Positions 1 through 64,000 of a stretch of DNA of 64,000 nucleotides are shown piece by piece. The position numbers were made by a program, and so were the translations under genes. This DNA is from an uncultured Bradyrhizobium sp. Lineage in GTDB: Bacteria; Pseudomonadota; Alphaproteobacteria; Rhizobiales; Xanthobacteraceae. The stretch lies in NCBI RefSeq assembly GCF_947648125.1, contig NZ_CANSMR010000014.1, positions 124,001 to 188,000 on the forward strand, read 5' to 3'. The notes beneath the pieces are model-generated. The model saw only the letters and a list, made by a program, of their open reading frames with translations, was not told where the DNA came from and did no database searches. Every line of letters starts with the position of its first letter. Positions within the stretch are counted from its first letter, which is position 1.

Positions 1-89
1 AAATGGGGCAGATGATTTTCGCCTGCAGCCGCCGTGTTAGTCTCTCCTGCACTCAAGCGGCGAGCCAGCGCTCGCCACGGTCCTTTAGC

Positions 90-1499
90 GTGCACGAGAC
101 GCAGGTAACGACCAAGACCTGTCGTTATGCGATCGCTCTGTTCCTGGTCGCAGCGACGGCGGGAGTGGCGCCATCGGCATTCGGACAGCAGATGCCGGCA
201 CCGACATCCAGCCAGGCCCAGATCACACAAACATGGCCGGCTCCCGCTCACATTTTCGGAGACTGGGGAGGTCTACGCACCAAGCTCGAGGATCTCGGCG
301 TTACCTATTCCCTGACCTATACGTCGGAGAGCGTCTACAATGCGGTAGGCGGCTTGAGGCCCGGCGCCGACTATGCCCAGCAGATCGGATTCACGGCGAA
401 CGTCGACTGGGAGAAAGTCGCGGGCGTTCCGGGCCTCGTCACCCACACGTATCTGATCAACCGCGCCGGTCGCAACGCGAGCGCCGATTATGTCGGCGAC
501 ACCGTGCTCCAAGCCCAGGAAATCTTCGGCGCAGGGTTTGGTGTCGGCGCCAAGCTGGTTTGGTTCTACGGCGAAGAGAAGCTCTTCGACAACCGCGTCA
601 ACATCGCTTTCGGTCGCTTTGCGCCCGGCACGGATTACAACGCGTCGCCCTTCTATTGCACTTTCATGACGCTGACCATTTGCGGCCACAATCGCGGCTT
701 GACGGCCAATCAGGGCTTCGAAGACTGGCCGATGAACGTGTGGGGCGCCCGGGTCCGCGTGCGCCCCACGGAAGATACCTACGTGATGGTCGGAGCCTTC
801 CAGTCGCAGCCGTTTCCGACTACCGCTGAACCCTTCACCCAGGGCGGCCATAGTGGCTGGGACTGGACCTTGGAAGGCACTACCGGTGCCAGCTTTCCGG
901 TCGAAGTCGCCTATGAGCCGATCATTGGCAGGGACAAGATGCCTGGACACTACAAGCTCGGCTTCAACTGGGATACCTCCACCTATCCGGACAACTTCTT
1001 CGATGTGAATGGGCGGCCGCTTGCATTGACGGGTCTCCCAGGCTTTCCGCACCGAGGTCGCGCCCAGTTCTGGGCAGCCGCGGATCAGATGATCTTCAGG
1101 AATGGCCCGAACCCGAATGACGGGCTTATTCTGCTTGCCACCTTCGCGCATAACGAGTCCGACACGACATTGTTCAACAATTTTGCCTGGGCCGGCGTCA
1201 TCGATCGCGGCTTTTGGCCTGCGCGTCCGAGCGATCAAATCGCGTTCGGCTTCTCCTACTACGACGTCAGCAAGAAGCTAACGGACACCCAGCGCATTCA
1301 GGCGATGCTCGCCTCGCCGCTCGCCGGTGGAGCCCTGGGCGTGCAGCAATACGCCATGGTGTTGGAGGCCAACTACGGGATATCTCCCATACCCGGCCTT
1401 CTCATCCAGCCCGAGCTTGAATATTTCATCCGTCCCGGTGGCACGAATGCCGTTCGCAATGCTTTCCTGGTGGGGCTCAAGATCGCAGCGGACTTTTGA
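90..1499 (+). CDS. OprB-type carbohydrate-selective porin
   Basis: Outer-membrane beta-barrel porin of the OprB family, which passes sugars or other small polar solutes into the periplasm. After a hydrophobic signal segment (IALFLVAATAGVAPSAFG) the mature protein has the family opening (PAPAHIFGDWGGLRTKLEDLG) and many alternating aromatic beta-strands, ending in a terminal strand with a C-terminal Phe (LKIAADF), as expected for a barrel inserted by the BAM machinery. The frame is open from an ATG at base 3. A GTG at 90 gives a normal signal-peptide length (469 aa in all) and is preferred, but no strong ribosome site decides it. It is the only chromosomal-looking gene left of the accessory DNA. 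Substrate not predictable. Confidence 0.85.
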   Translation: MHETQVTTKTCRYAIALFLVAATAGVAPSAFGQQMPAPTSSQAQITQTWPAPAHIFGDWGGLRTKLEDLGVTYSLTYTSESVYNAVGGLRPGADYAQQIGFTANVDWEKVAGVPGLVTHTYLINRAGRNASADYVGDTVLQAQEIFGAGFGVGAKLVWFYGEEKLFDNRVNIAFGRFAPGTDYNASPFYCTFMTLTICGHNRGLTANQGFEDWPMNVWGARVRVRPTEDTYVMVGAFQSQPFPTTAEPFTQGGHSGWDWTLEGTTGASFPVEVAYEPIIGRDKMPGHYKLGFNWDTSTYPDNFFDVNGRPLALTGLPGFPHRGRAQFWAAADQMIFRNGPNPNDGLILLATFAHNESDTTLFNNFAWAGVIDRGFWPARPSDQIAFGFSYYDVSKKLTDTQRIQAMLASPLAGGALGVQQYAMVLEANYGISPIPGLLIQPELEYFIRPGGTNAVRNAFLVGLKIAADF

Positions 1500-1973
1500 T
1501 CGCCGGCGTGGCCGCGCCACGCGTAGCCCGAAGGGCGAAGTGTGGCGGAGAGAGTGTCAGAATACGGATATATCACCCTCGGCTGCACACGTTCGTCGAT
1601 GTTCAAGAAACACCCGCACCATAGGCGCTAGCTGTGCGCCAGACACCACGCGCGTCCATGCCAATTCGCGTGCAGCCCGTTCGAAAATATGGGCCGGAGT
1701 ATGGACAAAAACGTTCGACGGAAAATTGAGTTCGCTTACCCGTGAAAAGACTGAACCTGAAATTTCCGTGTGTGCAACTATAAGTTTTCAAATACGTTTT
1801 CTTCTCGCTTTGAGAGAGGCGCTTCAAGGCGTTTTCCGGTTCGGGGACCAAGACATCTGCCCGCATCTCGAACTGTCCAGCCAAGTGCCGGTTGCTGGCA
1901 TGCCGGTTTCCTGTTGTTTTGGACTCACTTATTGATTGGGGAAGATACCTGTCCGGAACCGGGGATACACCAT
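1500..1973. other. Intergenic left boundary of the accessory region
   Basis: No convincing gene in this 474-bp stretch. It contains a 14-bp sequence identical to one near 26.36 kb (1543-1556) that resembles the 3' end of a tRNA-Ser read on the minus strand. It also contains a 23-bp segment (1684-1706) that matches 26281-26303 at 19 of 23 positions. Both fit the left junction of an integrated island. Confidence 0.4.
1543..1556 (-). repeat. Candidate island attachment repeat, left copy
   Basis: TGGCGGAGAGAGTG is repeated exactly at 26358-26371 in the same orientation. Its reverse complement, CACTCTCTCCGCCA, has the form of a tRNA-Ser acceptor 3' strand plus CCA. No full tRNA is present at either copy, so this would be a fragment left by site-specific integration at a tRNA gene. 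That reading is inference. The repeat is short and could be chance in GC-rich DNA. Confidence 0.35.
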
Positions 1974-3743
1974 ATGAGGACGCGAAGGGAGATTGCGGAC
2001 TGGCTGGCTGCAATCGCTCGCGCCGAGTTCGAGCGGCAGCGCGGGCAAGTCGCTGAACTTTCGCCGGAAGCCCAGACAGGACTCCTCGTGGAAGCTTGCC
2101 GGGTGATCGACCTCCATCACGTCATTCATCTCATGTCGAACAAGCCCGAATTGGGCCTATCGCATTTCGATTTCGCGGTAATGTTGCGAGGATGGAACCC
2201 CCTTGCTTCATTGCTTCTGCCGTGCATCGGGAAGATGCACGGCGTTCCACTCAGTGAGAGCACCGCGGATTCCAGGGAAAGAGTCCTCGGCATTCTGATG
2301 AATCTAGGAAGAGCCTCGCTTCTGAGAGAGAGCGCGGAAATGCTTCGCCACGGCATGGCAGAGTGTACCGCTGATGTCAGCACGATAACATTTCGCATGA
2401 GCGAACGTTGTTCCATGGATCACTTTTTGGATCGGATCGAAGCCGACAAGCTAAGAAACCTTGAAGATGCCATGCCGGGAGAGAACGTATTCAAGGAAAC
2501 GGTTCGAAAAACGAGTGTTGAAAACCTCGACGAGCGAATTCGCGAGCTAGTGTATCCGTGGCGTCCCAACAACAACGTGACAATGACAGGCTACGACGCT
2601 GCGCCCGATATCGATTTGCACTTCTTCGCACTGGTCGCGAAAAATGCACGCGACTGGATTGATGAAGCCGGCATCCACGATGACACAGTTCTGGGCAATA
2701 TCACCGGTAAAGACCTTCGCGCCGTCGTCTTCCTGGTGATGAGTTTTCATCTTAAGCATATCCACTTTGTGGATGTCGCGAAAAGCGCGTTTCCCGAAAT
2801 CAACTATGCAATGAGCCTCACGATCTGGAAGCCCCGGGAAGAATTGATCCGGTCGGTCGTAGCTGTAACTGGGATGGAAGAGACCACAGCGGCGGCTGCG
2901 ATCGACATGGCCACGATTCAATCGGGACAGGAATCTTACTTCGAGCAGGAAGTGACTCCCATGCTTCCAATGCTGATCAAGATATCTGAAAACTATCTCT
3001 TGGCCCCCGTCAGCAGCATTTTCCGTAACCCTTTCCTCGGGATCAGAATGATCCACGAAAAATTCGACAAGAGAGCCACGGACAATTTGCGAAAGCATCG
3101 CGAAGACTGGATGATCTCGGAGCTCTACAATTTGTTTCTCGGCCTGCGGTACCTGCAGATGGAAGGTCCGACCCGGCTCCGATATGGCAGGAAGACAGTA
3201 ACCGATATCGATGCTGCTGTATTCGATACGCTGACGGGGGAGTTGGCACTGTTCCAGCTGAAATGGCAGGACTTCAGCTCGAACGATGTTGCTAAACAGC
3301 GCAGCCGGGCCAGAAACTTCGTCGAGAAGGTCGACGCTTGGGCGAAGGGAGTGCAAGACTGGATCGCGGCGTCCGGCGCCACCAGCCTGCTGGCAACGCT
3401 TCGCTTACGACCGGCAAAGGCGATGTCGCAAGTGCGTCTCTTCGCGATTGGACGTTCGGCAGCGCGCTTCCAGAGCTACGGCTTTGAGCCGCAGGAAAAG
3501 GCCGTGGCTTCGGCGACGTGGCGTCAGTTCGTGCGGCTGCGCTACCAGATTGGCCCTGCGGACAACGTATTGCGCGACCTTCACGACGCTATTCGGAAGG
3601 AAAGCACGGTTCCGCTGGAGTTGAAGCCCCTCCGGCAAGAATTCGTGTTCAAGGAGCACACCATCGTGTTCGAAAACCTGTTCAACGAATACGATGATGA
3701 AGGCGACGCTGCTTCAAGGAACCTTGGCTGGCAGCATGGTTGA
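1974..3743 (+). CDS. Large protein with PD-(D/E)XK nuclease-like C-terminal domain
   Basis: About 589 aa from the ATG at 1974. The frame is open from 1770, but the upstream part is low quality. I do not recognise the family as a whole. The region around residues 375-435 looks like a PD-(D/E)XK nuclease core: an acidic helix (DWMISELYNL), then TDIDAAVFD, then a beta strand ending ELALFQLKWQ. This gives the D...QxK arrangement used by Mrr-like enzymes, where Q replaces the E of ExK. The N-terminal 370 residues are mostly helical with no recognised motif. It faces the DISARM-like operon tail to tail, 101 bp from the DrmB-like gene, so it may be an accessory nuclease of that system or a separate restriction gene. 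Catalysis is inferred from the motif only. Confidence 0.55.
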   Translation: MRTRREIADWLAAIARAEFERQRGQVAELSPEAQTGLLVEACRVIDLHHVIHLMSNKPELGLSHFDFAVMLRGWNPLASLLLPCIGKMHGVPLSESTADSRERVLGILMNLGRASLLRESAEMLRHGMAECTADVSTITFRMSERCSMDHFLDRIEADKLRNLEDAMPGENVFKETVRKTSVENLDERIRELVYPWRPNNNVTMTGYDAAPDIDLHFFALVAKNARDWIDEAGIHDDTVLGNITGKDLRAVVFLVMSFHLKHIHFVDVAKSAFPEINYAMSLTIWKPREELIRSVVAVTGMEETTAAAAIDMATIQSGQESYFEQEVTPMLPMLIKISENYLLAPVSSIFRNPFLGIRMIHEKFDKRATDNLRKHREDWMISELYNLFLGLRYLQMEGPTRLRYGRKTVTDIDAAVFDTLTGELALFQLKWQDFSSNDVAKQRSRARNFVEKVDAWAKGVQDWIAASGATSLLATLRLRPAKAMSQVRLFAIGRSAARFQSYGFEPQEKAVASATWRQFVRLRYQIGPADNVLRDLHDAIRKESTVPLELKPLRQEFVFKEHTIVFENLFNEYDDEGDAASRNLGWQHG

Positions 3744-3844
3744 AGATATGAGAAGGAGATCAGCCGCAGTTCGAGAGAGCCCATAATTCGCCTGGATCGT
3801 ATTTGTCCGGGGGCGAGGCAGGTGCATTGCGCCGTTCCACTACC

Positions 3845-5815
3845 TCATCCCAACGTATAACTTTCCTCAAGCAGTTCGGACATGAACCCGCTCTGGCGTG
3901 AAACCGGCGTTCCTACGACAACGGCTCGGTCCAACCCGTGATTAATAGTCTCGCACGATGTTTCCGGGAGGAGGGTGCAAGCGTGGCATGCCGCGAGATT
4001 GGCTTGCTTGGAGCCTTGGCCGCCCAAGTGTTCGGAGCATATCGGGTCCGCTGAACACCACGATGCGCGGCTCAGCGCACGTTGCATGGTCGGACCAAAT
4101 AGTTCAGGGCGCCCCAACCTAACCAATCCACCCAACGTACCTTCAGAGTCCCCGGCGGCAGTATAGATGAGAAAGCCTGCCATTGGCGCGCTTGGGTCGG
4201 AAGACACGTAAAGGCGCTCGCGCAGCGCAGCAGTGCTGTATCCGCAGTCAAAAATGAGCTGGTTGATAAGAATGTGGGCCAGGCTATGGACAAGCAAATA
4301 CCGGGAAGCCCAATCTCGATTGGCTGCTTCCAAAGGCGGGAGAGTCTGAGGAATACCGCCCAAGCGTGCAATAAAGCCATCATCCAGCCGACCTCTCAGC
4401 CACACAGCATTTTCTAACTGCCATTTCTCTATCCGCGCTTCGTTTAGCTCGACATACAGACCTTCTCCAAACACCACGGCAGCCGGAAGCCAACGTTCCT
4501 GTGCTTGAACTGGAGGTGATCGAAAGAGCTGAAGCATCGCGGAGTTTGGCATATTCTCAAGGGGTGCGTTGCTTTGCTTCAAGCGGTCGAAGCCAAAGAA
4601 GGCGCGCGTCTCTCGCAAGCGCTCCACAAGGTTCACCCTCCCGATCCATGGGGCGAGCTCTACTGGCACCTTAGCCATTCTGACTCGTAAATCGGGTACA
4701 AGATCGGGATCGTCCAATTCATTCCTTATGACATTGAATTCGGACCTGCGGAACTGAAGCAATTCCGACTCAGCAGCAGTTGGCACCGCCGCACCCGAAG
4801 GAATCGTCGCTGATTGGGGAGAAAACAAACTCGCCAAGGCAGCCTTTACCTGGCCAAGCTCACTCGATAGCCCGCAAATACGCGACAACTCCGATTGAAT
4901 GTATGCTGCCGCCGACTCTTCGCCGGATATATTCCATATTGTTCGAGCTACACCGAGGGATCCCTCTACAGACCGTGTGATTTCGTTTCGCATTCTTGTG
5001 ATCGAATCATCCTCAACTTGGAGATCAGGCAGCGCGATCGCCGAAATAGTTCGAGGAAAATAGATGTTGGTTTGATTGATAAGGGCTCCAACCAACGGCT
5101 CATTGCAGTTCGCCATGTTAGCGCCCTCCCCCAACCACGGCCGATCGCCTGGACAGCGGATGCCTGCTTTCTGAAAGGCACTTTGCTCCCCGTTTTCAAC
5201 ATCAGGCATAACCGTCGTTCCGGAGAGATTGCGGCCTCGTCTGCCTGTAGATTTATCGGGACATGACTGGCAGGCAATGTGGATACTGCTCAATTCAGAA
5301 CCACCGCGATCAGTCAAAACTAGCTGGTCGTCACTGCTGCACTGACAACCGATCCACTCCTTCCAAGGAAATTCGCAGAGATGGCCCGCCGTGCAAACCG
5401 AGATGAAGCGGACTGGCTGCCAGCGACCGCCCCCCGGAGGTCTATCCACCCTCGTCGTTTGCAAGTTAAATCGCCTCATCTGGCCGGTCCGAGTGTGCCG
5501 ATACCACCTCGGAAAACGCTGGGCGGGGACATTGAGAAGGGCGTTAGGCGGTGCCGTGTCGCCTTTACGCACAATTCGAAAATCCGGTGGCAAGCAAAAT
5601 CGATCGACGCCCAACAACGCTGAAAGCCGTGGCTCGAAACGCTCAAATTCGATCCGATCCGAGCAAGGGATCATTTTTCCCTCGGTCTGATCCCACCGCT
5701 TGAACCAATGATCGAGACCCGCAACAACCTGTGGTACGCCGTCGCGATCCGTATAGATGCTGCCGGGGCCGAAGGGGGCAATCAATTGACCAATACGGAC
5801 CTGCTTGTTTCCCAT
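3845..5815 (-). CDS. drmB: DrmB-like protein (DUF1998) of a DISARM-related system
   Basis: 656 aa, with the features of DISARM DrmB. The N-terminus (QLIAPFGPGSIYTDRDGVP) is the typical start of these proteins. A cysteine-rich segment at about residues 135-180 (CTAGHLCEFPW, CQC, CQSCPD) would bind zinc. The C-terminal DUF1998 region at about 510-640 carries the His-containing helix LVHSLAHILINQLIF and a final cysteine cluster (CSADPICSEH, ACHACTLLPETSC). DrmB works with the DrmA helicase, forming a complex that recognises invading DNA and may help discriminate self from phage DNA. It is the last gene of the minus-strand operon, 62 bp after the DrmA-like gene. Assignment to the DrmB/MrfA-type DUF1998 family is secure; membership of classical DISARM is less so because drmC is absent. 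Confidence 0.85.
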   Translation of the reverse strand: MGNKQVRIGQLIAPFGPGSIYTDRDGVPQVVAGLDHWFKRWDQTEGKMIPCSDRIEFERFEPRLSALLGVDRFCLPPDFRIVRKGDTAPPNALLNVPAQRFPRWYRHTRTGQMRRFNLQTTRVDRPPGGGRWQPVRFISVCTAGHLCEFPWKEWIGCQCSSDDQLVLTDRGGSELSSIHIACQSCPDKSTGRRGRNLSGTTVMPDVENGEQSAFQKAGIRCPGDRPWLGEGANMANCNEPLVGALINQTNIYFPRTISAIALPDLQVEDDSITRMRNEITRSVEGSLGVARTIWNISGEESAAAYIQSELSRICGLSSELGQVKAALASLFSPQSATIPSGAAVPTAAESELLQFRRSEFNVIRNELDDPDLVPDLRVRMAKVPVELAPWIGRVNLVERLRETRAFFGFDRLKQSNAPLENMPNSAMLQLFRSPPVQAQERWLPAAVVFGEGLYVELNEARIEKWQLENAVWLRGRLDDGFIARLGGIPQTLPPLEAANRDWASRYLLVHSLAHILINQLIFDCGYSTAALRERLYVSSDPSAPMAGFLIYTAAGDSEGTLGGLVRLGRPELFGPTMQRALSRASWCSADPICSEHLGGQGSKQANLAACHACTLLPETSCETINHGLDRAVVVGTPVSRQSGFMSELLEESYTLG

Positions 5816-5877
5816 TTTGTGGCCCCAGAAGTTGCAACTAAGGTTGTTGAATTCGTTTCAGAACGATGGCTCGATGG

Positions 5878-8800
5878 TCAGGGTGCGGTATCGTAGCCCT
5901 GAGTAATGGTAAGCTCGGCGCTGCGCTCTACTTGTCGCATGCTGCTGGGAACAACCACGCCTCGTCTTTCCTGTTGTTTAGTGGCGAACTGCCCGGGCCA
6001 CAGCATGAGATATTCCCCATCCACACGCTGAGGAAACTTCTCCCATTCCTGCGGATTTAACCCCCATTTGGATATCAATTCGTCGCGCACTCGCTTCAAG
6101 CTGGCAAGCGATTGGACCTGATCCTCAGGCGGCTGAATGATCAGACAACGATCACAGAGCAATTGATAAGCCGACTCCACCGCCGTGGCATATGCCTGAT
6201 AATTGAAAACGGGAGCTGAACTCTGCTGTCGAGCCCACGCAAGCAATACCCCCGAAAGGCCGCGCTGGATCGCCGACGTCGCAAATGGAGTAGTTGTATT
6301 CGGCTCAACACGCTCATATAGCCTGCGATGATAGCTATGGAATTGCTCATAGTGAGACCGATCGCGACTCTTCGAAGGGTTGTAGATCATGAGGACAAGC
6401 CCTGCTCGATCCCACCAGCGGCGACCCACCCGCCCTGTCACCTGAATGTACGAGGCAGTGCTCTTTGGCTGACCCACCACCCCCATCAACGAAAGGCGAT
6501 CAATATCCACCCCGACTTCGATGATATTTGACGCCAAGCACGCATCCAGATTGCCTCGAACCGAGCTCTCATCGTACTGCGTCGACAGTCGATCCATCAT
6601 GCTTACAATCTCAGCCTGAGACAACCGACTGGTCAGTTCCTCAATAATCTTCAATTGACGCCTGTCATCCTGCGCAAAGCCCTCCCGATTGAAAATAAAT
6701 TTGAGTCTGGAGCGAATGTCCGAGTCAAATAGAGTTCTCGCACCGCCCAGCTCGCGAATGCTGTTGTAGAAGGCGAGTAAAGTCCACCATGCGTCACGAC
6801 GACTTGGGGTGAACGACCACGGACGAAAAAGAGCGGATGAAAATGTACGAACCTGTGTGGTCAGGACCGAACCGTAGTCATTGGCATGAATACCCAGATA
6901 GAGGCGCCCAGAACGCAGATTGCCCTTATCGTCACGGGCGTATTTGCCAAAGAAGGAATCGCCCATCGAGAGGCCGGGCGTCGGGAATAGGTGCGTCTCT
7001 GTTCGCGCGTAGAGTGCCCTGACTTGGTCGGCAGCTCCGCGTATCGTGGCAGTAGAAGCAATAACCTTAGGTTTGACGGTGACGCCGTTCAGCTCCGCGG
7101 AGCACAATTTTTCGATGACGCCTTCGTAAAGTGCGTACATCGTCCCGAGCGGTCCGGATATCAGATGAAGTTCGTCCTGGATAATAAGCCCTGGTGGCAT
7201 CGATACCCGGCGGGACTTGGAGTCGACGATACGACTGCCAAACAGAGCGCTCGCTTCAGGTCGATAAGCTATGATTGCAAGTTTATCAGCTGTTGAAATT
7301 ATGATTGAAGGCGGGTTCAGATAGATTCGCTCGTCAATCACATCGACCGGAAGCCAAGTGTCCGGATTCTCCTGCCCGAATTCGCACTTGCCGTCAGAAC
7401 ACAACAGGAGTGGCTCGTTGAGCCGTTCCTGAATTCCACAAGTCCGCACTGCTGCCCATTGGGAATCTGTAAGCGCACGCGGCTTGCTCCCATTATAGCG
7501 GCCAATTTCAGCGCGACACCACGGGCATTCGGTCAGAACCAGCGGATTTCCTTCGGTGTCTCCGTTGCGGAACTTGCGTAGGGCTATCTTCGCATCTCTG
7601 ACCTTGTTTGGGGATCCATCTGATCCGATCCAAAGCCCCAGCGAAAAGCGGTGTCCCGGGATATTTCCGTCGAGATGCTTAGAAGGATTTCGTCGCAAAT
7701 ACTCCATCGAGCATATGAGGCTAGCGGCTCGTTGGAACTGCTGGGTGGTAAGCATTCGGAGCGTATAGCGCATGAGAACATTGGTACCGTCACGCCGTGG
7801 TCCAGTGTCGCCTTCCATCAGCAATCGTTCGTGGAACATGTAGAAAGCCATTACGCCGAGATATGCCTCGGTCTTGCCTCCACCAGTTGGGAACCATATG
7901 AGATCAACGATATTGCGATCTGAAGATTGACCATCCCGCACGCCGTGCAAGGACATCAAAAGAAAGGCTATTTGAAACGCTCGCCAAGAACCTACCCGGT
8001 CTGGGTTCTCGAGATTTCCTTCGTAGATTTCGGATGGTGATTGATACCCACCGGACGGCACAACCCGACGATTCGCCGCATCCCAAGTCAATGGTCGACG
8101 ATTTACCTGCTTTGTTCCGATCTGCTGCAGGAGCATCGCAAGATTGGCAAGCCGAAAGGCCCGTCGAACACGAGCATCGCTGCGAAGCAGCGTTACGCCA
8201 TCGGTGATCCGCTTCAGGCACCGGTCGCAGGCATCTAGGTGACGGGCCGCGACAGCCGCAAAGGTACCATCAAGACCCGTTGCTTCTTGGCGTTTTCTTT
8301 TTATCCAATCACCATATCCCAAAATAATCTTATCGACCGATTGCCATCCTTCGCCAGTGCCGTCCTCTGTCAGATTTGCTAGCGATCGCATTGAAAGCTT
8401 TACGGGCTCGCCATCAACCTCGATATCTGGCGTCATGCTCGGAAGCTCAACGGAGGGCATCACGTCAGCAAAAATTGTCTTTGGGGTGGTCCCAAGGTCA
8501 GACTCCCATCCTGCGGCACATCCGTGCCCGATGGCCCAAGTAGCTGATTCACGATAAAGCAAGGCCAGCGATTGCTCTTCTGTATCCAGCTTGGAGAACG
8601 GGCGTTCGCTTTCCGGGTACCGGACCAACTCACCGTCCAGAATTTCGACATCAAAATGAGTTTGGTAGAGAATCTGCTCGCGGGGCTCTCGAGTGCCGTC
8701 AACGATGGTGGAGTTTCGCAGCACAACTGTGAGCAAAAAATAATCGGCTTCACCACGAAGACGGCGCGGGAAGATTTCAATCCGGAGCGATATTGGCGAT

Positions 8801-9534
8801 CCGGACGGCATCGTCAGGTCTCTCCGCACAACGCTTCCGGAGAGAAGGTCCGCACGGTCGATCAAAACCTCGCAGTCAGGAAGAACTGCCGGTAGTCTTC
8901 TCCAGATCGGAGCCTCTCTCGTACCACCGTCGCCATCCGTTGTCCGATGCGTGCATAGCTCATATCGCCCATTCAACGATATCGCCGGGGCCCCCACGAA
9001 TTGCCAGGAGAACTTTCGCTTCAACGGCAGGCGCACTGCAACTTGGCCCTGCGAACCCAAACGCGCACAAAAAGATAACCCTAGTGACGATGGGTGACGA
9101 GCATCCGGGCTGGTGACCTCAAAATCGTCCTGTGGTCCGACGCCTCCGTCCACACTCTCGCCTTCCGATTCTTCCACTTCGTCATCTTCATCTGCACCGG
9201 CCGCGTCCTGAGCGGTCTCTTCCTTGGCGTCTGCTTCCGCGCCGATCGTATCACCTGACTGCAACGCGGCTTCGTCTGGGGCATCAGGCACGACCCCTGC
9301 TGGGTGGAGAAGACCTGCACCGTATTTTCGGTGGGGTGTTTCTCGTTGAAAATATAGAACCTCTTCCAGACTTGAGTCCGCCGCTGGACGCCAAGCCATG
9401 GGGCCTGAACGTCGCTGGTCGGGATCAACGAAGTCTCGGCCGACGAACGCGATGACGGCAGGATCCTTGAGCGATTGACCGGGGCCCACAACCTCCCCTC
9501 TAAGCCAAGCGATTAGTTCGGATCGTTCGCTCAT
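5878..9534 (-). CDS. drmA: DrmA-like superfamily 2 helicase of a DISARM-related system
   Basis: 1218 aa, close to the usual size of DrmA. The N-terminal part contains a very acidic linker at about residues 95-135. Helicase motifs follow in order: Walker A WFPTGGGKTEAY at about 548, a cysteine group at about 670-715 (CPWC ... CSDGKCEFG), motif II DELH at about 788, and the C-terminal RecA-like lobe with ASNIIEVGVDIDRLSLM and QVTGRVGRR at about 1010-1040. This is the YprA/MrfA-related layout shared by DISARM and Dpd helicases. In DISARM, DrmA with DrmB loads on unmodified phage DNA. It starts 4 bp after the NERD-helicase gene, so the two are almost certainly co-transcribed. Family call is strong; DNA specificity is unknown. 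Confidence 0.9.
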   Translation of the reverse strand: MSERSELIAWLRGEVVGPGQSLKDPAVIAFVGRDFVDPDQRRSGPMAWRPAADSSLEEVLYFQRETPHRKYGAGLLHPAGVVPDAPDEAALQSGDTIGAEADAKEETAQDAAGADEDDEVEESEGESVDGGVGPQDDFEVTSPDARHPSSLGLSFCARLGSQGQVAVRLPLKRKFSWQFVGAPAISLNGRYELCTHRTTDGDGGTREAPIWRRLPAVLPDCEVLIDRADLLSGSVVRRDLTMPSGSPISLRIEIFPRRLRGEADYFLLTVVLRNSTIVDGTREPREQILYQTHFDVEILDGELVRYPESERPFSKLDTEEQSLALLYRESATWAIGHGCAAGWESDLGTTPKTIFADVMPSVELPSMTPDIEVDGEPVKLSMRSLANLTEDGTGEGWQSVDKIILGYGDWIKRKRQEATGLDGTFAAVAARHLDACDRCLKRITDGVTLLRSDARVRRAFRLANLAMLLQQIGTKQVNRRPLTWDAANRRVVPSGGYQSPSEIYEGNLENPDRVGSWRAFQIAFLLMSLHGVRDGQSSDRNIVDLIWFPTGGGKTEAYLGVMAFYMFHERLLMEGDTGPRRDGTNVLMRYTLRMLTTQQFQRAASLICSMEYLRRNPSKHLDGNIPGHRFSLGLWIGSDGSPNKVRDAKIALRKFRNGDTEGNPLVLTECPWCRAEIGRYNGSKPRALTDSQWAAVRTCGIQERLNEPLLLCSDGKCEFGQENPDTWLPVDVIDERIYLNPPSIIISTADKLAIIAYRPEASALFGSRIVDSKSRRVSMPPGLIIQDELHLISGPLGTMYALYEGVIEKLCSAELNGVTVKPKVIASTATIRGAADQVRALYARTETHLFPTPGLSMGDSFFGKYARDDKGNLRSGRLYLGIHANDYGSVLTTQVRTFSSALFRPWSFTPSRRDAWWTLLAFYNSIRELGGARTLFDSDIRSRLKFIFNREGFAQDDRRQLKIIEELTSRLSQAEIVSMMDRLSTQYDESSVRGNLDACLASNIIEVGVDIDRLSLMGVVGQPKSTASYIQVTGRVGRRWWDRAGLVLMIYNPSKSRDRSHYEQFHSYHRRLYERVEPNTTTPFATSAIQRGLSGVLLAWARQQSSAPVFNYQAYATAVESAYQLLCDRCLIIQPPEDQVQSLASLKRVRDELISKWGLNPQEWEKFPQRVDGEYLMLWPGQFATKQQERRGVVVPSSMRQVERSAELTITQGYDTAP

Positions 9535-9538
9535 CTGG

Positions 9539-11257
9539 TTATACCCCCGATATCCAGCTCAGAAGAATTGCCTTGGACTGGTTGTTGCACAATACGCGAA
9601 CGCTTTCGGTAGCCCTCGTCATGCCTGTGTAGAAAAGGCTTCGTTCGAAGGCATGATCGGCCAAGTCAACGTCTGTCAGAATTACAATTTTGTTTTCCAT
9701 TCCCTTGAATGCGTGGACACTTGCATACCTAGTGGCGCCTGCTCCATGCCGCATGGGCCTCAAAATGAACTCTTCGCTGCTGATCCGCGCAGCTGCGCTC
9801 TGACTGTCGGCTCGAAAGGAAAGTATTGTTATCTCTGAGGGTTTGTAGCCATTCGCGGTGAATTCGCGTAGAAGGCGCACAATTTCTTCTGACTGCTCGG
9901 CTTCGCTTCCGTAAAAGCGCACATCGTAGTTGGCGATACTGCTGCCTGACCTCATGTAATCCGAGTACACTTGGGTACCGAGCCCGGCCAACTTTACTGC
10001 GGTCTCACCGACGATCCGATAGTTGCGGCAGTTCTCCGCCAACTTCCATCTCACGGGATTGGCCGCAATTTCCAAATTGGCGAGGGACTTGCGTAATGGC
10101 TCGCGATCCGTGAGCACTTGGTTTTCAAAATCTCCGAAAAGTGCGAAAGCCCCTTTGGCTACGCCTCCTACTAGAAAGCGTGCAAGACAGTCCCACAACC
10201 TGGGTCGCGCCAACAAATCTTGTGCTTCGTCGAGGACCAAATAGTCAAATCGGGCCTCAGCCGAGAAATCAGGGTCCGTTAGCCGCGCTTCCAGCAGGTC
10301 TGGCAATTCATGTTCCCAAAAATGCTGAGTAGGAGAAGCTGGAATTGGTACCTCACTCATTTCGGCCATCACTTGGATGGCGCGACCTACTATCAGGTTC
10401 GGAGGGGCCGTACCCGCCGTTCCGATTTTCTCTCTCATCCAATTACCGATCAATTGATTGAAGCAAAGCAACGCGACCCTTTTTCCCTTCTCGGCCGTGC
10501 GTTGAGCAATTTCCATCGCTATCAGCGTTTTTCCCGTTCCCGCGCCGCCCGAAATGATCGTGCGCTCGTTCAATTCCACCAGTTGGAGTACCGGTTTCTG
10601 CTGCGCTCTCAGCAATTGTTCTAGGTCGTGCTGCCTTCGGTTTATCTCCTCGCGAGCGCCTGGCCGAAATTTTTGAACTGGCACGCAGCACTTTATTATC
10701 GCCTCGATTTGGTCCGCTGAAAGTCCACGAGAAAGTGGCTTCAGATCCACATCAGCTTCAATACTCTTGGCAATCCTCGCCCTAAGGTCCACCTCTAATG
10801 CCTTGGCATCGCCAAATCTTCGAAACGCCCTCGCATCCATCAACTCCCACGGTGCAACAGAAATATTCGGCAAGAGAGCGAAGGAGGAGCGAGGGAAAAC
10901 GCAGCATTGGACGATTGGCAAACTTGCGAACTGAGGCGCCAGAGTCTTCAAACGTCGGTGAAACGTCCCGCGCGCATCAGCAACTTGCTTGAAGGGCGAA
11001 CGTTCAATTGTAGGCGGAGACCACTTTTCTCCATCGAACGAGATGTTCTCATGAGATTTGACCTCCACACACATCGCTCCCAAGTCGGGAACTATGATCA
11101 CAAAATCTATCTCGGTTCGGCGCCGGCGATTCCAAGGTGCCAAATCAAGGGAATGCAAGACAACCCACTCAGATGAGCAGGCGTTCAACATATTGAAGAC
11201 ATCACGTTCGCCAGGCGGCGTTCGTTCATCCATAAATGACGGGATCATTCGCGCCAT
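9539..11257 (-). CDS. NERD-domain nuclease fused to a superfamily I (UvrD/Rep-like) helicase
   Basis: 572 aa. Residues 15-125 form a NERD (nuclease-related) domain: RRTEIDFVIIVPD followed by MCVEVKSHE, the D...ExK pattern of a PD-(D/E)XK fold. A superfamily I helicase follows: Walker A SGGAGTGKTLIAM at about 236, Walker B DYLVLDEAQDLL at about 341, a late motif ASVHAFKGMENKIVILTD at about 515, and TGMTRATESVRVL near the end. Such proteins would couple unwinding to cleavage. It overlaps the preceding gene by 13 bp. An alternative ATG at 11248 would give the common ATGA overlap. It occupies the operon position where DISARM would have other effectors, so it is a likely substitute for the missing PLD nuclease DrmC. 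That role is inference. Confidence 0.85.
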   Translation of the reverse strand: MARMIPSFMDERTPPGERDVFNMLNACSSEWVVLHSLDLAPWNRRRRTEIDFVIIVPDLGAMCVEVKSHENISFDGEKWSPPTIERSPFKQVADARGTFHRRLKTLAPQFASLPIVQCCVFPRSSFALLPNISVAPWELMDARAFRRFGDAKALEVDLRARIAKSIEADVDLKPLSRGLSADQIEAIIKCCVPVQKFRPGAREEINRRQHDLEQLLRAQQKPVLQLVELNERTIISGGAGTGKTLIAMEIAQRTAEKGKRVALLCFNQLIGNWMREKIGTAGTAPPNLIVGRAIQVMAEMSEVPIPASPTQHFWEHELPDLLEARLTDPDFSAEARFDYLVLDEAQDLLARPRLWDCLARFLVGGVAKGAFALFGDFENQVLTDREPLRKSLANLEIAANPVRWKLAENCRNYRIVGETAVKLAGLGTQVYSDYMRSGSSIANYDVRFYGSEAEQSEEIVRLLREFTANGYKPSEITILSFRADSQSAAARISSEEFILRPMRHGAGATRYASVHAFKGMENKIVILTDVDLADHAFERSLFYTGMTRATESVRVLCNNQSKAILLSWISGV

Positions 11258-12849
11258 TGGTCAGCCATTCTCAAATCTTGAACAAGCTTCAGCTTGGCTT
11301 CAGGCACTCTGAATCCCTTTTCTATACCAAAGACCCGCAGGAAAACGAAATCACCGCGCACACCAAACGACGCTGGAATATTGACCCGAAAGCCCGTCGT
11401 CGCCGGCAGTTTGCTCCGAATGTCGGGTAGTAACTTGAGCAGTATGCCAGACAACTCCTCGTCAAGAATCTCCCTCTCCAAGAACCCGGTCTGGATAGCT
11501 TCGCCGCGTGAGCGACGAATCTCTTCCCACGCAAGCTGCCAAAGAGGAAGAATCGTACCATTTGAGGCCGTCACGGTTTCACTACCAAGGCCAAGCACTT
11601 CAAGCAGAAGCTTGAAGTGCTTCTTCTCCAGTGGAGCGTGGATCACGGTGGATGGAGATCTAGACCAATGATGAACCAATGTCCGCAATGACACTAACTC
11701 TATTCCCGATTCCTTTAGACGCCGAATCAGGTCGAACATTCCGCTCTCGATCTCGCGTCGCAGATGCGATTTCCATAAGCTGCTGTAACGACCGCCTGCA
11801 TGAAGACCGCCGAAGCTAACGTCCGAGATTGATGGCTTGATCAGGAACATGCCCTCAGTAAGCGTGAGTCCTGGGATACGGTTCCCTATAGCCTGATGCG
11901 CACCAGAATCTGGATCAAAGCTCAACACTGGAGCGTAGGGTGGATAGAAGATTGCATGGTCCTCATCGATCTGTACAAGTGTTGCTGCGCGAGCCTCGCC
12001 CCCTTGGACGATCTGCTTGAAAAGCTCCAGTTCGTCGGGAATACCGCCACGATCTGCGCCCGGATCTTCACCGTAGTATGTTGTCCGACTTGCCCAATTG
12101 AACTTGCTTCCGGTGACAGCCCCATCTGCCAATCGATGATCTGAATTCCGACCTGCAAGGACTGGATCATAGCCGAAATCTGGCTCGTCCTTGCTTCCCC
12201 ACCACACCACTTGTTCAAGTCGAGCATATCGCGGTGCGTTTATCAGCGCGTCTGGCGCCGAGCCCCAGCCGAAGGCACGCAAAGGCCCTACTTTTATTAA
12301 AGCATCGAACGGACTCAGTTCGCGATAGCCACGGACTGAGTTGACAAAAACATCGTCCGGCAAGCGGTTGGTGCTTCTGTCGTCGAAGAGTGACTTGAAA
12401 TGTTGCCGGGCACGAACATGACAATAGATTCTGAAATCAGCACCCGTTGCACGAAGGGATTGAATTATCTCAACCACCTTGGCCCGAACAGGATTGCCCG
12501 TCGAGGCAAGTGCCTCCATTGCTCGAAATGCGTCTTCATAGAGCGCACTGACGTCTGCCCCCCATCTTTTTCGTACCGCTTCGCGCTGCCCTATGAGATC
12601 CGACATCGCTTCTACCGTCGTTTCGTCGAACTTTACTGGCACAGTAAGCCATTCCGAAAGTATGGTTCTCAACCCATCTGATATGTCGAGGCCTTGCTGA
12701 TCACCTGATTCCCGAAGAGCGACAATTATCTGTCTCAAATTTCGGCGAAGGATTCCGAAATACGGCGACGCAACTTCGTGTCGCTCGATGCTTTGAGTTT
12801 TCGATCTGTCGAGAAAATCAAAGAGTTCCGATACTGTGACTACCATCAT
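11245..12849 (-). CDS. Unrecognised DISARM-operon protein (534 aa)
   Basis: I do not recognise this family. The first 150 residues look helical. The middle part is richer in beta structure and aromatic residues (GYRELSPFDALIKVGPLRAFGW, VVWWGSKDEPDFGYDP). The C-terminal part ends FVFLRVFGIEKGFRVPEAKL. No nucleotide-binding, nuclease or membrane motif is visible. It overlaps the gene before it by 4 bp (ATGA) and the NERD-helicase gene after it by 13 bp, so it is translationally coupled inside the defence operon and is probably a structural or sensing subunit. It and the neighbouring 373-aa protein together occupy the place of the large uncharacterised DrmE of class 2 DISARM. Whether they are diverged halves of it cannot be judged by eye. 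Confidence 0.6.
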   Translation of the reverse strand: MMVVTVSELFDFLDRSKTQSIERHEVASPYFGILRRNLRQIIVALRESGDQQGLDISDGLRTILSEWLTVPVKFDETTVEAMSDLIGQREAVRKRWGADVSALYEDAFRAMEALASTGNPVRAKVVEIIQSLRATGADFRIYCHVRARQHFKSLFDDRSTNRLPDDVFVNSVRGYRELSPFDALIKVGPLRAFGWGSAPDALINAPRYARLEQVVWWGSKDEPDFGYDPVLAGRNSDHRLADGAVTGSKFNWASRTTYYGEDPGADRGGIPDELELFKQIVQGGEARAATLVQIDEDHAIFYPPYAPVLSFDPDSGAHQAIGNRIPGLTLTEGMFLIKPSISDVSFGGLHAGGRYSSLWKSHLRREIESGMFDLIRRLKESGIELVSLRTLVHHWSRSPSTVIHAPLEKKHFKLLLEVLGLGSETVTASNGTILPLWQLAWEEIRRSRGEAIQTGFLEREILDEELSGILLKLLPDIRSKLPATTGFRVNIPASFGVRGDFVFLRVFGIEKGFRVPEAKLKLVQDLRMADQWRE

Positions 12850-13967
12850 CGGCTCCCTTTCTTTAGCTGCAAGAGGCGGATGCCCGCAGGAACGCCCAGT
12901 CGCCCCCTATTGACTTCAGGATCTTCGACGAACCATTGGCGCAAGCCGACGAGGCGATTGCCCACTGTCTCGGATCGTTCTCTGTCTACACTTCGGTTGA
13001 TTACGCCAATAACATCGGACCGCTGAAATTGCGGAAGGTCGATGACCTTGAGGAAGGATGCATCGCCGTCGGCCACGACCAATGCGGTTTCGGGTCCCGG
13101 ACGATCAATCTCCTCAGTTCTGGAGTTGAAAAAATTGACGCGGGACACTCGATTCGAGCTTGACCACCCATGCACAGCCAAAAGCTCAGGCAAACCGTAT
13201 TCCAATCCCTCACACTTGAATCGGATCGACGCGCAAGCTGCATGAGTTGCGGATTTGCCCGTGGCGCGTCCTGCAAAGCACAGGCCCGAAAATGATTCTC
13301 TGACGTTTTGAGAAACAATCTGCGCGCCTTCAATTATTTGTTCATAGGCAGAAGCGGGCAAGGCGCCCTCGCCATTGATCAGTTTGGGCAGTGGATCTCC
13401 ATCGATCCGCAGGTTCACCGCAGACTTTGGAGTAAATTGCCAAGTGCCGCCGTCGTGGCGCGTGACAATTCCCAAGGCACCAGAATCCTTTATCGCGGTG
13501 ATTTGAAACGGCCCTTTGCGCTGGCTGTGACGCAGCAAGCCGCTTGCCTCTGCCACGTAACCACAGCGCTTCAATTCAGGACGGCAGCGGACATCGCAGA
13601 TTGCACACGCTCTCAGATATTGGCTCGCGTACTGCAATAGTGCGTGATAGTGGCCCGTTAGGTTGGTCGCTTCAGTTCGACCCAGATCTCTGACAAGCGC
13701 ACCTAGGACTATCAATCCGGCTGCAGGGGAATCACACGGCATCGAAACAACAGCAATTCTCCGCTGGTTCGACTCTTGGTCGCGCCACCCGTAGCCAAAT
13801 CTAACGAGAAACTCGACCCACTTGGGTGCTGGTCGCCATTCTCCTTGAAATTCAGAAAAAAGTGCTTTCAACCGGCCCCCCGGCATTGAACTACTGGATT
13901 GGTCTCCCACACAAGCAGCCGACCCTGAAGCGAACTGGCTAGACCGGCCCCCTAGACCAGTGCACAT
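12846..13967 (-). CDS. Unrecognised DISARM-operon protein (373 aa)
   Basis: Second gene of the operon, 36 bp after the methyltransferase and overlapping the next gene by 4 bp. Internal ATG codons, such as the one at 13886 (MPGGRLKALFSEF), are alternative starts because the first 27 residues are low complexity. A small cysteine group (CAICDVRCRPELKRCGY) at about residues 118-136 could bind a metal. The segment CFAGRATGKSATHAA at about 230 resembles a P-loop but lacks the G-x4-GK[ST] order. The C-terminal part reads TALVVADGDASFLKVIDL, a beta strand followed by acidic residues. Function unknown. Conserved tight coupling makes it a system component rather than a passenger. Confidence 0.55.
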   Translation of the reverse strand: MCTGLGGRSSQFASGSAACVGDQSSSSMPGGRLKALFSEFQGEWRPAPKWVEFLVRFGYGWRDQESNQRRIAVVSMPCDSPAAGLIVLGALVRDLGRTEATNLTGHYHALLQYASQYLRACAICDVRCRPELKRCGYVAEASGLLRHSQRKGPFQITAIKDSGALGIVTRHDGGTWQFTPKSAVNLRIDGDPLPKLINGEGALPASAYEQIIEGAQIVSQNVRESFSGLCFAGRATGKSATHAACASIRFKCEGLEYGLPELLAVHGWSSSNRVSRVNFFNSRTEEIDRPGPETALVVADGDASFLKVIDLPQFQRSDVIGVINRSVDRERSETVGNRLVGLRQWFVEDPEVNRGRLGVPAGIRLLQLKKGSR

Positions 13968-14003
13968 TAGCTCAGTTGCAACCCATGGTGCAAAATCTTT
14001 GAT

Positions 14004-15596
14004 CTAACTTGCTTTTCTTAGCTTTTCGCGATTTGTGGAGGATTGCGCGCTTGTCAGAAGACCGAGCAACGCCCCGGCAATCTTCCGCGCAAGGAACGGC
14101 GGAACAGCGTTACCCACCTGCACGTATTGCTCTGTTCGATTTCCCTTGAAAAGGTAGTTGTCTGGAAAGGTCTGGAGCCGAGCGGCCTCCCTGACGGTCA
14201 GGCTTCTGCACTGGATCGGATCAGGATGAATGAAATAGTGGCCGTCCTTGGAAATGTGGCTCGTGATCGTTGTAGACGGCCGCCTCCAAAGCTGGACTCG
14301 GAACCGATCCGCGAATTTCCCTGTCTCCCAGTTACGATGGTCGGGCGCCAACTCACGCGGGAAGTCCTTCGCCTTTGGAGATACGCCCGCAACTCTTCCG
14401 TACAGTGACGCAAAAAAATAGCGTCCGAGATCAGCGAGCATGTGACCACGTGTTTCGTTGTTCGGAAAGCACTTCAGTTTGGCATCGACAAGCCAGCGTT
14501 TGAGATCGGCAGGGCATCGGGCCCCGACTCCCGAATAGTTACCTCCGGAACGTCGCTTGATCCTACCCGTCTTCGCAAGGGCACTCGCAATATGTCCAGC
14601 GCGCTTCCGGAAGGCCTCGTTTTCCCTTGCAGCAAGGCCGGTTGGCATCTTGGCCACCTGACGCATTATCTGAGAGGACTTCGCCTTCCAAAGGTCCTCG
14701 TCGTCCTCCCCTGAGCTCAATCCGCTTCGAAGCCTCGGCATGCCCTTCAGGACGTCCTGTACGGTGACTGCGCGATCTGATTTCGGGATCAGTGCGGCAT
14801 CTACCAGCCCATCGAGATTCCGAGCGATATCGGCGCGTACGCCCACAATGATCACGCGGTGACGCGATTGGGGCACGCCATGGTCCTCGGCCTTCACGAC
14901 GAAATCGTAGGCCGGGGGATGCCCTGCCCCACTGGAGAATACCGGTCCGAAACGCGGCGTGAGCGGGATGAGTTTGTATGAACCACCGCCCACACGGCCC
15001 AAATCATCGAGCACCTGATCGAATACACGCTCTCCGTTTACAGACGACGAGAGGAGCCCCTTGACATTCTCCATGACAAACGCCGCCGGCATCAGCTGTT
15101 GAAGTATGCGGATGTATTCCCTGTACAGGAAGTGGCGATGGTCCCTGCTCGCCTCGTAACCTTCTGTACCCCGGTTTCTCGCCCTGCCGACGAGGGAATA
15201 TGCCTGACAAGGCGGACCTCCGATCAGGATAACGTTGCGCCCAAACCTGTTGCTGATCTGCCTGAGACGAATGTCAATCTCGGCGATGCCCTTGGGCGAG
15301 CCCAGTTCGAGCTTCACCGTTTCAAGGCAGGCGCACTTCCACTCTGCCGGATAAGCAGACATCCAGTCCGGCTCTGGAATCTCGCCATTAAGGAAGCGGT
15401 AATAGTCGGGCGGCGGACGGCCATCGAATTGACGCACGAAGCTTCGCAGCCGAAGGGTCTCGAAGGCGGAATCCTCCTTTTCAACCGAAAGCACGACCCG
15501 AAAGGGACGCACGCCATCCTTACGGACGCTGGAAAAACCTTCGGCAAGCCCGCCTGGGCCCGCGAAGAGGTCAACGATGGCAAATTCGGTTTGCAT
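14004..15596 (-). CDS. C5-cytosine DNA methyltransferase (DrmMII-like)
   Basis: 530 aa, with the full motif set of a DNA (cytosine-5) methyltransferase: motif I VDLFAGPGGLAEGF at about residue 8, motif IV GGPPCQAYSLVGR at about 125 with the catalytic Cys, motif VI ENVKGL, motif VIII GVPQSRHRVIIVG, and motif X QVGNAVPPFLARKIA near the end. It would mark host DNA so that the DISARM-like proteins attack only unmodified DNA, as DrmMII does in class 2 DISARM. It is the first gene of the minus-strand operon and is divergent from a Vsr endonuclease across a 69-bp gap that must hold both promoters. The target-recognition region lies between motifs VIII and X; the sequence recognised cannot be predicted. 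Confidence 0.92.
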   Translation of the reverse strand: MQTEFAIVDLFAGPGGLAEGFSSVRKDGVRPFRVVLSVEKEDSAFETLRLRSFVRQFDGRPPPDYYRFLNGEIPEPDWMSAYPAEWKCACLETVKLELGSPKGIAEIDIRLRQISNRFGRNVILIGGPPCQAYSLVGRARNRGTEGYEASRDHRHFLYREYIRILQQLMPAAFVMENVKGLLSSSVNGERVFDQVLDDLGRVGGGSYKLIPLTPRFGPVFSSGAGHPPAYDFVVKAEDHGVPQSRHRVIIVGVRADIARNLDGLVDAALIPKSDRAVTVQDVLKGMPRLRSGLSSGEDDEDLWKAKSSQIMRQVAKMPTGLAARENEAFRKRAGHIASALAKTGRIKRRSGGNYSGVGARCPADLKRWLVDAKLKCFPNNETRGHMLADLGRYFFASLYGRVAGVSPKAKDFPRELAPDHRNWETGKFADRFRVQLWRRPSTTITSHISKDGHYFIHPDPIQCRSLTVREAARLQTFPDNYLFKGNRTEQYVQVGNAVPPFLARKIAGALLGLLTSAQSSTNREKLRKAS

Positions 15597-15665
15597 TCAC
15601 CCCTTCTCAAATGAGCATCTCAAACCATAATCAACCAAAGCGAAGGCCGACGCCAGGAAAAGTTG

Positions 15666-16142
15666 ATGGTAGATGTTGTCGATAGGATAACGCGCTCGAG
15701 GATGATGGCTGGCATCCGAGGCAAGAACACAAAGCCCGAACTGGTGCTGCGGCATGCCCTGCATCGACTCGGTCTGCGATACAGGCTACATGTGTCGACC
15801 CTTCCTGGCCGCCCCGATATCGTCATGCCAAAGTATCGCGCGATCGTCCAGGTGCAGGGGTGCTTTTGGCACCGGCATGAGGGCTGTTCATTTGCCACGA
15901 TTCCGGCCTCGAACATCAAGTTCTGGGACTCCAAGTTCGCGGAGACCATAAGACGCGATCACCGCAATCTTGAAGCCCTGCGTCGGCTCGGCTGGCGAGT
16001 AGCCGTAGTCTGGGAATGCGCGATCAACAAGGAGGGCGGAGATGCGGTTGCCACAAGGGTAGCAATGTGGCTGTCGTCCAAGCGCGCCACTGCCGAAATC
16101 CCGGCTTGGCGGACTGCCACTGCGGTCAGGACAAGATCCTAA
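15666..16142 (+). CDS. vsr: Very short patch repair (Vsr) endonuclease
   Basis: About 158 aa from the ATG at 15666, which has AGGAAAAG upstream; a TTG at 15663 is the alternative. The protein shows the Vsr signature: SRMMAGIRGKNTKPELVLR, then RPDIVMPKYRAIVQVQGCFWHRHEGC with the active-site Asp and zinc ligands, then the final strand LGWRVAVVWEC. Vsr nicks at T:G mismatches formed when 5-methylcytosine deaminates, and so protects genomes that carry a C5 methyltransferase. Its position head to head with the methyltransferase suggests it repairs the mutational cost of this system's own methylation. Clear family call. Confidence 0.92.
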   Translation: MVDVVDRITRSRMMAGIRGKNTKPELVLRHALHRLGLRYRLHVSTLPGRPDIVMPKYRAIVQVQGCFWHRHEGCSFATIPASNIKFWDSKFAETIRRDHRNLEALRRLGWRVAVVWECAINKEGGDAVATRVAMWLSSKRATAEIPAWRTATAVRTRS

Positions 16143-16602
16143 GACTACCGAACCGGCCTTCGATCCCGAGGTATTTTGCCATTGTCCAGCCCGAGCACGA
16201 AGGTAATCCCGTCAGCGTCTTGTTCGGCGAGCCTCGATTGTTCCGATATCCCCCGCCGCTATCACCCGCGACTTCGAGTTTAATCCGAACGTTTACGGCG
16301 ACTGAGCTCGTCCCGGCCCGTCGTGGGAAGACGACTCAAGAAGTCGCCCGTAACAGCATCGCATACGAGTTCTCAGTTTCATCCTAGGGAGCACCTCCGA
16401 GATTCGAACATCTAGATCTCCGTGCCACTGCTGCCGGCGCATGCAGACCTACGGGTCAACAAAAGCCCTCCGCCCCACTCGCGGCCATGAACTGAACTCT
16501 CCTCACCACCGCCGGCGCTCTCCTACGACCGCCGAAACATCTCCGCCCGTCGACTGAACCCCTCTCTCTATATGGGCTCGGACACGGCGCGGAAATCTCG
16601 GA
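16143..16602. other. Gap between vsr and the integrase gene
   Basis: No supported gene in this 460-bp stretch. A segment at 16400-16430 contains GATTCGAAC, which resembles a T-loop read in reverse, but the flanking stem does not pair and no tRNA can be folded. An integrase attachment site would be expected near here, but none could be identified without the matching repeat. Confidence 0.4.
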
Positions 16603-17808
16603 ATGGCTCGCATAAGGGTGCTAACTGCACTCAAGATCAGACAGAATCTCAAGCCGGGGATGTACGCCGACGGGCTCGGGCTCTACCTGAAGGTCCGCGC
16701 CGGCAATTCCAAGAGCTGGATTTTCCGGTATCGCACCGGCGGCAAGCTGCGGGACATGGGCCTTGGCCCGTTTCATACCGTGTCGCTTGCCGAAGCGCGG
16801 GAGAAGGCGGAGGCCTGCCGGGCCATGCGCCTCAAGGGCCTCGATCCGTTGAACGAGCGCCATAAAGAGCAGCAAGCCAGGACAGCCGAAGCGGCCGAGG
16901 CCATCACCTTCGAGAAATGTGCCGAGGCGTATATCACCGCCCACAAGGCCGGCTGGAAGAATGGCAAGCACGCCGACCAGTGGACAACTACACTCCAGAC
17001 CTATGTCTATCCCATCTTCAAAGACACGCCGGTTGCCGCGATCGACGACGCGTTGGTCCTGAAAGTCTTGCAGCCGATCTGGGAGGAAAAGACCGAGACG
17101 GCATCCCGTATCCGAGGCCGGATCGAGCGCATTCTCGACTTGGCTCGCGTCATGAAATACCGCACGGGCGACAACCCGGCCCGGTGGCGGGGTCATCTCG
17201 ACCATCTTCTGCCCAAGCGCTCGCGGGTGGCGACCGTCAACCATCATGCCGCCCTGCCGATCGACGAGACGCCCGGCTTCATCCAGACTCTCCAGCGGGA
17301 AGAAACCGTCGTCGCCCGTGCGCTGGAATTTTGCATTCTCAACGCGACCCGCACCAATGAGACGATGGGTATGCGCTGGAGCGAGTATGACGAGAAGGCT
17401 CGGCTCTGGACCGCGCCAGGCGCGCGCATGAAGGCGGGCCGCGATCACCGCATCCCGCTCGCCCCACGATCGCTGTCCATTCTCGCCGAGATGCAGGACA
17501 TCCGCAGCGGCGACTTCGTCTTTCCTGGAGGTGTGCAGGAACGGCCACTCAGCTCCATGGCATTCCTGATGTTACTGCGGCGGCTGGGGCGCAACGACAT
17601 CACCGCCCATGGTTTCCGCTCGACCTTCCGCGACTGGGCGGCGGAGCGCACCGACTTCCCGAACGAGGTCGTCGAGATGGCACTCGCCCACACGATCAGC
17701 AACAAGGTCGAAGCCGCCTACCGGCGGGGCGATCTGTTCGACAAGCGCCGGCAGCTTGCAGAAGCATGGGCCGCGTTCTGCGCTGGCACTGCCCCATCCA
17801 AGCCCTGA
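16603..17808 (+). CDS. P4-type tyrosine integrase
   Basis: 401 aa, the normal length for integrases with an N-terminal DUF4102 arm-binding domain (residues 1-95, including GMYADGLGLYLKVRAGNSKSW). The core-binding domain is at about 105-200 and the catalytic domain at 215-395. Catalytic residues are visible: Arg in LNATRTNETMGMRW, His and Arg in HGFRSTFRDW, the second His in ALAHTISN, and Tyr in VEAAYRRGDL. It would integrate and excise a genomic island at a tRNA or similar site. It is followed by a small AlpA-like regulator, the usual partner controlling excision. Confidence 0.93.
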   Translation: MARIRVLTALKIRQNLKPGMYADGLGLYLKVRAGNSKSWIFRYRTGGKLRDMGLGPFHTVSLAEAREKAEACRAMRLKGLDPLNERHKEQQARTAEAAEAITFEKCAEAYITAHKAGWKNGKHADQWTTTLQTYVYPIFKDTPVAAIDDALVLKVLQPIWEEKTETASRIRGRIERILDLARVMKYRTGDNPARWRGHLDHLLPKRSRVATVNHHAALPIDETPGFIQTLQREETVVARALEFCILNATRTNETMGMRWSEYDEKARLWTAPGARMKAGRDHRIPLAPRSLSILAEMQDIRSGDFVFPGGVQERPLSSMAFLMLLRRLGRNDITAHGFRSTFRDWAAERTDFPNEVVEMALAHTISNKVEAAYRRGDLFDKRRQLAEAWAAFCAGTAPSKP

Positions 17809-17884
17809 TCGTTTTCCGCTGGGAAACGCTCGCCCTTCCGCGCTTCAAGGCAGTGCGCAGCCATCCGCTCCCGTCCGCATCGAA

Positions 17885-17927
17885 TCCATATCCACCCGGA
17901 AGTCGAGAACTTCCGGATCAATATGGA
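17885..17927. promoter_or_regulatory. Inverted repeat just upstream of the AlpA-like gene
   Basis: Inner arms CCGGAAGT (17896-17903) and ACTTCCGG (17909-17916) with a 5-base loop are flanked by outer arms TCCATA (17885-17890) and TATGGA (17922-17927). The structure ends 7 bases before the ATG at 17935 and covers its ribosome site region. It could be an operator for the regulator itself or a translational hairpin. There is no T-run, so it is not a normal terminator. Confidence 0.4.
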
Positions 17928-17934
17928 GAGATAG

Positions 17935-18162
17935 ATGTCTCAACAACTCGAAAAGCCCCGAGGCGCGATGTCGGTCAACGACTTCGCCATCTGGGCCGGC
18001 ATCGGACGCACCACCGCATGGAAGGAAATCCGCGAGGGCCATCTTCGCGCGGTCAAGGTCAGCGCCCGCACCATCATCCGCTTCGCCGACGCCGAGAACT
18101 GGCTGGCCTCCCGGCCCCAGCTTTTCGTGCCGAACGCGCAGCCATCCCTCAACGCCAAATAG
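17935..18162 (+). CDS. AlpA/excisionase-like HTH protein
   Basis: 75 aa. Residues 12-60 form a small winged HTH of the MerR/AlpA type: MSVNDFAIWAGIGRTTAWKEIREG, then AVKVSARTIIRFADAENWLA. Proteins of this kind bind DNA beside integrase genes and act as recombination directionality factors or activators of the integrase. It follows the integrase by 126 bp and is preceded by GGAGAGATAG, a reasonable ribosome site. Its own hairpin at 17885-17927 may be its operator. Confidence 0.8.
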   Translation: MSQQLEKPRGAMSVNDFAIWAGIGRTTAWKEIREGHLRAVKVSARTIIRFADAENWLASRPQLFVPNAQPSLNAK

Positions 18163-18173
18163 GGATAGCCATC

Positions 18174-18596
18174 ATGGCAACCGCACCCAATAGCTACGGT
18201 TCGAACCGCAACGCACCCAGGAGCAAGACTCTGTTCTATCCGGATGACTCTCCGGAAGTTTGCCTGCTCATCATGAAACTGATCGAGGACAAATACTACG
18301 TCACGCGCGCGTCGAAACACCAGATCAAACACGGCAAGGTGAACTACTATCCCTCCTCCGGCGTCATCACGATCGACGGCGAGGGCCGGCATCCCGAGAA
18401 AGGCCCCCAGGCCCTTCTTGCATTGCTGGAACAGCGTTACCCAAAGCGTCGTGGCAAAGTCGGCGATCCACAAGCGAACCCTGTGGAGCCTACCTCTCCA
18501 CCCTCAGCACCGATTTTCAAGATCGACCTCGACGATTTGGACATACCAGACGACTACGACCCCGTTCCCTCGGATCGCTGGGATGATGAGCCGTAA
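18174..18596 (+). CDS. Hypothetical island protein (140 aa)
   Basis: Starts at the ATG at 18174, 11 bp after the AlpA-like gene, and is probably in the same transcript. The N-terminal 85 residues look like a compact fold (TLFYPDDSPEVCLLIMKLIED, then VTRASKHQIKHGKVNYYPSSG, then ITIDGEGRHPEKGPQALLALLEQ). The C-terminal 50 residues are acidic and low complexity (DLDDLDIPDDYDPVPSDRWDDEP) and probably disordered. I do not recognise a family. The small basic core with an acidic tail would suit a nucleic-acid-associated or DNA-mimic role, but that is speculation. Confidence 0.6.
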   Translation: MATAPNSYGSNRNAPRSKTLFYPDDSPEVCLLIMKLIEDKYYVTRASKHQIKHGKVNYYPSSGVITIDGEGRHPEKGPQALLALLEQRYPKRRGKVGDPQANPVEPTSPPSAPIFKIDLDDLDIPDDYDPVPSDRWDDEP

Positions 18597-18762
18597 TGAC
18601 CTTTCTGATCACGCGCGTTGCTGGGGCCATGGCGGTGCGATGAGATTGCAGATGCCTTGACACAGGTTTATGTAAACGTCAGCCCTCCCCGCCTCCCAAA
18701 GAACCCACCTTACATTGCCCCGCCGCTTTCCGGCTGAGGGCTGTGAACAGGTCGAATGTTTT

Positions 18763-18795
18763 GAGGTCACCCGGCAGCGGGTGACCTCTTCTTTT
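18763..18795 (+). terminator. Rho-independent terminator-like hairpin
   Basis: GAGGTCACCC (18763-18772) pairs perfectly with GGGTGACCTC (18779-18788) across a 6-base loop and is followed by TTCTTTTCC. It would end the transcript that runs through the integrase, AlpA-like and 140-aa genes. Confidence 0.65.
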
Positions 18796-18974
18796 CCCGC
18801 GCCGGTCGTTGGCCTCGGCCGGCATCTTGGTTCTGATCGATCGTGTCGATTTGGGGGGCCGGGGAAGCCGGATTTTGCCTTCATCCTCCGAACATGCGCG
18901 AGTCACCGACCCACCCCCTCATTTCTTCCTAAATTCAATCACTTGCAAAATACGATTTCCAACAACACCGCCAT

Positions 18975-19010
18975 CCCCTTCCAAGTTCAGTGTCGCCAAC
19001 TTGGAAGGGG
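18975..19010. repeat. Perfect 13-bp inverted repeat beside a HUH-like gene
   Basis: CCCCTTCCAAGTT (18975-18987) and AACTTGGAAGGGG (18998-19010) form a perfect 13-bp stem with a 10-base loop. There is no T-run on either side, so it is not an ordinary terminator. It lies 20 bp past the stop codon of the HUH-like protein at 19031-20038 and could be its recognition or nicking hairpin, as seen for rolling-circle initiators. Function is inferred only from position. Confidence 0.4.
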
Positions 19011-19030
19011 ACGTTTGCCGATGCCCGCGC

Positions 19031-20038
19031 CTAGATCGTGACGCGGTCGAATATGGCCTTCATTTCCGCCTGCCTCGCCGCTTCGCGAGCCTCCTCCCGG
19101 ATCTCTGCCACGCATTCCCGGAAATCATCCAGCTCGGACCCGTCGTAGAGATTAGCCCAATCTCCTCTGTCGAACTTCGACACGAACTCCACGCGGCGCT
19201 GTATCGCCGGGCCGATGTTCTCCGAATAGCCAGCGAGCTTCGTGCAGGTGACCGGCGGCGTCTCCATAAACGGATGCGTCATCCCGAAGATCTCACGGGC
19301 CGGACGCAATCCGTAACCATCCGGGGTGCGCTCCATATGATCGGGATGCAGGCTCTTTGTAATGTAGCGAAACCATTCCCACTGCCGCTCAACCGCAAAG
19401 CTCTCGCGCATGCCTTCATAAGGCTTGAACTGCTTCAGCTTCGCGCTGGCCGGCGAGAAGAACACGGCCCGCTCGTCGACTTGGCGCTGGCCGGCGAGAC
19501 GCCCCAGGCAATCCCGGCTCCAGTCCGCGAACGCTTGCGCCCGGCATACCGGCAGGCACATCAATTCGTGCGTGTGAAAGCCTTTCTCCCGCGCATTCTC
19601 ATGCACATACACGAACAGGTGCAGCGCACTTGTCCCTGACGACCGGCGCGAAACCCGACGCCGTTCAACGCCGTCGCCAATCCCGACATCGAGCCACTTC
19701 GCCGCTTCATGATTGTAGCGACTCAGCAACTCCGCAGCCCAGGCGTGGTTCATGACGCCGAGCAACCGCCAGCAAATGGTCAGGTGCGCGTTCATGATGA
19801 CACCGTACTGCCACATCGCGTAGGCCACCGCCGCATACAGGCGCGGCACCTCCACCGTCAGCGCGGATGCCTTCTGCCGGGATGGATGAAACGGATTGTT
19901 CTTCCGGAACGCCGCCTCCTTCTTGCTGAGATATTTTCTGAGATCGGCGGGGGATAGAAGCTTCATCTTCTCCTGTTCGTGAAAGAAGCGAGCGAGAGTC
20001 TGATCGAAGTTGTCCTTCGGCACGGAGAGCTTGGTCAT
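19031..20038 (-). CDS. Possible HUH-type replication initiator or relaxase-like protein
   Basis: 335 aa. Family not firmly recognised. Two features suggest an HUH endonuclease: a beta strand followed by a histidine pair (HLFVYVHENAREKGFHTHELM, His-x-His at about residue 160), and downstream a tyrosine in WEWFRYITKSLHPDH at about 220, which resembles the KYxxK catalytic helix of rolling-circle Rep proteins. The C-terminal 60 residues are charged and helical. HUH enzymes nick single-stranded hairpins to begin replication or transfer. A perfect hairpin lies just past the gene. A small upstream minus-strand gene (20121-20345) is probably co-transcribed. Alternative: an unrelated island protein with chance motif similarity. 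Confidence 0.45.
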   Translation of the reverse strand: MTKLSVPKDNFDQTLARFFHEQEKMKLLSPADLRKYLSKKEAAFRKNNPFHPSRQKASALTVEVPRLYAAVAYAMWQYGVIMNAHLTICWRLLGVMNHAWAAELLSRYNHEAAKWLDVGIGDGVERRRVSRRSSGTSALHLFVYVHENAREKGFHTHELMCLPVCRAQAFADWSRDCLGRLAGQRQVDERAVFFSPASAKLKQFKPYEGMRESFAVERQWEWFRYITKSLHPDHMERTPDGYGLRPAREIFGMTHPFMETPPVTCTKLAGYSENIGPAIQRRVEFVSKFDRGDWANLYDGSELDDFRECVAEIREEAREAARQAEMKAIFDRVTI

Positions 20039-20120
20039 TGTTTAATTCCAGGTGGGGTGATTGGAGACGCAAAGAAGCCCACCGCGCTGAACGCGATGGG
20101 CCTTGAACGGGGTGGCCTTT

Positions 20121-20345
20121 TCAGAGCAGCGGCGGCACGCGCGGAAAGACGAACGTCGGCTTGCGGCGCTTCGGCCGCTTCATGCCGGCGAAGATCGAGA
20201 CCTCGCGGACGGCGGACTTGCCGGCCCGGGTGAGGTAGTCGGCCAGCGTTTCGTCGCCGAAATTGCGGCCCTCCCCGGCGCCGGCCGGATCGAGCGGCTT
20301 TTCAGTCAACTCTTTGTTTTCATTTTGATTATTGCGATTCGACAT
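20121..20345 (-). CDS. Small basic hypothetical protein (74 aa)
   Basis: The ATG at 20345 begins a hydrophilic leader (MSNRNNQNENKELTEKPLDP). A short helix (DETLADYLTRAGKSAVREV) and a strongly basic end (MKRPKRRKPTFVFPRVPP) follow. The basic tail would suit DNA binding. It precedes the HUH-like gene by 82 bp on the same strand and is divergent from the nuclease gene at 20564. An open frame extends to 20423, but the upstream codons cross the probable promoter region. No known family. Confidence 0.5.
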   Translation of the reverse strand: MSNRNNQNENKELTEKPLDPAGAGEGRNFGDETLADYLTRAGKSAVREVSIFAGMKRPKRRKPTFVFPRVPPLL

Positions 20346-20563
20346 GGTGTCGGCTCCATAGTTTCGGGCCGATCCACGGAATGTGTCTCGCACCCCCAGT
20401 ATATAGGGCCGAGATTTATGCACTTAGCGCATACCTTACCTGCGCGGTCTTCATGCCTACGCCCGCCGGACACCGCCCCGTGCGCCCGAAGAGCGCCGAT
20501 CACGCCGTCAACATCGCTCCCCCATCGCTGAATCTTCCGCACTTCACCAACGCGGACATTCAG

Positions 20564-21772
20564 ATGCCCAACGACTCGACCACGCCTTTTCCCGCCGATC
20601 ACCCCCCTTCATCCGTTCCGACCTTCAAGCAGCTTTCCCGGACGCCGCTCGTTCCCGAAGCCGTGCTGAAGCGTCACGGGGCATATTGCGCTATCGACAC
20701 GCGCTTCCGAGCCGCCGCGCGGGTCCTGCAATGCATCTGGCTCAAAGCCCAGGGCATCGCGACCGCCGCATCCGACGATCACAGCGCGGCCGGCGCACAT
20801 TCGTCCTTCGGCTCGACCCTGAGCGCCGATGCCGCCAACGCCGGCAAGAACTTCCTCCATCCCGACATTCATCGTCTCGCGCTTCAGGAATGGCTGTTGT
20901 GCGAAGACGACGCCGCGATCGACGAGGAGCGGCTGTTCGGGAACGCGCTGTCCTCGATGCCGCTGGTCTTCAATCTGTTTGGGCTGCTTGCGCTCGACCA
21001 CGAACTTGCCACCGCCGTCTTCCGTCGCCTGCTTCCCAACTTCGTTCACAGCGTCGAGCGGATCATCTTCGAGCATTCACCCGGCCGCCGCGAGGACCGC
21101 TTCCTTGCAGACCGCACCGCTTTCGATCTCGCTGTCCGCGTCATCACGCCGGATGGCGAACAGGCCACCGTGTTCATCGAGACGAAATACTCCGAGAGCA
21201 TGGAAGGTCCGGCCGCCCGGATCCGCGACCGCTACAATGAGGCATCGAAGCAGGTTCGCCTCTATCGGGACGCCGACAGTGCATCGTTGCGATCGACCGC
21301 GCTCGAACAGCTTTGGCGCGAACACATGCTGGCGCAGCTCGCGGTCGATAACGGTGTCACGCCGCGCGCCATCTTCATGGCCCTCGGCCCACGCCTCAAC
21401 CGCCGTGTCCAAGCCGCCTTCCGTCTCTACGAAGCCGAATTGATCAATGCCGATCAACGTGAACCTGATCGAGTCGCATTTGCGCCGTTGACACTGGAGA
21501 CCGTGATCGACGCAATCGCGGCAGCGGGAGCCTTGGACCCGGCTGAGGCGCTCTGGCGGCGCTATTGCGATTTCGATCAGGTCTATCGTCTGTCGATGGA
21601 GGTGCTTGCTGGCGGCGAGAATTGTTCATCGGCCTCGCAGCCAAGCGTCACAAGCCGTCGCGCGCTGCCTCCGGCACGTCGCTCGCTCCCGCCATCCGGC
21701 CGACGATGCACCAACCAGGTGCCCACCAGAGCGAAACGGACCTCGGGCACGGCCAAACAAGCGGTAGCGTGA
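20564..21772 (+). CDS. PGN_0703-like PD-(D/E)XK restriction endonuclease
   Basis: About 402 aa from the ATG at 20564. Upstream in-frame ATGs at 20381 and 20453 are possible but would add low-complexity sequence. The region at about residues 165-215 has the family core: HSVERIIFEHSPGRREDRF, then RTAFDLAVRV and VFIETKYSESM, which gives the Asp and ExK of a PD-(D/E)XK nuclease. The last 60 residues are basic and probably disordered. This family is annotated as putative restriction endonuclease. It is coupled to the next gene by a TGATG stop-start overlap, so the two are made together. No methyltransferase of its own is adjacent. Confidence 0.7.
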   Translation: MPNDSTTPFPADHPPSSVPTFKQLSRTPLVPEAVLKRHGAYCAIDTRFRAAARVLQCIWLKAQGIATAASDDHSAAGAHSSFGSTLSADAANAGKNFLHPDIHRLALQEWLLCEDDAAIDEERLFGNALSSMPLVFNLFGLLALDHELATAVFRRLLPNFVHSVERIIFEHSPGRREDRFLADRTAFDLAVRVITPDGEQATVFIETKYSESMEGPAARIRDRYNEASKQVRLYRDADSASLRSTALEQLWREHMLAQLAVDNGVTPRAIFMALGPRLNRRVQAAFRLYEAELINADQREPDRVAFAPLTLETVIDAIAAAGALDPAEALWRRYCDFDQVYRLSMEVLAGGENCSSASQPSVTSRRALPPARRSLPPSGRRCTNQVPTRAKRTSGTAKQAVA

Positions 21773-22113
21773 TGACCAGCACAGAACTCATCACCGTCGA
21801 AGATCGCGTTCGACTATTCGCCAACGCCCTGGCCGACGAGCGCGATCATTTCCCGGTCCTCAAGCTCTTTACACCCGATGCCGGCGCAACGTGGCTGATT
21901 TCCGAAGTCGATCCCGACGACCCGGACCGATTGTTCGGCTTATGCGACCTTGCTCTGGGCTATCCAGAACTCGGATATGTCAGCCTCCTGGAAATCGTGG
22001 AGGTCAGAGGTCGGCTCGGCCTTCCCGTCGAGCGAGACATCCACTTCGTCGCAGACAAGCCACTCTCGGCCTATGCGGACGAGGCGCGGGTCAAAGGGCG
22101 GATCATCACCTAG
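21772..22113 (+). CDS. DUF2958-like small protein
   Basis: 113 aa from the ATG at 21772, which shares one base with the stop codon of the nuclease gene. Residues 45-113 match the DUF2958 pattern found on plasmids and integrative elements: TWLISEVDPDDPDRLFGLCDLALGYPELGYVSL, then GLPVERDIHFVADKPLSAYADEAR. Molecular function is not known. It is common on mobile elements, often near antirestriction and conjugation genes. Coupling to the putative endonuclease may mean it modulates that enzyme. This is a guess from position. Confidence 0.75.
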   Translation: MTSTELITVEDRVRLFANALADERDHFPVLKLFTPDAGATWLISEVDPDDPDRLFGLCDLALGYPELGYVSLLEIVEVRGRLGLPVERDIHFVADKPLSAYADEARVKGRIIT

Positions 22114-22574
22114 TCCGGCCCTTCAAAGGACTTTCGTGCGAATCTTCCCAGAGCAGCGACGAGGGGTACCGGCACGTGAGGGACAATTCGGAAGCGTAAC
22201 GTAGCCTGATGACTCGCAAGGTGCGAAAGTCCAAGAGCCCCCACCGGGGGCTCTTTTTCGTTCCTACTGCTCGGGCAGCCGCGCCACACAACGAGATCTT
22301 TCGGAAACCGAACCCTTGTCTCAGCTCTGAGCCCAACAGCCGACGCCAGGTCAAGGATCGGGGTTGTCACGTACGGGCCAAAGGCGGAAGTGCATCGCTG
22401 CACTCAAGATGAACTAACTCGCGCCGCCGGATCTAGGAAGACCGCGAGTTGAGCCGTTATCCGAAATTGCGCGGCCGCAGTAACGGGTCTGAACTAGAAC
22501 TGCGTACATTGTCGGACGCGAGACGTCGTCGGCGCTGGTCCCCGCGAGATTGCCACCAGCTTTAAGTTCCGATT
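22114..22574. other. Gene-free stretch after the DUF2958 gene
   Basis: 461 bp without a supported gene. The only clear structure is the terminator at 22235-22258. The remainder shows short shadow frames only. Confidence 0.5.
22235..22258 (+). terminator. Strong rho-independent terminator
   Basis: GAGCCCCC (22235-22242) pairs with GGGGGCTC (22246-22253) across a 3-base loop and is followed directly by TTTTT. It lies 121 bp after the DUF2958-like gene and would end the nuclease operon. Confidence 0.8.
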
Positions 22575-22607
22575 GTGCGTAGGCTCTCAATCTGCTGTAT
22601 AACGCAC

Positions 22608-23501
22608 ATGGCTGCGACTCAAACTCGTGAAGCTATTCTGTCGACTTATTTTGGATCGATGGCAGCTTCCATCTGGAAGCTGCTGCCATCGATTGATGCC
22701 GAAACGAGCGCGCAGAATTACACGTTCATGGACATGGACGTGTTCAATGCATTGATTCATCAGAATCCGGAGCGTGCGCAAGCGATCTACTGGCGAGAAA
22801 TGACGTTACGGATTCATCTCGCCTGCTGCGCGTCTCTATTGCGACACGCCGACTGGCTGAACACCCTACTTCTTGCGGTCAAAGAGGACAATCTTTTCGG
22901 GGCTCTTGCCGCCTGCCGGGGCTTCCTGGAATCTGCGGCTGACACGTTCTATTCGCTCGGCACGGTGCCCAAGACGCTTGCGCCGAATTTGGCGCTCATC
23001 CGGGCGCGAATCAGAGAAAAGCCGACCGCTACGATCTTTCTTTCAAAGGAGCTGGAGGACGCGCTGATCCATTTCTCGCATGGCCGCAAACTGCAACGGA
23101 GCGAAGCCGCCGAACCGATGCATGCCGCAAAGCAGATGCGCGAATATCTGGAGAGTTTGAAGCGGGGAGGCGTTTCTCAGGTCCACGATTATTACAGCCA
23201 GCTCTGTTCAATTACCCACCCCTCCGCCGAGACTGTCATGATCTGGTTCGAGGGCGAGAAAGAAGGCGATCAAGTCGTCTGGCGGCGTACGAACATTACG
23301 CACCGGGACAGGATTGACCGGTTTCTCCTCGGTTGGAAGGAGACCAACGAGCTCGTGGTTGCCGCTGCTTTTGTGCCGGCATTGATGAGTCTGCGCATGC
23401 TCCACAAGCTTGATTTCCTTCCCAAGATTTCCAGCCTCAAGTCGTTTCCTTTGGAAAAGATGCCGGCGTGGAAGGAGTTCGAGCGTCATCTTAGACGGTA
23501 G
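22608..23501 (+). CDS. Hypothetical mostly helical protein, HEPN-like end
   Basis: About 297 aa from the ATG at 22608; a GTG at 22575 would add 11 residues. Mostly helical. The segment HDYYSQLCSITHPSAETVMIW at about residue 195 resembles the R/H-x-YxxLC-x3-HPS signatures of HEPN-fold or DUF5677-like proteins, some of which are ribonucleases or sit in abortive-infection systems. Other segments (YWREMTLRIHLACCASLLRHADWL, ALAACRGFLESAADTFYSL) fit a helical bundle. It stands alone between a terminator and a minus-strand regulator. Function unknown; a defence role is possible from context only. Confidence 0.55.
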   Translation: MAATQTREAILSTYFGSMAASIWKLLPSIDAETSAQNYTFMDMDVFNALIHQNPERAQAIYWREMTLRIHLACCASLLRHADWLNTLLLAVKEDNLFGALAACRGFLESAADTFYSLGTVPKTLAPNLALIRARIREKPTATIFLSKELEDALIHFSHGRKLQRSEAAEPMHAAKQMREYLESLKRGGVSQVHDYYSQLCSITHPSAETVMIWFEGEKEGDQVVWRRTNITHRDRIDRFLLGWKETNELVVAAAFVPALMSLRMLHKLDFLPKISSLKSFPLEKMPAWKEFERHLRR

Positions 23502-23620
23502 TAGATTCCGACCTCCCTGGGCTTCAGCTGGCACGAGGTCGCCCAAGGGTCGATCGCGTTGACTGACCTCTTGCAAAGAATGTCCGATGTGCTCCTTACA
23601 GTAGACCTGCCGTGATGCGG

Positions 23621-23857
23621 CTAGCGTTTGCTAAGTTTCCGTACGACTTCGGCTGGATCGAAACCAATAATTCGGCCAAGCTCAATTAACTCGACAACGT
23701 CGATGCGACGCTGACCGGATTCCATGTGTGTCACCCAGGATTGGTACACTCCGAGCTTTTCGGCGAGATCGACCTGACGCAGACCGGCACCCTTCCTGAG
23801 CTCGACCAGCATGGCCGCGAGCTTCTTTTGAAGTGGTGAGGTGACCGTTTTGGGCAT
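23621..23857 (-). CDS. XRE-family transcriptional regulator
   Basis: 78 aa, essentially one Cro/C1-type HTH: LRKGAGLRQVDLAEKLGVYQSWVTHMESGQ with helix 3 at about residues 38-48. It would repress its own promoter and perhaps the divergent plus-strand genes from 24005. An inverted repeat (ATACC-N9-GGTAT) 44 bp upstream of its start is a candidate operator. Short single-domain XRE proteins of this kind are typical of mobile islands. Confidence 0.9.
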   Translation of the reverse strand: MPKTVTSPLQKKLAAMLVELRKGAGLRQVDLAEKLGVYQSWVTHMESGQRRIDVVELIELGRIIGFDPAEVVRKLSKR

Positions 23858-23900
23858 CCAGCCTCCCGGAGGGGGCTAGAGACATAAAACGACTTTCCAG

Positions 23901-23919
23901 ATACCGAAAAAATAGGTAT
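23901..23919. promoter_or_regulatory. Candidate XRE operator
   Basis: ATACC and GGTAT half-sites are separated by 9 A/T-rich bases, in the divergent region between the XRE gene (start 23857) and the membrane-protein gene (start 24005). Position and symmetry suit a dimeric HTH regulator. Confidence 0.35.
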
Positions 23920-24004
23920 TTGTGCTCACGCCGGTGAGAGATGGCCGCAATTTGCGGAAGCGACAGCTGAATCCTTCCCGGCTTCAAACTTTCCGGCGGG
24001 GAAA

Positions 24005-24181
24005 ATGATGAATAAGCTTACGAGTGAATGGTGGCCTTTTGGCCTGCTGGTCGGAGGCGCCGTCCTCCTTTGGGTCATGGGGTATAGCTGGAGCGATACA
24101 GGCGCGATCGCGTTCATGGCTCTCCTTGTTACTGGAGCCGGAGGCTACATCGTCGCGATTGAGCGGCAGAGGCACAAGTGA
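24005..24181 (+). CDS. Small membrane protein (58 aa)
   Basis: The ATG at 24005 (a second ATG follows directly) has GGCGGGGAAA just upstream. The product has two hydrophobic helices: FGLLVGGAVLLWVMGYSW and GAIAFMALLVTGAGGYIVAI, ending in a basic tail (ERQRHK). It is probably an inner-membrane protein with two spans. The next gene begins 7 bp later and is also a membrane protein, so the two likely share a transcript. No family recognised. Confidence 0.6.
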   Translation: MMNKLTSEWWPFGLLVGGAVLLWVMGYSWSDTGAIAFMALLVTGAGGYIVAIERQRHK

Positions 24182-24188
24182 CGATCCA

Positions 24189-24593
24189 ATGAGCCACCTC
24201 GCGCAATCGAAAGCGACCGAAATGACCAATGCTATTGACCCGCCTGTACAGCAGGCTCGCCAAGCTAACGACCAAGGCTACGCTTTCGCCGTTTACACCC
24301 TTTATACGATTGGCTTCTTAACGGTCATCACCGCTGTGATCGGCCTGATCATTGCTTATGTGAAGGCGCCCACAGCCGGCGGCATCTGGCAGAGCCATTT
24401 CCAGTTCCAGATCCGCACGTTCTGGATCGGATTGCTGTATTTCATTGCCGGCTTTGCGCTGCTCTATTTCGTCATCGGCGCCTTCGTCATCTTGTGGTGG
24501 ACAATCTGGACACTCGTTCGCATCATCAAGGGCGCGATCTTGCTGCACGATCAGCGCCCGATTCCTCAGCCAGCCTCATGGCTATTCGGCTAG
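24189..24593 (+). CDS. Integral membrane protein, DUF4870-like
   Basis: 134 aa from the ATG at 24189, with three hydrophobic segments (FAVYTLYTIGFLTVITAVIGLIIAYV, FWIGLLYFIAGFALLYFVIGAFVILWW, and a short third one). The pattern YTLYTIGFLT ... IGLIIAYVK is the start of DUF4870/Tic20-like small inner-membrane proteins. Many bacteria have one; the function is unclear. It lies between the 58-aa membrane protein and a PP2C phosphatase and is probably in their operon. Confidence 0.7.
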   Translation: MSHLAQSKATEMTNAIDPPVQQARQANDQGYAFAVYTLYTIGFLTVITAVIGLIIAYVKAPTAGGIWQSHFQFQIRTFWIGLLYFIAGFALLYFVIGAFVILWWTIWTLVRIIKGAILLHDQRPIPQPASWLFG

Positions 24594-24653
24594 CGACGAG
24601 ACAGCGTTCGTGCATTGACAAGGGACGGCATCATTCACTCCGATCGTTTGAAT

Positions 24654-25403
24654 ATGCCAAGCTGGACCATTGCTGCCTTCACCCATCGCGGTCGGATGCG
24701 CCCGAACAACGAGGACGCTATCGCGATCGACAACCATGTCCTCACCGGTGACATGGACGCACCGATAGTCATGGCGTCACCGAACGATTGCTGCCTCCTG
24801 ATGATCGCGGACGGCATGGGTGGCCACGCGCACGGCGCGATGGCCAGCCGGGCGGTTCTCGATTATCTGGTTGCTGCTGTCGGTCGGCTTTCAAATCCTG
24901 GCGGCTGCGCCGAAGCGATCGAGGAAGCCAATCAACATCTCTATGATCTCATGCAGGAGCGCGAAGAAGCGCTCGGCATGGGCTCGACGCTCGTCGGAGC
25001 CGTTCTGACGGCCGGTCAGCTACTCGCGTTCAACGTTGGCGACAGCCGCTGCTACCTGTTCAGCGCTGGCCAATTGGTGCAGCTCAGCCACGATGATCTG
25101 CCCGAACGCGAGGACGGCCACTTCGGTCCCCGCCGGTCCCATGCCCTCACTCAGGCTCTGGGCGGCTCTTCATTTCCTATCGCGGTCGAACCTCACACCT
25201 CCATCGACGCGCCGCTTGCACCCGGCGAGACCCTACTTCTTTGCAGCGACGGCCTCACCGACATGGTCAGCGGCCAAGCCATCAGCGACACGGTGCGAAT
25301 AGCCAAGGACCCGTTGCAAGCCGCGAAGAAGCTCGCCGCCAAGGCTTTTAGCGCCGGAGCACGCGACAACATCTCCTTGCTGGTTGCACGCTGTCGGGCC
25401 TGA
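24654..25403 (+). CDS. PP2C-type serine/threonine protein phosphatase
   Basis: About 249 aa from the ATG at 24654; a TTG at 24615 is an alternative. All the metal-binding motifs of PPM/PP2C enzymes are present: RMRPNNEDA near the start, LMIADGMGGHAHG at about residue 48, GSTLVGAV, NVGDSRCYLF, LLCSDGLTDMV at about 200, and ARDNISLLVA at the end. It would be a cytoplasmic Mn/Mg-dependent phosphatase. No kinase lies next to it, which is unusual for a signalling pair. On an island such a phosphatase may oppose a phage- or host-encoded kinase. Neighbours are membrane and exported small proteins. Confidence 0.92.
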   Translation: MPSWTIAAFTHRGRMRPNNEDAIAIDNHVLTGDMDAPIVMASPNDCCLLMIADGMGGHAHGAMASRAVLDYLVAAVGRLSNPGGCAEAIEEANQHLYDLMQEREEALGMGSTLVGAVLTAGQLLAFNVGDSRCYLFSAGQLVQLSHDDLPEREDGHFGPRRSHALTQALGGSSFPIAVEPHTSIDAPLAPGETLLLCSDGLTDMVSGQAISDTVRIAKDPLQAAKKLAAKAFSAGARDNISLLVARCRA

Positions 25404-25424
25404 TTTGCAACGAAAGGAATGTGG

Positions 25425-25799
25425 ATGAGGTTGGGACATTTCTTAAAGGGTTGCAGCCTTGCGGTCGTCTGCACGGCGATCAACTGCCCAAGCAGCCCAG
25501 CAGCAGAAATGAAGACCTTCGACTGCTCAGGTGAACTCTGGAACATTTCGATCGATTCAGCCGGCCCTACATGGCTCGAAATAGGGCATGGGGTTCATCA
25601 GTGCTCGATCAGGAATGCGTCGAGCGAGAACGCAAAGCGGATTCTGTCTATCTGCAATTTGAATGCTGTCTGCTCGATCAAAGTCGAGGTAGATGCTCAG
25701 CGCCTTCGGAAGTCGGCAGCAGAGGGCGAGTGTGATGACGTGTGCATTTTTGAAGACGACAAAATCGTCTGGGTAAAGAAGGGGAGGGCAGAGAAATGA
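25425..25799 (+). CDS. Secreted hypothetical protein with cysteines
   Basis: 124 aa from the ATG at 25425, with AAAGGA six bases upstream; an ATG at 25419 is in frame but would sit on top of that ribosome site. A signal peptide (FLKGCSLAVVCTAINCPSSPAAE) is followed by a mature part with several cysteines (DCSGELW, HQCSIRN, SICNLNAVCSI, GECDDVCIF) that probably form disulfides in the periplasm. It overlaps the next exported gene by 4 bp (ATGA). No family recognised. Confidence 0.65.
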   Translation: MRLGHFLKGCSLAVVCTAINCPSSPAAEMKTFDCSGELWNISIDSAGPTWLEIGHGVHQCSIRNASSENAKRILSICNLNAVCSIKVEVDAQRLRKSAAEGECDDVCIFEDDKIVWVKKGRAEK

Positions 25800-26095
25800 A
25801 GCGCACTATCATCAGCGCGCTCGTCGCGATTTCCGCCAATTCAGCACAGGCAAACACCTACAACTATGTTTGCAAGGACCAGGGAAAGTCTTTTCCGCTG
25901 AAGGTCGACGACGCACAAAACACGCTGGAATGGAAAGGGACCACCTACAAAATTAAGGAAAACGAAGATTGCGCCAAATTTGGTTGGCGCGCTGAAAAGG
26001 ACGGTGCTTCTTTTGATTTCTGTACGGCCACGAAAGGTTACGCCGGCATTGAACAGAATGGCATTGAAATTCCGTGCGACTTGAAGCGGCGATAA
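25796..26095 (+). CDS. Small exported hypothetical protein
   Basis: 99 aa with a short signal peptide (MKRTIISALVAISANSAQA). The mature part has four cysteines and mixed beta structure (YNYVCKDQGKSFPLKVDDA, TLEWKGTTYKIKENEDCAKFGW, FDFCTATKGYAGIE, IPCDLKRR). The YxCxxxGxxFxLxVD opening is loosely similar to periplasmic lysozyme-inhibitor-like folds, but the match is weak and I do not assign it. It is translationally coupled to the gene before it. Confidence 0.65.
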   Translation: MKRTIISALVAISANSAQANTYNYVCKDQGKSFPLKVDDAQNTLEWKGTTYKIKENEDCAKFGWRAEKDGASFDFCTATKGYAGIEQNGIEIPCDLKRR

Positions 26096-26626
26096 GAGTT
26101 CAGCCAGCCCAATGACCTATGGCCTCGGGTCCGCATGCACATCGGGACCGGTACGTGCAGAAGGGGAACCGGAGGTCGACGCCAAGAATGGTTTGGTGGA
26201 ATCCTATTGTCGTCCGCACGTGCACCGCCAACCGCAATGGATTGAGAGCAGGACCAGAAAGCCCCTTTACCGTCCGATCCAAAGTATGGGCCGGGATATG
26301 GGCCACAGAACGGCCGGTTTCTGGAAGCGCTTAAAAATAAGGACTTTTCGGCCTGTATGGCGGAGAGAGTGGGACTCTCACCCAGCGTCACCGGCCAATC
26401 AAAAAACTCGGTAAAACAAGCGCTTTCCGCGATGCTCGGCGGATGTTGTGTCCACCTGCGTGTACCACCTTTTGGCCTTCCGAGAAAGCAAGGATTCGAT
26501 AATTCGGAGGCGCTGGACGTTTAGGTAGCACCACCCCTCCTGAGAAGCCCTGTGCCGGACCTCGGCCAAGGCCGCTATCCATGGCGAATGGGTCGCCCGC
26601 ATCACCGAAATAAAGCGGCCTCTCCT
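26096..26626. other. Right boundary zone of the left island
   Basis: 531 bp with no supported gene. It carries the right copy of the 14-bp tRNA-Ser-like repeat (26358-26371) and the partner of the 23-bp motif (26281-26303). Confidence 0.4.
26358..26371 (-). repeat. Candidate island attachment repeat, right copy
   Basis: Exact copy of 1543-1556. The following bases on this strand (GGACTCTCACCCA) keep the outline of a T-arm stem but with the TTCGAAT loop changed, so this copy resembles a slightly longer, degenerate tRNA-Ser 3' end. The distance between the copies, 24.8 kb, encloses the DISARM-like operon and the P4-type integrase. Confidence 0.35.
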
Positions 26627-26890
26627 TCACCATTTGCGACCTCCCAGCACCCGTCCCCTCGGCTTGGGCAATTGAGCCTTCATCTGAGCCCGCTCGGCAC
26701 AGAGTCCATCAATCTTGCCGAGCATCCGTTGCAACAACTCTTCCGCGGACCGGGTTGGGATGCCGGCTCTCTGGAGCTGGAGGATTTCCTTGCGCTGGCG
26801 GCCGACCTGCACGCGCATGCGCTCGATCTCCGAACGGAGAAATTCGAGTGTGGGCATGGTTTCGCTTCTGGAATGACGGTAAGTCGCCAT
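26627..26890 (-). CDS. Small coiled-coil hypothetical protein
   Basis: 87 aa from the ATG at 26890, or 76 aa from 26857. The central part (TLEFLRSEIERMRVQVGRQRKEILQLQR) is a clear heptad-like coiled coil. It is followed by AEELLQRMLGKIDGLCAERAQ and a basic end (PKPRGRVLGGRKW). It would be a small cytoplasmic DNA- or protein-binding factor. Function unknown. It sits just outside the proposed right island end. Confidence 0.6.
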   Translation of the reverse strand: MATYRHSRSETMPTLEFLRSEIERMRVQVGRQRKEILQLQRAGIPTRSAEELLQRMLGKIDGLCAERAQMKAQLPKPRGRVLGGRKW

Positions 26891-27027
26891 AAGAACGAAA
26901 CATGAATCTTGAGTCAAGATCCTATCTTCGGGATTTGACGGCCAACATCTCGATCCAGGTTTCCCAACGCTGTGAGCGGAGCGTTGGCAGGTTAAAGGAA
27001 TTCGGGAAATTCCGCCGACGCATCGCG

Positions 27028-27747
27028 CTAAGACCACGCCTTATTAACGCCGTCGACGATCACCGAACTCAGCGCCCGCGCGAGGCGATCCGTGACCCAC
27101 TCGCTTTGGTGCAGCCTGGTGTCATCTCCCGGATCGACCATCCGGTCGAACGACACTTGCTCCACTTCATGCAACCCCTTCATGAACGCGAAGCGGCGGA
27201 ACACATTGACGCCTTCGACACCTACCGCGAGTTCGCTGATTGCTTCGACCATCTTGATCGCCTTGTCCTTCTTGGCAGACGTCAGGACGGCCGGCAGATA
27301 TTGGAGGTCCATCAAGATCACGTCGGCCCGCGTTTCGTCGCGGAGCTTGATAAGCCCGTCGCGGATGGCCGTTACGGTCTCAGCGAACGACGGTGGTGGA
27401 GGCTTCAGGTCCGGGCTTTGCCAGACTGCATTCGTTCCAACTTGCCATATCACGAGATCGGGCTTCTCGGCGATGACATCGGTATCGAAGCGCTCGAGCT
27501 CAATCGGAGCTTCCTGACCGCCAATTCCCTGGTTAACCATGGTGATCTTGGCGTTCGGATATGGGATCTGAAGAAGCACCGGGAGCCGATCCGGGTAGGG
27601 CTTTATGCTGCCTTCGCCCGCCGTCGTCGATGAGCCGATCGCAACGATCTTGGGCTTTCCTCTCACGAGGCTATTCGCAAAGTTGGGGAGGCCGCACTCA
27701 AAGGGGATCGGCCCGACCGGGATGGTCAGTGAGGGATCGCTGTCCAC
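27028..27747 (-). CDS. SGNH/GDSL hydrolase, probably missing its signal peptide
   Basis: 239 aa from a GTG at 27747. Catalytic blocks of the SGNH fold are present: Ser in IVAIGSSTTAGEG at about residue 38, Gly in MVNQGIGGQ, Asn in IWQVGTNAVW, and Asp/His in DDTRLHQSEW. Such esterases usually act on acylated polysaccharides or lipids in the periplasm. The reading frame stays open upstream of the GTG for 57 bases and encodes a signal-like end (VILAETRRCPV) before a stop near 27810, with no usable start codon. The 5' end has therefore probably been lost or mutated. Confidence 0.75.
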   Translation of the reverse strand: MDSDPSLTIPVGPIPFECGLPNFANSLVRGKPKIVAIGSSTTAGEGSIKPYPDRLPVLLQIPYPNAKITMVNQGIGGQEAPIELERFDTDVIAEKPDLVIWQVGTNAVWQSPDLKPPPPSFAETVTAIRDGLIKLRDETRADVILMDLQYLPAVLTSAKKDKAIKMVEAISELAVGVEGVNVFRRFAFMKGLHEVEQVSFDRMVDPGDDTRLHQSEWVTDRLARALSSVIVDGVNKAWS

Positions 27748-27838
27748 GGGGCACCTGCGGGTTTCAGCCAGGATAACATGAGGTCGAAGGAGAATAGCGC
27801 GCCAGTACGATATCGCCTAGCGCTACAAGCGCGAGGGA

Positions 27839-29632
27839 TCACCCTTCGGGCACGCCAGCCAACCGCATGCCCTCATAGACCCGCTCCCTCGCAGCGAGGT
27901 AAACGGGGTTGTCACTCTGTGCGCCGTCGCGGAAGCGACGGATTGTAAAGCTTGGAACGATCGTGAGACCCGCCCTTGCGGCAGCACGCGCGTCATCCAG
28001 CGAGCCGCGCAGGGCCAGTGCAGCGGCAAGCGAGAAGTGAACAAACGGCTGGTTTCGGCTGATCTCGATGCTTCGATTGAACCACCCGAGCGCCTCTTCA
28101 TCGTTGTTGAGTGCCAATTTGGCAAGGCCTGCCAACAGGCACCAGCGATGGGCGAAGATATCACGTGGGGAAAGACGGAGTGCTTCGCTTATATGCCCTT
28201 CCGTCTCTCCACTGAGGCCCAAGAGATGCTTGGCGAGGCCGATTTGCGCGTGAGCTTCAGCCATATTTCGATCGAGCGCCAACGCTCTCTCGCACTCCGC
28301 GATGCCTTGGGCAGCGCGCTTCGTTGCGGCTAGTACGGCGCCCAAGACCATATGAGCGAAGCCGTGGTTCGGTGCCCTGTACAGCGCATCCATTAGGGTC
28401 GCTTCTGCCCTCGCGAGAAGCGCAACCCGATGTTCATTCATCCAATTGGCGCCCATTATCGCATCTACGATGGCCGTGCCGACCATCGCTTCGACGTTCT
28501 TGGGATCAATGATCAACGCACGCTCGAAGTTGTTGCGTGCCGGCACCAGATACTGGTCTAGCCACCCCATGTTCAGCAGAGCTCTGCCTTGAAAATACAG
28601 TTCCATCGAACTTGGATGTAGAGATCGTTCCGACCGCCGCGCCTCCTCCGCAGTGAGCCGAGCCTGCAGTTGATTTGCGAGCCTCGATACAATCTCATCC
28701 TGCATATCGAAGAGAGCGACGACCGGCTTGTCAAACCGGTCCGCCCAAAGGTGTGTGCCGGTTCTTGCGTCCACAAGCTGCACATTCACACGGACCCGAT
28801 CGTTGCTACGCTGCACCGATCCTTCGAGCACGTAATTGACGTTCAACTCGCGACCGATCTGTTTGAGATCGATTGCCTTGCCTTTGAAGGTAAATGCGGT
28901 ATGGCGCCCAATGACAAACGAGCCACTTATGCTGGATAGGTCGGTGGTAAGATTCTCGGTTACACCGTCGACAAAATAGTCTTGCGCCGGATCGCCACCA
29001 AGATTGTCGAAAGGCAACACAACGATGGAGAGGTGTGGAGATGTACGCGCGTCCAATTTCGTGCGCCATGCGTGGGTAACCGGGTCATCTTTCTTCGGAA
29101 GAACAGCATAGACGCGCACCGGACGTGGGATATTTTTGAGATCTTGCTCTCCTAGATCGACAAAGTATGCGCTAACTTTGCCGTGCACCTGCTCGTAGGC
29201 CGAAAGAGAGATGCAGGTGAGGCCCGGTTCGGCGATGCCCTCGAGCCGCGCCGCAATGTTCACGCTATCCCCAAAGATGTCATTGGGTTCGACGATTACG
29301 TCACCCACGTTGATCCCAATACGGAAAGCAATGCGCCTATCCTCGGCATCGCCAATGGTGAGCTCGTTGGTTCGGGCCTGGAGTTGAAGCGCAGATCGAA
29401 CGGCTTCGACCGCGCTCGGAAATTCTGCCAAGAATCCGTCGCCAGTATTCTTGACGATGCGGCCGCCGTGATCGGCAATCGCAGGGGCGACAGCATCCGC
29501 GAGCAACACACTTAGCCTGGTGTGCGTAGTCTCTTCATCGTCGTGCATGAGCCGCGAGTAACCGGCCACATCAGCGGCCATTATGGCTGCTAACCTTCGC
29601 GAATGACCTGATCGCCCATGCGCCATGACCAC
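27839..29632 (-). CDS. Class III adenylate/guanylate cyclase-like protein with TolB-like and TPR domains
   Basis: 597 aa. Residues 10-175 are a class III nucleotidyl cyclase homology domain (RLAAIMAADVAGYSRLM with the first metal Asp, then VKNTGDGFLAEF with the second, then RIGINVGDVI). Residues 200-315 resemble the FlgO/TolB-like domain (IVVLPFDNLGGDPAQDYFVDGVTENL). The rest consists of TPR-like helices. A domain set like this is very common in Bradyrhizobium and its relatives and gives a soluble cyclase whose activity is probably tuned by partner binding to the repeats. The start may be the ATG at 29626 instead. It stands alone between the hydrolase and a divergent HTH gene. Confidence 0.9.
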   Translation of the reverse strand: MVMAHGRSGHSRRLAAIMAADVAGYSRLMHDDEETTHTRLSVLLADAVAPAIADHGGRIVKNTGDGFLAEFPSAVEAVRSALQLQARTNELTIGDAEDRRIAFRIGINVGDVIVEPNDIFGDSVNIAARLEGIAEPGLTCISLSAYEQVHGKVSAYFVDLGEQDLKNIPRPVRVYAVLPKKDDPVTHAWRTKLDARTSPHLSIVVLPFDNLGGDPAQDYFVDGVTENLTTDLSSISGSFVIGRHTAFTFKGKAIDLKQIGRELNVNYVLEGSVQRSNDRVRVNVQLVDARTGTHLWADRFDKPVVALFDMQDEIVSRLANQLQARLTAEEARRSERSLHPSSMELYFQGRALLNMGWLDQYLVPARNNFERALIIDPKNVEAMVGTAIVDAIMGANWMNEHRVALLARAEATLMDALYRAPNHGFAHMVLGAVLAATKRAAQGIAECERALALDRNMAEAHAQIGLAKHLLGLSGETEGHISEALRLSPRDIFAHRWCLLAGLAKLALNNDEEALGWFNRSIEISRNQPFVHFSLAAALALRGSLDDARAAARAGLTIVPSFTIRRFRDGAQSDNPVYLAARERVYEGMRLAGVPEG

Positions 29633-29718
29633 TCCAGACTGAGCCGAGTGTAGAATGAGCTAGGCGAAAGCGCTAGCCGCAAGCGGCTCGCTCGCCATCT
29701 GGCGCCAACCTTCATAAT

Positions 29719-29734
29719 ATATGATGCATCATAT
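29719..29734. promoter_or_regulatory. Perfect 16-bp palindrome upstream of an XRE gene
   Basis: ATATGATGCATCATAT is a perfect palindrome ending 36 bp before the ATG at 29770. It overlaps an A/T-rich stretch that could hold the -10 element. It is probably the operator of the XRE regulator encoded next. The half-site ATATGAT recurs at 31363-31369 in the promoter of the paralogue array. Confidence 0.5.
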
Positions 29735-29769
29735 GGACGATCAGAGCGGTTCCGCTGAGCGTGCCGAAT

Positions 29770-30033
29770 ATGGCCCGGTCAGGATTCGTTCGCCGCTTCC
29801 CCACGCGAAGTTCGCAAGTAGCGAAGGCCCTCGCGCGTAACGTTCGCCGGCTTCGCAAAGACCGAGGCTGGACCCAAGACGAGCTCGCCGCCAAGCTCGA
29901 GATTGAGCAAACCGCGATCAGCTTGATCGAAAATCATCGGGCGAATCCCACACTGGAAACGCTGGAAGCAATTGCGAACTGCCTGGGCGTGAAATTTGCT
30001 GACCTGTTCGATTCCCGCCACACGAGGTCGTGA
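29770..30033 (+). CDS. XRE-family transcriptional regulator
   Basis: About 87 aa from the ATG at 29770; a GTG at 29761 is in frame. A single Cro/C1 HTH at residues 22-80: VRRLRKDRGWTQDELAAKLEIEQTAISLIENHRANPTLETLEAIA, ending LGVKFADLFD. It resembles phage and island repressors. The palindrome at 29719-29734 is the likely operator. Because the same half-site recurs before the 31.4-kb array, this protein may also control that array. Confidence 0.9.
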   Translation: MARSGFVRRFPTRSSQVAKALARNVRRLRKDRGWTQDELAAKLEIEQTAISLIENHRANPTLETLEAIANCLGVKFADLFDSRHTRS

Positions 30034-30119
30034 CGCATCCTCGGACACACGCTGCTAGAGATCAAATGAATTCCAGCGACCGCTGCGTGTCCCTACCCCG
30101 CTGACCACTTCAGACCACA

Positions 30120-30359
30120 CTAGGGCACACGAATTCCCTTGGACACCATGCCTTCGAATACGAATTGAATTCCCGCGGATTCAAATGCGTCGCGCATCTT
30201 GGTCAAGCTTTTCGGATAAGGTACCGACAGCTCCAACTCGTATCGCGCAATGGACTTTTGTGAGACCCCCGATCGCTCTGAGAGTTCATGTTGGGTCCAA
30301 TTAAGCCATGATCGCGCAGCGCGGACTTGGGCAGGAGAAAGATGGGCTATGCGCTCCAT
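30120..30359 (-). CDS. HTH-type regulator of the short rhizobial type
   Basis: 79 aa from the ATG at 30359 (an ATG at 30377 is also in frame). LSPAQVRAARSWLNWTQHELSERSGVSQKSIARYELE is an XRE-type HTH. The C-terminal part (MRDAFESAGIQFVFEGMVSKGIRVP) is the tail usual in this group, where the last residues often read GVR. It is a likely DNA-binding regulator, convergent with the other XRE gene. Confidence 0.85.
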   Translation of the reverse strand: MERIAHLSPAQVRAARSWLNWTQHELSERSGVSQKSIARYELELSVPYPKSLTKMRDAFESAGIQFVFEGMVSKGIRVP

Positions 30360-30377
30360 AACGTCTCTTGGCCACAC

Positions 30378-31333
30378 AAATGGTGTCGTCGACAGGCAGA
30401 TCCAGACTGCCTTGTCTGGAGGACAACACTTACATAGTCAAAGCTTACAATCGAATCCTTGAAAAGAATACTGACACTGGCACCCGTTCCAAACTTCATC
30501 CAAAAGACCGAGTCCTTCGAACTTTAGCCGAGCGCTTCATCGTCGAGGAGCGTCGCAAGCTCGTGCCGGCAATGGCGAGCGGCCAAGAACGACCGACACA
30601 ATAAGCCGCAGGCTACGCCAGGTTTGCTGATGGCGCTTTTCGTCGAGCAGACCATCGGCTCTTCGGCTATTGGATTACGGTGTGGGCTCGCGAGCGAGCT
30701 GACGTAATTCCGAACTGACTTGCTCCGGTCGGCCAGTCCCGACGGGCCGGGCAGTGAGCCCGGGTCGCCAGCGCTGGCCGAGCCGTGGCACCGCAATGCC
30801 GCTGGCGCGGCCTCCGGGATCCGGAGGCATGTCCGGTTTGCCCGTAAGTCCTCAAGTCTAGCATCTTTGGCCACCTAATCGACTAGCCGCGGTGCCTTCA
30901 AAGGCCGGCTAAGGACGGGTGTCCGAGCGCTTCGCGGCCATGTCCGACGCCGAACTTGGTCGAGGCGCTTTTAGTTTTCTGTTAACCACCACTTGATCTG
31001 GAGGATGGCGACTTATTCTAAACCAAAACTTGCTGTGTTATATTGCCGGCTCTGACTTGCTAGGCAGAAGCCTGACGGCTTTCCGGGCGCCGCGAAGAGG
31101 GGCGCTCCCAGTTCGGCAAGCGACTCTTGAAGGAGATCGCTTCCCAGCGCGAGGAAGCGGAACACCGCCACTGCCGCCAAATCGGCGAGGCATCTTGGCT
31201 GGTTCGTCCAGCACATCTAATCGTCTGAAATTCTGAAGCCACGCTGACTGCAAGCATGCTTGTGTCTGTCGTGCCTGAGGACATCCGAGCCAGCTCTCCA
31301 GTCATCTCCCGCCCTGTGAAGACGCCGCCTATG
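30378..31333. other. Gene-poor 1-kb stretch
   Basis: No convincing gene. A possible start at 31005, preceded by CTGGAGG, reads MATYSKPKLAVLYCRL and then stops. It looks like the first residues of a serine recombinase and may be a remnant. The open minus-strand frame at 30524-30874 has no recognisable protein character. Confidence 0.4.
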
Positions 31334-31381
31334 TGACGGTCGGTTCGCTGTCGGCACATATAATATGATTTATCACATCAT
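31334..31381 (+). promoter_or_regulatory. Candidate promoter and operator of the 31-41 kb array
   Basis: A TATAAT -10 box lies at 31359-31364, with a weak TGTGAC element about 19 bp upstream. An inverted repeat (ATGAT at 31365-31369, ATCAT at 31377-31381) covers the expected transcription start. Its half-site matches the palindrome before the XRE gene at 29770. This suggests repression of the array by that protein. Confidence 0.4.
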
Positions 31382-31394
31382 GGAGTTCACTCCG

Positions 31395-31892
31395 ATGCAG
31401 TGTATAGGTCATGCGCTAAGCACCTCTACACGCGGATCCCGGCGGCAGCATTCGTGCAGTGCGCGGCCGGCTCACGCGCCAGCCCACCCGCGAAACTCGG
31501 GGGAGGCGCGCATCGAATTTCCGCATCCACTGAGCTGGTGGCGGGTGCGGCCTGTTCACTCGTTCAGAAATGTGGATGTACTGATCGCGCGACAGTTTCT
31601 TCGCAAGGTCGCGATCGCCGGCGAGCCGTTTTGGTACCTGGGCGCAGCCGGCAACGCCGCAGTCGCCATGCGCGTAGCCGTACGCATTCAAAGCCAACAG
31701 AAACCGAACCTAGTTACACTCGACGTGGCGATGACCGCCGTCTTGTGTATCGCGCTCGCGGGTCACGAACCCGCGGCCGTCCTTCTAGCGTCTGCGCTCA
31801 AACGACGTTCCGATATCGAGCCTCATTGCGTAGCGCTTTCGGACGGATGGTTAGCTTCACACAGCCGGATGCAATTCCTGAGTTCGGCTTGA
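31395..31892 (+). CDS. Unrecognised protein, copy 1 of a three-member tandem family
   Basis: About 165 aa from the ATG at 31395, chosen because GGAG lies nine bases upstream; the first ATG (31365) directly abuts the -10 box. The N-terminal 50 residues are low complexity. The rest aligns by eye with the products at 32012 and 33552: LSWWRVRPVHSF, then WYLGAAGNAAVAMRVAVRI, then LDVAMTAVLCIALAGHEPAAVLLASAL and a final SDGWLASH. The family looks all-helical with small residues and has no catalytic motif I can see. It is the first gene of the array. Function unknown. Confidence 0.55.
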   Translation: MQCIGHALSTSTRGSRRQHSCSARPAHAPAHPRNSGEARIEFPHPLSWWRVRPVHSFRNVDVLIARQFLRKVAIAGEPFWYLGAAGNAAVAMRVAVRIQSQQKPNLVTLDVAMTAVLCIALAGHEPAAVLLASALKRRSDIEPHCVALSDGWLASHSRMQFLSSA

Positions 31893-32011
31893 GCGGCATC
31901 GCGAACGAGCCGGCACTCGCGTGCGGGCGATCCGCGGCCCGTCCACCACCGCTAGAGCACGCACGCCGCCATTGTCAGAGCCGTTATCCGCTCAGATGAG
32001 GGATATTCTCC

Positions 32012-32497
32012 ATGTACTCGACGATAGCAACATGCCTCACCCCGCCATGTCCTAAGTCCCACCCCAAGAAGCTTTGGCGCTTTCGGACCGCCACCGAATT
32101 CTCTCAAGCCGACGTGTCTGCAGTTCGTTTCGGACTGCAACATACCTCCTTGAAAGATGAACGCTGGGCTTTCGCACGCGAAGGCCACCCCGCGGACGCA
32201 ATTTCCATGATGATCGGAGAGTGGCCTGTCGGGCGTATTTCGCACCGCGTTGATGCCATCATGACAGCGATCGTGCTCGCTGCGCTGATGGGCAGCGCTG
32301 CCTCGACACTCGTCGCGTATCACACGATCGCGCAACTTGCCTTTCGGCGACCCAGACTTCGCGAGATCGCCGCTTCATGGCTGGTTGTCGTAGAAGAACA
32401 GGAGAGACGAAGATTCTGGCATCCGACCGCGTCGGATGCCATCCCACGTTCGAGCGACGACGTCCGCTCACCTTTTCCCGGGCGGAGCTATGCTTGA
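32012..32497 (+). CDS. Unrecognised protein, copy 2 of the tandem family
   Basis: 161 aa. It shares with its neighbours the pattern DAISMMIGEW, RVDAIMTAIVLAALMGSAASTLVAYHTIAQ and RLREIAASWLVV. The last 35 residues (EEQERRRFWHPTASDA...) are unique. Its stop codon shares a base with the ATG of the HNH gene (TGATG), so the two are translationally coupled. The helix containing MTAIVLAALMG is hydrophobic but too short and broken for a sure membrane span. Function unknown. Confidence 0.55.
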   Translation: MYSTIATCLTPPCPKSHPKKLWRFRTATEFSQADVSAVRFGLQHTSLKDERWAFAREGHPADAISMMIGEWPVGRISHRVDAIMTAIVLAALMGSAASTLVAYHTIAQLAFRRPRLREIAASWLVVVEEQERRRFWHPTASDAIPRSSDDVRSPFPGRSYA

Positions 32498-32832
32498 TGA
32501 AATACCGCAAGTACATGTCGAGCGACGCGTGGCGCTTCAACCAAGCCCGACTGCGCGAATTCGAGGCGGCACGGTTCCAATGCCGGCTGTGCCCTAACAC
32601 CCGAGATCAGGGCTACGCTCTGGAAGCCCATCACAGGACCTACAAGCGCCTCGGACGCGAACTCGATGGTGATCTCACGGCGCTCTGCCGGGAATGTCAC
32701 CAGGGCGTGACATCGATGCTGCGCGCACGTCGCTACGCGTCATCGGCGCCACCTACATCTTCCGACTGCACACCAGCAATCGCCGATCCGCCTCCCCTGT
32801 TTGACCCGTTCGCAATCGGAGCAAAGAAGTGA
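32497..32832 (+). CDS. HNH-type nuclease-like protein
   Basis: 111 aa from the ATG at 32497. The N-terminal YMSSDAWRFNQARLREFEA is the usual lead-in of phage HNH proteins. It is followed by CRLCPN, ALEAHHRTYKRLG and LTALCRECHQG: two zinc-binding CxxC-type pairs and the HH active-site strand. These would make a small metal-dependent DNA endonuclease. The C-terminal 35 residues are proline- and serine-rich. It is coupled on both sides (TGATG before, GTGA overlap after), so it belongs to the array. Confidence 0.75.
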   Translation: MKYRKYMSSDAWRFNQARLREFEAARFQCRLCPNTRDQGYALEAHHRTYKRLGRELDGDLTALCRECHQGVTSMLRARRYASSAPPTSSDCTPAIADPPPLFDPFAIGAKK

Positions 32833-33404
32833 GCATAGAACGCATCGCTCTCAGGCTCGTTGGTGTCGGACCGATGTTGATGCACTCGTCCCGGCTCGCG
32901 GATCCGCTTGATCCAACGACCAAGGCTATCGCTTCGATCACTTCAAAGAGCAAGAAGACGGAAGCTGACCACGCGCGTATTGCTGAGTTAGAGTGGCACG
33001 GGGGGCTCTGGCTGAGCGAAGGTCGGCCTTGCCTTCCACCCCACTGCATAAATGCGGTCCTGGTGGACGGCGCGCGACAGCGCAAGAAAACCGAAATGGC
33101 AAGAGCGGCATTTGTCGCAGATGGGCCGTCGATCATCGAATACGACGGTCCCAAGACGATTCCCCAACTCTGGGCGGACGAACGCTTCCGCCATCGTGAG
33201 ATGGTCCGGGTGCGGGATTCACTCTTGGCACGAACCCGTCCATGCTTTCCCCAATGGGGCGCGCGGATCACAGCCACCTTTCTCACATCGATGATCAACC
33301 GCGGCGAGATCGTCGAGTTTTTCAAGCTCGCGGGGCCTTATGGCCTCGGTGATCACCGTCCCCAGTTCGGGCGCTTCCTCGTTGAGGATCTCGGACCGGA
33401 ATAA
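32829..33404 (+). CDS. Phage/ICE-type hypothetical with a GLGDxRPxxGRF end
   Basis: 191 aa from a GTG that overlaps the HNH stop codon by 4 bp. The start (VGVGPMLMHSSRLADPLDPTTKAI), the middle (WHGGLWLSEGRPCLPPHCINAVLVDGA) and the end (GPYGLGDHRPQFGRFLVEDLGP) recur, in my recollection, in a widespread hypothetical family of prophages and integrative elements. The glycine-rich GLGDxRPxxGRF block near the C-terminus resembles the G-rich loop of RAMP/Cas7-like RNA-binding folds, but I cannot show homology. A possible nucleic-acid-binding subunit. Confidence 0.6.
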   Translation: MSIERIALRLVGVGPMLMHSSRLADPLDPTTKAIASITSKSKKTEADHARIAELEWHGGLWLSEGRPCLPPHCINAVLVDGARQRKKTEMARAAFVADGPSIIEYDGPKTIPQLWADERFRHREMVRVRDSLLARTRPCFPQWGARITATFLTSMINRGEIVEFFKLAGPYGLGDHRPQFGRFLVEDLGPE

Positions 33405-33410
33405 CGCAAC

Positions 33411-33462
33411 ACGGCGTGGCGTGGCGGGGCGTGGCCCGGCTACGCATGGCATGGCCCGGCAA
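33411..33462. repeat. Short imperfect GGCGTGGC/GGCCCGGC repeats
   Basis: In the 147-bp gap before the third paralogue, GGCGTGGCGTGGCGGGGCG and two later TGGCCCGGC units form a low-complexity run. It may be slippage-derived. No regulatory meaning is apparent. Confidence 0.4.
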
Positions 33463-33551
33463 GGACCCCTTTCGAAAGTAACGAGCTTCGCGAGCGGTAC
33501 GCGCGCTTGGTGGTGCCGCGTCGCGAGCTCATGCGCAACGGAGTGTTCGGC

Positions 33552-33992
33552 ATGACTCCAAAGCCCCGGCCCCCTTCAAATGGCGCCGACAAGGAAGATT
33601 GGCCCGCGGTTCTGTCTTACTGGCGCACGATTGCCGCTGAAGCATTCGACGACGGACGTCGCGCCCAAGTCGCCGAATGCATCAGCCGGATCTCCTCCAC
33701 GTCCCCGGAGTGGCAAGCCGCGATCAACGGCGACGCGGCCGTCGCAGCGGGATTAGTCCTACGCCTGGAGCCGCCCCCGCGCATATCCGGCGGGGTGGAC
33801 CTGGTGATGACCATCTTGCTGAACACCGCCTTCGGAGACGCCGGCGCCGCTCTCGTCCTGGCGCATGGCCTCCGAAAAATGCCTCTCGACCCCCGACTGC
33901 GCGCGAGGCTGGCTACCTCGTGGCTGGTCCACAATGTGTGGCTCAAGCATCGCAACCGCCGCAGCGGCGCTTCGAACCGAGGCGACCAATGA
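33552..33992 (+). CDS. Unrecognised protein, copy 3 of the tandem family
   Basis: 146 aa from the ATG at 33552. It is the cleanest member of the family: VLSYWRTIAAEAFDDGRRAQ, WQAAINGDAAVAAGLVLRL, VDLVMTILLNTAFGDAGAALVLAHGL, then RLRARLATSWLVHN. Mostly helical, with an Ala/Leu-rich core and no visible enzymatic motif. It overlaps the metallophosphoesterase gene by 4 bp (ATGA). Three related copies close together, each beside a nucleic-acid or phosphate enzyme, suggest different partners for one scaffold. That is inference. Confidence 0.6.
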   Translation: MTPKPRPPSNGADKEDWPAVLSYWRTIAAEAFDDGRRAQVAECISRISSTSPEWQAAINGDAAVAAGLVLRLEPPPRISGGVDLVMTILLNTAFGDAGAALVLAHGLRKMPLDPRLRARLATSWLVHNVWLKHRNRRSGASNRGDQ

Positions 33993-34762
33993 CAAGAATT
34001 CAGGTCATGTCCGACCTTCATGTGGATTTTCCGGGAGCTCGCGACTTTCCACAGCGCGCCGCAGGTGCCGAACTCGTGCTCATTGCTGGAGACACGTGCG
34101 AAGGCCTGGTTCGCGCAATCGAACGGACGCGGATTGCTTATCCGGATGTTGAGATTGTAGCCGTCGCGGGGAACCACGAGTTCTACGGCCACGCGTTCGG
34201 GGAAGAACTCAACGCTGGCCGCGAACGCGCGCGCCAACTCGGCGTGCATCTTCTCGAAAACGAGACCGTCAGATTCGGTCGTCTGCGGATCATCGGCGCC
34301 ACCTTGTGGACGGACTACGCACTGCTCGCCGAATCGCTGCGCGGGGCCGCCATGCGGGACGCCTACGACACCATGCGTGACCACAAGCGAATAAAGTGGT
34401 CCCGTCGACCGTGGCGGAGATTTCGCCCCCAGGAAGCGCGACTGTTGCACTTGCAATCGCGAACCTACATCGAAGCCGAACTCTCCAACGTGTTTGACGG
34501 TACAACTATCGTATTGACACACATGGCTCCCACGATCGAAGCGATCGAGCCGCTTTTCCGCGACAGCACAATCTCAGCTGCATACGCTTCGAACCTGTTG
34601 GCCGTGATCGATCGACACCAGCCGCATTTCTGGATATCCGGCCATACGCACTACAGTATGGATCTACGTCGCGGTCGTACACGGCTGATATCGAATCCAT
34701 GCGGATACGCCAACGAGAACCGGCTGTTCGACCCCCTGATGACGATCGAAGTCGGCCCCTGA
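33989..34762 (+). CDS. Metallophosphoesterase (calcineurin-like)
   Basis: 257 aa with the full metal set of the calcineurin-like phosphoesterase fold: MSDLHVDF (DxH) at residue 7, LIAGDTCEG (GD), VAGNHEFYG (GNHE) at about 64, LTHMAP (H) at about 175, and ISGHTHYSMD (GHTH) at about 217. It would cleave phosphomonoesters or phosphodiesters, possibly cyclic nucleotides or nucleic-acid ends, with two metal ions. It is coupled to copy 3 of the tandem family and precedes the AAA+ protease. The natural substrate is unknown. Confidence 0.9.
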   Translation: MTRIQVMSDLHVDFPGARDFPQRAAGAELVLIAGDTCEGLVRAIERTRIAYPDVEIVAVAGNHEFYGHAFGEELNAGRERARQLGVHLLENETVRFGRLRIIGATLWTDYALLAESLRGAAMRDAYDTMRDHKRIKWSRRPWRRFRPQEARLLHLQSRTYIEAELSNVFDGTTIVLTHMAPTIEAIEPLFRDSTISAAYASNLLAVIDRHQPHFWISGHTHYSMDLRRGRTRLISNPCGYANENRLFDPLMTIEVGP

Positions 34763-34847
34763 TCGAAGAACGACCGTAGGTCAGCCAAAGCTGCGTTTGA
34801 CATATCGAGCGCCGATCGATCCATCCCATTCGACGCGAGCAAACAGC

Positions 34848-37142
34848 ATGAGCCGCAAGATTACCGGTCCGAGCAAACGGAGCGCATCGAAAACCGTCGT
34901 CGTTGGGGCGGCATCGCCGCAGCAACCGCGAAGGCCCCCTCCGGAATCGGTCGCGGGGATGGGTCCGCTCGAGCTGGCGGCGTACAAGGTCGATTGGCGC
35001 GCCTCTTGGCGCTACCGCCGACACGCTGCTGAGGTGAGTGCCGCGCGCGACCACACGCTGCGCGTCAAGCAGCTGGAGATCGAAGCGCTGGTCGCGACCG
35101 ACAGGGCCAGGCGCGCCGCGTGTCCGAAGGCCGAACGTCGAGCCGCCATCGCGCGCCTACGGCAGATAGGGAAGGCGATCGAGCAAAGTCAGGGAGCCGA
35201 TCGACCTCGTTCCTTTCCGCCTACCGGTCCGGTCATCCCGGCAACGGTTTCCGCCCGCCTCCTGTTTGCGCGGCTGTTCGACTCACGGCCCAATTTGTGG
35301 GAGGCGATCCGATCAGCCGCGCCGGTTGTGATCATCGAGATTTCTGACCCCGAGTTTTACAATCCGGTAGTCTCAGCCTGGCAAGCCATTCTCTTTGCCG
35401 ACCCCCGTCGTGTATTGAGGGTAGGTCACGATTCCATCGGTAAGCGCGCCGACTGCGACGCCGTGTGTATTGCGGTCGGAGAGCCACCGATTGCGAGGCA
35501 CCGAGGCACCAACGAGACGGAGGCGCTTGCCGCTCTCTCGCTTGCGCTTCCGATGATCGCAATTTCGCCGGCCCCGGAGACTCACCTTCCTTCGGCCGTG
35601 CTAAGGGCAGCGCAGGAACGCTTGACGTTGCCGCGACTGGATCCAACGGCTGTCGCACGTGCCATTCGTATTGTGACTGGAAAGCGCTGCCGTGACCTTC
35701 TCGATGAAGCCACCGTCGCACGCGTCACGCCGAGCGACCTGATCATTGCCATCCGTTTTGACCGTACGCCCGCGGAATGCATGGCCGAGCTTCGTCGGCT
35801 TGCTGGCGACGAGGCCGCACGCAAGGGTGGGCGCGACATCTCGTTGGACGAACTTTACGGTATGGACGAAGCGGTCGCGTGGGCTCGCTCGACGATCTGC
35901 GATCTCGAAGCGTGGCGCCGCGGTGAAATTGCCTGGTCCGCTTTGGACAGCGGCGCCTGTCTGGTCGGCCCGCCAGGAACTGGAAAAACGTTGCTTGCAC
36001 AGTGCTTTTCGCGGGCGGCCGGGCTTCCCATGATCGCTTGTTCGCTGGCCCAGTGGCAAAGCACAGACGAGGGGCACCTGGGACACTTGTTGAGAGCAAT
36101 GAGAAGAGACTTCGACAGCGCTCGCAGTCGTACACCCTGTGTCATGTTCATCGACGAAATCGACTCTTTCGCCGATCGCAGCAAGGTTCGCCACAGTCAT
36201 GCAGACTACGTCGTAGAGGTTGTAAATGGCTTTATCGCTCAACTTGACGGCGTGGCCGACCGCGAAGGGCTGATCTTCCTCGCCGCTTCGAACGACGTCA
36301 GCCGGTGCGACCCCGCCATTCTCCGCTCCGGCAGGCTCAATCGCATCATCCGTATTGGCCTTCCGAACGTCGAACAACTCGAACGCATGTTTCGCGTCAG
36401 ACTCGGACAACAGCTCGGCGGCGAAGATCTCAGCGAGATCTGCCTGCTCGCTCTGGGATCGACAGGCGCTGACGTGGAGAGGATCACGAAGGACGCAGCC
36501 CGGTTCGCGCGTCATCAGAACAGGCAGATGCAGCTTGGCGATCTGCGCAGGGCACTCGTGGACGTCGAAGAGCGCGCTCCCCGCGAAGTTGCCCGCGCTG
36601 CCGGTCACGAGGCCGGACACATCCTGATGGAGATTTTGCTGTTCGGCGAACCGGAAAACCTGCACGCCAACGTCGCCACCTCGGACGGACGGGGCGGAGC
36701 GACGATGAGGACCAAGACGCCTCCGTTCGCTGGTACGTACGCGGATTACCATCACCGATTGCAGATCCTCCTCGCGGGTCGCACCGCCGAGGAAATGCTA
36801 TTCGGCGACGCGTCGCACGGCGCGGGCGGACGACGCGGATCCGACTTGCAGCAGGCAACGGCGTTCGCCGCCGCGATGGTGGCCTCGCTGGGACTTGCCG
36901 GCCCGAGGCACCTTCTCTTCCTGGCGCCGGCCGAGGACACCGACGAACTGCTCGCCTATGCAGACGTGCGCGCGACGGCGCACTCCGAACTGGAGAAGGC
37001 GGCGCAGGCTTGCCGCGCGACATTGATGATGCACAACGCCGCTCTCGGCGAGATCTCAGCGAGCTTGTTGCTGACAGGACGGATCGATGGTGTGACCGCG
37101 GCCGCAATCATCGACGCCCATCGCGAAGCGATGGGAGCGTAA
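34848..37142 (+). CDS. Soluble FtsH-like AAA+ ATPase with M41 zinc-protease domain
   Basis: 764 aa from the ATG at 34848. It has no membrane segment, unlike FtsH. About 340 N-terminal residues do not resemble FtsH. The AAA+ module follows: Walker A GPPGTGKT at about 374, Walker B VMFIDEIDS at about 432, and a second region of homology ILRSGRLNRIIRIGLP with arginine-finger-like residues. The M41 peptidase domain has HEAGH at about 586 and the third metal ligand in RRGSDLQQAT. It would unfold and degrade protein substrates with ATP. FtsH-like enzymes without a membrane anchor occur on mobile elements. It lies inside the array and may be its effector or a regulator of its partners. Confidence 0.88.
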   Translation: MSRKITGPSKRSASKTVVVGAASPQQPRRPPPESVAGMGPLELAAYKVDWRASWRYRRHAAEVSAARDHTLRVKQLEIEALVATDRARRAACPKAERRAAIARLRQIGKAIEQSQGADRPRSFPPTGPVIPATVSARLLFARLFDSRPNLWEAIRSAAPVVIIEISDPEFYNPVVSAWQAILFADPRRVLRVGHDSIGKRADCDAVCIAVGEPPIARHRGTNETEALAALSLALPMIAISPAPETHLPSAVLRAAQERLTLPRLDPTAVARAIRIVTGKRCRDLLDEATVARVTPSDLIIAIRFDRTPAECMAELRRLAGDEAARKGGRDISLDELYGMDEAVAWARSTICDLEAWRRGEIAWSALDSGACLVGPPGTGKTLLAQCFSRAAGLPMIACSLAQWQSTDEGHLGHLLRAMRRDFDSARSRTPCVMFIDEIDSFADRSKVRHSHADYVVEVVNGFIAQLDGVADREGLIFLAASNDVSRCDPAILRSGRLNRIIRIGLPNVEQLERMFRVRLGQQLGGEDLSEICLLALGSTGADVERITKDAARFARHQNRQMQLGDLRRALVDVEERAPREVARAAGHEAGHILMEILLFGEPENLHANVATSDGRGGATMRTKTPPFAGTYADYHHRLQILLAGRTAEEMLFGDASHGAGGRRGSDLQQATAFAAAMVASLGLAGPRHLLFLAPAEDTDELLAYADVRATAHSELEKAAQACRATLMMHNAALGEISASLLLTGRIDGVTAAAIIDAHREAMGA

Positions 37143-37145
37143 ACG

Positions 37146-37286
37146 ATGAAGAATGGGCGAACGAAATTCGCCGGGTCGCCGCCTGCCGATGAGGACCGGC
37201 GCACATGGCAATCTTGGCGGCTGCGTTGGCGTACTACTGGGGCCTCGCCGGACGATCTGCAAAAGCGCATGGGGGCAGAGAAGTGA
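37146..37286 (+). CDS. Very small basic ORF (46 aa)
   Basis: The ATG at 37146 is 3 bp after the AAA+ protease stop codon. The stop codon overlaps the next start by 4 bp (GTGA). The product (MKNGRTKFAGSPPADEDRR ... WQSWRLRWRTTG) is basic and aromatic. Coupling at both ends argues for a real gene, but there is no family evidence. Confidence 0.4.
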   Translation: MKNGRTKFAGSPPADEDRRTWQSWRLRWRTTGASPDDLQKRMGAEK

Positions 37287-37669
37287 GCCGAACGAAAGGC
37301 TCATCATCGGACACCGTGCCGAAATGCCCGCGCGTTGGCGCGCGGCCGAACCCCGAGGACTGGGGGATGGACGAGTTGCTGACGCTGCCGGAGGCTGCGG
37401 AACTTTGTTGGCCCGAAGGCCCATTGACCGTCACAAGCCTCAGGACGGCGGTACGTCACCGCCAACTCGCGGTCGCCGTGGTTGCTGGCAAATTTCTGAC
37501 CACGAGACGACAACTCGCGAAAATGGCCTCCTGTCAAATCCTTGGAGCGGCCGAAACGCCTGAGATTGCTGCGAAAAATGGGCGCCTCCTCTCGACTGGT
37601 GAGGCCCGGACGCTTCTCGATTCAGAGCTGGAAAGGCTGCGCCCTCCCCGTAATCCACATCCCCGGTAG
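37283..37669 (+). CDS. Small HTH-like protein (128 aa)
   Basis: Starts at a GTG overlapping the preceding stop codon. Residues 30-80 (MDELLTLPEAAELCWPEGPLTVTSLRTAVRHRQLAVAVVAGKFLTT) look like an excisionase/MerR-type winged helix that reads a target through a basic helix. The tail (GRLLSTGEARTLLDSELERL) is helical. It precedes the tyrosine recombinase at 37755, where a directionality factor would be expected. Confidence 0.55.
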   Translation: MSRTKGSSSDTVPKCPRVGARPNPEDWGMDELLTLPEAAELCWPEGPLTVTSLRTAVRHRQLAVAVVAGKFLTTRRQLAKMASCQILGAAETPEIAAKNGRLLSTGEARTLLDSELERLRPPRNPHPR

Positions 37670-37754
37670 CCCAGCTCACATTGCTCAGGAGCCCGATCAA
37701 TGAGATTGGACACGAGCAAGTTACGGTCACTCAGCAAGAGAAAGGAACCAACAG

Positions 37755-39242
37755 ATGAAGATCCGTCCCGTTCGCGCAGCACGAGAACTCCGTGGTAGCG
37801 AGAATCCGCTGCTTGATTTCGCCTCGGCACTCAATCGGGGTACTGGCGATGGTGCCAGTGCATTCGATGGGCGTCTCGAATTGCGCGCGCCTCGTCGCTC
37901 GCAAAAGAGTCGGCGCCGCAAAAAGCTCGGCATCTACTACGTCGTGAGCCGCGAGGGTGCGGTGAGCACCGGCATCCGTGAGAATGAGCCCGACCGCGCG
38001 CAAAGGTATCTCGATGGCTACCGGGCACGTAGGCTGAATGAGACGCTCGGCCGCGTCCTGCCCGGCTCGCTCACGTTCGCCACGGTCATCGCGGACCACG
38101 TCGACAACGTGCGCCGGTCTGCAAAGACGCCAGGTCAGCGCCGGCGCGCGGCAGCCGTCGAATACCAGTCAGTGGTGCTGAACCGGTTCTTCGGAACCAA
38201 GACCCTTTCCGAATACCGGATGCAGATGTCGATCGACTTCAAGAATCAGTACATCGACGAACGCAATGCCTTCTACGATGCCAATCCCGATCGCCACCGA
38301 AAGGATCCCGAAAGCACGGCCACGCAGCTGTTGCGGCTGCTGAGGTACGCCATCCGTTCATATCCCGAACGTCACGGCTACTTCTGGGTATTGAACATTC
38401 ACGTTCCAAAACCGGGCCCGAAAAAGCCGGCGCGCTGGCTGCGTCGGCAGGAGGTCGCTCGTCTCCTGCTCGCGTGCATGGGTTACAGGTGGGACCACGA
38501 ACGCGGCGACTGGATGACGAAAGAGGTCATTCGCGCCGACGGCACCACCACCATAACCCGCAAGGTCGCGCCCGAGAATCGAATTATGGGCGAGTACCTC
38601 TCGCGCGTAATTCGCTTCATAACCAAAACAGGGACCAGGCACGATGTAATGCTCTCGATGGCATGGGGCAGCCGTATGAGATTGGCCTGCATCGTTGCAA
38701 ACGCCGACGGAAGCGGCTGGATCCACCGCCGCGGACTCGCCGAGATTGACACCACGAAGGCCAGGCCATCGACCGAGATCGTTGACGACTTGAAGTGCCT
38801 CATCCGCGCCTGGGGCCGCCAGGATGGTTACATCCTGCCCGACGGCACCATTAGCAAGCAGCCCAAGCATAAGTATCTGATCCGTCCCCCGGGCGGTGGC
38901 AACTACAAAACCTACCTGAACGTTCAGTTCCGCAAGCTCTGCAACAACGCAGGTCTCTCTCGCGACGTCACCATCCATTCGCTGAAGCACACCGCTGTAA
39001 GCTGGGCCTATCAGCGCGGCGTTTCATTGGCAGCAGCGGAGCAAATGCTTGGCACCTCGGCTGAAACGCTCCTGGCTCATTACGTGCACTGGGGTCACGA
39101 CAGCCGTATAAGCGCGAAGGACGAGTTCAACAACTACGCCTCGCGCCGGAAGCTGCGCGCCATTCATCACCATGACCCCGAGCCTGATGACCGCGTCCGG
39201 CCTTATGACCGTCCCTTCAAGGGTCGGACGCGGCGTAGGTAG
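37755..39242 (+). CDS. Tyrosine recombinase/integrase, variant catalytic set
   Basis: 495 aa. The C-terminal 200 residues have the tyrosine-recombinase fold. The end is clear: TIHSLKHTAVSWAYQRGVS (HxxK where HxxR is usual), then EQMLGTSAETLLAHYVHWGH with the nucleophilic Tyr. The first catalytic Arg is probably in MAWGSRMRLACIV. The N-terminal half carries a core-binding helical domain (TFATVIADHVDNVRRSAKTPGQRR). It could mobilise the array. The HxxK variant is tolerated in some integrases. A strong hairpin terminator follows at 39263-39308. Confidence 0.75.
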   Translation: MKIRPVRAARELRGSENPLLDFASALNRGTGDGASAFDGRLELRAPRRSQKSRRRKKLGIYYVVSREGAVSTGIRENEPDRAQRYLDGYRARRLNETLGRVLPGSLTFATVIADHVDNVRRSAKTPGQRRRAAAVEYQSVVLNRFFGTKTLSEYRMQMSIDFKNQYIDERNAFYDANPDRHRKDPESTATQLLRLLRYAIRSYPERHGYFWVLNIHVPKPGPKKPARWLRRQEVARLLLACMGYRWDHERGDWMTKEVIRADGTTTITRKVAPENRIMGEYLSRVIRFITKTGTRHDVMLSMAWGSRMRLACIVANADGSGWIHRRGLAEIDTTKARPSTEIVDDLKCLIRAWGRQDGYILPDGTISKQPKHKYLIRPPGGGNYKTYLNVQFRKLCNNAGLSRDVTIHSLKHTAVSWAYQRGVSLAAAEQMLGTSAETLLAHYVHWGHDSRISAKDEFNNYASRRKLRAIHHHDPEPDDRVRPYDRPFKGRTRRR

Positions 39243-39262
39243 CTTGGGCGCTCGCCACCATT

Positions 39263-39308
39263 AAAAGCGTCGCTTCATCCGGCTCTTGCCGGACGCGGCG
39301 ACGCTTTT
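39263..39308 (+). terminator. Large nested hairpin terminator
   Basis: AAAAGCGTCGC (39263-39273) pairs perfectly with GCGACGCTTTT (39298-39308). Inside it TCCGG (39278-39282) pairs with CCGGA (39289-39293). The T-run ends the stem, and the A-run at the other end makes it usable on both strands. It separates the recombinase from the downstream recombinase-like gene. Confidence 0.75.
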
Positions 39309-39358
39309 CGTCCGCTGCCTGCGCTTTCGCGCCCCCGCATCGCCTGAGAGCCCAATCC

Positions 39359-40873
39359 TTGTTTTCAAAACACGAGAGCCTTCCATTGTCTTCGCTGGCC
39401 GGAATTATCGCACCACATTTTGTTCGAACTGGTGTCCTCACACGAGAAGACCTGCTCGATCTCTTTGATCCCGCCATTTGGCGTAACCACTGCGCCACGG
39501 ACGTCACCCCGCTCCGCGGACCCGCGCTCTGCGCTATGATCGCGTGCTGTGGAGCTTCGATGGCAGAGATCACCCGTATCAAATGCTCCCATTGGCTGAA
39601 CGATCATAGAGACCAGGTCGAACTGAGTGGCGGTCACCACCGCGCCTCGCGCACGTCCCCTGTCATGGCGATCGCCAAGGTCGTCATCGATCGTTACCAC
39701 AAGGCAGCGAAACGCCAGGCTGGCGTCGACCACCTGTTCGTTAGCCGAAACGGCCGCCCGATCGACGTCAATGGGATACTCCAACAGCTCAACTGGTTAG
39801 CGAGAAGTGGCGGCCTTCCCTGCAAAAGCCTCGGAATGGCGCTCCAACACGCATTCGAAGGTTGGGCCAAGGCCGGTGGCGAAGCTATGGAGCGCGCTCT
39901 TACCGGTTGCCTGCAGAGGTCTTGGATGGAGCCAGTCCCGCCGCTCGAGTTGCTTGATAAGCAGAGCTTTCTCGCGGAGGCTCATCCTTTAGGAAGGTTC
40001 GACCGTGAGATGCTCAAGTGGGTTGGCCCCGCGGCGCGTCTGCATCCTGATCCGCACTTTCCACGTCTGTCACGTGAGGCGAGGAGAGACCTCGAGCCCG
40101 CCTTGAATATCCCTGGGTCTTCGTATCCGCTCGAACTGCGAGAGGCGGTGAACTCGGCATTATCGTTAGGAAAACACCCCAACGATATTGCCACACATTA
40201 CGGCATCAGCACCAAATACGTTCTTGACCTGCGCGACGGAAACGCTTCGCAGGCGTCTACCCTTCTCACTTTGCGGACAGTTTCGGTTCAGAAAATTCTT
40301 GCCGCCCGCCTGCGCGCGGCTCCGGGCTCGAAAGCAAGTGATTTGCAGGCTTGGATGCATGACGAGCACGGCGTTGCGTTGACCCGCGCGTCAATCAGCA
40401 AGTTTGCAAAGAAGAGAAACATCGATCTGCCGCCAACGCCCCGAGGCCGCCATCTGCGAAGATACGAACCCCTGCTCCGGGAAGAGTTAACCCGAAATCC
40501 AGATCAAGATACCCTTGCGCTCGCTACATGGCTTCGCCGCGAGCACGGCATCGTGGCCCGCGACTCCGCGATTTACCAGTTTCTGCGCAAGCGTGGCGTG
40601 CTTGGGCCGCGACAGCATTTACTCGTTGGACATGAAGAGGCGCTCGGAGAATTATTCAACCTTCGGCCTACGATTACCTACAAGGAAATCGTGGCATGGC
40701 TGCGTGTGGAGCGCGGTGTGTACGCCACCACCGAGGAGCTGATGAGGGCGATGAAGAAGGCGGGCATTCGCAGGCCGTCGTACCGACCTCGCCCACGCCG
40801 GAAGAAAAGACAAGCCCGACTCAGACCATCGGCGATCGCTCTTGTGCCGTTGCAGCGAGCTCAAGCAAGTTGA
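39359..40873 (+). CDS. Recombinase-like protein with repeated C-terminal HTH units
   Basis: 504 aa. Residues 40-160 follow the outline of a tyrosine-recombinase catalytic domain (LCAMIACCGASMAEITRIKCSHWL, RYHKAAKRQAGVDHLFVSRNGRP), but the usual Arg after the Gly-Ala/Leu turn is Ser and no HxxR...Y block is present, so it is probably inactive. The C-terminal half holds at least three similar HTH-like units: LQAWMHDEHGVALTRASISKFAKKRNI, LATWLRREHGIVARDSAIYQFLRKRGVL, and IVAWLRVERGVYATTEELMRAMKKAGI. This suggests a multi-site DNA-binding protein derived from a recombinase. The very basic end (RPRPRRKKRQAR) also fits DNA binding. Confidence 0.55.
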   Translation: MFSKHESLPLSSLAGIIAPHFVRTGVLTREDLLDLFDPAIWRNHCATDVTPLRGPALCAMIACCGASMAEITRIKCSHWLNDHRDQVELSGGHHRASRTSPVMAIAKVVIDRYHKAAKRQAGVDHLFVSRNGRPIDVNGILQQLNWLARSGGLPCKSLGMALQHAFEGWAKAGGEAMERALTGCLQRSWMEPVPPLELLDKQSFLAEAHPLGRFDREMLKWVGPAARLHPDPHFPRLSREARRDLEPALNIPGSSYPLELREAVNSALSLGKHPNDIATHYGISTKYVLDLRDGNASQASTLLTLRTVSVQKILAARLRAAPGSKASDLQAWMHDEHGVALTRASISKFAKKRNIDLPPTPRGRHLRRYEPLLREELTRNPDQDTLALATWLRREHGIVARDSAIYQFLRKRGVLGPRQHLLVGHEEALGELFNLRPTITYKEIVAWLRVERGVYATTEELMRAMKKAGIRRPSYRPRPRRKKRQARLRPSAIALVPLQRAQAS

Positions 40874-41081
40874 TCCGCGCACCGCAAATAATGAATGAAC
40901 GCATATGGGGCCACAAACCGACCACACGGCGACCCGCTTGACCTTGATCGGCTTCCCGTGCGCGGCGAACATTGCAGCCCTTAGCAAACCTTGGCCACGG
41001 GCTATGCCGGTCATCAGGATACGTCTTACGGCGCCTCGCAATAGTATGCGTTAGCTGCTTCGCGCCGCCTTCCGCGAGCCT

Positions 41082-41580
41082 TCATGGTGATGTCGAAGGG
41101 ATGAAGGCGTGTATCGAGCGCGAACGCTTCTGAAGGTGCTGCTGGTACGCGTCTTTCGCCCTGGTCGGGCCGAAGATCAGATTCCAGCTGTGATTGGACA
41201 AAATACTTGGGGTCACGGCGAATTGGTGCTTGGCCAAGAGCGCATCTCCGAACGCCTGCTGGCCCGCGCCTGGGATTCCGGGCCGCAGCCAATTGGCGTT
41301 CGGAACGTCGACAGGGCGAACGATGTGAACGTCGGACACGTCGGCGATATGAAGCGCGGTGAGAACGTGCGCCATGGTGTCGAGCGCTTTGAAGGCCTTG
41401 TGAACCGCGACTTCGAGGATCGCGGTCGCTGGATCAAGAGCGCAATACACGACGCGAGCGCCTTTGCTGTTACACCTGGAATGCGCCTTTGCCACTGTTC
41501 CAGGTCGACGCAAAGCGCGCTTGGTCGAGGCGCCAAGCGATGAGCTTGCCGCCACCCAATGGCTCTACAGGAGGCGTCAT
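41082..41580 (-). pseudogene. RES-domain toxin, frameshifted
   Basis: The reading frame starts at an ATG (41580) that overlaps the antitoxin stop codon and gives LIAWRLDQARFASTWNSGKGAFQV, the normal RES N-terminus, then stops at 41470-41472. The rest of the domain (NSKGARVVYCALDPATAILEVAVHKAF ... HSWNLIFGP) continues in another frame to 41082. About 11 bases are missing at the joint, exactly where the family has GGRW, whose Arg is needed for activity. RES toxins degrade or modify NAD+. This copy should be inactive. The partner antitoxin gene upstream is intact. Confidence 0.75.
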
Positions 41581-42053
41581 GCATAGACGCCGTATGCGAG
41601 GCGTGTGAGGTATTGTTCAACCAGTTCAATGCCCGCCGGCGTGGCAAGAAGGTCGATCGGACGGCGCTGGTCGAAACCGATGGCCGGACGTTCGAGCCAC
41701 TGCTCTGCCTCTTCCTGCGAGCCGAACACGTCCGTGGCCTTGGCCAGGATTTCGGCAAACTTCCAGGTCCGCCCACTTTGCTCCTGGCTGAGCGGCTTTT
41801 CCGGAGCATCCTTGCGTCGTTGAAAGGTGCGGAGGCTCATTCCGAAGGCTTTTTCTAGCGAGTCCGTTTGAATGAAGAGGAGGTGACTGACGAAGTGGGT
41901 CAGCGCGGAGCCAGGCAGGCCGTCCAGCAGTAGGTCGTGGGCGTCGAGGGTGCTTGTGATGCGGCGGGACAGGATCCGCGGCCCGCCGAGCAAATCGGCC
42001 ACTTTCTGGAGATCATTGCTTGGCCCCTTTGGGGCCAGTTTCTCAGCAGTCAT
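41577..42053 (-). CDS. Xre/ParS-type (MbcA-like) antitoxin
   Basis: 158 aa from the ATG at 42053; the frame is open to 42104, but a -10 box lies inside that extension. The HTH part is at about residues 55-90 (SLEKAFGMSLRTFQRRKDAPEKPLSQEQSGR), the form seen in antitoxins of RES toxins. The C-terminal toxin-binding domain is at about 95-150 (DVFGSQEEAEQWLERPAIGFDQRRPIDLLATPAGIELVEQYLTRLAYGVYA). It would neutralise the RES toxin and repress the operon. Its stop codon overlaps the toxin start codon (ATGA). It is intact although the toxin is broken. Confidence 0.85.
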   Translation of the reverse strand: MTAEKLAPKGPSNDLQKVADLLGGPRILSRRITSTLDAHDLLLDGLPGSALTHFVSHLLFIQTDSLEKAFGMSLRTFQRRKDAPEKPLSQEQSGRTWKFAEILAKATDVFGSQEEAEQWLERPAIGFDQRRPIDLLATPAGIELVEQYLTRLAYGVYA

Positions 42054-42070
42054 AGGTCGCCTCGCGATGA

Positions 42071-42472
42071 GTGTCGTATTATAAGCGTAATTTGTCGCAA
42101 TCAATCAAGCGTACACTGGTCCGCGGGACCGACCACGGCGGACTGACCGGCCAGGCCATCACCGATCGGTTGCGCGTTGCCGACCGCGTCTCCGCCGCCC
42201 TCATCAAGTACAGGCACCTCAGATCGATCACCGTGGTCAACCCTATCAATCGGTGCCCGACCGTGGTGGTGCCTCTCCGGGAAGTCGAACGGTTCGAACG
42301 GGAGTTCGTGTCGCTGTTCGCCCTCGCCAAGCTGCGGGGGCGACATTTCATGGCGGTCAAGAAGGAGCTTCAGCACGCCGGCGTGAAGCCGGTGTTCAAT
42401 CCGAGAAAGATCGGGGCGACGTTCTATCGGAGGGCGGGGGTCCTGAGAGCCGAATGCCTTAATGGGGATTAA
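42071..42472 (+). pseudogene. Partial HTH-like protein
   Basis: The 133-aa frame starts inside the antitoxin promoter. Only the part from about 42143 has protein character (GLTGQAITDRLRVADRVSAALIK, then CPTVVVPLREVERFEREFV, then RHFMAVKKELQHAGVKPVFNPRKIGATFYRR). It reads like the C-terminal end of a longer DNA-binding protein with an HTH and looks truncated at the left. I cannot name the parent family. Confidence 0.45.
42078..42083 (-). promoter_or_regulatory. -10 box of the RES/Xre operon
   Basis: TATAAT read on the minus strand, 25 bp upstream of the antitoxin ATG at 42053. A weak TTGATT -35 element lies 15 bp further upstream. It supports the shorter antitoxin start. Confidence 0.45.
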
Positions 42473-42553
42473 CCGCGGAACGCCTGGCGGTTAAAATGAT
42501 CTCCAAGGCCCAAAAATCGGACTATATTGTAGGGTGTGAACAAGGACTGTCCG

Positions 42554-42799
42554 ATGCATACGATCGAAATCAGCGACGATATCTACGAGAAGGCGAAGCG
42601 AACGGCCGCCCTCGATAGCATCGACGTGAAAACTCTCATCGAAGGTCTTGTCCGTCGTCACGCCGAGTATATCGAACTGTTCCAGGACGCGTCCCCCGAT
42701 ATGCCGCGCTTCAGCCTCGAGCACTACGAAATGGACCGTGTTCCTGGCGAGTCCGAGGAGGACTACCAGGAGCGTCTCAGGATGTTCACCACCCTATGA
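42554..42799 (+). CDS. Antitoxin-like small protein of a MazF/PemK-type pair
   Basis: 81 aa from the ATG at 42554; AAGGA lies 8-12 bases upstream and a GTG at 42536 is in frame. The N-terminal part (HTIEISDDIYEKAKRTAALDSIDVKTLIEGLVRRHAEYI) resembles a ribbon-helix-helix domain. The acidic C-terminal part (EHYEMDRVPGESEEDYQERL) would wrap the toxin. It overlaps the toxin gene by 4 bp (ATGA), the usual antitoxin-first order. Confidence 0.65.
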   Translation: MHTIEISDDIYEKAKRTAALDSIDVKTLIEGLVRRHAEYIELFQDASPDMPRFSLEHYEMDRVPGESEEDYQERLRMFTTL

Positions 42800-43263
42800 C
42801 GGCTCCATTCGAGCCCGGAGATTTCGTCTGGACAAATTTTCCCTTCGAGGCTGATCCGAACCACCCGGGACCGGGTCGGCATGCCGCGCTCATCATGGCG
42901 ACCTTTGGCACGCGGGAAGTTGCTCAAATCTCTGCCACGCCCGCTCCCAAGCGCGGCATTGTAGTCGCCGTTTATACCTCTTCGCAGGTTGGAAAATTTG
43001 GGACAAATCCGCCCATCGGCGTGATTCCGGTGCCTGTCGATCGGGCTCTGAAGAGCGGCAATCGCACCGCCTTCTTCATCGACGTGCGAAAGCGCGCGTT
43101 CATGCCACTCTCGACGGATTATTTCCCGGAGTTGGACAGGCCCGGCTTCGGAATTGTTGGTCGAGCGGACAAGGGCTTGTTCGCCGAAGCGCGCCGGCAA
43201 TTCATCCTGGTGAATGAGCGGCACAAAGAGATGATCGTGAACCTCGGTCCTTATAGGCCATAG
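42796..43263 (+). CDS. MazF/PemK-like toxin
   Basis: 155 aa. The start FEPGDFVWTNFPFEADPNHPGPGRHAALIMAT is the PemK/MazF beta-barrel opening (GDxVW...PGPGRHxxLI). Later segments (GIVVAVYTSSQVGKF, IPVPVDRALKSGNRTAFFIDVRKRAFMPLS) fit the remaining strands. Members are usually mRNA interferases. It is longer than typical MazF (about 110 aa) and may belong to a PemK-like branch. Coupled to the antitoxin-like gene before it. Confidence 0.7.
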   Translation: MTAPFEPGDFVWTNFPFEADPNHPGPGRHAALIMATFGTREVAQISATPAPKRGIVVAVYTSSQVGKFGTNPPIGVIPVPVDRALKSGNRTAFFIDVRKRAFMPLSTDYFPELDRPGFGIVGRADKGLFAEARRQFILVNERHKEMIVNLGPYRP

Positions 43264-43348
43264 TCGTTAGACGGTTCAACTGCCACTTCGAACCGAGCTT
43301 TCGGACATGCCTTTGGGTCCAGAGGGCTCGCTACGGAGCAACCTGCGA

Positions 43349-44125
43349 ATGGCTTCCGCCGATATTGTACGAGTATTCCTTGCAGCGTTGGGTCTGGCGA
43401 TGGGGGCATGTGAGGCTTCAGCAGAATTCCTGCCGGGTACACCTTGCCCCGAAGGATTTACCTGCTTTTCTGCCGAACCACGCGACGGCGTGTGCCAGCA
43501 CCCTGACGTGATCCTCGACAAGGAGATGAAGGTCACTCGCGTCGACGGCGATCAGTTCTCGCCAGAACGCGAACGCGCTTGCATCGCGCAAACGGTGGGA
43601 TCAGTCGTTCGAAGCGACACCGGTCTTCATCTGAAGCTCGACAACGCCAAATCCAGATCCTTCAAGGACAAGGCTGACTGCGAACGAAGCCCGGACACCT
43701 GCGAACGCTTCTCGCTTTACGACTACTTCCCGAAAGGCAGGTTGTTCCTGGTTCACGATCAGGGTTATGAGAGCGACGCGTGGTTCATGGTCAGCCAGCG
43801 GGATGGCCGCAAGCAAAGGATTGTCGCGCCCCCGGGCTATTCGCCCCAAAAACGATGGTTGGCTTCGGTCTATGCGACTGAAGGACCTGATGATGCCAAC
43901 AATGGCTTCGACATCCTGCCGGCGGACATGAACACGAATGAACCTGCCATCCATTACAGACCCACCGACTACGAACTTTGGGAATTTGTCCGCTGGGATG
44001 GAGAAGATCGTCTCTTGCTGAACGTGACGGTTCACGAAAATGGCAGTTCGGCGCTCGTCACTCGCCCCGCCGAAGCGAGTTTGATGAAGGGAAAATGGGT
44101 CCTCAATAAATCGTCGCCACGTTAA
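43349..44125 (+). CDS. Exported hypothetical protein
   Basis: About 258 aa from the ATG at 43349 (the frame opens at 43307), chosen because a signal peptide follows (IVRVFLAALGLAMGACEASA). The mature protein has several cysteines near its start (PCPEGFTCFSAEPRDGVCQHPD) and a mixed beta fold (DGEDRLLLNVTVHENGSSALVTRPAE). Probably periplasmic with disulfides. No family recognised. It is not obviously linked to the toxin-antitoxin genes upstream. Confidence 0.6.
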   Translation: MASADIVRVFLAALGLAMGACEASAEFLPGTPCPEGFTCFSAEPRDGVCQHPDVILDKEMKVTRVDGDQFSPERERACIAQTVGSVVRSDTGLHLKLDNAKSRSFKDKADCERSPDTCERFSLYDYFPKGRLFLVHDQGYESDAWFMVSQRDGRKQRIVAPPGYSPQKRWLASVYATEGPDDANNGFDILPADMNTNEPAIHYRPTDYELWEFVRWDGEDRLLLNVTVHENGSSALVTRPAEASLMKGKWVLNKSSPR

Positions 44126-44475
44126 TCCGGTTCGGCTTCAACGGCGGGATCTGCCGACAAGATGAGGGACGCACTTTACCCCCGCGAGAACTGTTCGGCT
44201 GTTGACGCGCCCTGACGTGCGTGTCCGATTTGAACGGCTTATACTAAGTGTAGGGGACCTGCTTTGCCCGTTGCCGCAGCCGGTCACGTTCTCGCAAAAC
44301 GACTACCGTCTTGATCTCCGTAGCGAGAGCCTTGGCCGCATCAATCGCGGACGCGAAAGTGCGTGTCAGCTTCGACGCGATCGAGCAAGAACTGAGTGGC
44401 CCGGCTCCCGAAGACTCCACGCTCGCGGACAGTCAGCGCTCCGTGATTTAACAACACGCGGCCAGAGAGTGCTCG
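44126..44475. other. Gap upstream of the tandem duplication
   Basis: 350 bp with no supported gene. The left end of the duplicated unit begins at 44476. Confidence 0.4.
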
Positions 44476-44795
44476 TCGAATTTGCCCTCGCCCTCGTAGC
44501 CCGTTAGTGGCATCGCGCCCGATACAAGCCGTTGCAATAACGATGAAATTTCCTTTTGTGACAGTTTTGTGACAGTCGAGATCTTGGTAGCCGAATGGCG
44601 TCGACACGAAGCCCGCTGGCATCGACACGAAGCCGAATGAGGCCGAATTAGACCCCTTTGGATCGGATTAGACGGAGGGAAAATCCAGCAAAATCAATGG
44701 TTTCGAACCTCGCGGAGTATCTAGCGAATACACGCGAGGTTAGGAAAAACAATGACTTATGAGCTATTTGGTGTGCATTTGGCGGGAGATCATTC

Positions 44796-45968
44796 GTGAT
44801 CAAACCGCATCAAACGAATCCGCTTTTCGGCAACGACAGGGCCCTTGATCGGCTCACCGAGGGTCTCCGATCTGGTAATGGTCGCGGCAGGAGAAAGCGG
44901 CGAATGAGTCGAGCCTATCTCGGCGACCCATCGAAGGCAAACCGGCTGCATGCGGCTCGGAAAAAAGCTGGTTTCAAGTCCGGCCGCGCGGCCGCGCTCC
45001 ACTTCGGATGGTCGGTTGCCACTTATCGCGCCCATGAGACAGCGACGCGTTATCTCCACGACGAGACGGCCAAGATCTATGCGTCTGCGTTCATGGTTAA
45101 CACCGAATGGCTCCTCCGTGGGTTGGGCGCTGGCCCGGCCGTAGATCCAGTCCGCGCCACCCAATTCAAGAACAAGATCGAGCGCAAGGCCGAACTGGCA
45201 AAGAGCGATCCAGCTGCGTCGTCCGGCCGGCGGCTTCGGCTTGCGCGACGCCTGGCTGGCTTCCGCTCAACGACTGCCGCAGCCGCGACGACCGGGTTGA
45301 TGCGCACCACCCTCAGTGCGCACGAGACCGGCCAAAACTCCCTCTCCGAAAAAATGGCGCTGCTGTACGCCGAGGCCTTCCGCGTCAGTGCGGATTGGTT
45401 AACAACAGGGAAACTACCTTCTGGCTACCCGTGGGATATCGAGCAGCAATTGCCGTCGATCATCGAGACATATGGCGAATTGGATAAAGACGCCATGGAG
45501 GCTCTAAGTCACCTTTTGCCCGCGACCAGCCTGCCGCCTGAAGAGGTTCGCAAGGTCAGCCCCCCGGTTCGGCCGAAAGCCGAAAAGGACATCAAGACGG
45601 ATATGGTCCCTGAGATATCCGCCCGGCATCTATTCCGGGGCCTGGTATCCGGAGACTTGGCTGATGTGCCCCACGAGCACATGTGGTCGTTTCCGCATCG
45701 GTATGTGACGGAAGTCCTCGGTGGAAATCTGCCGACGACCGTAATTGTGGCGCTTGGGTCGCGAGTGAAAGAACTTCACCGCGGCGATCGCATCATTGTC
45801 GATATGTCTGCCCGAGTAGCCGTGGCAGGGGGAACTTTCGTTTTGGTCAATCAGCACGGAAACTTCGATCTGATCGAACCCAAAGAGGGCGAGGGTCTTG
45901 TTTCAGTCCCCCCGCAATCGGGGTGGAGGATCTTCGGAAAGAGGATCGGACGAGTCACGACGGGATGA
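44796..45968 (+). CDS. Repressor-like protein with two HTH domains and S24-like end, copy 1
   Basis: 390 aa from a GTG with GGGAG upstream; an ATG at 44904 with CAGGAGA upstream is an equally good start. Two similar HTH-type domains follow each other: RLHAARKKAGFKSGRAAALHFGWSVATYRAHE at about 45 and RLRLARRLAGFRSTTAAAATTGLMRTTLSAHE at about 145, each ending in a xxxWLLxG-like helix. The C-terminal 110 residues resemble the S24/LexA fold: LGSRVKELHRGDRIIVD places a Ser where LexA has its nucleophile, but the catalytic Lys position reads FDLIEP. Self-cleavage is therefore doubtful. It is probably a prophage- or island-type repressor. Confidence 0.75.
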   Translation: MIKPHQTNPLFGNDRALDRLTEGLRSGNGRGRRKRRMSRAYLGDPSKANRLHAARKKAGFKSGRAAALHFGWSVATYRAHETATRYLHDETAKIYASAFMVNTEWLLRGLGAGPAVDPVRATQFKNKIERKAELAKSDPAASSGRRLRLARRLAGFRSTTAAAATTGLMRTTLSAHETGQNSLSEKMALLYAEAFRVSADWLTTGKLPSGYPWDIEQQLPSIIETYGELDKDAMEALSHLLPATSLPPEEVRKVSPPVRPKAEKDIKTDMVPEISARHLFRGLVSGDLADVPHEHMWSFPHRYVTEVLGGNLPTTVIVALGSRVKELHRGDRIIVDMSARVAVAGGTFVLVNQHGNFDLIEPKEGEGLVSVPPQSGWRIFGKRIGRVTTG

Positions 45969-46440
45969 TGGGAGCGGGCGCAAGAAGTGGCGGTTCACAA
46001 AAGCTTTGGCGGCAACCGGCTCTTGGGTTAGGAGCCGCTCATTCGCGGCCCGCGCCAACGATCCCATCGGATTTGCCTGCCGGCACCCTCGATCTGCCCC
46101 GGCGGCTGGGTCTCTAATGCAGGAGATCGGCCAAGCGCGGCGATCGGGTCGTCGTCGATTCGTCTTATACTAACCTCGTGCGGCTCTGCTCGCTTTGCGC
46201 TGGAACGGATGAGGTTGCGATCCATCGTGGGGAGCCCTTGATTTGGAGTGCCATTGCTCATCGCATGACCGAAGTCGGTGATCCAGTCGCAAGGACTCGC
46301 CCACAGTGCGCTTTTCATTCTCCTGGCGCGATCCTCCTCGAGGAGCTCCCAAAAGGCTAGGACTCCCCCAAGCCCGCGAAGACCAGAAGCATCCCCTCGT
46401 CAAGCACGTCTAGACCTGGCGGCGGTGCGAAAGTATGCGA
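45969..46440. other. Non-coding part of the duplicated unit, copy 1
   Basis: 472 bp without a recognisable gene; only shadow frames. Confidence 0.4.
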
Positions 46441-48408
46441 TCGAATTTGCCCTCGCCCTCGTAGCCCGTTAGTGGCATCGCGCCCGATACAAGCCGTTGC
46501 AATAACGATGAAATTTCCTTTTGTGACAGTTTTGTGACAGTCGAGATCTTGGTAGCCGAATGGCGTCGACACGAAGCCCGCTGGCATCGACACGAAGCCG
46601 AATGAGGCCGAATTAGACCCCTTTGGATCGGATTAGACGGAGGGAAAATCCAGCAAAATCAATGGTTTCGAACCTCGCGGAGTATCTAGCGAATACACGC
46701 GAGGTTAGGAAAAACAATGACTTATGAGCTATTTGGTGTGCATTTGGCGGGAGATCATTCGTGATCAAACCGCATCAAACGAATCCGCTTTTCGGCAACG
46801 ACAGGGCCCTTGATCGGCTCACCGAGGGTCTCCGATCTGGTAATGGTCGCGGCAGGAGAAAGCGGCGAATGAGTCGAGCCTATCTCGGCGACCCATCGAA
46901 GGCAAACCGGCTGCATGCGGCTCGGAAAAAAGCTGGTTTCAAGTCCGGCCGCGCGGCCGCGCTCCACTTCGGATGGTCGGTTGCCACTTATCGCGCCCAT
47001 GAGACAGCGACGCGTTATCTCCACGACGAGACGGCCAAGATCTATGCGTCTGCGTTCATGGTTAACACCGAATGGCTCCTCCGTGGGTTGGGCGCTGGCC
47101 CGGCCGTAGATCCAGTCCGCGCCACCCAATTCAAGAACAAGATCGAGCGCAAGGCCGAACTGGCAAAGAGCGATCCAGCTGCGTCGTCCGGCCGGCGGCT
47201 TCGGCTTGCGCGACGCCTGGCTGGCTTCCGCTCAACGACTGCCGCAGCCGCGACGACCGGGTTGATGCGCACCACCCTCAGTGCGCACGAGACCGGCCAA
47301 AACTCCCTCTCCGAAAAAATGGCGCTGCTGTACGCCGAGGCCTTCCGCGTCAGTGCGGATTGGTTAACAACAGGGAAACTACCTTCTGGCTACCCGTGGG
47401 ATATCGAGCAGCAATTGCCGTCGATCATCGAGACATATGGCGAATTGGATAAAGACGCCATGGAGGCTCTAAGTCACCTTTTGCCCGCGACCAGCCTGCC
47501 GCCTGAAGAGGTTCGCAAGGTCAGCCCCCCGGTTCGGCCGAAAGCCGAAAAGGACATCAAGACGGATATGGTCCCTGAGATATCCGCCCGGCATCTATTC
47601 CGGGGCCTGGTATCCGGAGACTTGGCTGATGTGCCCCACGAGCACATGTGGTCGTTTCCGCATCGGTATGTGACGGAAGTCCTCGGTGGAAATCTGCCGA
47701 CGACCGTAATTGTGGCGCTTGGGTCGCGAGTGAAAGAACTTCACCGCGGCGATCGCATCATTGTCGATATGTCTGCCCGAGTAGCCGTGGCAGGGGGAAC
47801 TTTCGTTTTGGTCAATCAGCACGGAAACTTCGATCTGATCGAACCCAAAGAGGGCGAGGGTCTTGTTTCAGTCCCCCCGCAATCGGGGTGGAGGATCTTC
47901 GGAAAGAGGATCGGACGAGTCACGACGGGATGATGGGAGCGGGCGCAAGAAGTGGCGGTTCACAAAAGCTTTGGCGGCAACCGGCTCTTGGGTTAGGAGC
48001 CGCTCATTCGCGGCCCGCGCCAACGATCCCATCGGATTTGCCTGCCGGCACCCTCGATCTGCCCCGGCGGCTGGGTCTCTAATGCAGGAGATCGGCCAAG
48101 CGCGGCGATCGGGTCGTCGTCGATTCGTCTTATACTAACCTCGTGCGGCTCTGCTCGCTTTGCGCTGGAACGGATGAGGTTGCGATCCATCGTGGGGAGC
48201 CCTTGATTTGGAGTGCCATTGCTCATCGCATGACCGAAGTCGGTGATCCAGTCGCAAGGACTCGCCCACAGTGCGCTTTTCATTCTCCTGGCGCGATCCT
48301 CCTCGAGGAGCTCCCAAAAGGCTAGGACTCCCCCAAGCCCGCGAAGACCAGAAGCATCCCCTCGTCAAGCACGTCTAGACCTGGCGGCGGTGCGAAAGTA
48401 TGCGATCG
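46441..48408. repeat. Tandem duplication, right copy (1965-bp unit)
   Basis: Identical by eye to 44476-46443. It ends at 48408, where the sequence becomes unique (GCGCCCGCGG). Confidence 0.95.
46761..47933 (+). CDS. Repressor-like protein with two HTH domains and S24-like end, copy 2
   Basis: The product is identical in all 390 residues to the protein at 44796-45968, with the same GTG start and leader. Two identical repressor genes in tandem are unstable by homologous recombination, so either the duplication is very recent, copy number is selected, or the assembly has an error. See copy 1 for domains. Confidence 0.75.
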   Translation: MIKPHQTNPLFGNDRALDRLTEGLRSGNGRGRRKRRMSRAYLGDPSKANRLHAARKKAGFKSGRAAALHFGWSVATYRAHETATRYLHDETAKIYASAFMVNTEWLLRGLGAGPAVDPVRATQFKNKIERKAELAKSDPAASSGRRLRLARRLAGFRSTTAAAATTGLMRTTLSAHETGQNSLSEKMALLYAEAFRVSADWLTTGKLPSGYPWDIEQQLPSIIETYGELDKDAMEALSHLLPATSLPPEEVRKVSPPVRPKAEKDIKTDMVPEISARHLFRGLVSGDLADVPHEHMWSFPHRYVTEVLGGNLPTTVIVALGSRVKELHRGDRIIVDMSARVAVAGGTFVLVNQHGNFDLIEPKEGEGLVSVPPQSGWRIFGKRIGRVTTG

Positions 48409-48775
48409 CGCCCGCGGCCCACTCGAACGCCACGCCAACCTGCCAAGCAGGTTCACTTCGAGGATAAATAGCATCTAGCGCTGAGCTCAAGATCTTGCCT
48501 TTCGCTTGGATCGATACCCCTTCAAGTAAGCCGCGTCCGTTCAGCCCTTCGCACTGGTTGTAGAGCGCGACAAGAACGTGCGCGACTTTGGAGAGGCCAC
48601 TGCATCGGGAAGCTAACTCGACTTAGCTTCCCGATGAGTCGGTTTTCCCCGCAGTTCCTCGACCATCTCTCGCTCAGTTGTTGACCCTTGCTGGCACAAC
48701 TGCGCCAATGCCGGCGGATGGTTCGGACGTTGTGCTTCCGCACCGATGAGCACTGCTAGATTGGGAGAGTGAGTG
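47934..48775. other. Gap after the duplication
   Basis: 842 bp without a supported gene. The first 475 bp are the non-coding tail of the duplicated unit. The remaining 367 bp show nothing recognisable except GGGAGAG before the next start codon. Confidence 0.4.
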
Positions 48776-49300
48776 ATGTTGACCGAGAATCTGACGCCAG
48801 CAAATATCCAAGATTTTCTCAAACGATTGTTGGCTGCGATTGAGCTCGATCAGGTGAACGTCGACGCTCTGCCGTCAGAGAGCTTCTCGATTGACTACGA
48901 CGAAAGCATGTGGCGCACGTTGCGGCAGGATCATTGCGCCTATATCGAGAAATTGCTCTCTACCGCCGATGCGATTCCGCCGGTCGTGCTCAAGCAGTTG
49001 ACCGAAATTGCGACGGCTTATGAGCCCGCACATGTCGGAAGCATTTTGCAAGGTCTGTTCGCCGAGGTGGTCAGCGGCAGCTGCGCGGAAGACGTTGGAA
49101 CGACGACGGCGTTCTTTAGCGCGCTGATCAAGGAGATGAGCGGACAGCGCGAAGGCGCCCCTCGCCAGAGAAGCGCTCAAGCGTCGATTTTACAGTGGCT
49201 ATCCCCTACCGATCCTCTGCGGATTGCTCTAGATCCTGAAGTTCAATCTGAGCAGTCACAGGTCCGGCCGCTGGACATCGCACGTCTTCGCAGAGCCTAG
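48776..49300 (+). CDS. Hypothetical helical protein (174 aa)
   Basis: The ATG at 48776 has GGGAGAG about 6 bases upstream; a GTG at 48773 is also in frame. The product is mainly helical (TPANIQDFLKRLLAAIELDQVNVDAL, RTLRQDHCAYIEKLLSTADAIPPVVLKQLTEIA, TAFFSALIKEMSG). No motif or family recognised. It is the last gene before the catabolic cluster. Confidence 0.5.
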   Translation: MLTENLTPANIQDFLKRLLAAIELDQVNVDALPSESFSIDYDESMWRTLRQDHCAYIEKLLSTADAIPPVVLKQLTEIATAYEPAHVGSILQGLFAEVVSGSCAEDVGTTTAFFSALIKEMSGQREGAPRQRSAQASILQWLSPTDPLRIALDPEVQSEQSQVRPLDIARLRRA

Positions 49301-49584
49301 GGCGGTTATCAGGTGCGGCTCTAGACCGCCGGATCTCTTAAGCTTCGCGTTCGAGCAGCGGCGACCCGCCCTCCCCTCTTACTGTAGGCGTCGTACTACC
49401 CGAAGAGTCGCCGGTTAAATAGTTACGACCCGCCGCAGGCATTTCTATGAAGGTCCCGGCCATGGGACGGCGCGTTCACCTGGCAGGACAATGGATGCTG
49501 GCCGACGCGCTATGTCGCGCGATGCGGGACGTTCGCGAGTTTTTCGCGGAGCAAACAGAGGCTGGCCTTCGAAGGTCGCCAGGA

Positions 49585-51810
49585 TCAGGACAGTGACGCT
49601 TTCACGCGTTCCGGCGTCATGGGCAGCTCGCGCAATCGCCGGCCGGTCGCATGGGCAAACGCATTGGCGAGGGCAGCCGACGTTGGCGGCAGCGAGCCTT
49701 CGCCCGCTCCGAGCGACGGATCGCTCCGCTGCATCAGAACGATGTCGATACTGGGAACCTCGGGGAATGTGAGGACGGAATAGCCCGACCAGTCCCTGCT
49801 CGTGATCTGGCGTCGGTCGAAAGCGACCTGCTCCTTCAGCGCGAGACTGACTGCCTGCACGATCCCGCCTTCGAGCTGATTCTTCGCGCCGTCAGGATTG
49901 ACGACGAGACCGAGATCGGCCGCGATCACTACGCGAGGGACCTTGATGACGCCAGTCTTGCGGTCGACGTCGACGTCGACGGCCACGGCCGCATACATCC
50001 CGATGCTCTTGTAGCGGCAGAACGCCAGGCCGCGGCCGCGCTGGCCATCGCCTTCCTTTCCTGGAGTCCAGCCCGCCCTGTCGGCAGCGGCCTGCAGCAC
50101 GGCTTTCGCGCGGGGATCCCTGAGATGCGCGAGGCGGAATGCGAGGGAATCGCTGCCGGCCGCCTGCGCGAGCTCATCCATGAAGGACTCGATGGCAAAA
50201 ATGTTGCCGTGCGATCCGAGCGTCCGGAACGAGCCGTTGCGCACGGGCGTATCGAGCAGCAGATGATACCGGATTTCCTTGCGCGGCAGCTCATAGGAAG
50301 GCACCGCATTGCGGTCTCCGTCGCCGAACGGCTGAGGGATATGCGGCGCCGGAGATTTGACGAAGGGCGTTTTCAAATCCCAGGCGGCGAGCAGATTGAC
50401 GCCGCCGGCCTGCCCCGGCCGCATCGCGTGGCTGTTGCTCCAGACGTCGTAGGACCAGTCGACGATCCTGCCGTCGGATCCGAGCGCCGCCTCGACCTTC
50501 ATCGCCATTGCCGGACCAAACGGCGCCCACGCGAACTCGTCGTCCCGCATCCATTGCAGCTTGACCGGCACGCCCGGAACGGCACGCGCGACGAGCACTG
50601 CGTCGAGTGCAACGTCATCGGCGCCGTTGTGCCCGTAGCATCCGGCGCCAGACATATGAACGACGTCGACCTCGCCGGTCTGCAGGCTCAACACTTTGGC
50701 CAGGTCGCCCCTCAGCGGAAACGCGCCCTGGGTGTGCGACCACACCGTCATATGTCCATCCTTCAACCACGCGACTGCGCAGGACGGGCCGATCGCGGCA
50801 TGCGAGAGATAGGCGCGGGAGTATTCCGCACTGAGCCGTCTGGCTTCGCCCGGCGCCGGCTCCGACTGACCGGCGGTGCCCACAACGATGGTTTCCGCGC
50901 GCAGCTTCTTAAGCTCGGGGCGCAAACTCGCCATGTCGGGAAGCTCGACTGCGTCGTCGCTCCAACGCGCGCTTGCGGCCAGTGCGTCGCGGGCGGCAAT
51001 CGCCTGCTCCTCACGTCCGGCCGCAACAGCGAGGAAATTGCCGTCGCTGACGACCGCGACCACCCCGGGACGCGCGCGCACGGCCGCCTCGTCAAATGCG
51101 ACAAGCTTTGCGCCATAGCGTGGCGGACGAACCACTCGCGCAAAGACCATGCCGGGAAGCCGGATATCCTGGACATACGACGGCGCTCCCGTCAGCTTGC
51201 CGGGCAGATCGATCCGGTGGACCGACTTGCCGACGATGGCGTAGTCGCCCGGCTTTTTTGGTGCTGTGGCGAGTGCGATATCTCCCTTCAGCAGACCGGC
51301 CCCCTCGTTCGCGAGCTCCCAGAAGCTTGCGCGCCGGCCATCGGCCGCCACGATCGTGCCGTTCCTGACTTGCAATTGCTCGGTAGGAACGCCAAACCGA
51401 CGCGCCGCCGCAGCGAGCAAACGGCCGCGCACCTCGGCACCGGCCGCACGAACGGCGCCGCCGCCCTGCTCGACCGACTGGCTGCCGAACGTGTATTGCT
51501 CATCCGGTCCTCGCGACGTGTCGGCGGAAACCATGCGGATCTTGTCGAAGCCGACGTCGAGCTCTTCCGCAGCGATCTGCGCCAGCGCAGTCAAAATCCC
51601 TTGCCCGAGCTCGGCCTTGCCGGTGAAGACCGTCACCGTCTCATCCGCCTCCAGGCGGATCCAGCCTTCCAGCTTACGATTGTTGCGCAGGCTGAACGGC
51701 ACGTTTCCAGGCGCCTGGCCGAATGCCGAAAGGGACGGCAGTGCGAACGTCGCGAGCACCACGCCGAGCGACCGCGTCAACTGCCTGCGGGACGGCCTCA
51801 AAGCACTCAT
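49585..51810 (-). CDS. iorB: Molybdopterin-binding subunit, isoquinoline 1-oxidoreductase (IorB) type
   Basis: 741 aa. A twin-arginine-type leader (RPSRRQLTRSLGVVLATFALPSLSAFG) indicates export of the folded enzyme. The body matches the xanthine dehydrogenase superfamily large subunit of the IorB type (WIRLEADETVTVFTGKAELGQGILTALAQIAAEELDV, GAGCYGHNGADDVALDAVLVAR, NGSFRTLGSHGNIFAIESFMDELAQAAG, FPEVPSIDIVLM, GEGSLPPTSAALANAFAHATGRRLRELP). It would hydroxylate an N-heterocycle or aldehyde using the molybdenum cofactor and pass electrons to the FeS subunit. Its start overlaps the FeS subunit stop codon by 4 bp. The exact substrate is unknown. Confidence 0.88.
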   Translation of the reverse strand: MSALRPSRRQLTRSLGVVLATFALPSLSAFGQAPGNVPFSLRNNRKLEGWIRLEADETVTVFTGKAELGQGILTALAQIAAEELDVGFDKIRMVSADTSRGPDEQYTFGSQSVEQGGGAVRAAGAEVRGRLLAAAARRFGVPTEQLQVRNGTIVAADGRRASFWELANEGAGLLKGDIALATAPKKPGDYAIVGKSVHRIDLPGKLTGAPSYVQDIRLPGMVFARVVRPPRYGAKLVAFDEAAVRARPGVVAVVSDGNFLAVAAGREEQAIAARDALAASARWSDDAVELPDMASLRPELKKLRAETIVVGTAGQSEPAPGEARRLSAEYSRAYLSHAAIGPSCAVAWLKDGHMTVWSHTQGAFPLRGDLAKVLSLQTGEVDVVHMSGAGCYGHNGADDVALDAVLVARAVPGVPVKLQWMRDDEFAWAPFGPAMAMKVEAALGSDGRIVDWSYDVWSNSHAMRPGQAGGVNLLAAWDLKTPFVKSPAPHIPQPFGDGDRNAVPSYELPRKEIRYHLLLDTPVRNGSFRTLGSHGNIFAIESFMDELAQAAGSDSLAFRLAHLRDPRAKAVLQAAADRAGWTPGKEGDGQRGRGLAFCRYKSIGMYAAVAVDVDVDRKTGVIKVPRVVIAADLGLVVNPDGAKNQLEGGIVQAVSLALKEQVAFDRRQITSRDWSGYSVLTFPEVPSIDIVLMQRSDPSLGAGEGSLPPTSAALANAFAHATGRRLRELPMTPERVKASLS

Positions 51811-52274
51811 CGCACCGGCTCCATGGCTGCCCGGCGCACGGCGCTGACGATCCGGTTGTGGCTACCGCAGCGGCAAAGCTGGTCGGCGAGCGCGCCCCGG
51901 ATTTCTTCGTCGCTGGGCTTTGAATTGCGATCGAGCAGAGTCTTGGCCGCCATGATCATGCCGTTCGAACAATAGCCGCATTGGGCGGCCTGCTCGTCGA
52001 TGAAAGCCTTCTGCAGAGGATGCGGCCTTTGCAGCGTACCCAATCCCTCCAGCGTGATGATGGGGTCATTTCCGACATCTCTCAGTGCGATCGAGCAGGT
52101 ACGTGTCAGCTTGCCGCCGACCGATGCGGCGCAGGCACCGCATTGTCCGAGACCGCAGCCGAACTTCGGACCATTCAATCCGAGATCGTTCCGCAGCACG
52201 TAGAGCAGCGGCGTCTCGGGTGCCGCGGTCACCTCATGGGATTCGCCGTTGACCGTGATCCAGTATGACATCAT
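51807..52274 (-). CDS. iorA: [2Fe-2S] subunit, isoquinoline 1-oxidoreductase (IorA) type
   Basis: 155 aa, the typical length. Plant-ferredoxin-type cluster: KFGCGLGQCGACAASV with a later Cys in LTRTCSIALRD. The second cluster is in CGYCSNGMIMAAK and QLCRCGSHNRIVSAVRRA. It carries electrons from the molybdopterin subunit to an acceptor. It precedes iorB and overlaps it by 4 bp, so the two form one operon. Confidence 0.92.
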   Translation of the reverse strand: MMSYWITVNGESHEVTAAPETPLLYVLRNDLGLNGPKFGCGLGQCGACAASVGGKLTRTCSIALRDVGNDPIITLEGLGTLQRPHPLQKAFIDEQAAQCGYCSNGMIMAAKTLLDRNSKPSDEEIRGALADQLCRCGSHNRIVSAVRRAAMEPVR

Positions 52275-52404
52275 CCACCCAACGCAATGCGCGGGCCGGA
52301 CTCACGATTCAAGCGGAGTTCGGCCAGTGTGATAGGCACTTATGATGGCGCGAGTGCCAGAGTCGTGGACAAAATCAGCATCCCCGGGCCGGCATGGAAG
52401 CAGC

Positions 52405-52821
52405 TCAGTGAGCTGCCGCCGCGCTTCCGACGGCTGCGCCCTTGGACAGGCGGTTGTCGAGGCTGAACGCACCCGCACCGAACGCTGCGATCTGAAGCAG
52501 GCCACCCGCCATCATCACGTTCTTGAGGAAGTGGATCATCTGGTTCTGGTCGGCGAAGTTGTTGTGGAACGAGACGCCGGCGGCAACACAGAACACGGCC
52601 AGCGCAAGCGCGACATAACGGACCTGGTAGCCAGCGATCAGCAGCAGCCCGCCGCCGAGTTCGAGCGCGACTGCGACGATGTAGGCGATCGGCGGCACGG
52701 GCAGGCCAGCCGCGGCAATCATGGAAGTGGTTGGCCCAAACGCGGCGAGCTTGCCGAGGCCACTCATTGCGAAGGGCAGACCGATCAGCACGCGGCCGAT
52801 CACAGGAAGGTAGCGGTTCAT
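52405..52821 (-). CDS. DoxX-family membrane protein, copy 1
   Basis: 138 aa with four hydrophobic helices (LPVIGRVLIGLPFAMSGLGKLA, IAYIVAVALELGGGLLLIAGY, VALALAVFCVAAGVSF, NVMMAGGLLQIAAFGAGAFSL). The pattern ...GKLAAFGPTTSMIAAAGLP and FADQNQMIHFLKNVMMAGGLLQI is DoxX-like. Such proteins are small inner-membrane components linked to redox or thiol metabolism. It follows a pirin gene by 26 bp. The pair is repeated at 60189-61319 with high similarity. Confidence 0.9.
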   Translation of the reverse strand: MNRYLPVIGRVLIGLPFAMSGLGKLAAFGPTTSMIAAAGLPVPPIAYIVAVALELGGGLLLIAGYQVRYVALALAVFCVAAGVSFHNNFADQNQMIHFLKNVMMAGGLLQIAAFGAGAFSLDNRLSKGAAVGSAAAAH

Positions 52822-52847
52822 GGTAGGATTCCTTTGCTGGTGGATAT

Positions 52848-53555
52848 TCAGGCGGCGTCGACGAGGATGAATTCCGCGTCCTTGACCGCCGTGATGGTGA
52901 GTTCGGGTTCGTCGATGGCGGCGATACGGTCGCCGACCGCAACCCGTTGCCCGTTGACGAGGATCTCGCCCTGGGCGGGAGCGAGATAAGTGTGCCGGAA
53001 GCCCGCCGGCGTCGTGTGGGTGAGCGTGGTCCTGGCTAGCGGCGTGGCACCAAGGACCCGCGCGTCGGCCCGGATCATCAGAGTCTCCGGCGCCTTCGGA
53101 TCACCACTCGCCAGCTCGATGAGACGACCGGCGCGATCTGCTTTCGGAAATTTGCGGGTATCCCAACGCGGCGAGCCGCCGCGCTGGCGCGGACGCAGCC
53201 AGATCTGGAACAGCCTGAGCGGATCGTCGTCGCGGTTGTGCTCGGAATGGCTGATGCCCGTTCCGGCGCTCATGACCCGAACATCGCCGGCCACGGTGCG
53301 ACCGACATTGCCCACGCTGTCATCGTGCGTAACGGCACCCTGCCGGACGTAAGTCACGATCTCCATGTCAGCATGGGAGTGGCGGCCGAAGCCGGTGCCG
53401 GGCGCGATCTCGTCGTCATTCCAGACTACCAGCGCGCCAAGCGCAGCATTGGCAGGATTGCCGTCGGCCGAGACCACGAAATGGTGACGCGCCTCCAGCC
53501 AGCCGCGATCGCCGTGATCGAGCGTCTCCCTGGATCGAAGCTGCAACACGATCAT
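52848..53555 (-). CDS. Pirin-family protein, copy 1
   Basis: 235 aa cupin of the pirin family. The metal-binding N-terminal cupin shows APGTGFGRHSHADMEIVTYVRQGAVTHDDSVGN and then MSAGTGISHSEHNRDDD. Some pirins are quercetin dioxygenases; others act as regulators. It is co-transcribed with the DoxX gene. The second copy at 60618-61319 is very similar (by eye well above 75 percent identical), so an ancestral module was duplicated. Confidence 0.9.
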   Translation of the reverse strand: MIVLQLRSRETLDHGDRGWLEARHHFVVSADGNPANAALGALVVWNDDEIAPGTGFGRHSHADMEIVTYVRQGAVTHDDSVGNVGRTVAGDVRVMSAGTGISHSEHNRDDDPLRLFQIWLRPRQRGGSPRWDTRKFPKADRAGRLIELASGDPKAPETLMIRADARVLGATPLARTTLTHTTPAGFRHTYLAPAQGEILVNGQRVAVGDRIAAIDEPELTITAVKDAEFILVDAA

Positions 53556-53596
53556 TCCTCGATATCGGACGCGGTGTGCGTCCGTTTCGGGAAAAG

Positions 53597-53866
53597 TTAT
53601 GTGGCTGAACCGGCCACTTGATTAGTCAGCAGATTCTGGACACGTCGTTCTATCTGGTGAACGACCGCCGGCGCGCGGCCTTCGAATAGCAGTTTCGCCG
53701 CAACGGACGACGCGTGATGTTCTACCGAGATAGGCGAACTGCGCCAGCGGCGCGCACAAGACGATGGTGACCCTTGGTCATTGCACACTATCTGCCGCCG
53801 AAGGGGCGCGATCTGCGACTGGACCTGTTCCGTGGCATCGCCAACTGGGCAATCTTCCTGGATCAT
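53597..53866 (-). pseudogene. Conserved short frame upstream of pirin copy 1
   Basis: The last part of this frame (VVHQIERRVQNLLTNQVAGSAT) matches the frame at 61367-61558 upstream of pirin copy 2 (SVHQLERSVSNLLTNHMAGPAA). The N-terminal halves agree only partly. It may be a real small gene, or the 3' remnant of one that was duplicated with the module. Family unknown. Confidence 0.35.
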
Positions 53867-53959
53867 GTTCCGAACAACCTGCTGAACCTCATCACGGACC
53901 GAAACTTCGGCTTCAGCGACGCAGCCGGCCTGTTCATCTTCATATTCCGAGATTCATAG
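53774..53959 (+). pseudogene. OpgC N-terminal fragment
   Basis: The 61-residue frame (RDLRLDLFRGIANWAIFLDHVPNNLLNL, then NFGFSDAAGLFIFIF) is the start of OpgC, a multi-span acyltransferase that succinylates periplasmic glucans and normally exceeds 350 aa. It is cut off at a stop codon, and the following sequence is not OpgC-like. It overlaps the conserved minus-strand frame before pirin copy 1. Confidence 0.7.
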
Positions 53960-54290
53960 ACGGCTGGCCAAGCCGAACAGGCTCGGCGTCCTATCCCGAT
54001 CGGATGCGACGGATTCGCTCGGCGAAGCGCGCAAGATCCCGATGCAGGTACTATGCATCAACCTTCGATCCGTTGAAGAACAGAACGAATTTCGCGACAT
54101 CCCCGTCGAGGACCCGAATGCCCATTGGCTAGGCAATATCGCGTTGACCACGCCCGGGCGGACCAGAATGTCTCCTTCCGCGGAATAGCCGAAACGGTAC
54201 GGCACCCATCATCTCGCCCGTCTTCCGTGTGACCTATGTCGCACCTAACCGATCGAAAGCAAGGTTCGCCATTCTGCTTGTAGTTGCGGA
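53960..54290. other. Remnant-filled gap
   Basis: 331 bp with no supported gene. A plus-strand frame reads KIPMQVLCINLRSVEEQNEF and then DPNAHWLGNIALTTPG before a stop near 54188, which looks like a fragment of a real protein that I could not name. Confidence 0.35.
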
Positions 54291-55121
54291 TCAGGTCCCT
54301 TGGATCGCAAGAATCTTCCTTGCTTCGTCGGGCGTCGCGGGCTGCCGGCCGTTACGCGAAGCGACTTCTCCAGCGATCTCTACAAGCTCAGCGTTGCTGG
54401 CCGCAAGACGGCCCTTGTGAACTCTGATGTTGTCTTCCAGTCCGGTGCGCACCGCGTGCGCGCCGCGAGCGAGGGCCCACCGCATAACTTCTGTCTGATG
54501 TCGCCCGATCCCTGCAGCCGCCCAAGTTGCCTTTGGAAGAAGTCGCTGCGTCTCTCTCAGCATGATGTCGAGTACGTGTTCATCCGCAGGCAAGGCATTT
54601 TTGATGCCCATAACGAATTGAACGTGGACGTCCTCGTCCACGATTCCCTTGGCTACCAAATCGCGCGCGCCATGGATGTGCGAGAGATCGAATATCTCGA
54701 TTTCCGGGCGAATCTGGAATTCCCGCATCTTCACTGCGAGATCCAAAACCAGTGAGGTGTCGTTCTCGTAGATCGAGGTTGGGAAATTGACGGATCCCGT
54801 CGATAACGAAGCCATATCTGGCTTGAGATGTAGTGACGAGCCGCGAGCCGAGGGATCGCGACCGCGTCCGCCTGTCGAGAATTGCACGATCATTCCCGGA
54901 CAATGCTTCTTGACGCCCTCCTGGACGATCGCGAACCGATGGGGATCGGATGACGAACTCTCATCATCGTTTCTTACGTGAATGTGGACTAGGCTCGCTC
55001 CAACCTCATATGCCTCATGAGCCGACTCGATTTGCTCCGACGGCAGAATCGGAACCGCTGGATTGTCCTTTTTTCGAGGAAGGGATCCGGTTATCGCAAC
55101 GGCTACAACGATGGGATCCAT
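54291..55121 (-). CDS. BKACE (DUF849) beta-keto acid cleavage enzyme
   Basis: 276 aa from the ATG at 55121; the frame is open to 55175. The zinc-binding strand ASLVHIHVRNDD, the SLSTGSVNFPTSIYEND block, EIEIFDLSHIHGA and GIKNALPADEHVL are diagnostic of BKACE (3-keto-5-aminohexanoate cleavage family). The enzyme uses acetyl-CoA to split a beta-keto acid. The substrate is not deducible. It is likely a late step of the pathway encoded around it, downstream of ring cleavage or side-chain oxidation. Confidence 0.9.
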   Translation of the reverse strand: MDPIVVAVAITGSLPRKKDNPAVPILPSEQIESAHEAYEVGASLVHIHVRNDDESSSSDPHRFAIVQEGVKKHCPGMIVQFSTGGRGRDPSARGSSLHLKPDMASLSTGSVNFPTSIYENDTSLVLDLAVKMREFQIRPEIEIFDLSHIHGARDLVAKGIVDEDVHVQFVMGIKNALPADEHVLDIMLRETQRLLPKATWAAAGIGRHQTEVMRWALARGAHAVRTGLEDNIRVHKGRLAASNAELVEIAGEVASRNGRQPATPDEARKILAIQGT

Positions 55122-55295
55122 TGAATCTTCCTCATACGGATCGAGATTTTCGAAACTCGACGAAGTTGAAAGCATCGCAACAATTCGGCCGAACTGAGCT
55201 CACGATCAGCTACCACCGGATGAGTATGTTGGCTGACGCAAGAGAGTGCACCGTCGCGGCTTCGCTCGACCTGATGTCGCACTTGACCACGAACC

Positions 55296-56489
55296 TCAGC
55301 GAGGACGGTTCGATAGTGCATCTGCGGCCACCTTTTCCGCATCGTGCTCAAACACCCACTTTCTCTGTGCCGCCCACTCACGCAAGCGAGCAGCCATTTC
55401 CGCAGGGGTATCGTGCTCGGAGCGGTAGAGTTGGCCAGCAGCGCGTGCAAGCGCCTGCACTTTGCTGGTACGTTCGCGCCTGATCACCTCATACAGGTCC
55501 AGCCTGTCCGCGACATCTTTGGCGGTGCACCCCTCCAAAAGAACGGCAAGGGTAAAGCCGTCTTCGATCGACTGTCCGGCACCTTGGCCGACATGAGGGA
55601 CCATCGGATGAGCCGCGTCGCCCATAAGCGTGATGCGATCAGTCGACCAGTAAGGCAGCGGAGCGCGATCGTAGATGCCCCAACGAAAGGTCTCATCAAG
55701 CGAATTGATGGTGTCCTGGACGGGCCGATCCCAGCCGGCATATTCGGCCGCCAATGCCTTCAGGTCGCCCGGCGCCGACCACGATTCCTCCGAATCCGTG
55801 TCGGTGGGCACGAACGCAACCATGTTGATCAATCGTCCTTGAGCCACTGGATAAAGGAGGAAGCTCCGGCCGGATCCCAACCAAAAGTGGGTCCCCTTAA
55901 GATCGGGCGCCCATGGAAGTCGCTCGGCGGGGATCAATCCTCTATACGCCATGATCCTTTCGCTCGTCGGACGGCTCTGCAGGCCAATCTCGCGTTGGAC
56001 AACGGAACGAATTCCGTCGGCGCCGATCACGACGTCGGCTTCCGCGGCGACTCCATTGGCAAAGGAAAGGCGGACCCGATCGTCTTCCTCCTTGAGCTGG
56101 ACGCACCGATGACCGAGAGCGACGGTCCCTTTTGGCAGCGCATCAAAAAGCAGATTTAGTAAGTCGGCGCGATGGACGTTGTACCCCAGATCGCCTTCTG
56201 CGAGCGCGGGCGTCGCGGACCCGTCGCGAACGGTAATCAAATCCCCCTGCGAGGTGCGCAACACGGCAGCGCTGATCGGTGAGCCGATCTTCTGCAGCTG
56301 CTCCTCGAAGCCAACACGTTTCAGCAACCGAGCCGCGTTCGGGTGGACTGATACCCCGGCTCCAATCTCTCTCAGGACCTCAGCTTGTTCGAAGACCCTT
56401 ACCTCGAGGCCGCGCGCCCGAAGCGCAAGCGCGGCCGTGAGGCCCCCAATGCCGCCGCCAACTATTGCGATGCGAAGCGAGCCAGGCAT
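55296..56489 (-). CDS. FAD-dependent monooxygenase (salicylate/6-hydroxynicotinate hydroxylase type)
   Basis: 397 aa, the usual length. The Rossmann FAD motif IAVVGGGIGG-like IAIVGGGIGGLTAALALRARG is at residue 7. The DG-type motif VVIGADGIRSVV is at about 155, and the second FAD motif LMGDAAHPMVPHVGQGAGQSIEDG is at about 290. Group A flavin monooxygenases of this type hydroxylate aromatic rings with NAD(P)H and O2, often removing a carboxyl group. About 130 bp directly upstream resemble the region before the aldolase gene at 62403, which hints at shared control. Confidence 0.9.
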   Translation of the reverse strand: MPGSLRIAIVGGGIGGLTAALALRARGLEVRVFEQAEVLREIGAGVSVHPNAARLLKRVGFEEQLQKIGSPISAAVLRTSQGDLITVRDGSATPALAEGDLGYNVHRADLLNLLFDALPKGTVALGHRCVQLKEEDDRVRLSFANGVAAEADVVIGADGIRSVVQREIGLQSRPTSERIMAYRGLIPAERLPWAPDLKGTHFWLGSGRSFLLYPVAQGRLINMVAFVPTDTDSEESWSAPGDLKALAAEYAGWDRPVQDTINSLDETFRWGIYDRAPLPYWSTDRITLMGDAAHPMVPHVGQGAGQSIEDGFTLAVLLEGCTAKDVADRLDLYEVIRRERTSKVQALARAAGQLYRSEHDTPAEMAARLREWAAQRKWVFEHDAEKVAADALSNRPR

Positions 56490-57145
56490 GTCTCTAAACC
56501 TTTGCTGTTAAACCGCATTCACGGACCCGGCGAGCGAGGGCGGTCATAGTCGGTTCGGAATGGGTCACAGCTCTTCTATTGCCGCCGAAGGGTCAGGACG
56601 CAATTCGACTTTGAGAAAGCCGCATTCGCAGGACACGAAGCGGCAACTGAGCCACTACTTGCTGCCGAGATCGGTTTACGCGACAGCAGGAACGCCGTCT
56701 TGGCAAGACCGGACGCGTCGCGAAAAGCATACCCTTCGGTGTTTGGCTCCCTTTCGCAGTTTGCGAAGATATGAGCGTGACAGACGACTGGACCGCCGAT
56801 CTTGGTTATTCGTATAGCTGCAAAAATCATTAGAAGCCGGCGAGCGCTCCGCCTGAGCATGAACTTCCGCGAGGGAGGGAGACATGGCTATGACCCGTTT
56901 GCGGACGAACGCACGTCTGCGCGACCAGCATGGTGTCGCTTGGCAACCGCGACCTTCCCTTTTTACTGATCCGCTTTGGGATCGGCGAAATTGCTCTATC
57001 GGGCCAATCAGAGCCTCTAGGCAGCTACGATCTGGCGATCCTTCTTCGGGAGAGGTTTCGAGACGCGCGCGATACATCCGCATGACTATCGGGACGACTT
57101 GGGTTTCCTCGTCGCGGGCGGCTCTCCAGAAATTGAGAGGACGAC
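56490..57145. other. Upstream region of the monooxygenase gene
   Basis: 656 bp with no supported gene. It contains a segment (about 56546-56700) that matches 62413-62568 at many positions, for example CATAGTCGGTTCGG and ACTTTGAGAAAGC. It may be a shared promoter/regulatory block or a dispersed repeat. Confidence 0.4.
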
Positions 57146-57901
57146 ATGACTAATCGTACACTCGACGGCAAGGTAGCCCTCGTGACCGGCGCTGCCGGCG
57201 AAATCGGAACTGCAACCATCCAACTCCTGGCTGAACGCGGTGCGCGCATCGTCGCAGTCGACCGCGATTCGGAGGGCCTCGCTCGCGCTTTCGGGAAGTT
57301 GCCCGCTTCAGCAGAGGCACTTTCCATTGTCGCGGACGTCAGCCACGAACAGGATGTCGCTTCTTACGTGACGCGGGCACGCGACGCCATGGGCGGCGTC
57401 CATATCTTCTTTAACAATGCCGGCATCGTAGGAGATATCAAGCCGATCCCGGACTATCCGGTCGAAACGCTTCGCCGGGTGCTCGATATCAATGTCGTTG
57501 GCGTCTTCCTCGGGCTCAAATACGTCCTACCGGTCATGCGCAGTCAGGGTGTCGGCAGCATCGTCAACACCGCCTCGGTAGCAGGCCTGATGGGTGGTCC
57601 CCATTTCGCCGCCTACAGCGCAAGCAAGCACGCTGTCATCGGCTTGACAAAGAGCGCTGCACTCGAATGCGCGGGCAGCCAAGTTCGCGTGAACTGCGTT
57701 TGCCCTGGCCTGATCGACAGCCGCATGCTGTCCACCATCGTCAACGGGATGCCCGTGGAGAAAGCGCTCGAGCGCATTCCAGCGCGGCGTCTCGGCCTCG
57801 CGACTGATGTTGCTGCCGTGGTCGCGTTTCTCGCCTCAGACGACGCGCGCTATGTCACCGGCGCATCTTATCCCGTCGATGGCGGGCGAACCGCGGGCTG
57901 A
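57146..57901 (+). CDS. SDR-family oxidoreductase
   Basis: 251 aa. The cofactor motif VTGAAGEIGTATIQ is at residue 14, NNAGI at about 92, Ser in NTASVAGLMGG, and the catalytic YSASKHAVIGL at about 158. The end VTGASYPVDGGRTAG is typical of classical short-chain dehydrogenases. It oxidises or reduces an alcohol/ketone with NAD(P). It lies between the monooxygenase and the aldehyde dehydrogenase, so a role in oxidising an alcohol intermediate is plausible. Confidence 0.92.
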   Translation: MTNRTLDGKVALVTGAAGEIGTATIQLLAERGARIVAVDRDSEGLARAFGKLPASAEALSIVADVSHEQDVASYVTRARDAMGGVHIFFNNAGIVGDIKPIPDYPVETLRRVLDINVVGVFLGLKYVLPVMRSQGVGSIVNTASVAGLMGGPHFAAYSASKHAVIGLTKSAALECAGSQVRVNCVCPGLIDSRMLSTIVNGMPVEKALERIPARRLGLATDVAAVVAFLASDDARYVTGASYPVDGGRTAG

Positions 57902-58196
57902 TCCGGCGTGTCCATAAATCCCATCCATCGTGTGATGCGTTCAGCTGACCAACCTCGGGCACATTGCGGCTTCGGGTGGGACGTTCGATGACCCGAACCC
58001 CGAGCTGCTCTTCGGGGAGCGCGACGCGACGGGTGACCGCGGGACTTGGGAATACCTAGCTGCCGCGCGCCGCCGAGAAGCTCGTTGTCCGACAACGACA
58101 GCAAGGAAAGAGCGGGTCTTTCAGACCTCTCATGGTTGCGCTCGCTTGGGGTCGTGTGGCGCTCTTGAAGAGGAAGCGACCGCCAGCCGGGAAGCC

Positions 58197-59681
58197 TTAG
58201 TTTGCAACGATCCGCCGTTCATGCGCAGTAAACGAGAAAAAGTGCGTCTTGATCTCCTGAAACTCCTCCATCGCTCGCGCGCCGCGCATGCGACCTGTGC
58301 CGCTGTTCTTGAAGCCGCCCTCCTCGACTGTATTGGACAGAATTCCCCACCCATTCGTCCACACCGTGCCCGCTTTCAGTCTCCGCACTACGCGGGCCGC
58401 GCGGTCGATGTCCTTGGTGAAGACCGCCGCCGCCAACCCATAAGTAGTCGCGTTGGCACGCGCAATGGCTTCCGCCTCACCCTCGAAGGTCTCAAAGCTC
58501 AGCACCGGTCCGAATATCTCCTCCTGGATGAGCGGCACGTCGAGCCGTTCGGTTTCCAGCATCGCGGGCCGATAGAAGGCGCCCTTGGCCAGTGCGGCGT
58601 CCGCGGGCCGACCGCCGCGCACCAGGACTTTAGCGTACTTCGCTGCCGCTTCGACAATACCGTCAATACGATCCACGCTAACGTTGTCGATCAGCGGTCC
58701 CATTTCGCTGGCTTCCTGATCGGCCGGGCCGACGATCAAGTTGCCCAGTAGCTCCGAGAGCCGCGCCCGGTAGGTTTCCGCCACGCTCCGTTGCACCAGA
58801 ACGCGCGACCCGGTCATGCAGAACTGACCGTTGAACTGTGTGAGAGCCCGGACGACTAGGGGTGCGACCGTATCGATATCCGCGTCGCCAAACACGATCA
58901 GCGGGGTCTTCCCGCCCAACTCGAGCGAAGTCCGCTTGAGCGTCTCGGCGGCCTTTGCGCCAATGATACGGCCGACCTTTGTGCTTCCCGTGTAGTTGAT
59001 CACATCGACATCGTTGGAAGCGATCAGCAGGGGAGCCCCTTCGTTACCGGTTTCCGTGAATATGTTTACGACGCCCTTTGGCAGTGACTTGGTGGCGGCA
59101 ATTGCCTCGGCGAGGATCGCATTAGTCAGCCCCGTTTGACCGGGCATCTTGACCGACACGGTACAACCCGCCGCGAGAGCAGGAGCGAGGGCTCGGACAA
59201 GGAGCGCGATCGGCGCGTTCCACGGCACGATGATGCCCGCAACACCAATTGGCTCACGCCACGTGGTTGCGAGGAGGCCCGGTGCCAGCTCCGCTGTAGA
59301 GCCCGTCTGCGAAAGAGCTGCGCCCGCATTGTATCGAAGGGTGAGCGGTGCCCCTGAAGCTTCCCGGCGCGCCTGCGTAATGACTTTACCCATTTCGCGC
59401 GCCAATGTGGTAGCGAGGCGATCGACACGCTCTTCAATCCGGTGAGCAAGTTCGAAGAGCGAAGCCGCTCGCGCGCTGCGATCAGAAACCCAGGTCTCGG
59501 TGTCAAATGCACGACGTGCGGCCGCGATCGCGGCACGCGCTTCCGCTGCGCCTGCGTCAGAAAAATAGCCAATAACTTCGCCATTTGACGGATTGACCGA
59601 TGAGCTCACGCGCGTAGAGGCAACCCACTCGCCGTCAATCCAGTGGCCAGGATTTTCGGTTGCATTGTGACTATCGTGCAC
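58197..59681 (-). CDS. NAD(P)-dependent aldehyde dehydrogenase
   Basis: About 494 aa from the GTG at 59681, which has GGAAGGAG seven bases upstream. The ATG at 59744 would include an unlikely 21-residue leader. Motifs: VAGIIVPWNAP, the general base in TSLELGGKTPLIVFGDAD at about 245, the catalytic Cys in NGQFCMTGSRV at about 280, and EEIFGPVLS at about 380. It oxidises an aldehyde to an acid. With the SDR upstream it would form an alcohol-to-acid route. Confidence 0.92.
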   Translation of the reverse strand: MHDSHNATENPGHWIDGEWVASTRVSSSVNPSNGEVIGYFSDAGAAEARAAIAAARRAFDTETWVSDRSARAASLFELAHRIEERVDRLATTLAREMGKVITQARREASGAPLTLRYNAGAALSQTGSTAELAPGLLATTWREPIGVAGIIVPWNAPIALLVRALAPALAAGCTVSVKMPGQTGLTNAILAEAIAATKSLPKGVVNIFTETGNEGAPLLIASNDVDVINYTGSTKVGRIIGAKAAETLKRTSLELGGKTPLIVFGDADIDTVAPLVVRALTQFNGQFCMTGSRVLVQRSVAETYRARLSELLGNLIVGPADQEASEMGPLIDNVSVDRIDGIVEAAAKYAKVLVRGGRPADAALAKGAFYRPAMLETERLDVPLIQEEIFGPVLSFETFEGEAEAIARANATTYGLAAAVFTKDIDRAARVVRRLKAGTVWTNGWGILSNTVEEGGFKNSGTGRMRGARAMEEFQEIKTHFFSFTAHERRIVAN

Positions 59682-60188
59682 GATGGAGCTCCTTCCTCGG
59701 ACAACGCAGGCAAAGTAGAATGCGTCGATCGGGCGACTAGTCATAGATTTTCGAACAGCCTGTTCCTACAAGGTGAACAATACACGGCTGATCTGATGGC
59801 ATTCGTCATAGCGTTTCTTGCCGGCGCTCGATCCTGAGTAGAACGGACTCTGATGTTCCTGAAGATCTCTTGCGTTCGCTCGACGATGCTGTCGAGCTCC
59901 CAAAGGTGCATCATCATGAGATACACGACGAAGGTGCGCTGCCCCACCTGCGGCAGGATGTTGCAGCGGCTGATGTATTACTAGAAGTCCGGATCCTTCG
60001 CGGCCGACGCCAGAGTCCTCCTTCTGCGGGCGGAGGCGCGCTGGGGCGGTCACGGGGGCCCGTAAACCGTGCCGAAACGTCGAGCAGATACGGGAAGCTA
60101 CGAAACTATGGAAAGGCCTGGTCTTGGCCGGCCCATGGACGGCTCCACGCATCCGGCCAGCAGGCACACACCAGGTCCATCAAAGTCT
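59682..60188. other. Gap between the ALDH gene and DoxX copy 2
   Basis: 507 bp. A minus-strand frame (GQRTFVVYLMMMHLWELDSIVERTQEIFRNI) has protein character but is short and broken, so it is probably a remnant. No gene called. Confidence 0.35.
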
Positions 60189-60593
60189 TTACGTTGCGGT
60201 GGCTATAGTCGGACGGTTGAAACGCTCGTCGAGACTGACCGCTCCTGCACCGAAAGCGACGATCTGAAGCAAGCCACCAGCCATCATGACGTTTTTTAGG
60301 AAGTGGATCATCTGGTTCTGGTCTGCGAAATTGGCGTGGAACGACAGCGCAGTTGCGATGGAGAACACGGCCAGCGCTGCCGCAACGATGCGGGTCTGAT
60401 AACCAGCGATCAGCAGGAGCCCGCCGCCGAGTTCGACGGCGACCGCCACGATGTAGGCGAGTGGTGGAACGGGCAGCCCGACCGCGCCAATCATCGCGGT
60501 CGTCGGCCCGTAAGCGGCGAGCTTACCGAAGCCGCTCATCGCGAATGGCAAGCCTATAAGTACGCGGCCGATCAGGGGAAGGTAACGATTCAT
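60189..60593 (-). CDS. DoxX-family membrane protein, copy 2
   Basis: 134 aa, very similar to the protein at 52405-52821 over its length (identical stretches include FADQNQMIHFLKNVMMAGGLLQI and ELGGGLLLIAGYQ). It has the same four-helix layout and follows pirin copy 2 by 24 bp, as in the first module. The differences are spread evenly, so the duplication is old compared with the tandem repeat at 44-48 kb. Confidence 0.9.
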   Translation of the reverse strand: MNRYLPLIGRVLIGLPFAMSGFGKLAAYGPTTAMIGAVGLPVPPLAYIVAVAVELGGGLLLIAGYQTRIVAAALAVFSIATALSFHANFADQNQMIHFLKNVMMAGGLLQIVAFGAGAVSLDERFNRPTIATAT

Positions 60594-60617
60594 GTGTCTG
60601 CTCCTTGCGACAAGACT

Positions 60618-61319
60618 TCAGGCGGCATCGACGAGAATGAATTCAGCATTCTCCACCGCCGTGATGGTGAGTTCAGGTTCATCGATGGCGGCGATGCCGT
60701 CGCCGACTGCGACCCGCTGCCCATTGACGAGGATCACGCCTTGGGCGGGGGCGAGATAGGTGTTCCGCAAGCCCACCGCTGGGGTGTGAGTAACAGTGCT
60801 TCTGGCAAGCAGCGTAGCGGCAAGAATTCGCGCGTCTGCGCGGATCAAGAGCGTCTCGTTGCTCTGAGGATCGCCGCTTGCCAACTCGACGAGACGACCG
60901 GCGCGATCTGTCTTCGGAAATTTGCGAGTGTCCCAACGCGGCTTCCCACCGCGCTCGCGCGGAAGTAGCCAGATTTGGAAGAGCTTAAGTGGGTCTTCAT
61001 CGCGGTTGTGTTCGGAATGCCTGATGCCCGTCCCGGCGCTCATCACCTGAACATCGCCAGCGACGGTCCGGCCAACATTGCCAGCGCTGTCTTCATGCGT
61101 GACGGCTCCCTCGCGTACGTATGTTAGGATCTCCATGTCCTCATGGGAGTGCAGGCCAAAGCCTGTGCCTGGCGCGATCTCGTCGTCGTTCCAAACGACA
61201 AGAGAACCCAAAGGACGATTCGCTGGATTGCCTCCAGGCGAAACGATGAAGTGATGACGCGCCTTGAGCCACCCGTGGTCGCCGTGATCCAGTGTCTCTT
61301 TTGAGCGTAGCTGTAACAT
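60618..61319 (-). CDS. Pirin-family protein, copy 2
   Basis: 233 aa. Cupin metal ligands are present (APGTGFGLHSHEDMEILTYVREGAVTHEDSAGN, then GTGIRHSEHNRDED). It is a close paralogue of the protein at 52848-53555. Together with the DoxX gene it forms a two-gene operon. Two copies of the module on either side of a catabolic cluster suggest a role in the redox or electrophile stress it causes. Confidence 0.9.
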   Translation of the reverse strand: MLQLRSKETLDHGDHGWLKARHHFIVSPGGNPANRPLGSLVVWNDDEIAPGTGFGLHSHEDMEILTYVREGAVTHEDSAGNVGRTVAGDVQVMSAGTGIRHSEHNRDEDPLKLFQIWLLPRERGGKPRWDTRKFPKTDRAGRLVELASGDPQSNETLLIRADARILAATLLARSTVTHTPAVGLRNTYLAPAQGVILVNGQRVAVGDGIAAIDEPELTITAVENAEFILVDAA

Positions 61320-61366
61320 GACTGTTCCTCAGCTTCGGACCCGATCGGTCCGCGTTTCTGGAATAG

Positions 61367-61558
61367 TTATGCGGCCGGGCCGGCCATATGATTAGTCAGC
61401 AGATTGGAGACACTCCGTTCTAGCTGGTGAACGCTCGTGGTTACGCCCTGCCCGTCCGTCGACAATTTTAGAACCGCTGCCGCAGATGCAGCAACGTGAT
61501 CGGTACTTGTTGTTTGGGTGCACTTAATTCGCCGCGGAACGGGGGGAACTAGAGCCAT
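61367..61558 (-). pseudogene. Conserved short frame upstream of pirin copy 2
   Basis: The frame ends LERSVSNLLTNHMAGPAA and matches the end of the frame at 53597-53866. Conservation in both modules argues for a former or present small gene ahead of pirin. Family unknown. Confidence 0.35.
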
Positions 61559-61599
61559 GAGTTCAACTGACGCGTCCAGCTCGCGGACAGGTTTCTGCT

Positions 61600-62403
61600 C
61601 TACGTGGCGCTTGACTGCATTTCTCGCAGCGCGGTCATCACGATCCGCCGGTCGGTACCCGCAATGACGATCCTCGCATTCATGGCGTCGATCAGCTCCC
61701 GCTCTTCATGATTCATCGATCCGGAGAACATCGTCCAGACGATCTCAATGCCGCCCTTTCTTGCCTTCGCACTTATCTGTCTGCAGGCGTCGAGAACGAC
61801 CTCATGTTTGGTTTGACCCGGCAAACCCAACGCATGTGCGAGGTCGAAAGGACCAAGCATGATTGCATCAATCCCGGGCACTTCTACGATCGCGTCAACC
61901 GCCTGAAGCGCCTCTGGCGTTTCCAACAGAAGCCAAACCGACGTCTCATTGTTACTCGCTATAGAGAAATCTGCCCAATCTCGAACCTGATGCCAGGTAG
62001 CCCGCGTGCCCGGACACGCACCGCGCGATCCGCCATTGGAGTTCCAAGCATACTTTGCTGCCGAGACAGCAGACTGGGCTTCAGCCGCGCTCTTCACGTT
62101 TGGAACGATCACCCCCATCGCTCCAGCGTCCAACACACGCATTATCGAGCTTGGCGTGTGATCAGGAACACGCACCAACGGTGTGATACCCGATGCCTCC
62201 GCCGCTCTGATCAAGTCGATCGCTGAATCAAAGCCAAACGATCCGTGCTCAAGATCAAGATACACAAAATCGAAATCCGCGGCGGCCGCCATTTCGACCA
62301 TATCAGCGGAGTTGGTCTGAACACCGATTCCCAAGGCTACCTTACCCTCGGCGATCGCATGCTTTACTGCGTTCCGACGTTGACGTGCCTTTCCATAGGT
62401 CAT
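61600..62403 (-). CDS. HpcH/HpaI-type aldolase
   Basis: 267 aa. TIM-barrel class II aldolase of the HpcH/HpaI/citrate lyase-beta-like family: FDFVYLDLEHGSFGFDSAIDLIRAA, PLVRVPDHTPSSIMRVLDAGAMGVIVPNV with the catalytic Arg, LLETPEALQAVDAIVEVPGIDAIMLGPFDLAHALG with the metal-binding Glu and Asp. It splits 2-keto-4-hydroxy acids into pyruvate and an aldehyde, a usual last step of aromatic meta-cleavage pathways. The aldehyde could be passed to the ALDH encoded at 58197. Its upstream region resembles that of the monooxygenase gene. Confidence 0.92.
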   Translation of the reverse strand: MTYGKARQRRNAVKHAIAEGKVALGIGVQTNSADMVEMAAAADFDFVYLDLEHGSFGFDSAIDLIRAAEASGITPLVRVPDHTPSSIMRVLDAGAMGVIVPNVKSAAEAQSAVSAAKYAWNSNGGSRGACPGTRATWHQVRDWADFSIASNNETSVWLLLETPEALQAVDAIVEVPGIDAIMLGPFDLAHALGLPGQTKHEVVLDACRQISAKARKGGIEIVWTMFSGSMNHEERELIDAMNARIVIAGTDRRIVMTALREMQSSAT

Positions 62404-62587
62404 ATGCGACGCCTCATAGTCGGTTCGGGATGTATCGCAGCCCTGCTATCCCTGTTGCAAAACTGAGACGCAAACTTTGAGAAAGCTGTCTTCGCGCAGA
62501 ACGAAGCCATAAACTGGATGCTCGGTTAACTATCGAGGTCGGTTCACATGACAGCAGCAAGTCCACCTATGATGCTGAATCGTGGCG

Positions 62588-63376
62588 CTAGAACATTCCG
62601 TTAATTGTACCACCGTCGATGACCAAGTTCTGGCCAACAATGGAATTTGCGAAATCGCTGCAGAGCAGAGCACAAAATGCTCCGAAATCGTCTGGATCTG
62701 CCAACCGTTTCGTCGGCGTACCAAAGAATTCAATGAGCCGCTTCTCCTCGAAAGCGTAGGTGCTCCCATTTCGTTCGGCTCGATCGGACAACATCTTCTC
62801 TAGACCAGGTGTCGCATGAAGCCCGGGAAGAAGATTGTTCAGTATGACGTTATCTTTTGCAAACCGCTTTGACAGTGCCACAGTATAATTCACGAGAGCC
62901 GATCTCGTCGGTCCGGATAGCAGCCTCAGCTCGGTCGGGTGTTTAGCGGCACCTGTCGCTATATTGACGATACGACCCCACTTCCTCTCGGCCATACCGT
63001 CGATCGCGGCCTTCATCAGTTCGATTGGTCCAACTAACGTCGTCGCCACCGACCCGTACCAATCCTCCTCGCTAATTTCGTGGAAATCCTCCACAGCTCT
63101 CGGCGGAGAGCACGTAATGACCAGAATATCTGGATGAGGGCACGCCTCCAGAAGAGCTTGTCGTCCCTCGCGCGTTCCATGATCGGCAACGATGGGGGTG
63201 ACTGAAACCCTCGTTTCTCGCTCGATCGTATCGGCAGCATTGCGAAGACGGTCTTCTCCGCGAGCTGAGATGAAGAGATGGACGCCCTCTCGTGCCAGCG
63301 CCATTGCGCTGCTGTATCCAAGGCCAGCGCTGGCTCCCGCAATGATGGCTCGGCGATTCCGAATGCGAAGATCCAT
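62588..63376 (-). CDS. SDR-family protein with an atypical active site
   Basis: 262 aa from the ATG at 63376, with CTGGAGGATTT upstream; the frame opens far upstream to 63706, but that part runs over the divergent gene. The cofactor motif AIIAGASAGLGYSSAMALA is normal. Where classical SDRs have YxxxK this one reads LLSGPTRSALVNYTVALSK, so the Tyr and Lys positions are Ser and Arg. The end NSIVGQNLVIDGGTINGMF is SDR-like. Similar divergent SDRs exist and may be reductases with altered chemistry. It is divergent from the SDR at 63547. Confidence 0.8.
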   Translation of the reverse strand: MDLRIRNRRAIIAGASAGLGYSSAMALAREGVHLFISARGEDRLRNAADTIERETRVSVTPIVADHGTREGRQALLEACPHPDILVITCSPPRAVEDFHEISEEDWYGSVATTLVGPIELMKAAIDGMAERKWGRIVNIATGAAKHPTELRLLSGPTRSALVNYTVALSKRFAKDNVILNNLLPGLHATPGLEKMLSDRAERNGSTYAFEEKRLIEFFGTPTKRLADPDDFGAFCALLCSDFANSIVGQNLVIDGGTINGMF

Positions 63377-63546
63377 CAAATCCTCCAGCGTGATAGGCTT
63401 GCGACCACCAATCCTATTTAGCAAATGGCTTGAGGGGGAGTTCCATACAGGAGAACGGAGTGTTGCCCAGAGAGGAACGTACCTTGATGTTTCGAAATAG
63501 CGACCACATCCCCATCCTTCTCTCATCAATAGAGGAGAGATTCGCA

Positions 63547-64000
63547 TGTCGCGCAAACTGGAAGGAAAGGTTGCAGTCGTAACAGGGGCTACAACGGGTA
63601 TTGGTCTGGCCATAGCCGCACGCTTCGCCGCGGAAGGTGCACAAACTGTTCTCACCGGCCGCCGGCAGGCTGAGCTGGACAAAGCCAGGAATGCCGTAGG
63701 TCCCAATACACTGGCGGTACGGGCCGACTCGGCGAACCTGGCCGATTTGGACCAGCTCTATAGCGAAGTGAAGAGCCGATATGGCCGCATTGATGTGTTG
63801 GTAGCCAATGCGGGAGGCGGCTCCATGCTGCCTTTGGGATCCATCACTGAGGAACAGTACGACGATACGTTCAACCGCAACGTAAAGGGCGTGCTATTCA
63901 CGGTCCAGAAGGCCCTGCCGCTTCTCGCAGACGGCGCTTCGGTCATCCTCACGGCGTCAAATGTCAGCATAAAGGGAACGCCGGCCTTCAGCGTCTATTC
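63547..64000 (+). CDS. SDR-family oxidoreductase, truncated by the window end
   Basis: The first 151 residues of a classical SDR are visible: VAVVTGATTGIGLAIAARFA, ANAGGGSM, and the start of the catalytic region (LTASNVSIKGTPAFSVY, reaching the Tyr of the expected YxxxK). It runs off the right end of the window. It may act with the catabolic genes to its left. Confidence 0.92.

What the first reader, a model, noticed from the sequence alone, without database searches (positions are those of the whole stretch)
3845..15596. DISARM-related operon without drmC, with a NERD-helicase and two unknown subunits
A six-gene minus-strand operon links a C5 methyltransferase, two unrecognised proteins, a NERD-SF1 helicase, a DrmA-like helicase and a DrmB-like DUF1998 protein. 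Seen directly: helicase, methyltransferase and zinc motifs, plus tight overlaps. Known: classical class 2 DISARM is drmE-drmA-drmB-drmC-drmMII, where drmC is a phospholipase-D protein. Here no PLD motif occurs; the NERD nuclease-helicase is the obvious replacement effector. This could be an undescribed branch of the YprA/MrfA-helicase defence families.
Basis: partly seen in the sequence, partly recalled or inferred. Interest (0 to 1): 0.85.

Follow-up and report, generated by a model that had tools for sequence, protein, structure and literature searches.

The report
DISARM variant with split DrmE
A gene cluster related to the DISARM anti-phage defence carries a combined nuclease-helicase and no DrmC nuclease gene, and its two seemingly unknown proteins are most likely one known DISARM protein (DrmE) cut into two genes; the same gene order recurs in many bacterial phyla.

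Summary
The six-gene operon is real: C5 methyltransferase, 373 aa, 534 aa, NERD-SF1 helicase, DrmA, DrmB (15596-3845, minus strand); no DrmC lies beside it. Main correction: the two 'unknown subunits' are most likely a split DrmE. 30 of 61 members of the 534-aa family match the DrmE model (the window's own does not), and intact DrmE genes sit at the same place in related operons (DrmE-NERD-DrmA-DrmB). The link of the 373-aa protein to the DrmE N-half is weak by sequence. So this is class 2-like DISARM, not a system with two new subunits. The order is widely conserved: 63 of 64 relatives with enough upstream sequence carry both halves; 37 of 65 also carry the NERD helicase. Distances of the five genes correlate at r 0.92-0.98, with the methyltransferase only 0.39-0.45. 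Five NERD nuclease residues are invariant in 44 of 44 orthologues. Against 'NERD replaces DrmC': 28 of 65 relatives lack NERD and show no DrmC either. PADLOC's class 2 definition is not met. My literature searches found no description. Best reading: an unnamed DISARM branch whose NERD nuclease-helicase is an old, co-inherited but dispensable effector. Function is inferred, not tested.

The parts
14004..15596 (-). C5 cytosine methyltransferase, DrmMII-like (530 aa)
   Evidence: PF00145 6.3e-49; best PADLOC model DrmMII 283 bits, but type II MTase and DruM models also match; loosely coupled to the other genes in relatives
12846..13967 (-). 373-aa protein, proposed N-terminal half of a split DrmE
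   Evidence: No family match; position, length and colinearity with intact DrmE; weak profile match
11245..12849 (-). 534-aa protein, C-terminal half of a split DrmE
   Evidence: 30 of 61 family members match NF038316 DrmE; family profile aligns to the C-half of intact DrmEs; the window member alone matches no model
9539..11257 (-). NERD nuclease domain fused to an SF1 helicase (572 aa)
   Evidence: PF08378 1e-11, PF13538 3.5e-10; motif residues invariant in orthologues
5878..9534 (-). DrmA, SF2 YprA-type helicase (1218 aa)
   Evidence: PADLOC DrmA 656.9 bits; NF038325 808.9 bits, under its cut-off of 950; solved DrmA 7s9v at 9.5e-128
3845..5815 (-). DrmB, DUF1998/MZB protein (656 aa)
   Evidence: NF038324 372.9 bits, cut-off 240; PF09369 6.8e-08
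15663..16142 (+). Vsr mismatch endonuclease, divergent from the methyltransferase; companion module
   Evidence: PF03852 3.1e-27; TIGR00632 126.9 bits, cut-off 97.85

Best explanation
A class 2-like DISARM anti-phage system in which DrmE is split into two genes and a NERD nuclease-SF1 helicase is the built-in nuclease candidate, with no drmC. Proposed working (inferred, from published work on another DrmAB): the DrmA-DrmB motor loads on invading DNA with a 5' single-stranded end and is restrained by 5-methylcytosine; the C5 methyltransferase marks host DNA and Vsr repairs the T:G mismatches left by deaminated 5mC. The two DrmE halves together form one subunit, probably a scaffold or specificity part, that couples DrmAB to the NERD protein, which unwinds and cuts the captured DNA. 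Shown here: gene order, family identities, co-inheritance, conserved motif residues. Not shown: any activity, complex formation or phage resistance.
For: DrmA and DrmB identity. Split DrmE: DrmE-model matches of the Nostoc and Priestia genes at this place, 30 of 61 family members, intact DrmE at the same place before NERD-DrmA-DrmB in L106, L107, L140, L141, profile alignments. The split forms a single group in the DrmA tree, support 100, next to the four intact-DrmE+NERD rows. Conservation: 63 of 64 loci with >4.3 kb upstream of DrmA have both halves; 37 of 65 have NERD directly after the second half. Distance correlations 0.92-0.98 among the five genes. NERD and helicase motif residues invariant in 44 of 44. 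DrmAB substrate preference, reduced ATPase on 5mC DNA, and dispensable, often missing DrmC: PMC9142583 (sections 4 and 11 and passages read).
Against: 28 of 65 relatives lack NERD, so it is not essential to the unit. The window's own 373- and 534-aa proteins match no DrmE model, and no member of 61 of the 373-aa family does. The 373-aa profile beats the best decoy (23.0) for L106, L107 and L139 but not for L140, L141, L142, L143. DrmA is under the NCBIfam equivalog cut-off. The methyltransferase may belong to separate R-M sets in some relatives (NaeI in R. opacus; NgoMIV in Solirubrobacter). No structure could be predicted.
Confidence: 0.72

Rival explanations
1. One reading: two new, non-DrmE subunits, and the NERD protein as the obligate replacement of DrmC.
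For: The window's two proteins have no family match; the sequence link of the 373-aa protein to DrmE is weak; no DrmC was found beside any of the 81 loci.
Against: DrmE-model matches in 30 of 61 relatives of the 534-aa protein; intact DrmE at the same place; NERD missing in 28 of 65 relatives.
Confidence: 0.1
2. DrmAB with split DrmE defends by itself, by translocating on and blocking phage DNA or with unrelated host nucleases; the NERD helicase is an accessory that widens the range or processes ends, not the effector.
For: 28 of 65 relatives lack NERD; PMC9142583 proposes blocking of replication or recruitment of other nucleases (section 11).
Against: Where present, NERD distances track those of DrmA and DrmB at r 0.97-0.98 and its nuclease residues are invariant, which suggests a steady role for the nuclease.
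Confidence: 0.3
3. The NERD protein and the five-gene unit act in DNA repair or control of plasmids and other mobile elements rather than mainly against phages.
For: YprA-family proteins outside defence act in repair (introduction of PMC12458937); members lie on plasmids.
Against: DrmA falls with DISARM models, patchy occurrence, methyltransferase and restriction genes nearby.
Confidence: 0.1

Closest known systems
DISARM class 2 (DrmA, DrmB, DrmC, DrmE, DrmMII)
   Same: DrmA, DrmB, a C5 methyltransferase and, by inference, DrmE in two pieces; L142 shows the DrmC-bearing layout DrmE-DrmA-DrmB-PLD protein
   Different: No DrmC; DrmE split; a NERD-SF1 nuclease-helicase lies between DrmE and DrmA
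DISARM class 1 (DrmA, DrmB, DrmC, DrmD, DrmMI)
   Same: DrmA and DrmB
   Different: No DrmD, DrmMI or DrmC; DrmA in a different, well supported part of the tree
TALON (PMC12458937, section 5 read)
   Same: A YprA-type helicase together with a NERD nuclease
   Different: TALON has an ARMADA-like YprA, TPR-CSD and TBP genes; none of these was found here, and DUF1998 is in a separate gene
NERD-SF1 helicases of other defence sets (PADLOC RTasNERD-Hel, C3a187, Nhi)
   Same: Domain layout of the NERD helicase (83.5, 65.9 and 29.7 bits)
   Different: Those models belong to other systems; here the protein sits in a DrmE-DrmA-DrmB unit
RecBCD/AddAB-type helicase-nucleases (recalled)
   Same: Would work alike if the SF2 and SF1 motors act on one DNA end
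   Different: No shared subunits beyond SF1 helicase and PD-(D/E)xK superfamilies; RecD2 and RecD models match far under their cut-offs

Membership tests
DISARM class 2 (PADLOC definition, passage of PMC9252829 read) | DrmA and DrmB | tested here: met
   PADLOC DrmA 656.9 and DrmB 190.3 bits; NF038324 DrmB over cut-off, NF038325 DrmA 808.9 under its cut-off of 950
DISARM class 2 (PADLOC definition) | DrmC (PLD nuclease) | tested here: not met
   No PLD match in the six proteins; next gene after DrmB is convergent and unrelated; PF13091 elsewhere in the genome only on other contigs
DISARM class 2 (PADLOC definition) | DrmE | tested here: inconclusive
   Not recognised in the window's own proteins; C-half supported through the family and intact relatives, N-half weakly
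DISARM class 2 (PADLOC definition) | DrmMII C5 methyltransferase | tested here: met
   PADLOC DrmMII 283.2 bits, best model; MTase_II and DruM models match as well, so the label is not specific
DISARM class 1 (same source) | DrmD and DrmMI | tested here: not met
   No credible match among the ten proteins scanned, six operon proteins and four neighbours (the DrmD match of the NERD protein, E 0.036, is a P-loop cross-match)
TALON | TPR-CSD fusion and TATA-binding protein genes | tested here: not met
   No such Pfam match in the ten proteins scanned
[quoted passage not shown]
   DUF1998/MZB is in the separate DrmB gene; no PglX; only weak helicase cross-matches to BrxHI/HII, best E 0.0017
Any anti-phage defence system | Protection against phage | not testable with these tools
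   Needs cloning and phage challenge

The most novel reading that the evidence does not exclude
A two-motor DNA-destroying machine: DrmAB, an SF2 translocase that loads on unmethylated 5'-ended DNA, is stably paired, through a two-part DrmE, with an SF1 nuclease-helicase whose best curated helicase matches are RecD2 and RecD (far under cut-off). This would be a RecBCD/AddAB-like complex, restrained by methylation and dedicated to defence, and would answer what cuts the DNA in DISARM systems without DrmC.
Probability: 0.3. Interest if true: 0.8.

Novelty: new variant of a known kind. Interest (0 to 1): 0.6.

Why it matters
PMC9142583 says that DrmC is dispensable and often missing from annotated operons and that it remains a mystery how DNA degradation is achieved (section 11 read). 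A large clade in which a conserved nuclease-helicase is inherited with DrmAB gives that question a testable candidate, and its natural members with and without the NERD gene are ready comparisons. It also explains why annotation misses such loci: there is no DrmC, and the DrmE halves fall under model cut-offs or match no model.

Tried and rejected
Considered and dropped: membership of TALON, ARMADA and DISARM class 1 (defining genes not found); a hidden PLD-fold DrmC in the 373- or 534-aa protein (no PLD match in sequence searches; folds could not be predicted, so this is not excluded by structure).

A first DrmC profile was wrong: its seed was an over-long reading frame overlapping DrmB, so the DrmC labels are void. 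The search was repeated with the annotated class 1 DrmC sequences: besides the two seeds it found only one weak hit, L079, E 0.002, a PLD protein on the opposite strand about 6 kb past DrmB. The same two seeds did find the DrmC of L142 (4.3e-05) and L109 (1.8e-13). The HKD-motif scan recognised 1 of 2 class 1 DrmC controls and L142's, and 4 frames in 81 loci, none next to DrmB except DrmB of L090 itself by chance; weak evidence.

Led nowhere: the 534-aa protein as query in 289 class genomes and 391 family genomes matched only the window's own genome and nothing in plasmids, although a distant version exists in a genome of the same family (L106), so these searches miss diverged forms; 373-aa protein in plasmids; NERD alignment in viral contigs; DrmA in phages; intact DrmE of L107 in plasmids; the DISARM_DrmE model in 13 genomes reached through loci (no control rang); DNA of the Serratia relative in E. 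coli genomes. PDB searches with the two DrmE-half profiles gave no credible match (best E 0.0055, a designed repeat protein, and 0.13); the NERD phmmer hits in PDB are to a designed PPR protein and look spurious. Promoter- and terminator-like sites were no more frequent than in shuffles.

Limits: the genome scan kept the best 80 of 239 relatives, ranked by likeness to the window's DrmA fragment, so counts lean to close kin. Some contigs end inside the operon or soon after DrmB. Reading frames were called by a simple script, family profiles were grown from the same loci, and E-values of small script databases are rough. Alignments A6 and A7 hold 61 of the 69 and 61 of the 75 hits: dropped were those outside a length window, those from plasmid or G-genome loci, and two duplicate loci (L072, L087). 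The NERD-minus labels include cut contigs; one search is the cleaner count. In 'no DrmE' means not detected, and the place of L142 (branch 9.94) is unsure. In one search the MTase correlations also exceeded all 500 permutations, so only the contrast in r is informative.
Full report
Observation. DrmA (PADLOC 656.9 bits; NF038325 808.9, cut-off 950), DrmB (NF038324 372.9, cut-off 240), a C5 methyltransferase and a NERD-SF1 helicase are recognised; the 373- and 534-aa proteins are not. DrmA matches the solved DrmA 7s9v at 9.5e-128. The gene after DrmB is a convergent 657-aa frame without family match, so no DrmC is adjacent; PF13091 matches in the genome lie in two frames on other contigs. A Vsr gene diverges from the methyltransferase and an integrase gene follows it.

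Gene order elsewhere. A Rhodococcus opacus plasmid (L003) has a 304-aa frame, 507 aa, NERD helicase, DrmA (39% identity) and DrmB (37%) in the same order; its 507-aa protein resembles the window's 534-aa protein only locally (E 3e-05), the annotated 207-aa protein hardly (E 0.021). A Deinococcus psychrotolerans plasmid has 339 aa, 540 aa, NERD, DrmA, DrmB across the record start. A scan of the species-genome collection with a DrmA fragment gave 239 relatives, of which the best 80 were kept. Of 64 loci with more than 4.3 kb upstream of DrmA, the window included, 63 have both the 373-like and the 534-like gene (exception L029), and 35 have NERD directly before DrmA. By a count that tolerates broken or over-long DrmA frames, 37 of 65 loci with both genes and DrmA have NERD directly after the 534-like gene and 28 do not; the 28 are 17 of the Bacilli group, 7 cyanobacteria and 4 others (L058, L091, L095, L098). 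No DrmC was found beside the operon in the 81 loci, but some contigs stop soon after DrmB. By record titles and tree labels the order occurs in Pseudomonadota, Acidobacteriota, Chlorobiota, Gemmatimonadota, Chloroflexota, Actinomycetota, Bacillota, Rhodothermota, Nitrospirota, Myxococcota and Cyanobacteriota, and on the Deinococcus plasmid. Near the window it is rare: the 534-aa query matched only the window's own genome among 391 of its family, although a distant, unsplit version exists in a family member (L106); DrmA of any kind matched 16 of 100 relatives, the window's genome included, the others with at most 50% identity and most as partial matches. This fits horizontal gain but does not prove it.

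What the two unknowns are. At this place the 483-aa gene of Nostoc HK-01 matches the DrmE model over 393-802 (65.2 bits, cut-off 80) and Pfam DrmE_C (28.2, cut-off 27); the 278-aa gene of Priestia matches DrmE 580-837 (42.5) and DrmE_C (28.8). The Nostoc protein finds the Rhodococcus 507-aa protein by tblastn (E 3e-12, 94% covered). 30 of 61 members of the 534-aa family match NF038316 (best 6.6e-28) and 3 of 61 NF038323; the window's own matches neither. Intact DrmE genes sit at the same place: L107 (methyltransferase-DrmE 906 aa-NERD-DrmA-DrmB) and L106 (a 1792-aa SF1-helicase-like/DrmE fusion-NERD-DrmA-DrmB), both over the DrmE cut-off; L140 (DrmE 797-NERD-DrmA-DrmB-methyltransferase-Vsr) and L141 (DrmE 816-NERD-DrmA-DrmB-methyltransferase), and without NERD L139; L142 has DrmE-DrmA-DrmB-DrmC. 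The 534-aa profile aligns to the C-half of L106, L107, L139, L140, L141 with 96.5-98.2% probability and to L142 and L143 with 84% and 90%. The 373-aa profile is the weak point: scores 27.1 (L106) and 25.5 (L107) against a best of 23.0 in 160 decoy frames and 20.6 in 100 shuffles; 32.7 for L139, but 22.8, 18.4, 15.8 and 16.9 for L141, L140, L142 and L143. A three-sequence N-half profile aligned along most of its length at 29.1, for which I ran no matching decoys. No member of 61 of the 373-aa family matches a DrmE model. Position, length (about 330 + 510 against 838) and colinearity carry the rest.

History. In a DrmA tree of 60 rows (quick search, SH-aLRT) the 47 split rows form one group with support 100; the four intact-DrmE+NERD rows (L106, L107, L140, L141) group beside them (97), and the 51 together have support 100, while L139 falls outside with L018. 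So NERD probably joined before DrmE split and was lost later in Bacilli, cyanobacteria and a few others; this is inference from one quick tree.

How tightly the parts belong together. Pairwise distances of the five genes correlate at r 0.92-0.98 (n 37-66 loci); with the methyltransferase r is 0.39-0.45 (n 32-48) and with Vsr 0.60-0.75 (n 20-26); all exceed 500 of 500 permutations, so shared descent inflates every value and only the contrast counts. The NERD protein keeps E17, D51, E65, K67, Q91 and K243, D343, E344, R548 in 44 of 44 orthologues of 540-640 aa; that these are PD-(D/E)xK and helicase motif residues is recalled. Of 64 loci 44 hold a C5 methyltransferase, up- or downstream and on either strand. 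Of 81 loci 50 have a methyltransferase: 23 with Vsr (17 of them within 600 bp of it), 11 with an HhH-GPD (EndoIII-like) protein, 16 with neither, none with both; 3 loci have Vsr alone (family). In L086 and L087, which are near-identical loci, the HhH-GPD match lies in the same 685-aa frame as the methyltransferase. Both kinds of enzyme can repair T:G mismatches from deaminated 5mC (recalled), but an EndoIII-like protein may also be a housekeeping one.

Mechanism. PMC9142583 (sections 4 and 11 and passages read) reports that DrmAB prefers 5'-overhang DNA and hydrolyses ATP more slowly on 5mC DNA, and that DrmC is dispensable and often missing, with the nuclease step unexplained. I infer that here the NERD helicase supplies the nuclease, coupled through DrmE. 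That 28 of 65 relatives lack it means the rest can act without it or with another nuclease. Nothing here tests function.

Comparison and literature. [quoted passage not shown] DrmC is not met and DrmE only by inference, so I do not file this as class 2 but as a class 2-like variant. Searches of the open library for DISARM with drmA, drmB, NERD, ARMADA, drmE, DrmC, drmMII and for NERD helicases listed no paper that, from titles, abstracts' beginnings and the passages I opened, describes this layout. PMC12458937 (abstract, sections 3, 5, 8, 26 and passages read) names ARMADA, BRIGADE and TALON and mentions many uncharacterized DISARM-like classes; its supplements were not readable here and the first DISARM paper is not held.

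Noticed in passing
L010, L012, L014, L015 (Azospirillum, Rhizobium and Shinella plasmids): A second layout of DrmAB with a NERD helicase: UvrD-type helicase, DrmA, DrmB, then the NERD helicase downstream; their DrmA rows form a clade of their own.
   Followed up: partly
L053, L055, L056, L058, L060, L064, L098 and others: An HhH-GPD (EndoIII-like) protein near the C5 methyltransferase in 11 of 81 loci, never in a locus with Vsr; in L086 and L087 it appears to share one 685-aa frame with the methyltransferase.
   Followed up: partly
L106:4613-9991: A 1792-aa protein in a genome of the window's family that joins an SF1-helicase-like N-terminus to DrmE, just before NERD-DrmA-DrmB.
   Followed up: partly
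L011:5495-6889: A RelA/SpoT-domain protein between a C5 methyltransferase and a UvrD helicase-DrmA-DrmB set on a Tsukamurella plasmid.
   Followed up: no
L109: A contig of the viral collection with an SF1 helicase, DrmA, DrmB and a PLD DrmC, so SF1 helicases and DrmC can occur together outside this clade.
   Followed up: no
L108: A contig of the viral collection with DrmA and DrmB of this kind and a C5 methyltransferase on the other strand; the stretch held starts at DrmA.
   Followed up: no
window 20381-21772 (+): PD-(D/E)XK restriction-endonuclease-like protein (PF20796 4.8e-92, PF22558), near the operon and the integrase gene at 16603-17808.
   Followed up: no
window 44476-44775 and 46441-46740: A direct repeat of at least 300 identical bases, each copy just before a 390-aa frame (44796-45968, 46761-47933); the first frame has a helix-turn-helix domain.
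   Followed up: no
window 52451-53146 and 60223-60916: Two stretches 79-80% identical, about 7.8 kb apart.
   Followed up: no
window 34797-37142 (+): AAA ATPase with a peptidase M41 domain, FtsH-like.
   Followed up: no
window 1770-3743 (+): 657-aa protein convergent with the operon, without family match and without relatives in the fetched loci.
   Followed up: no
window 3845-15596: G+C of the operon is about 53-57% in 2-kb steps against 58-62% in much of the flanking DNA.
   Followed up: no
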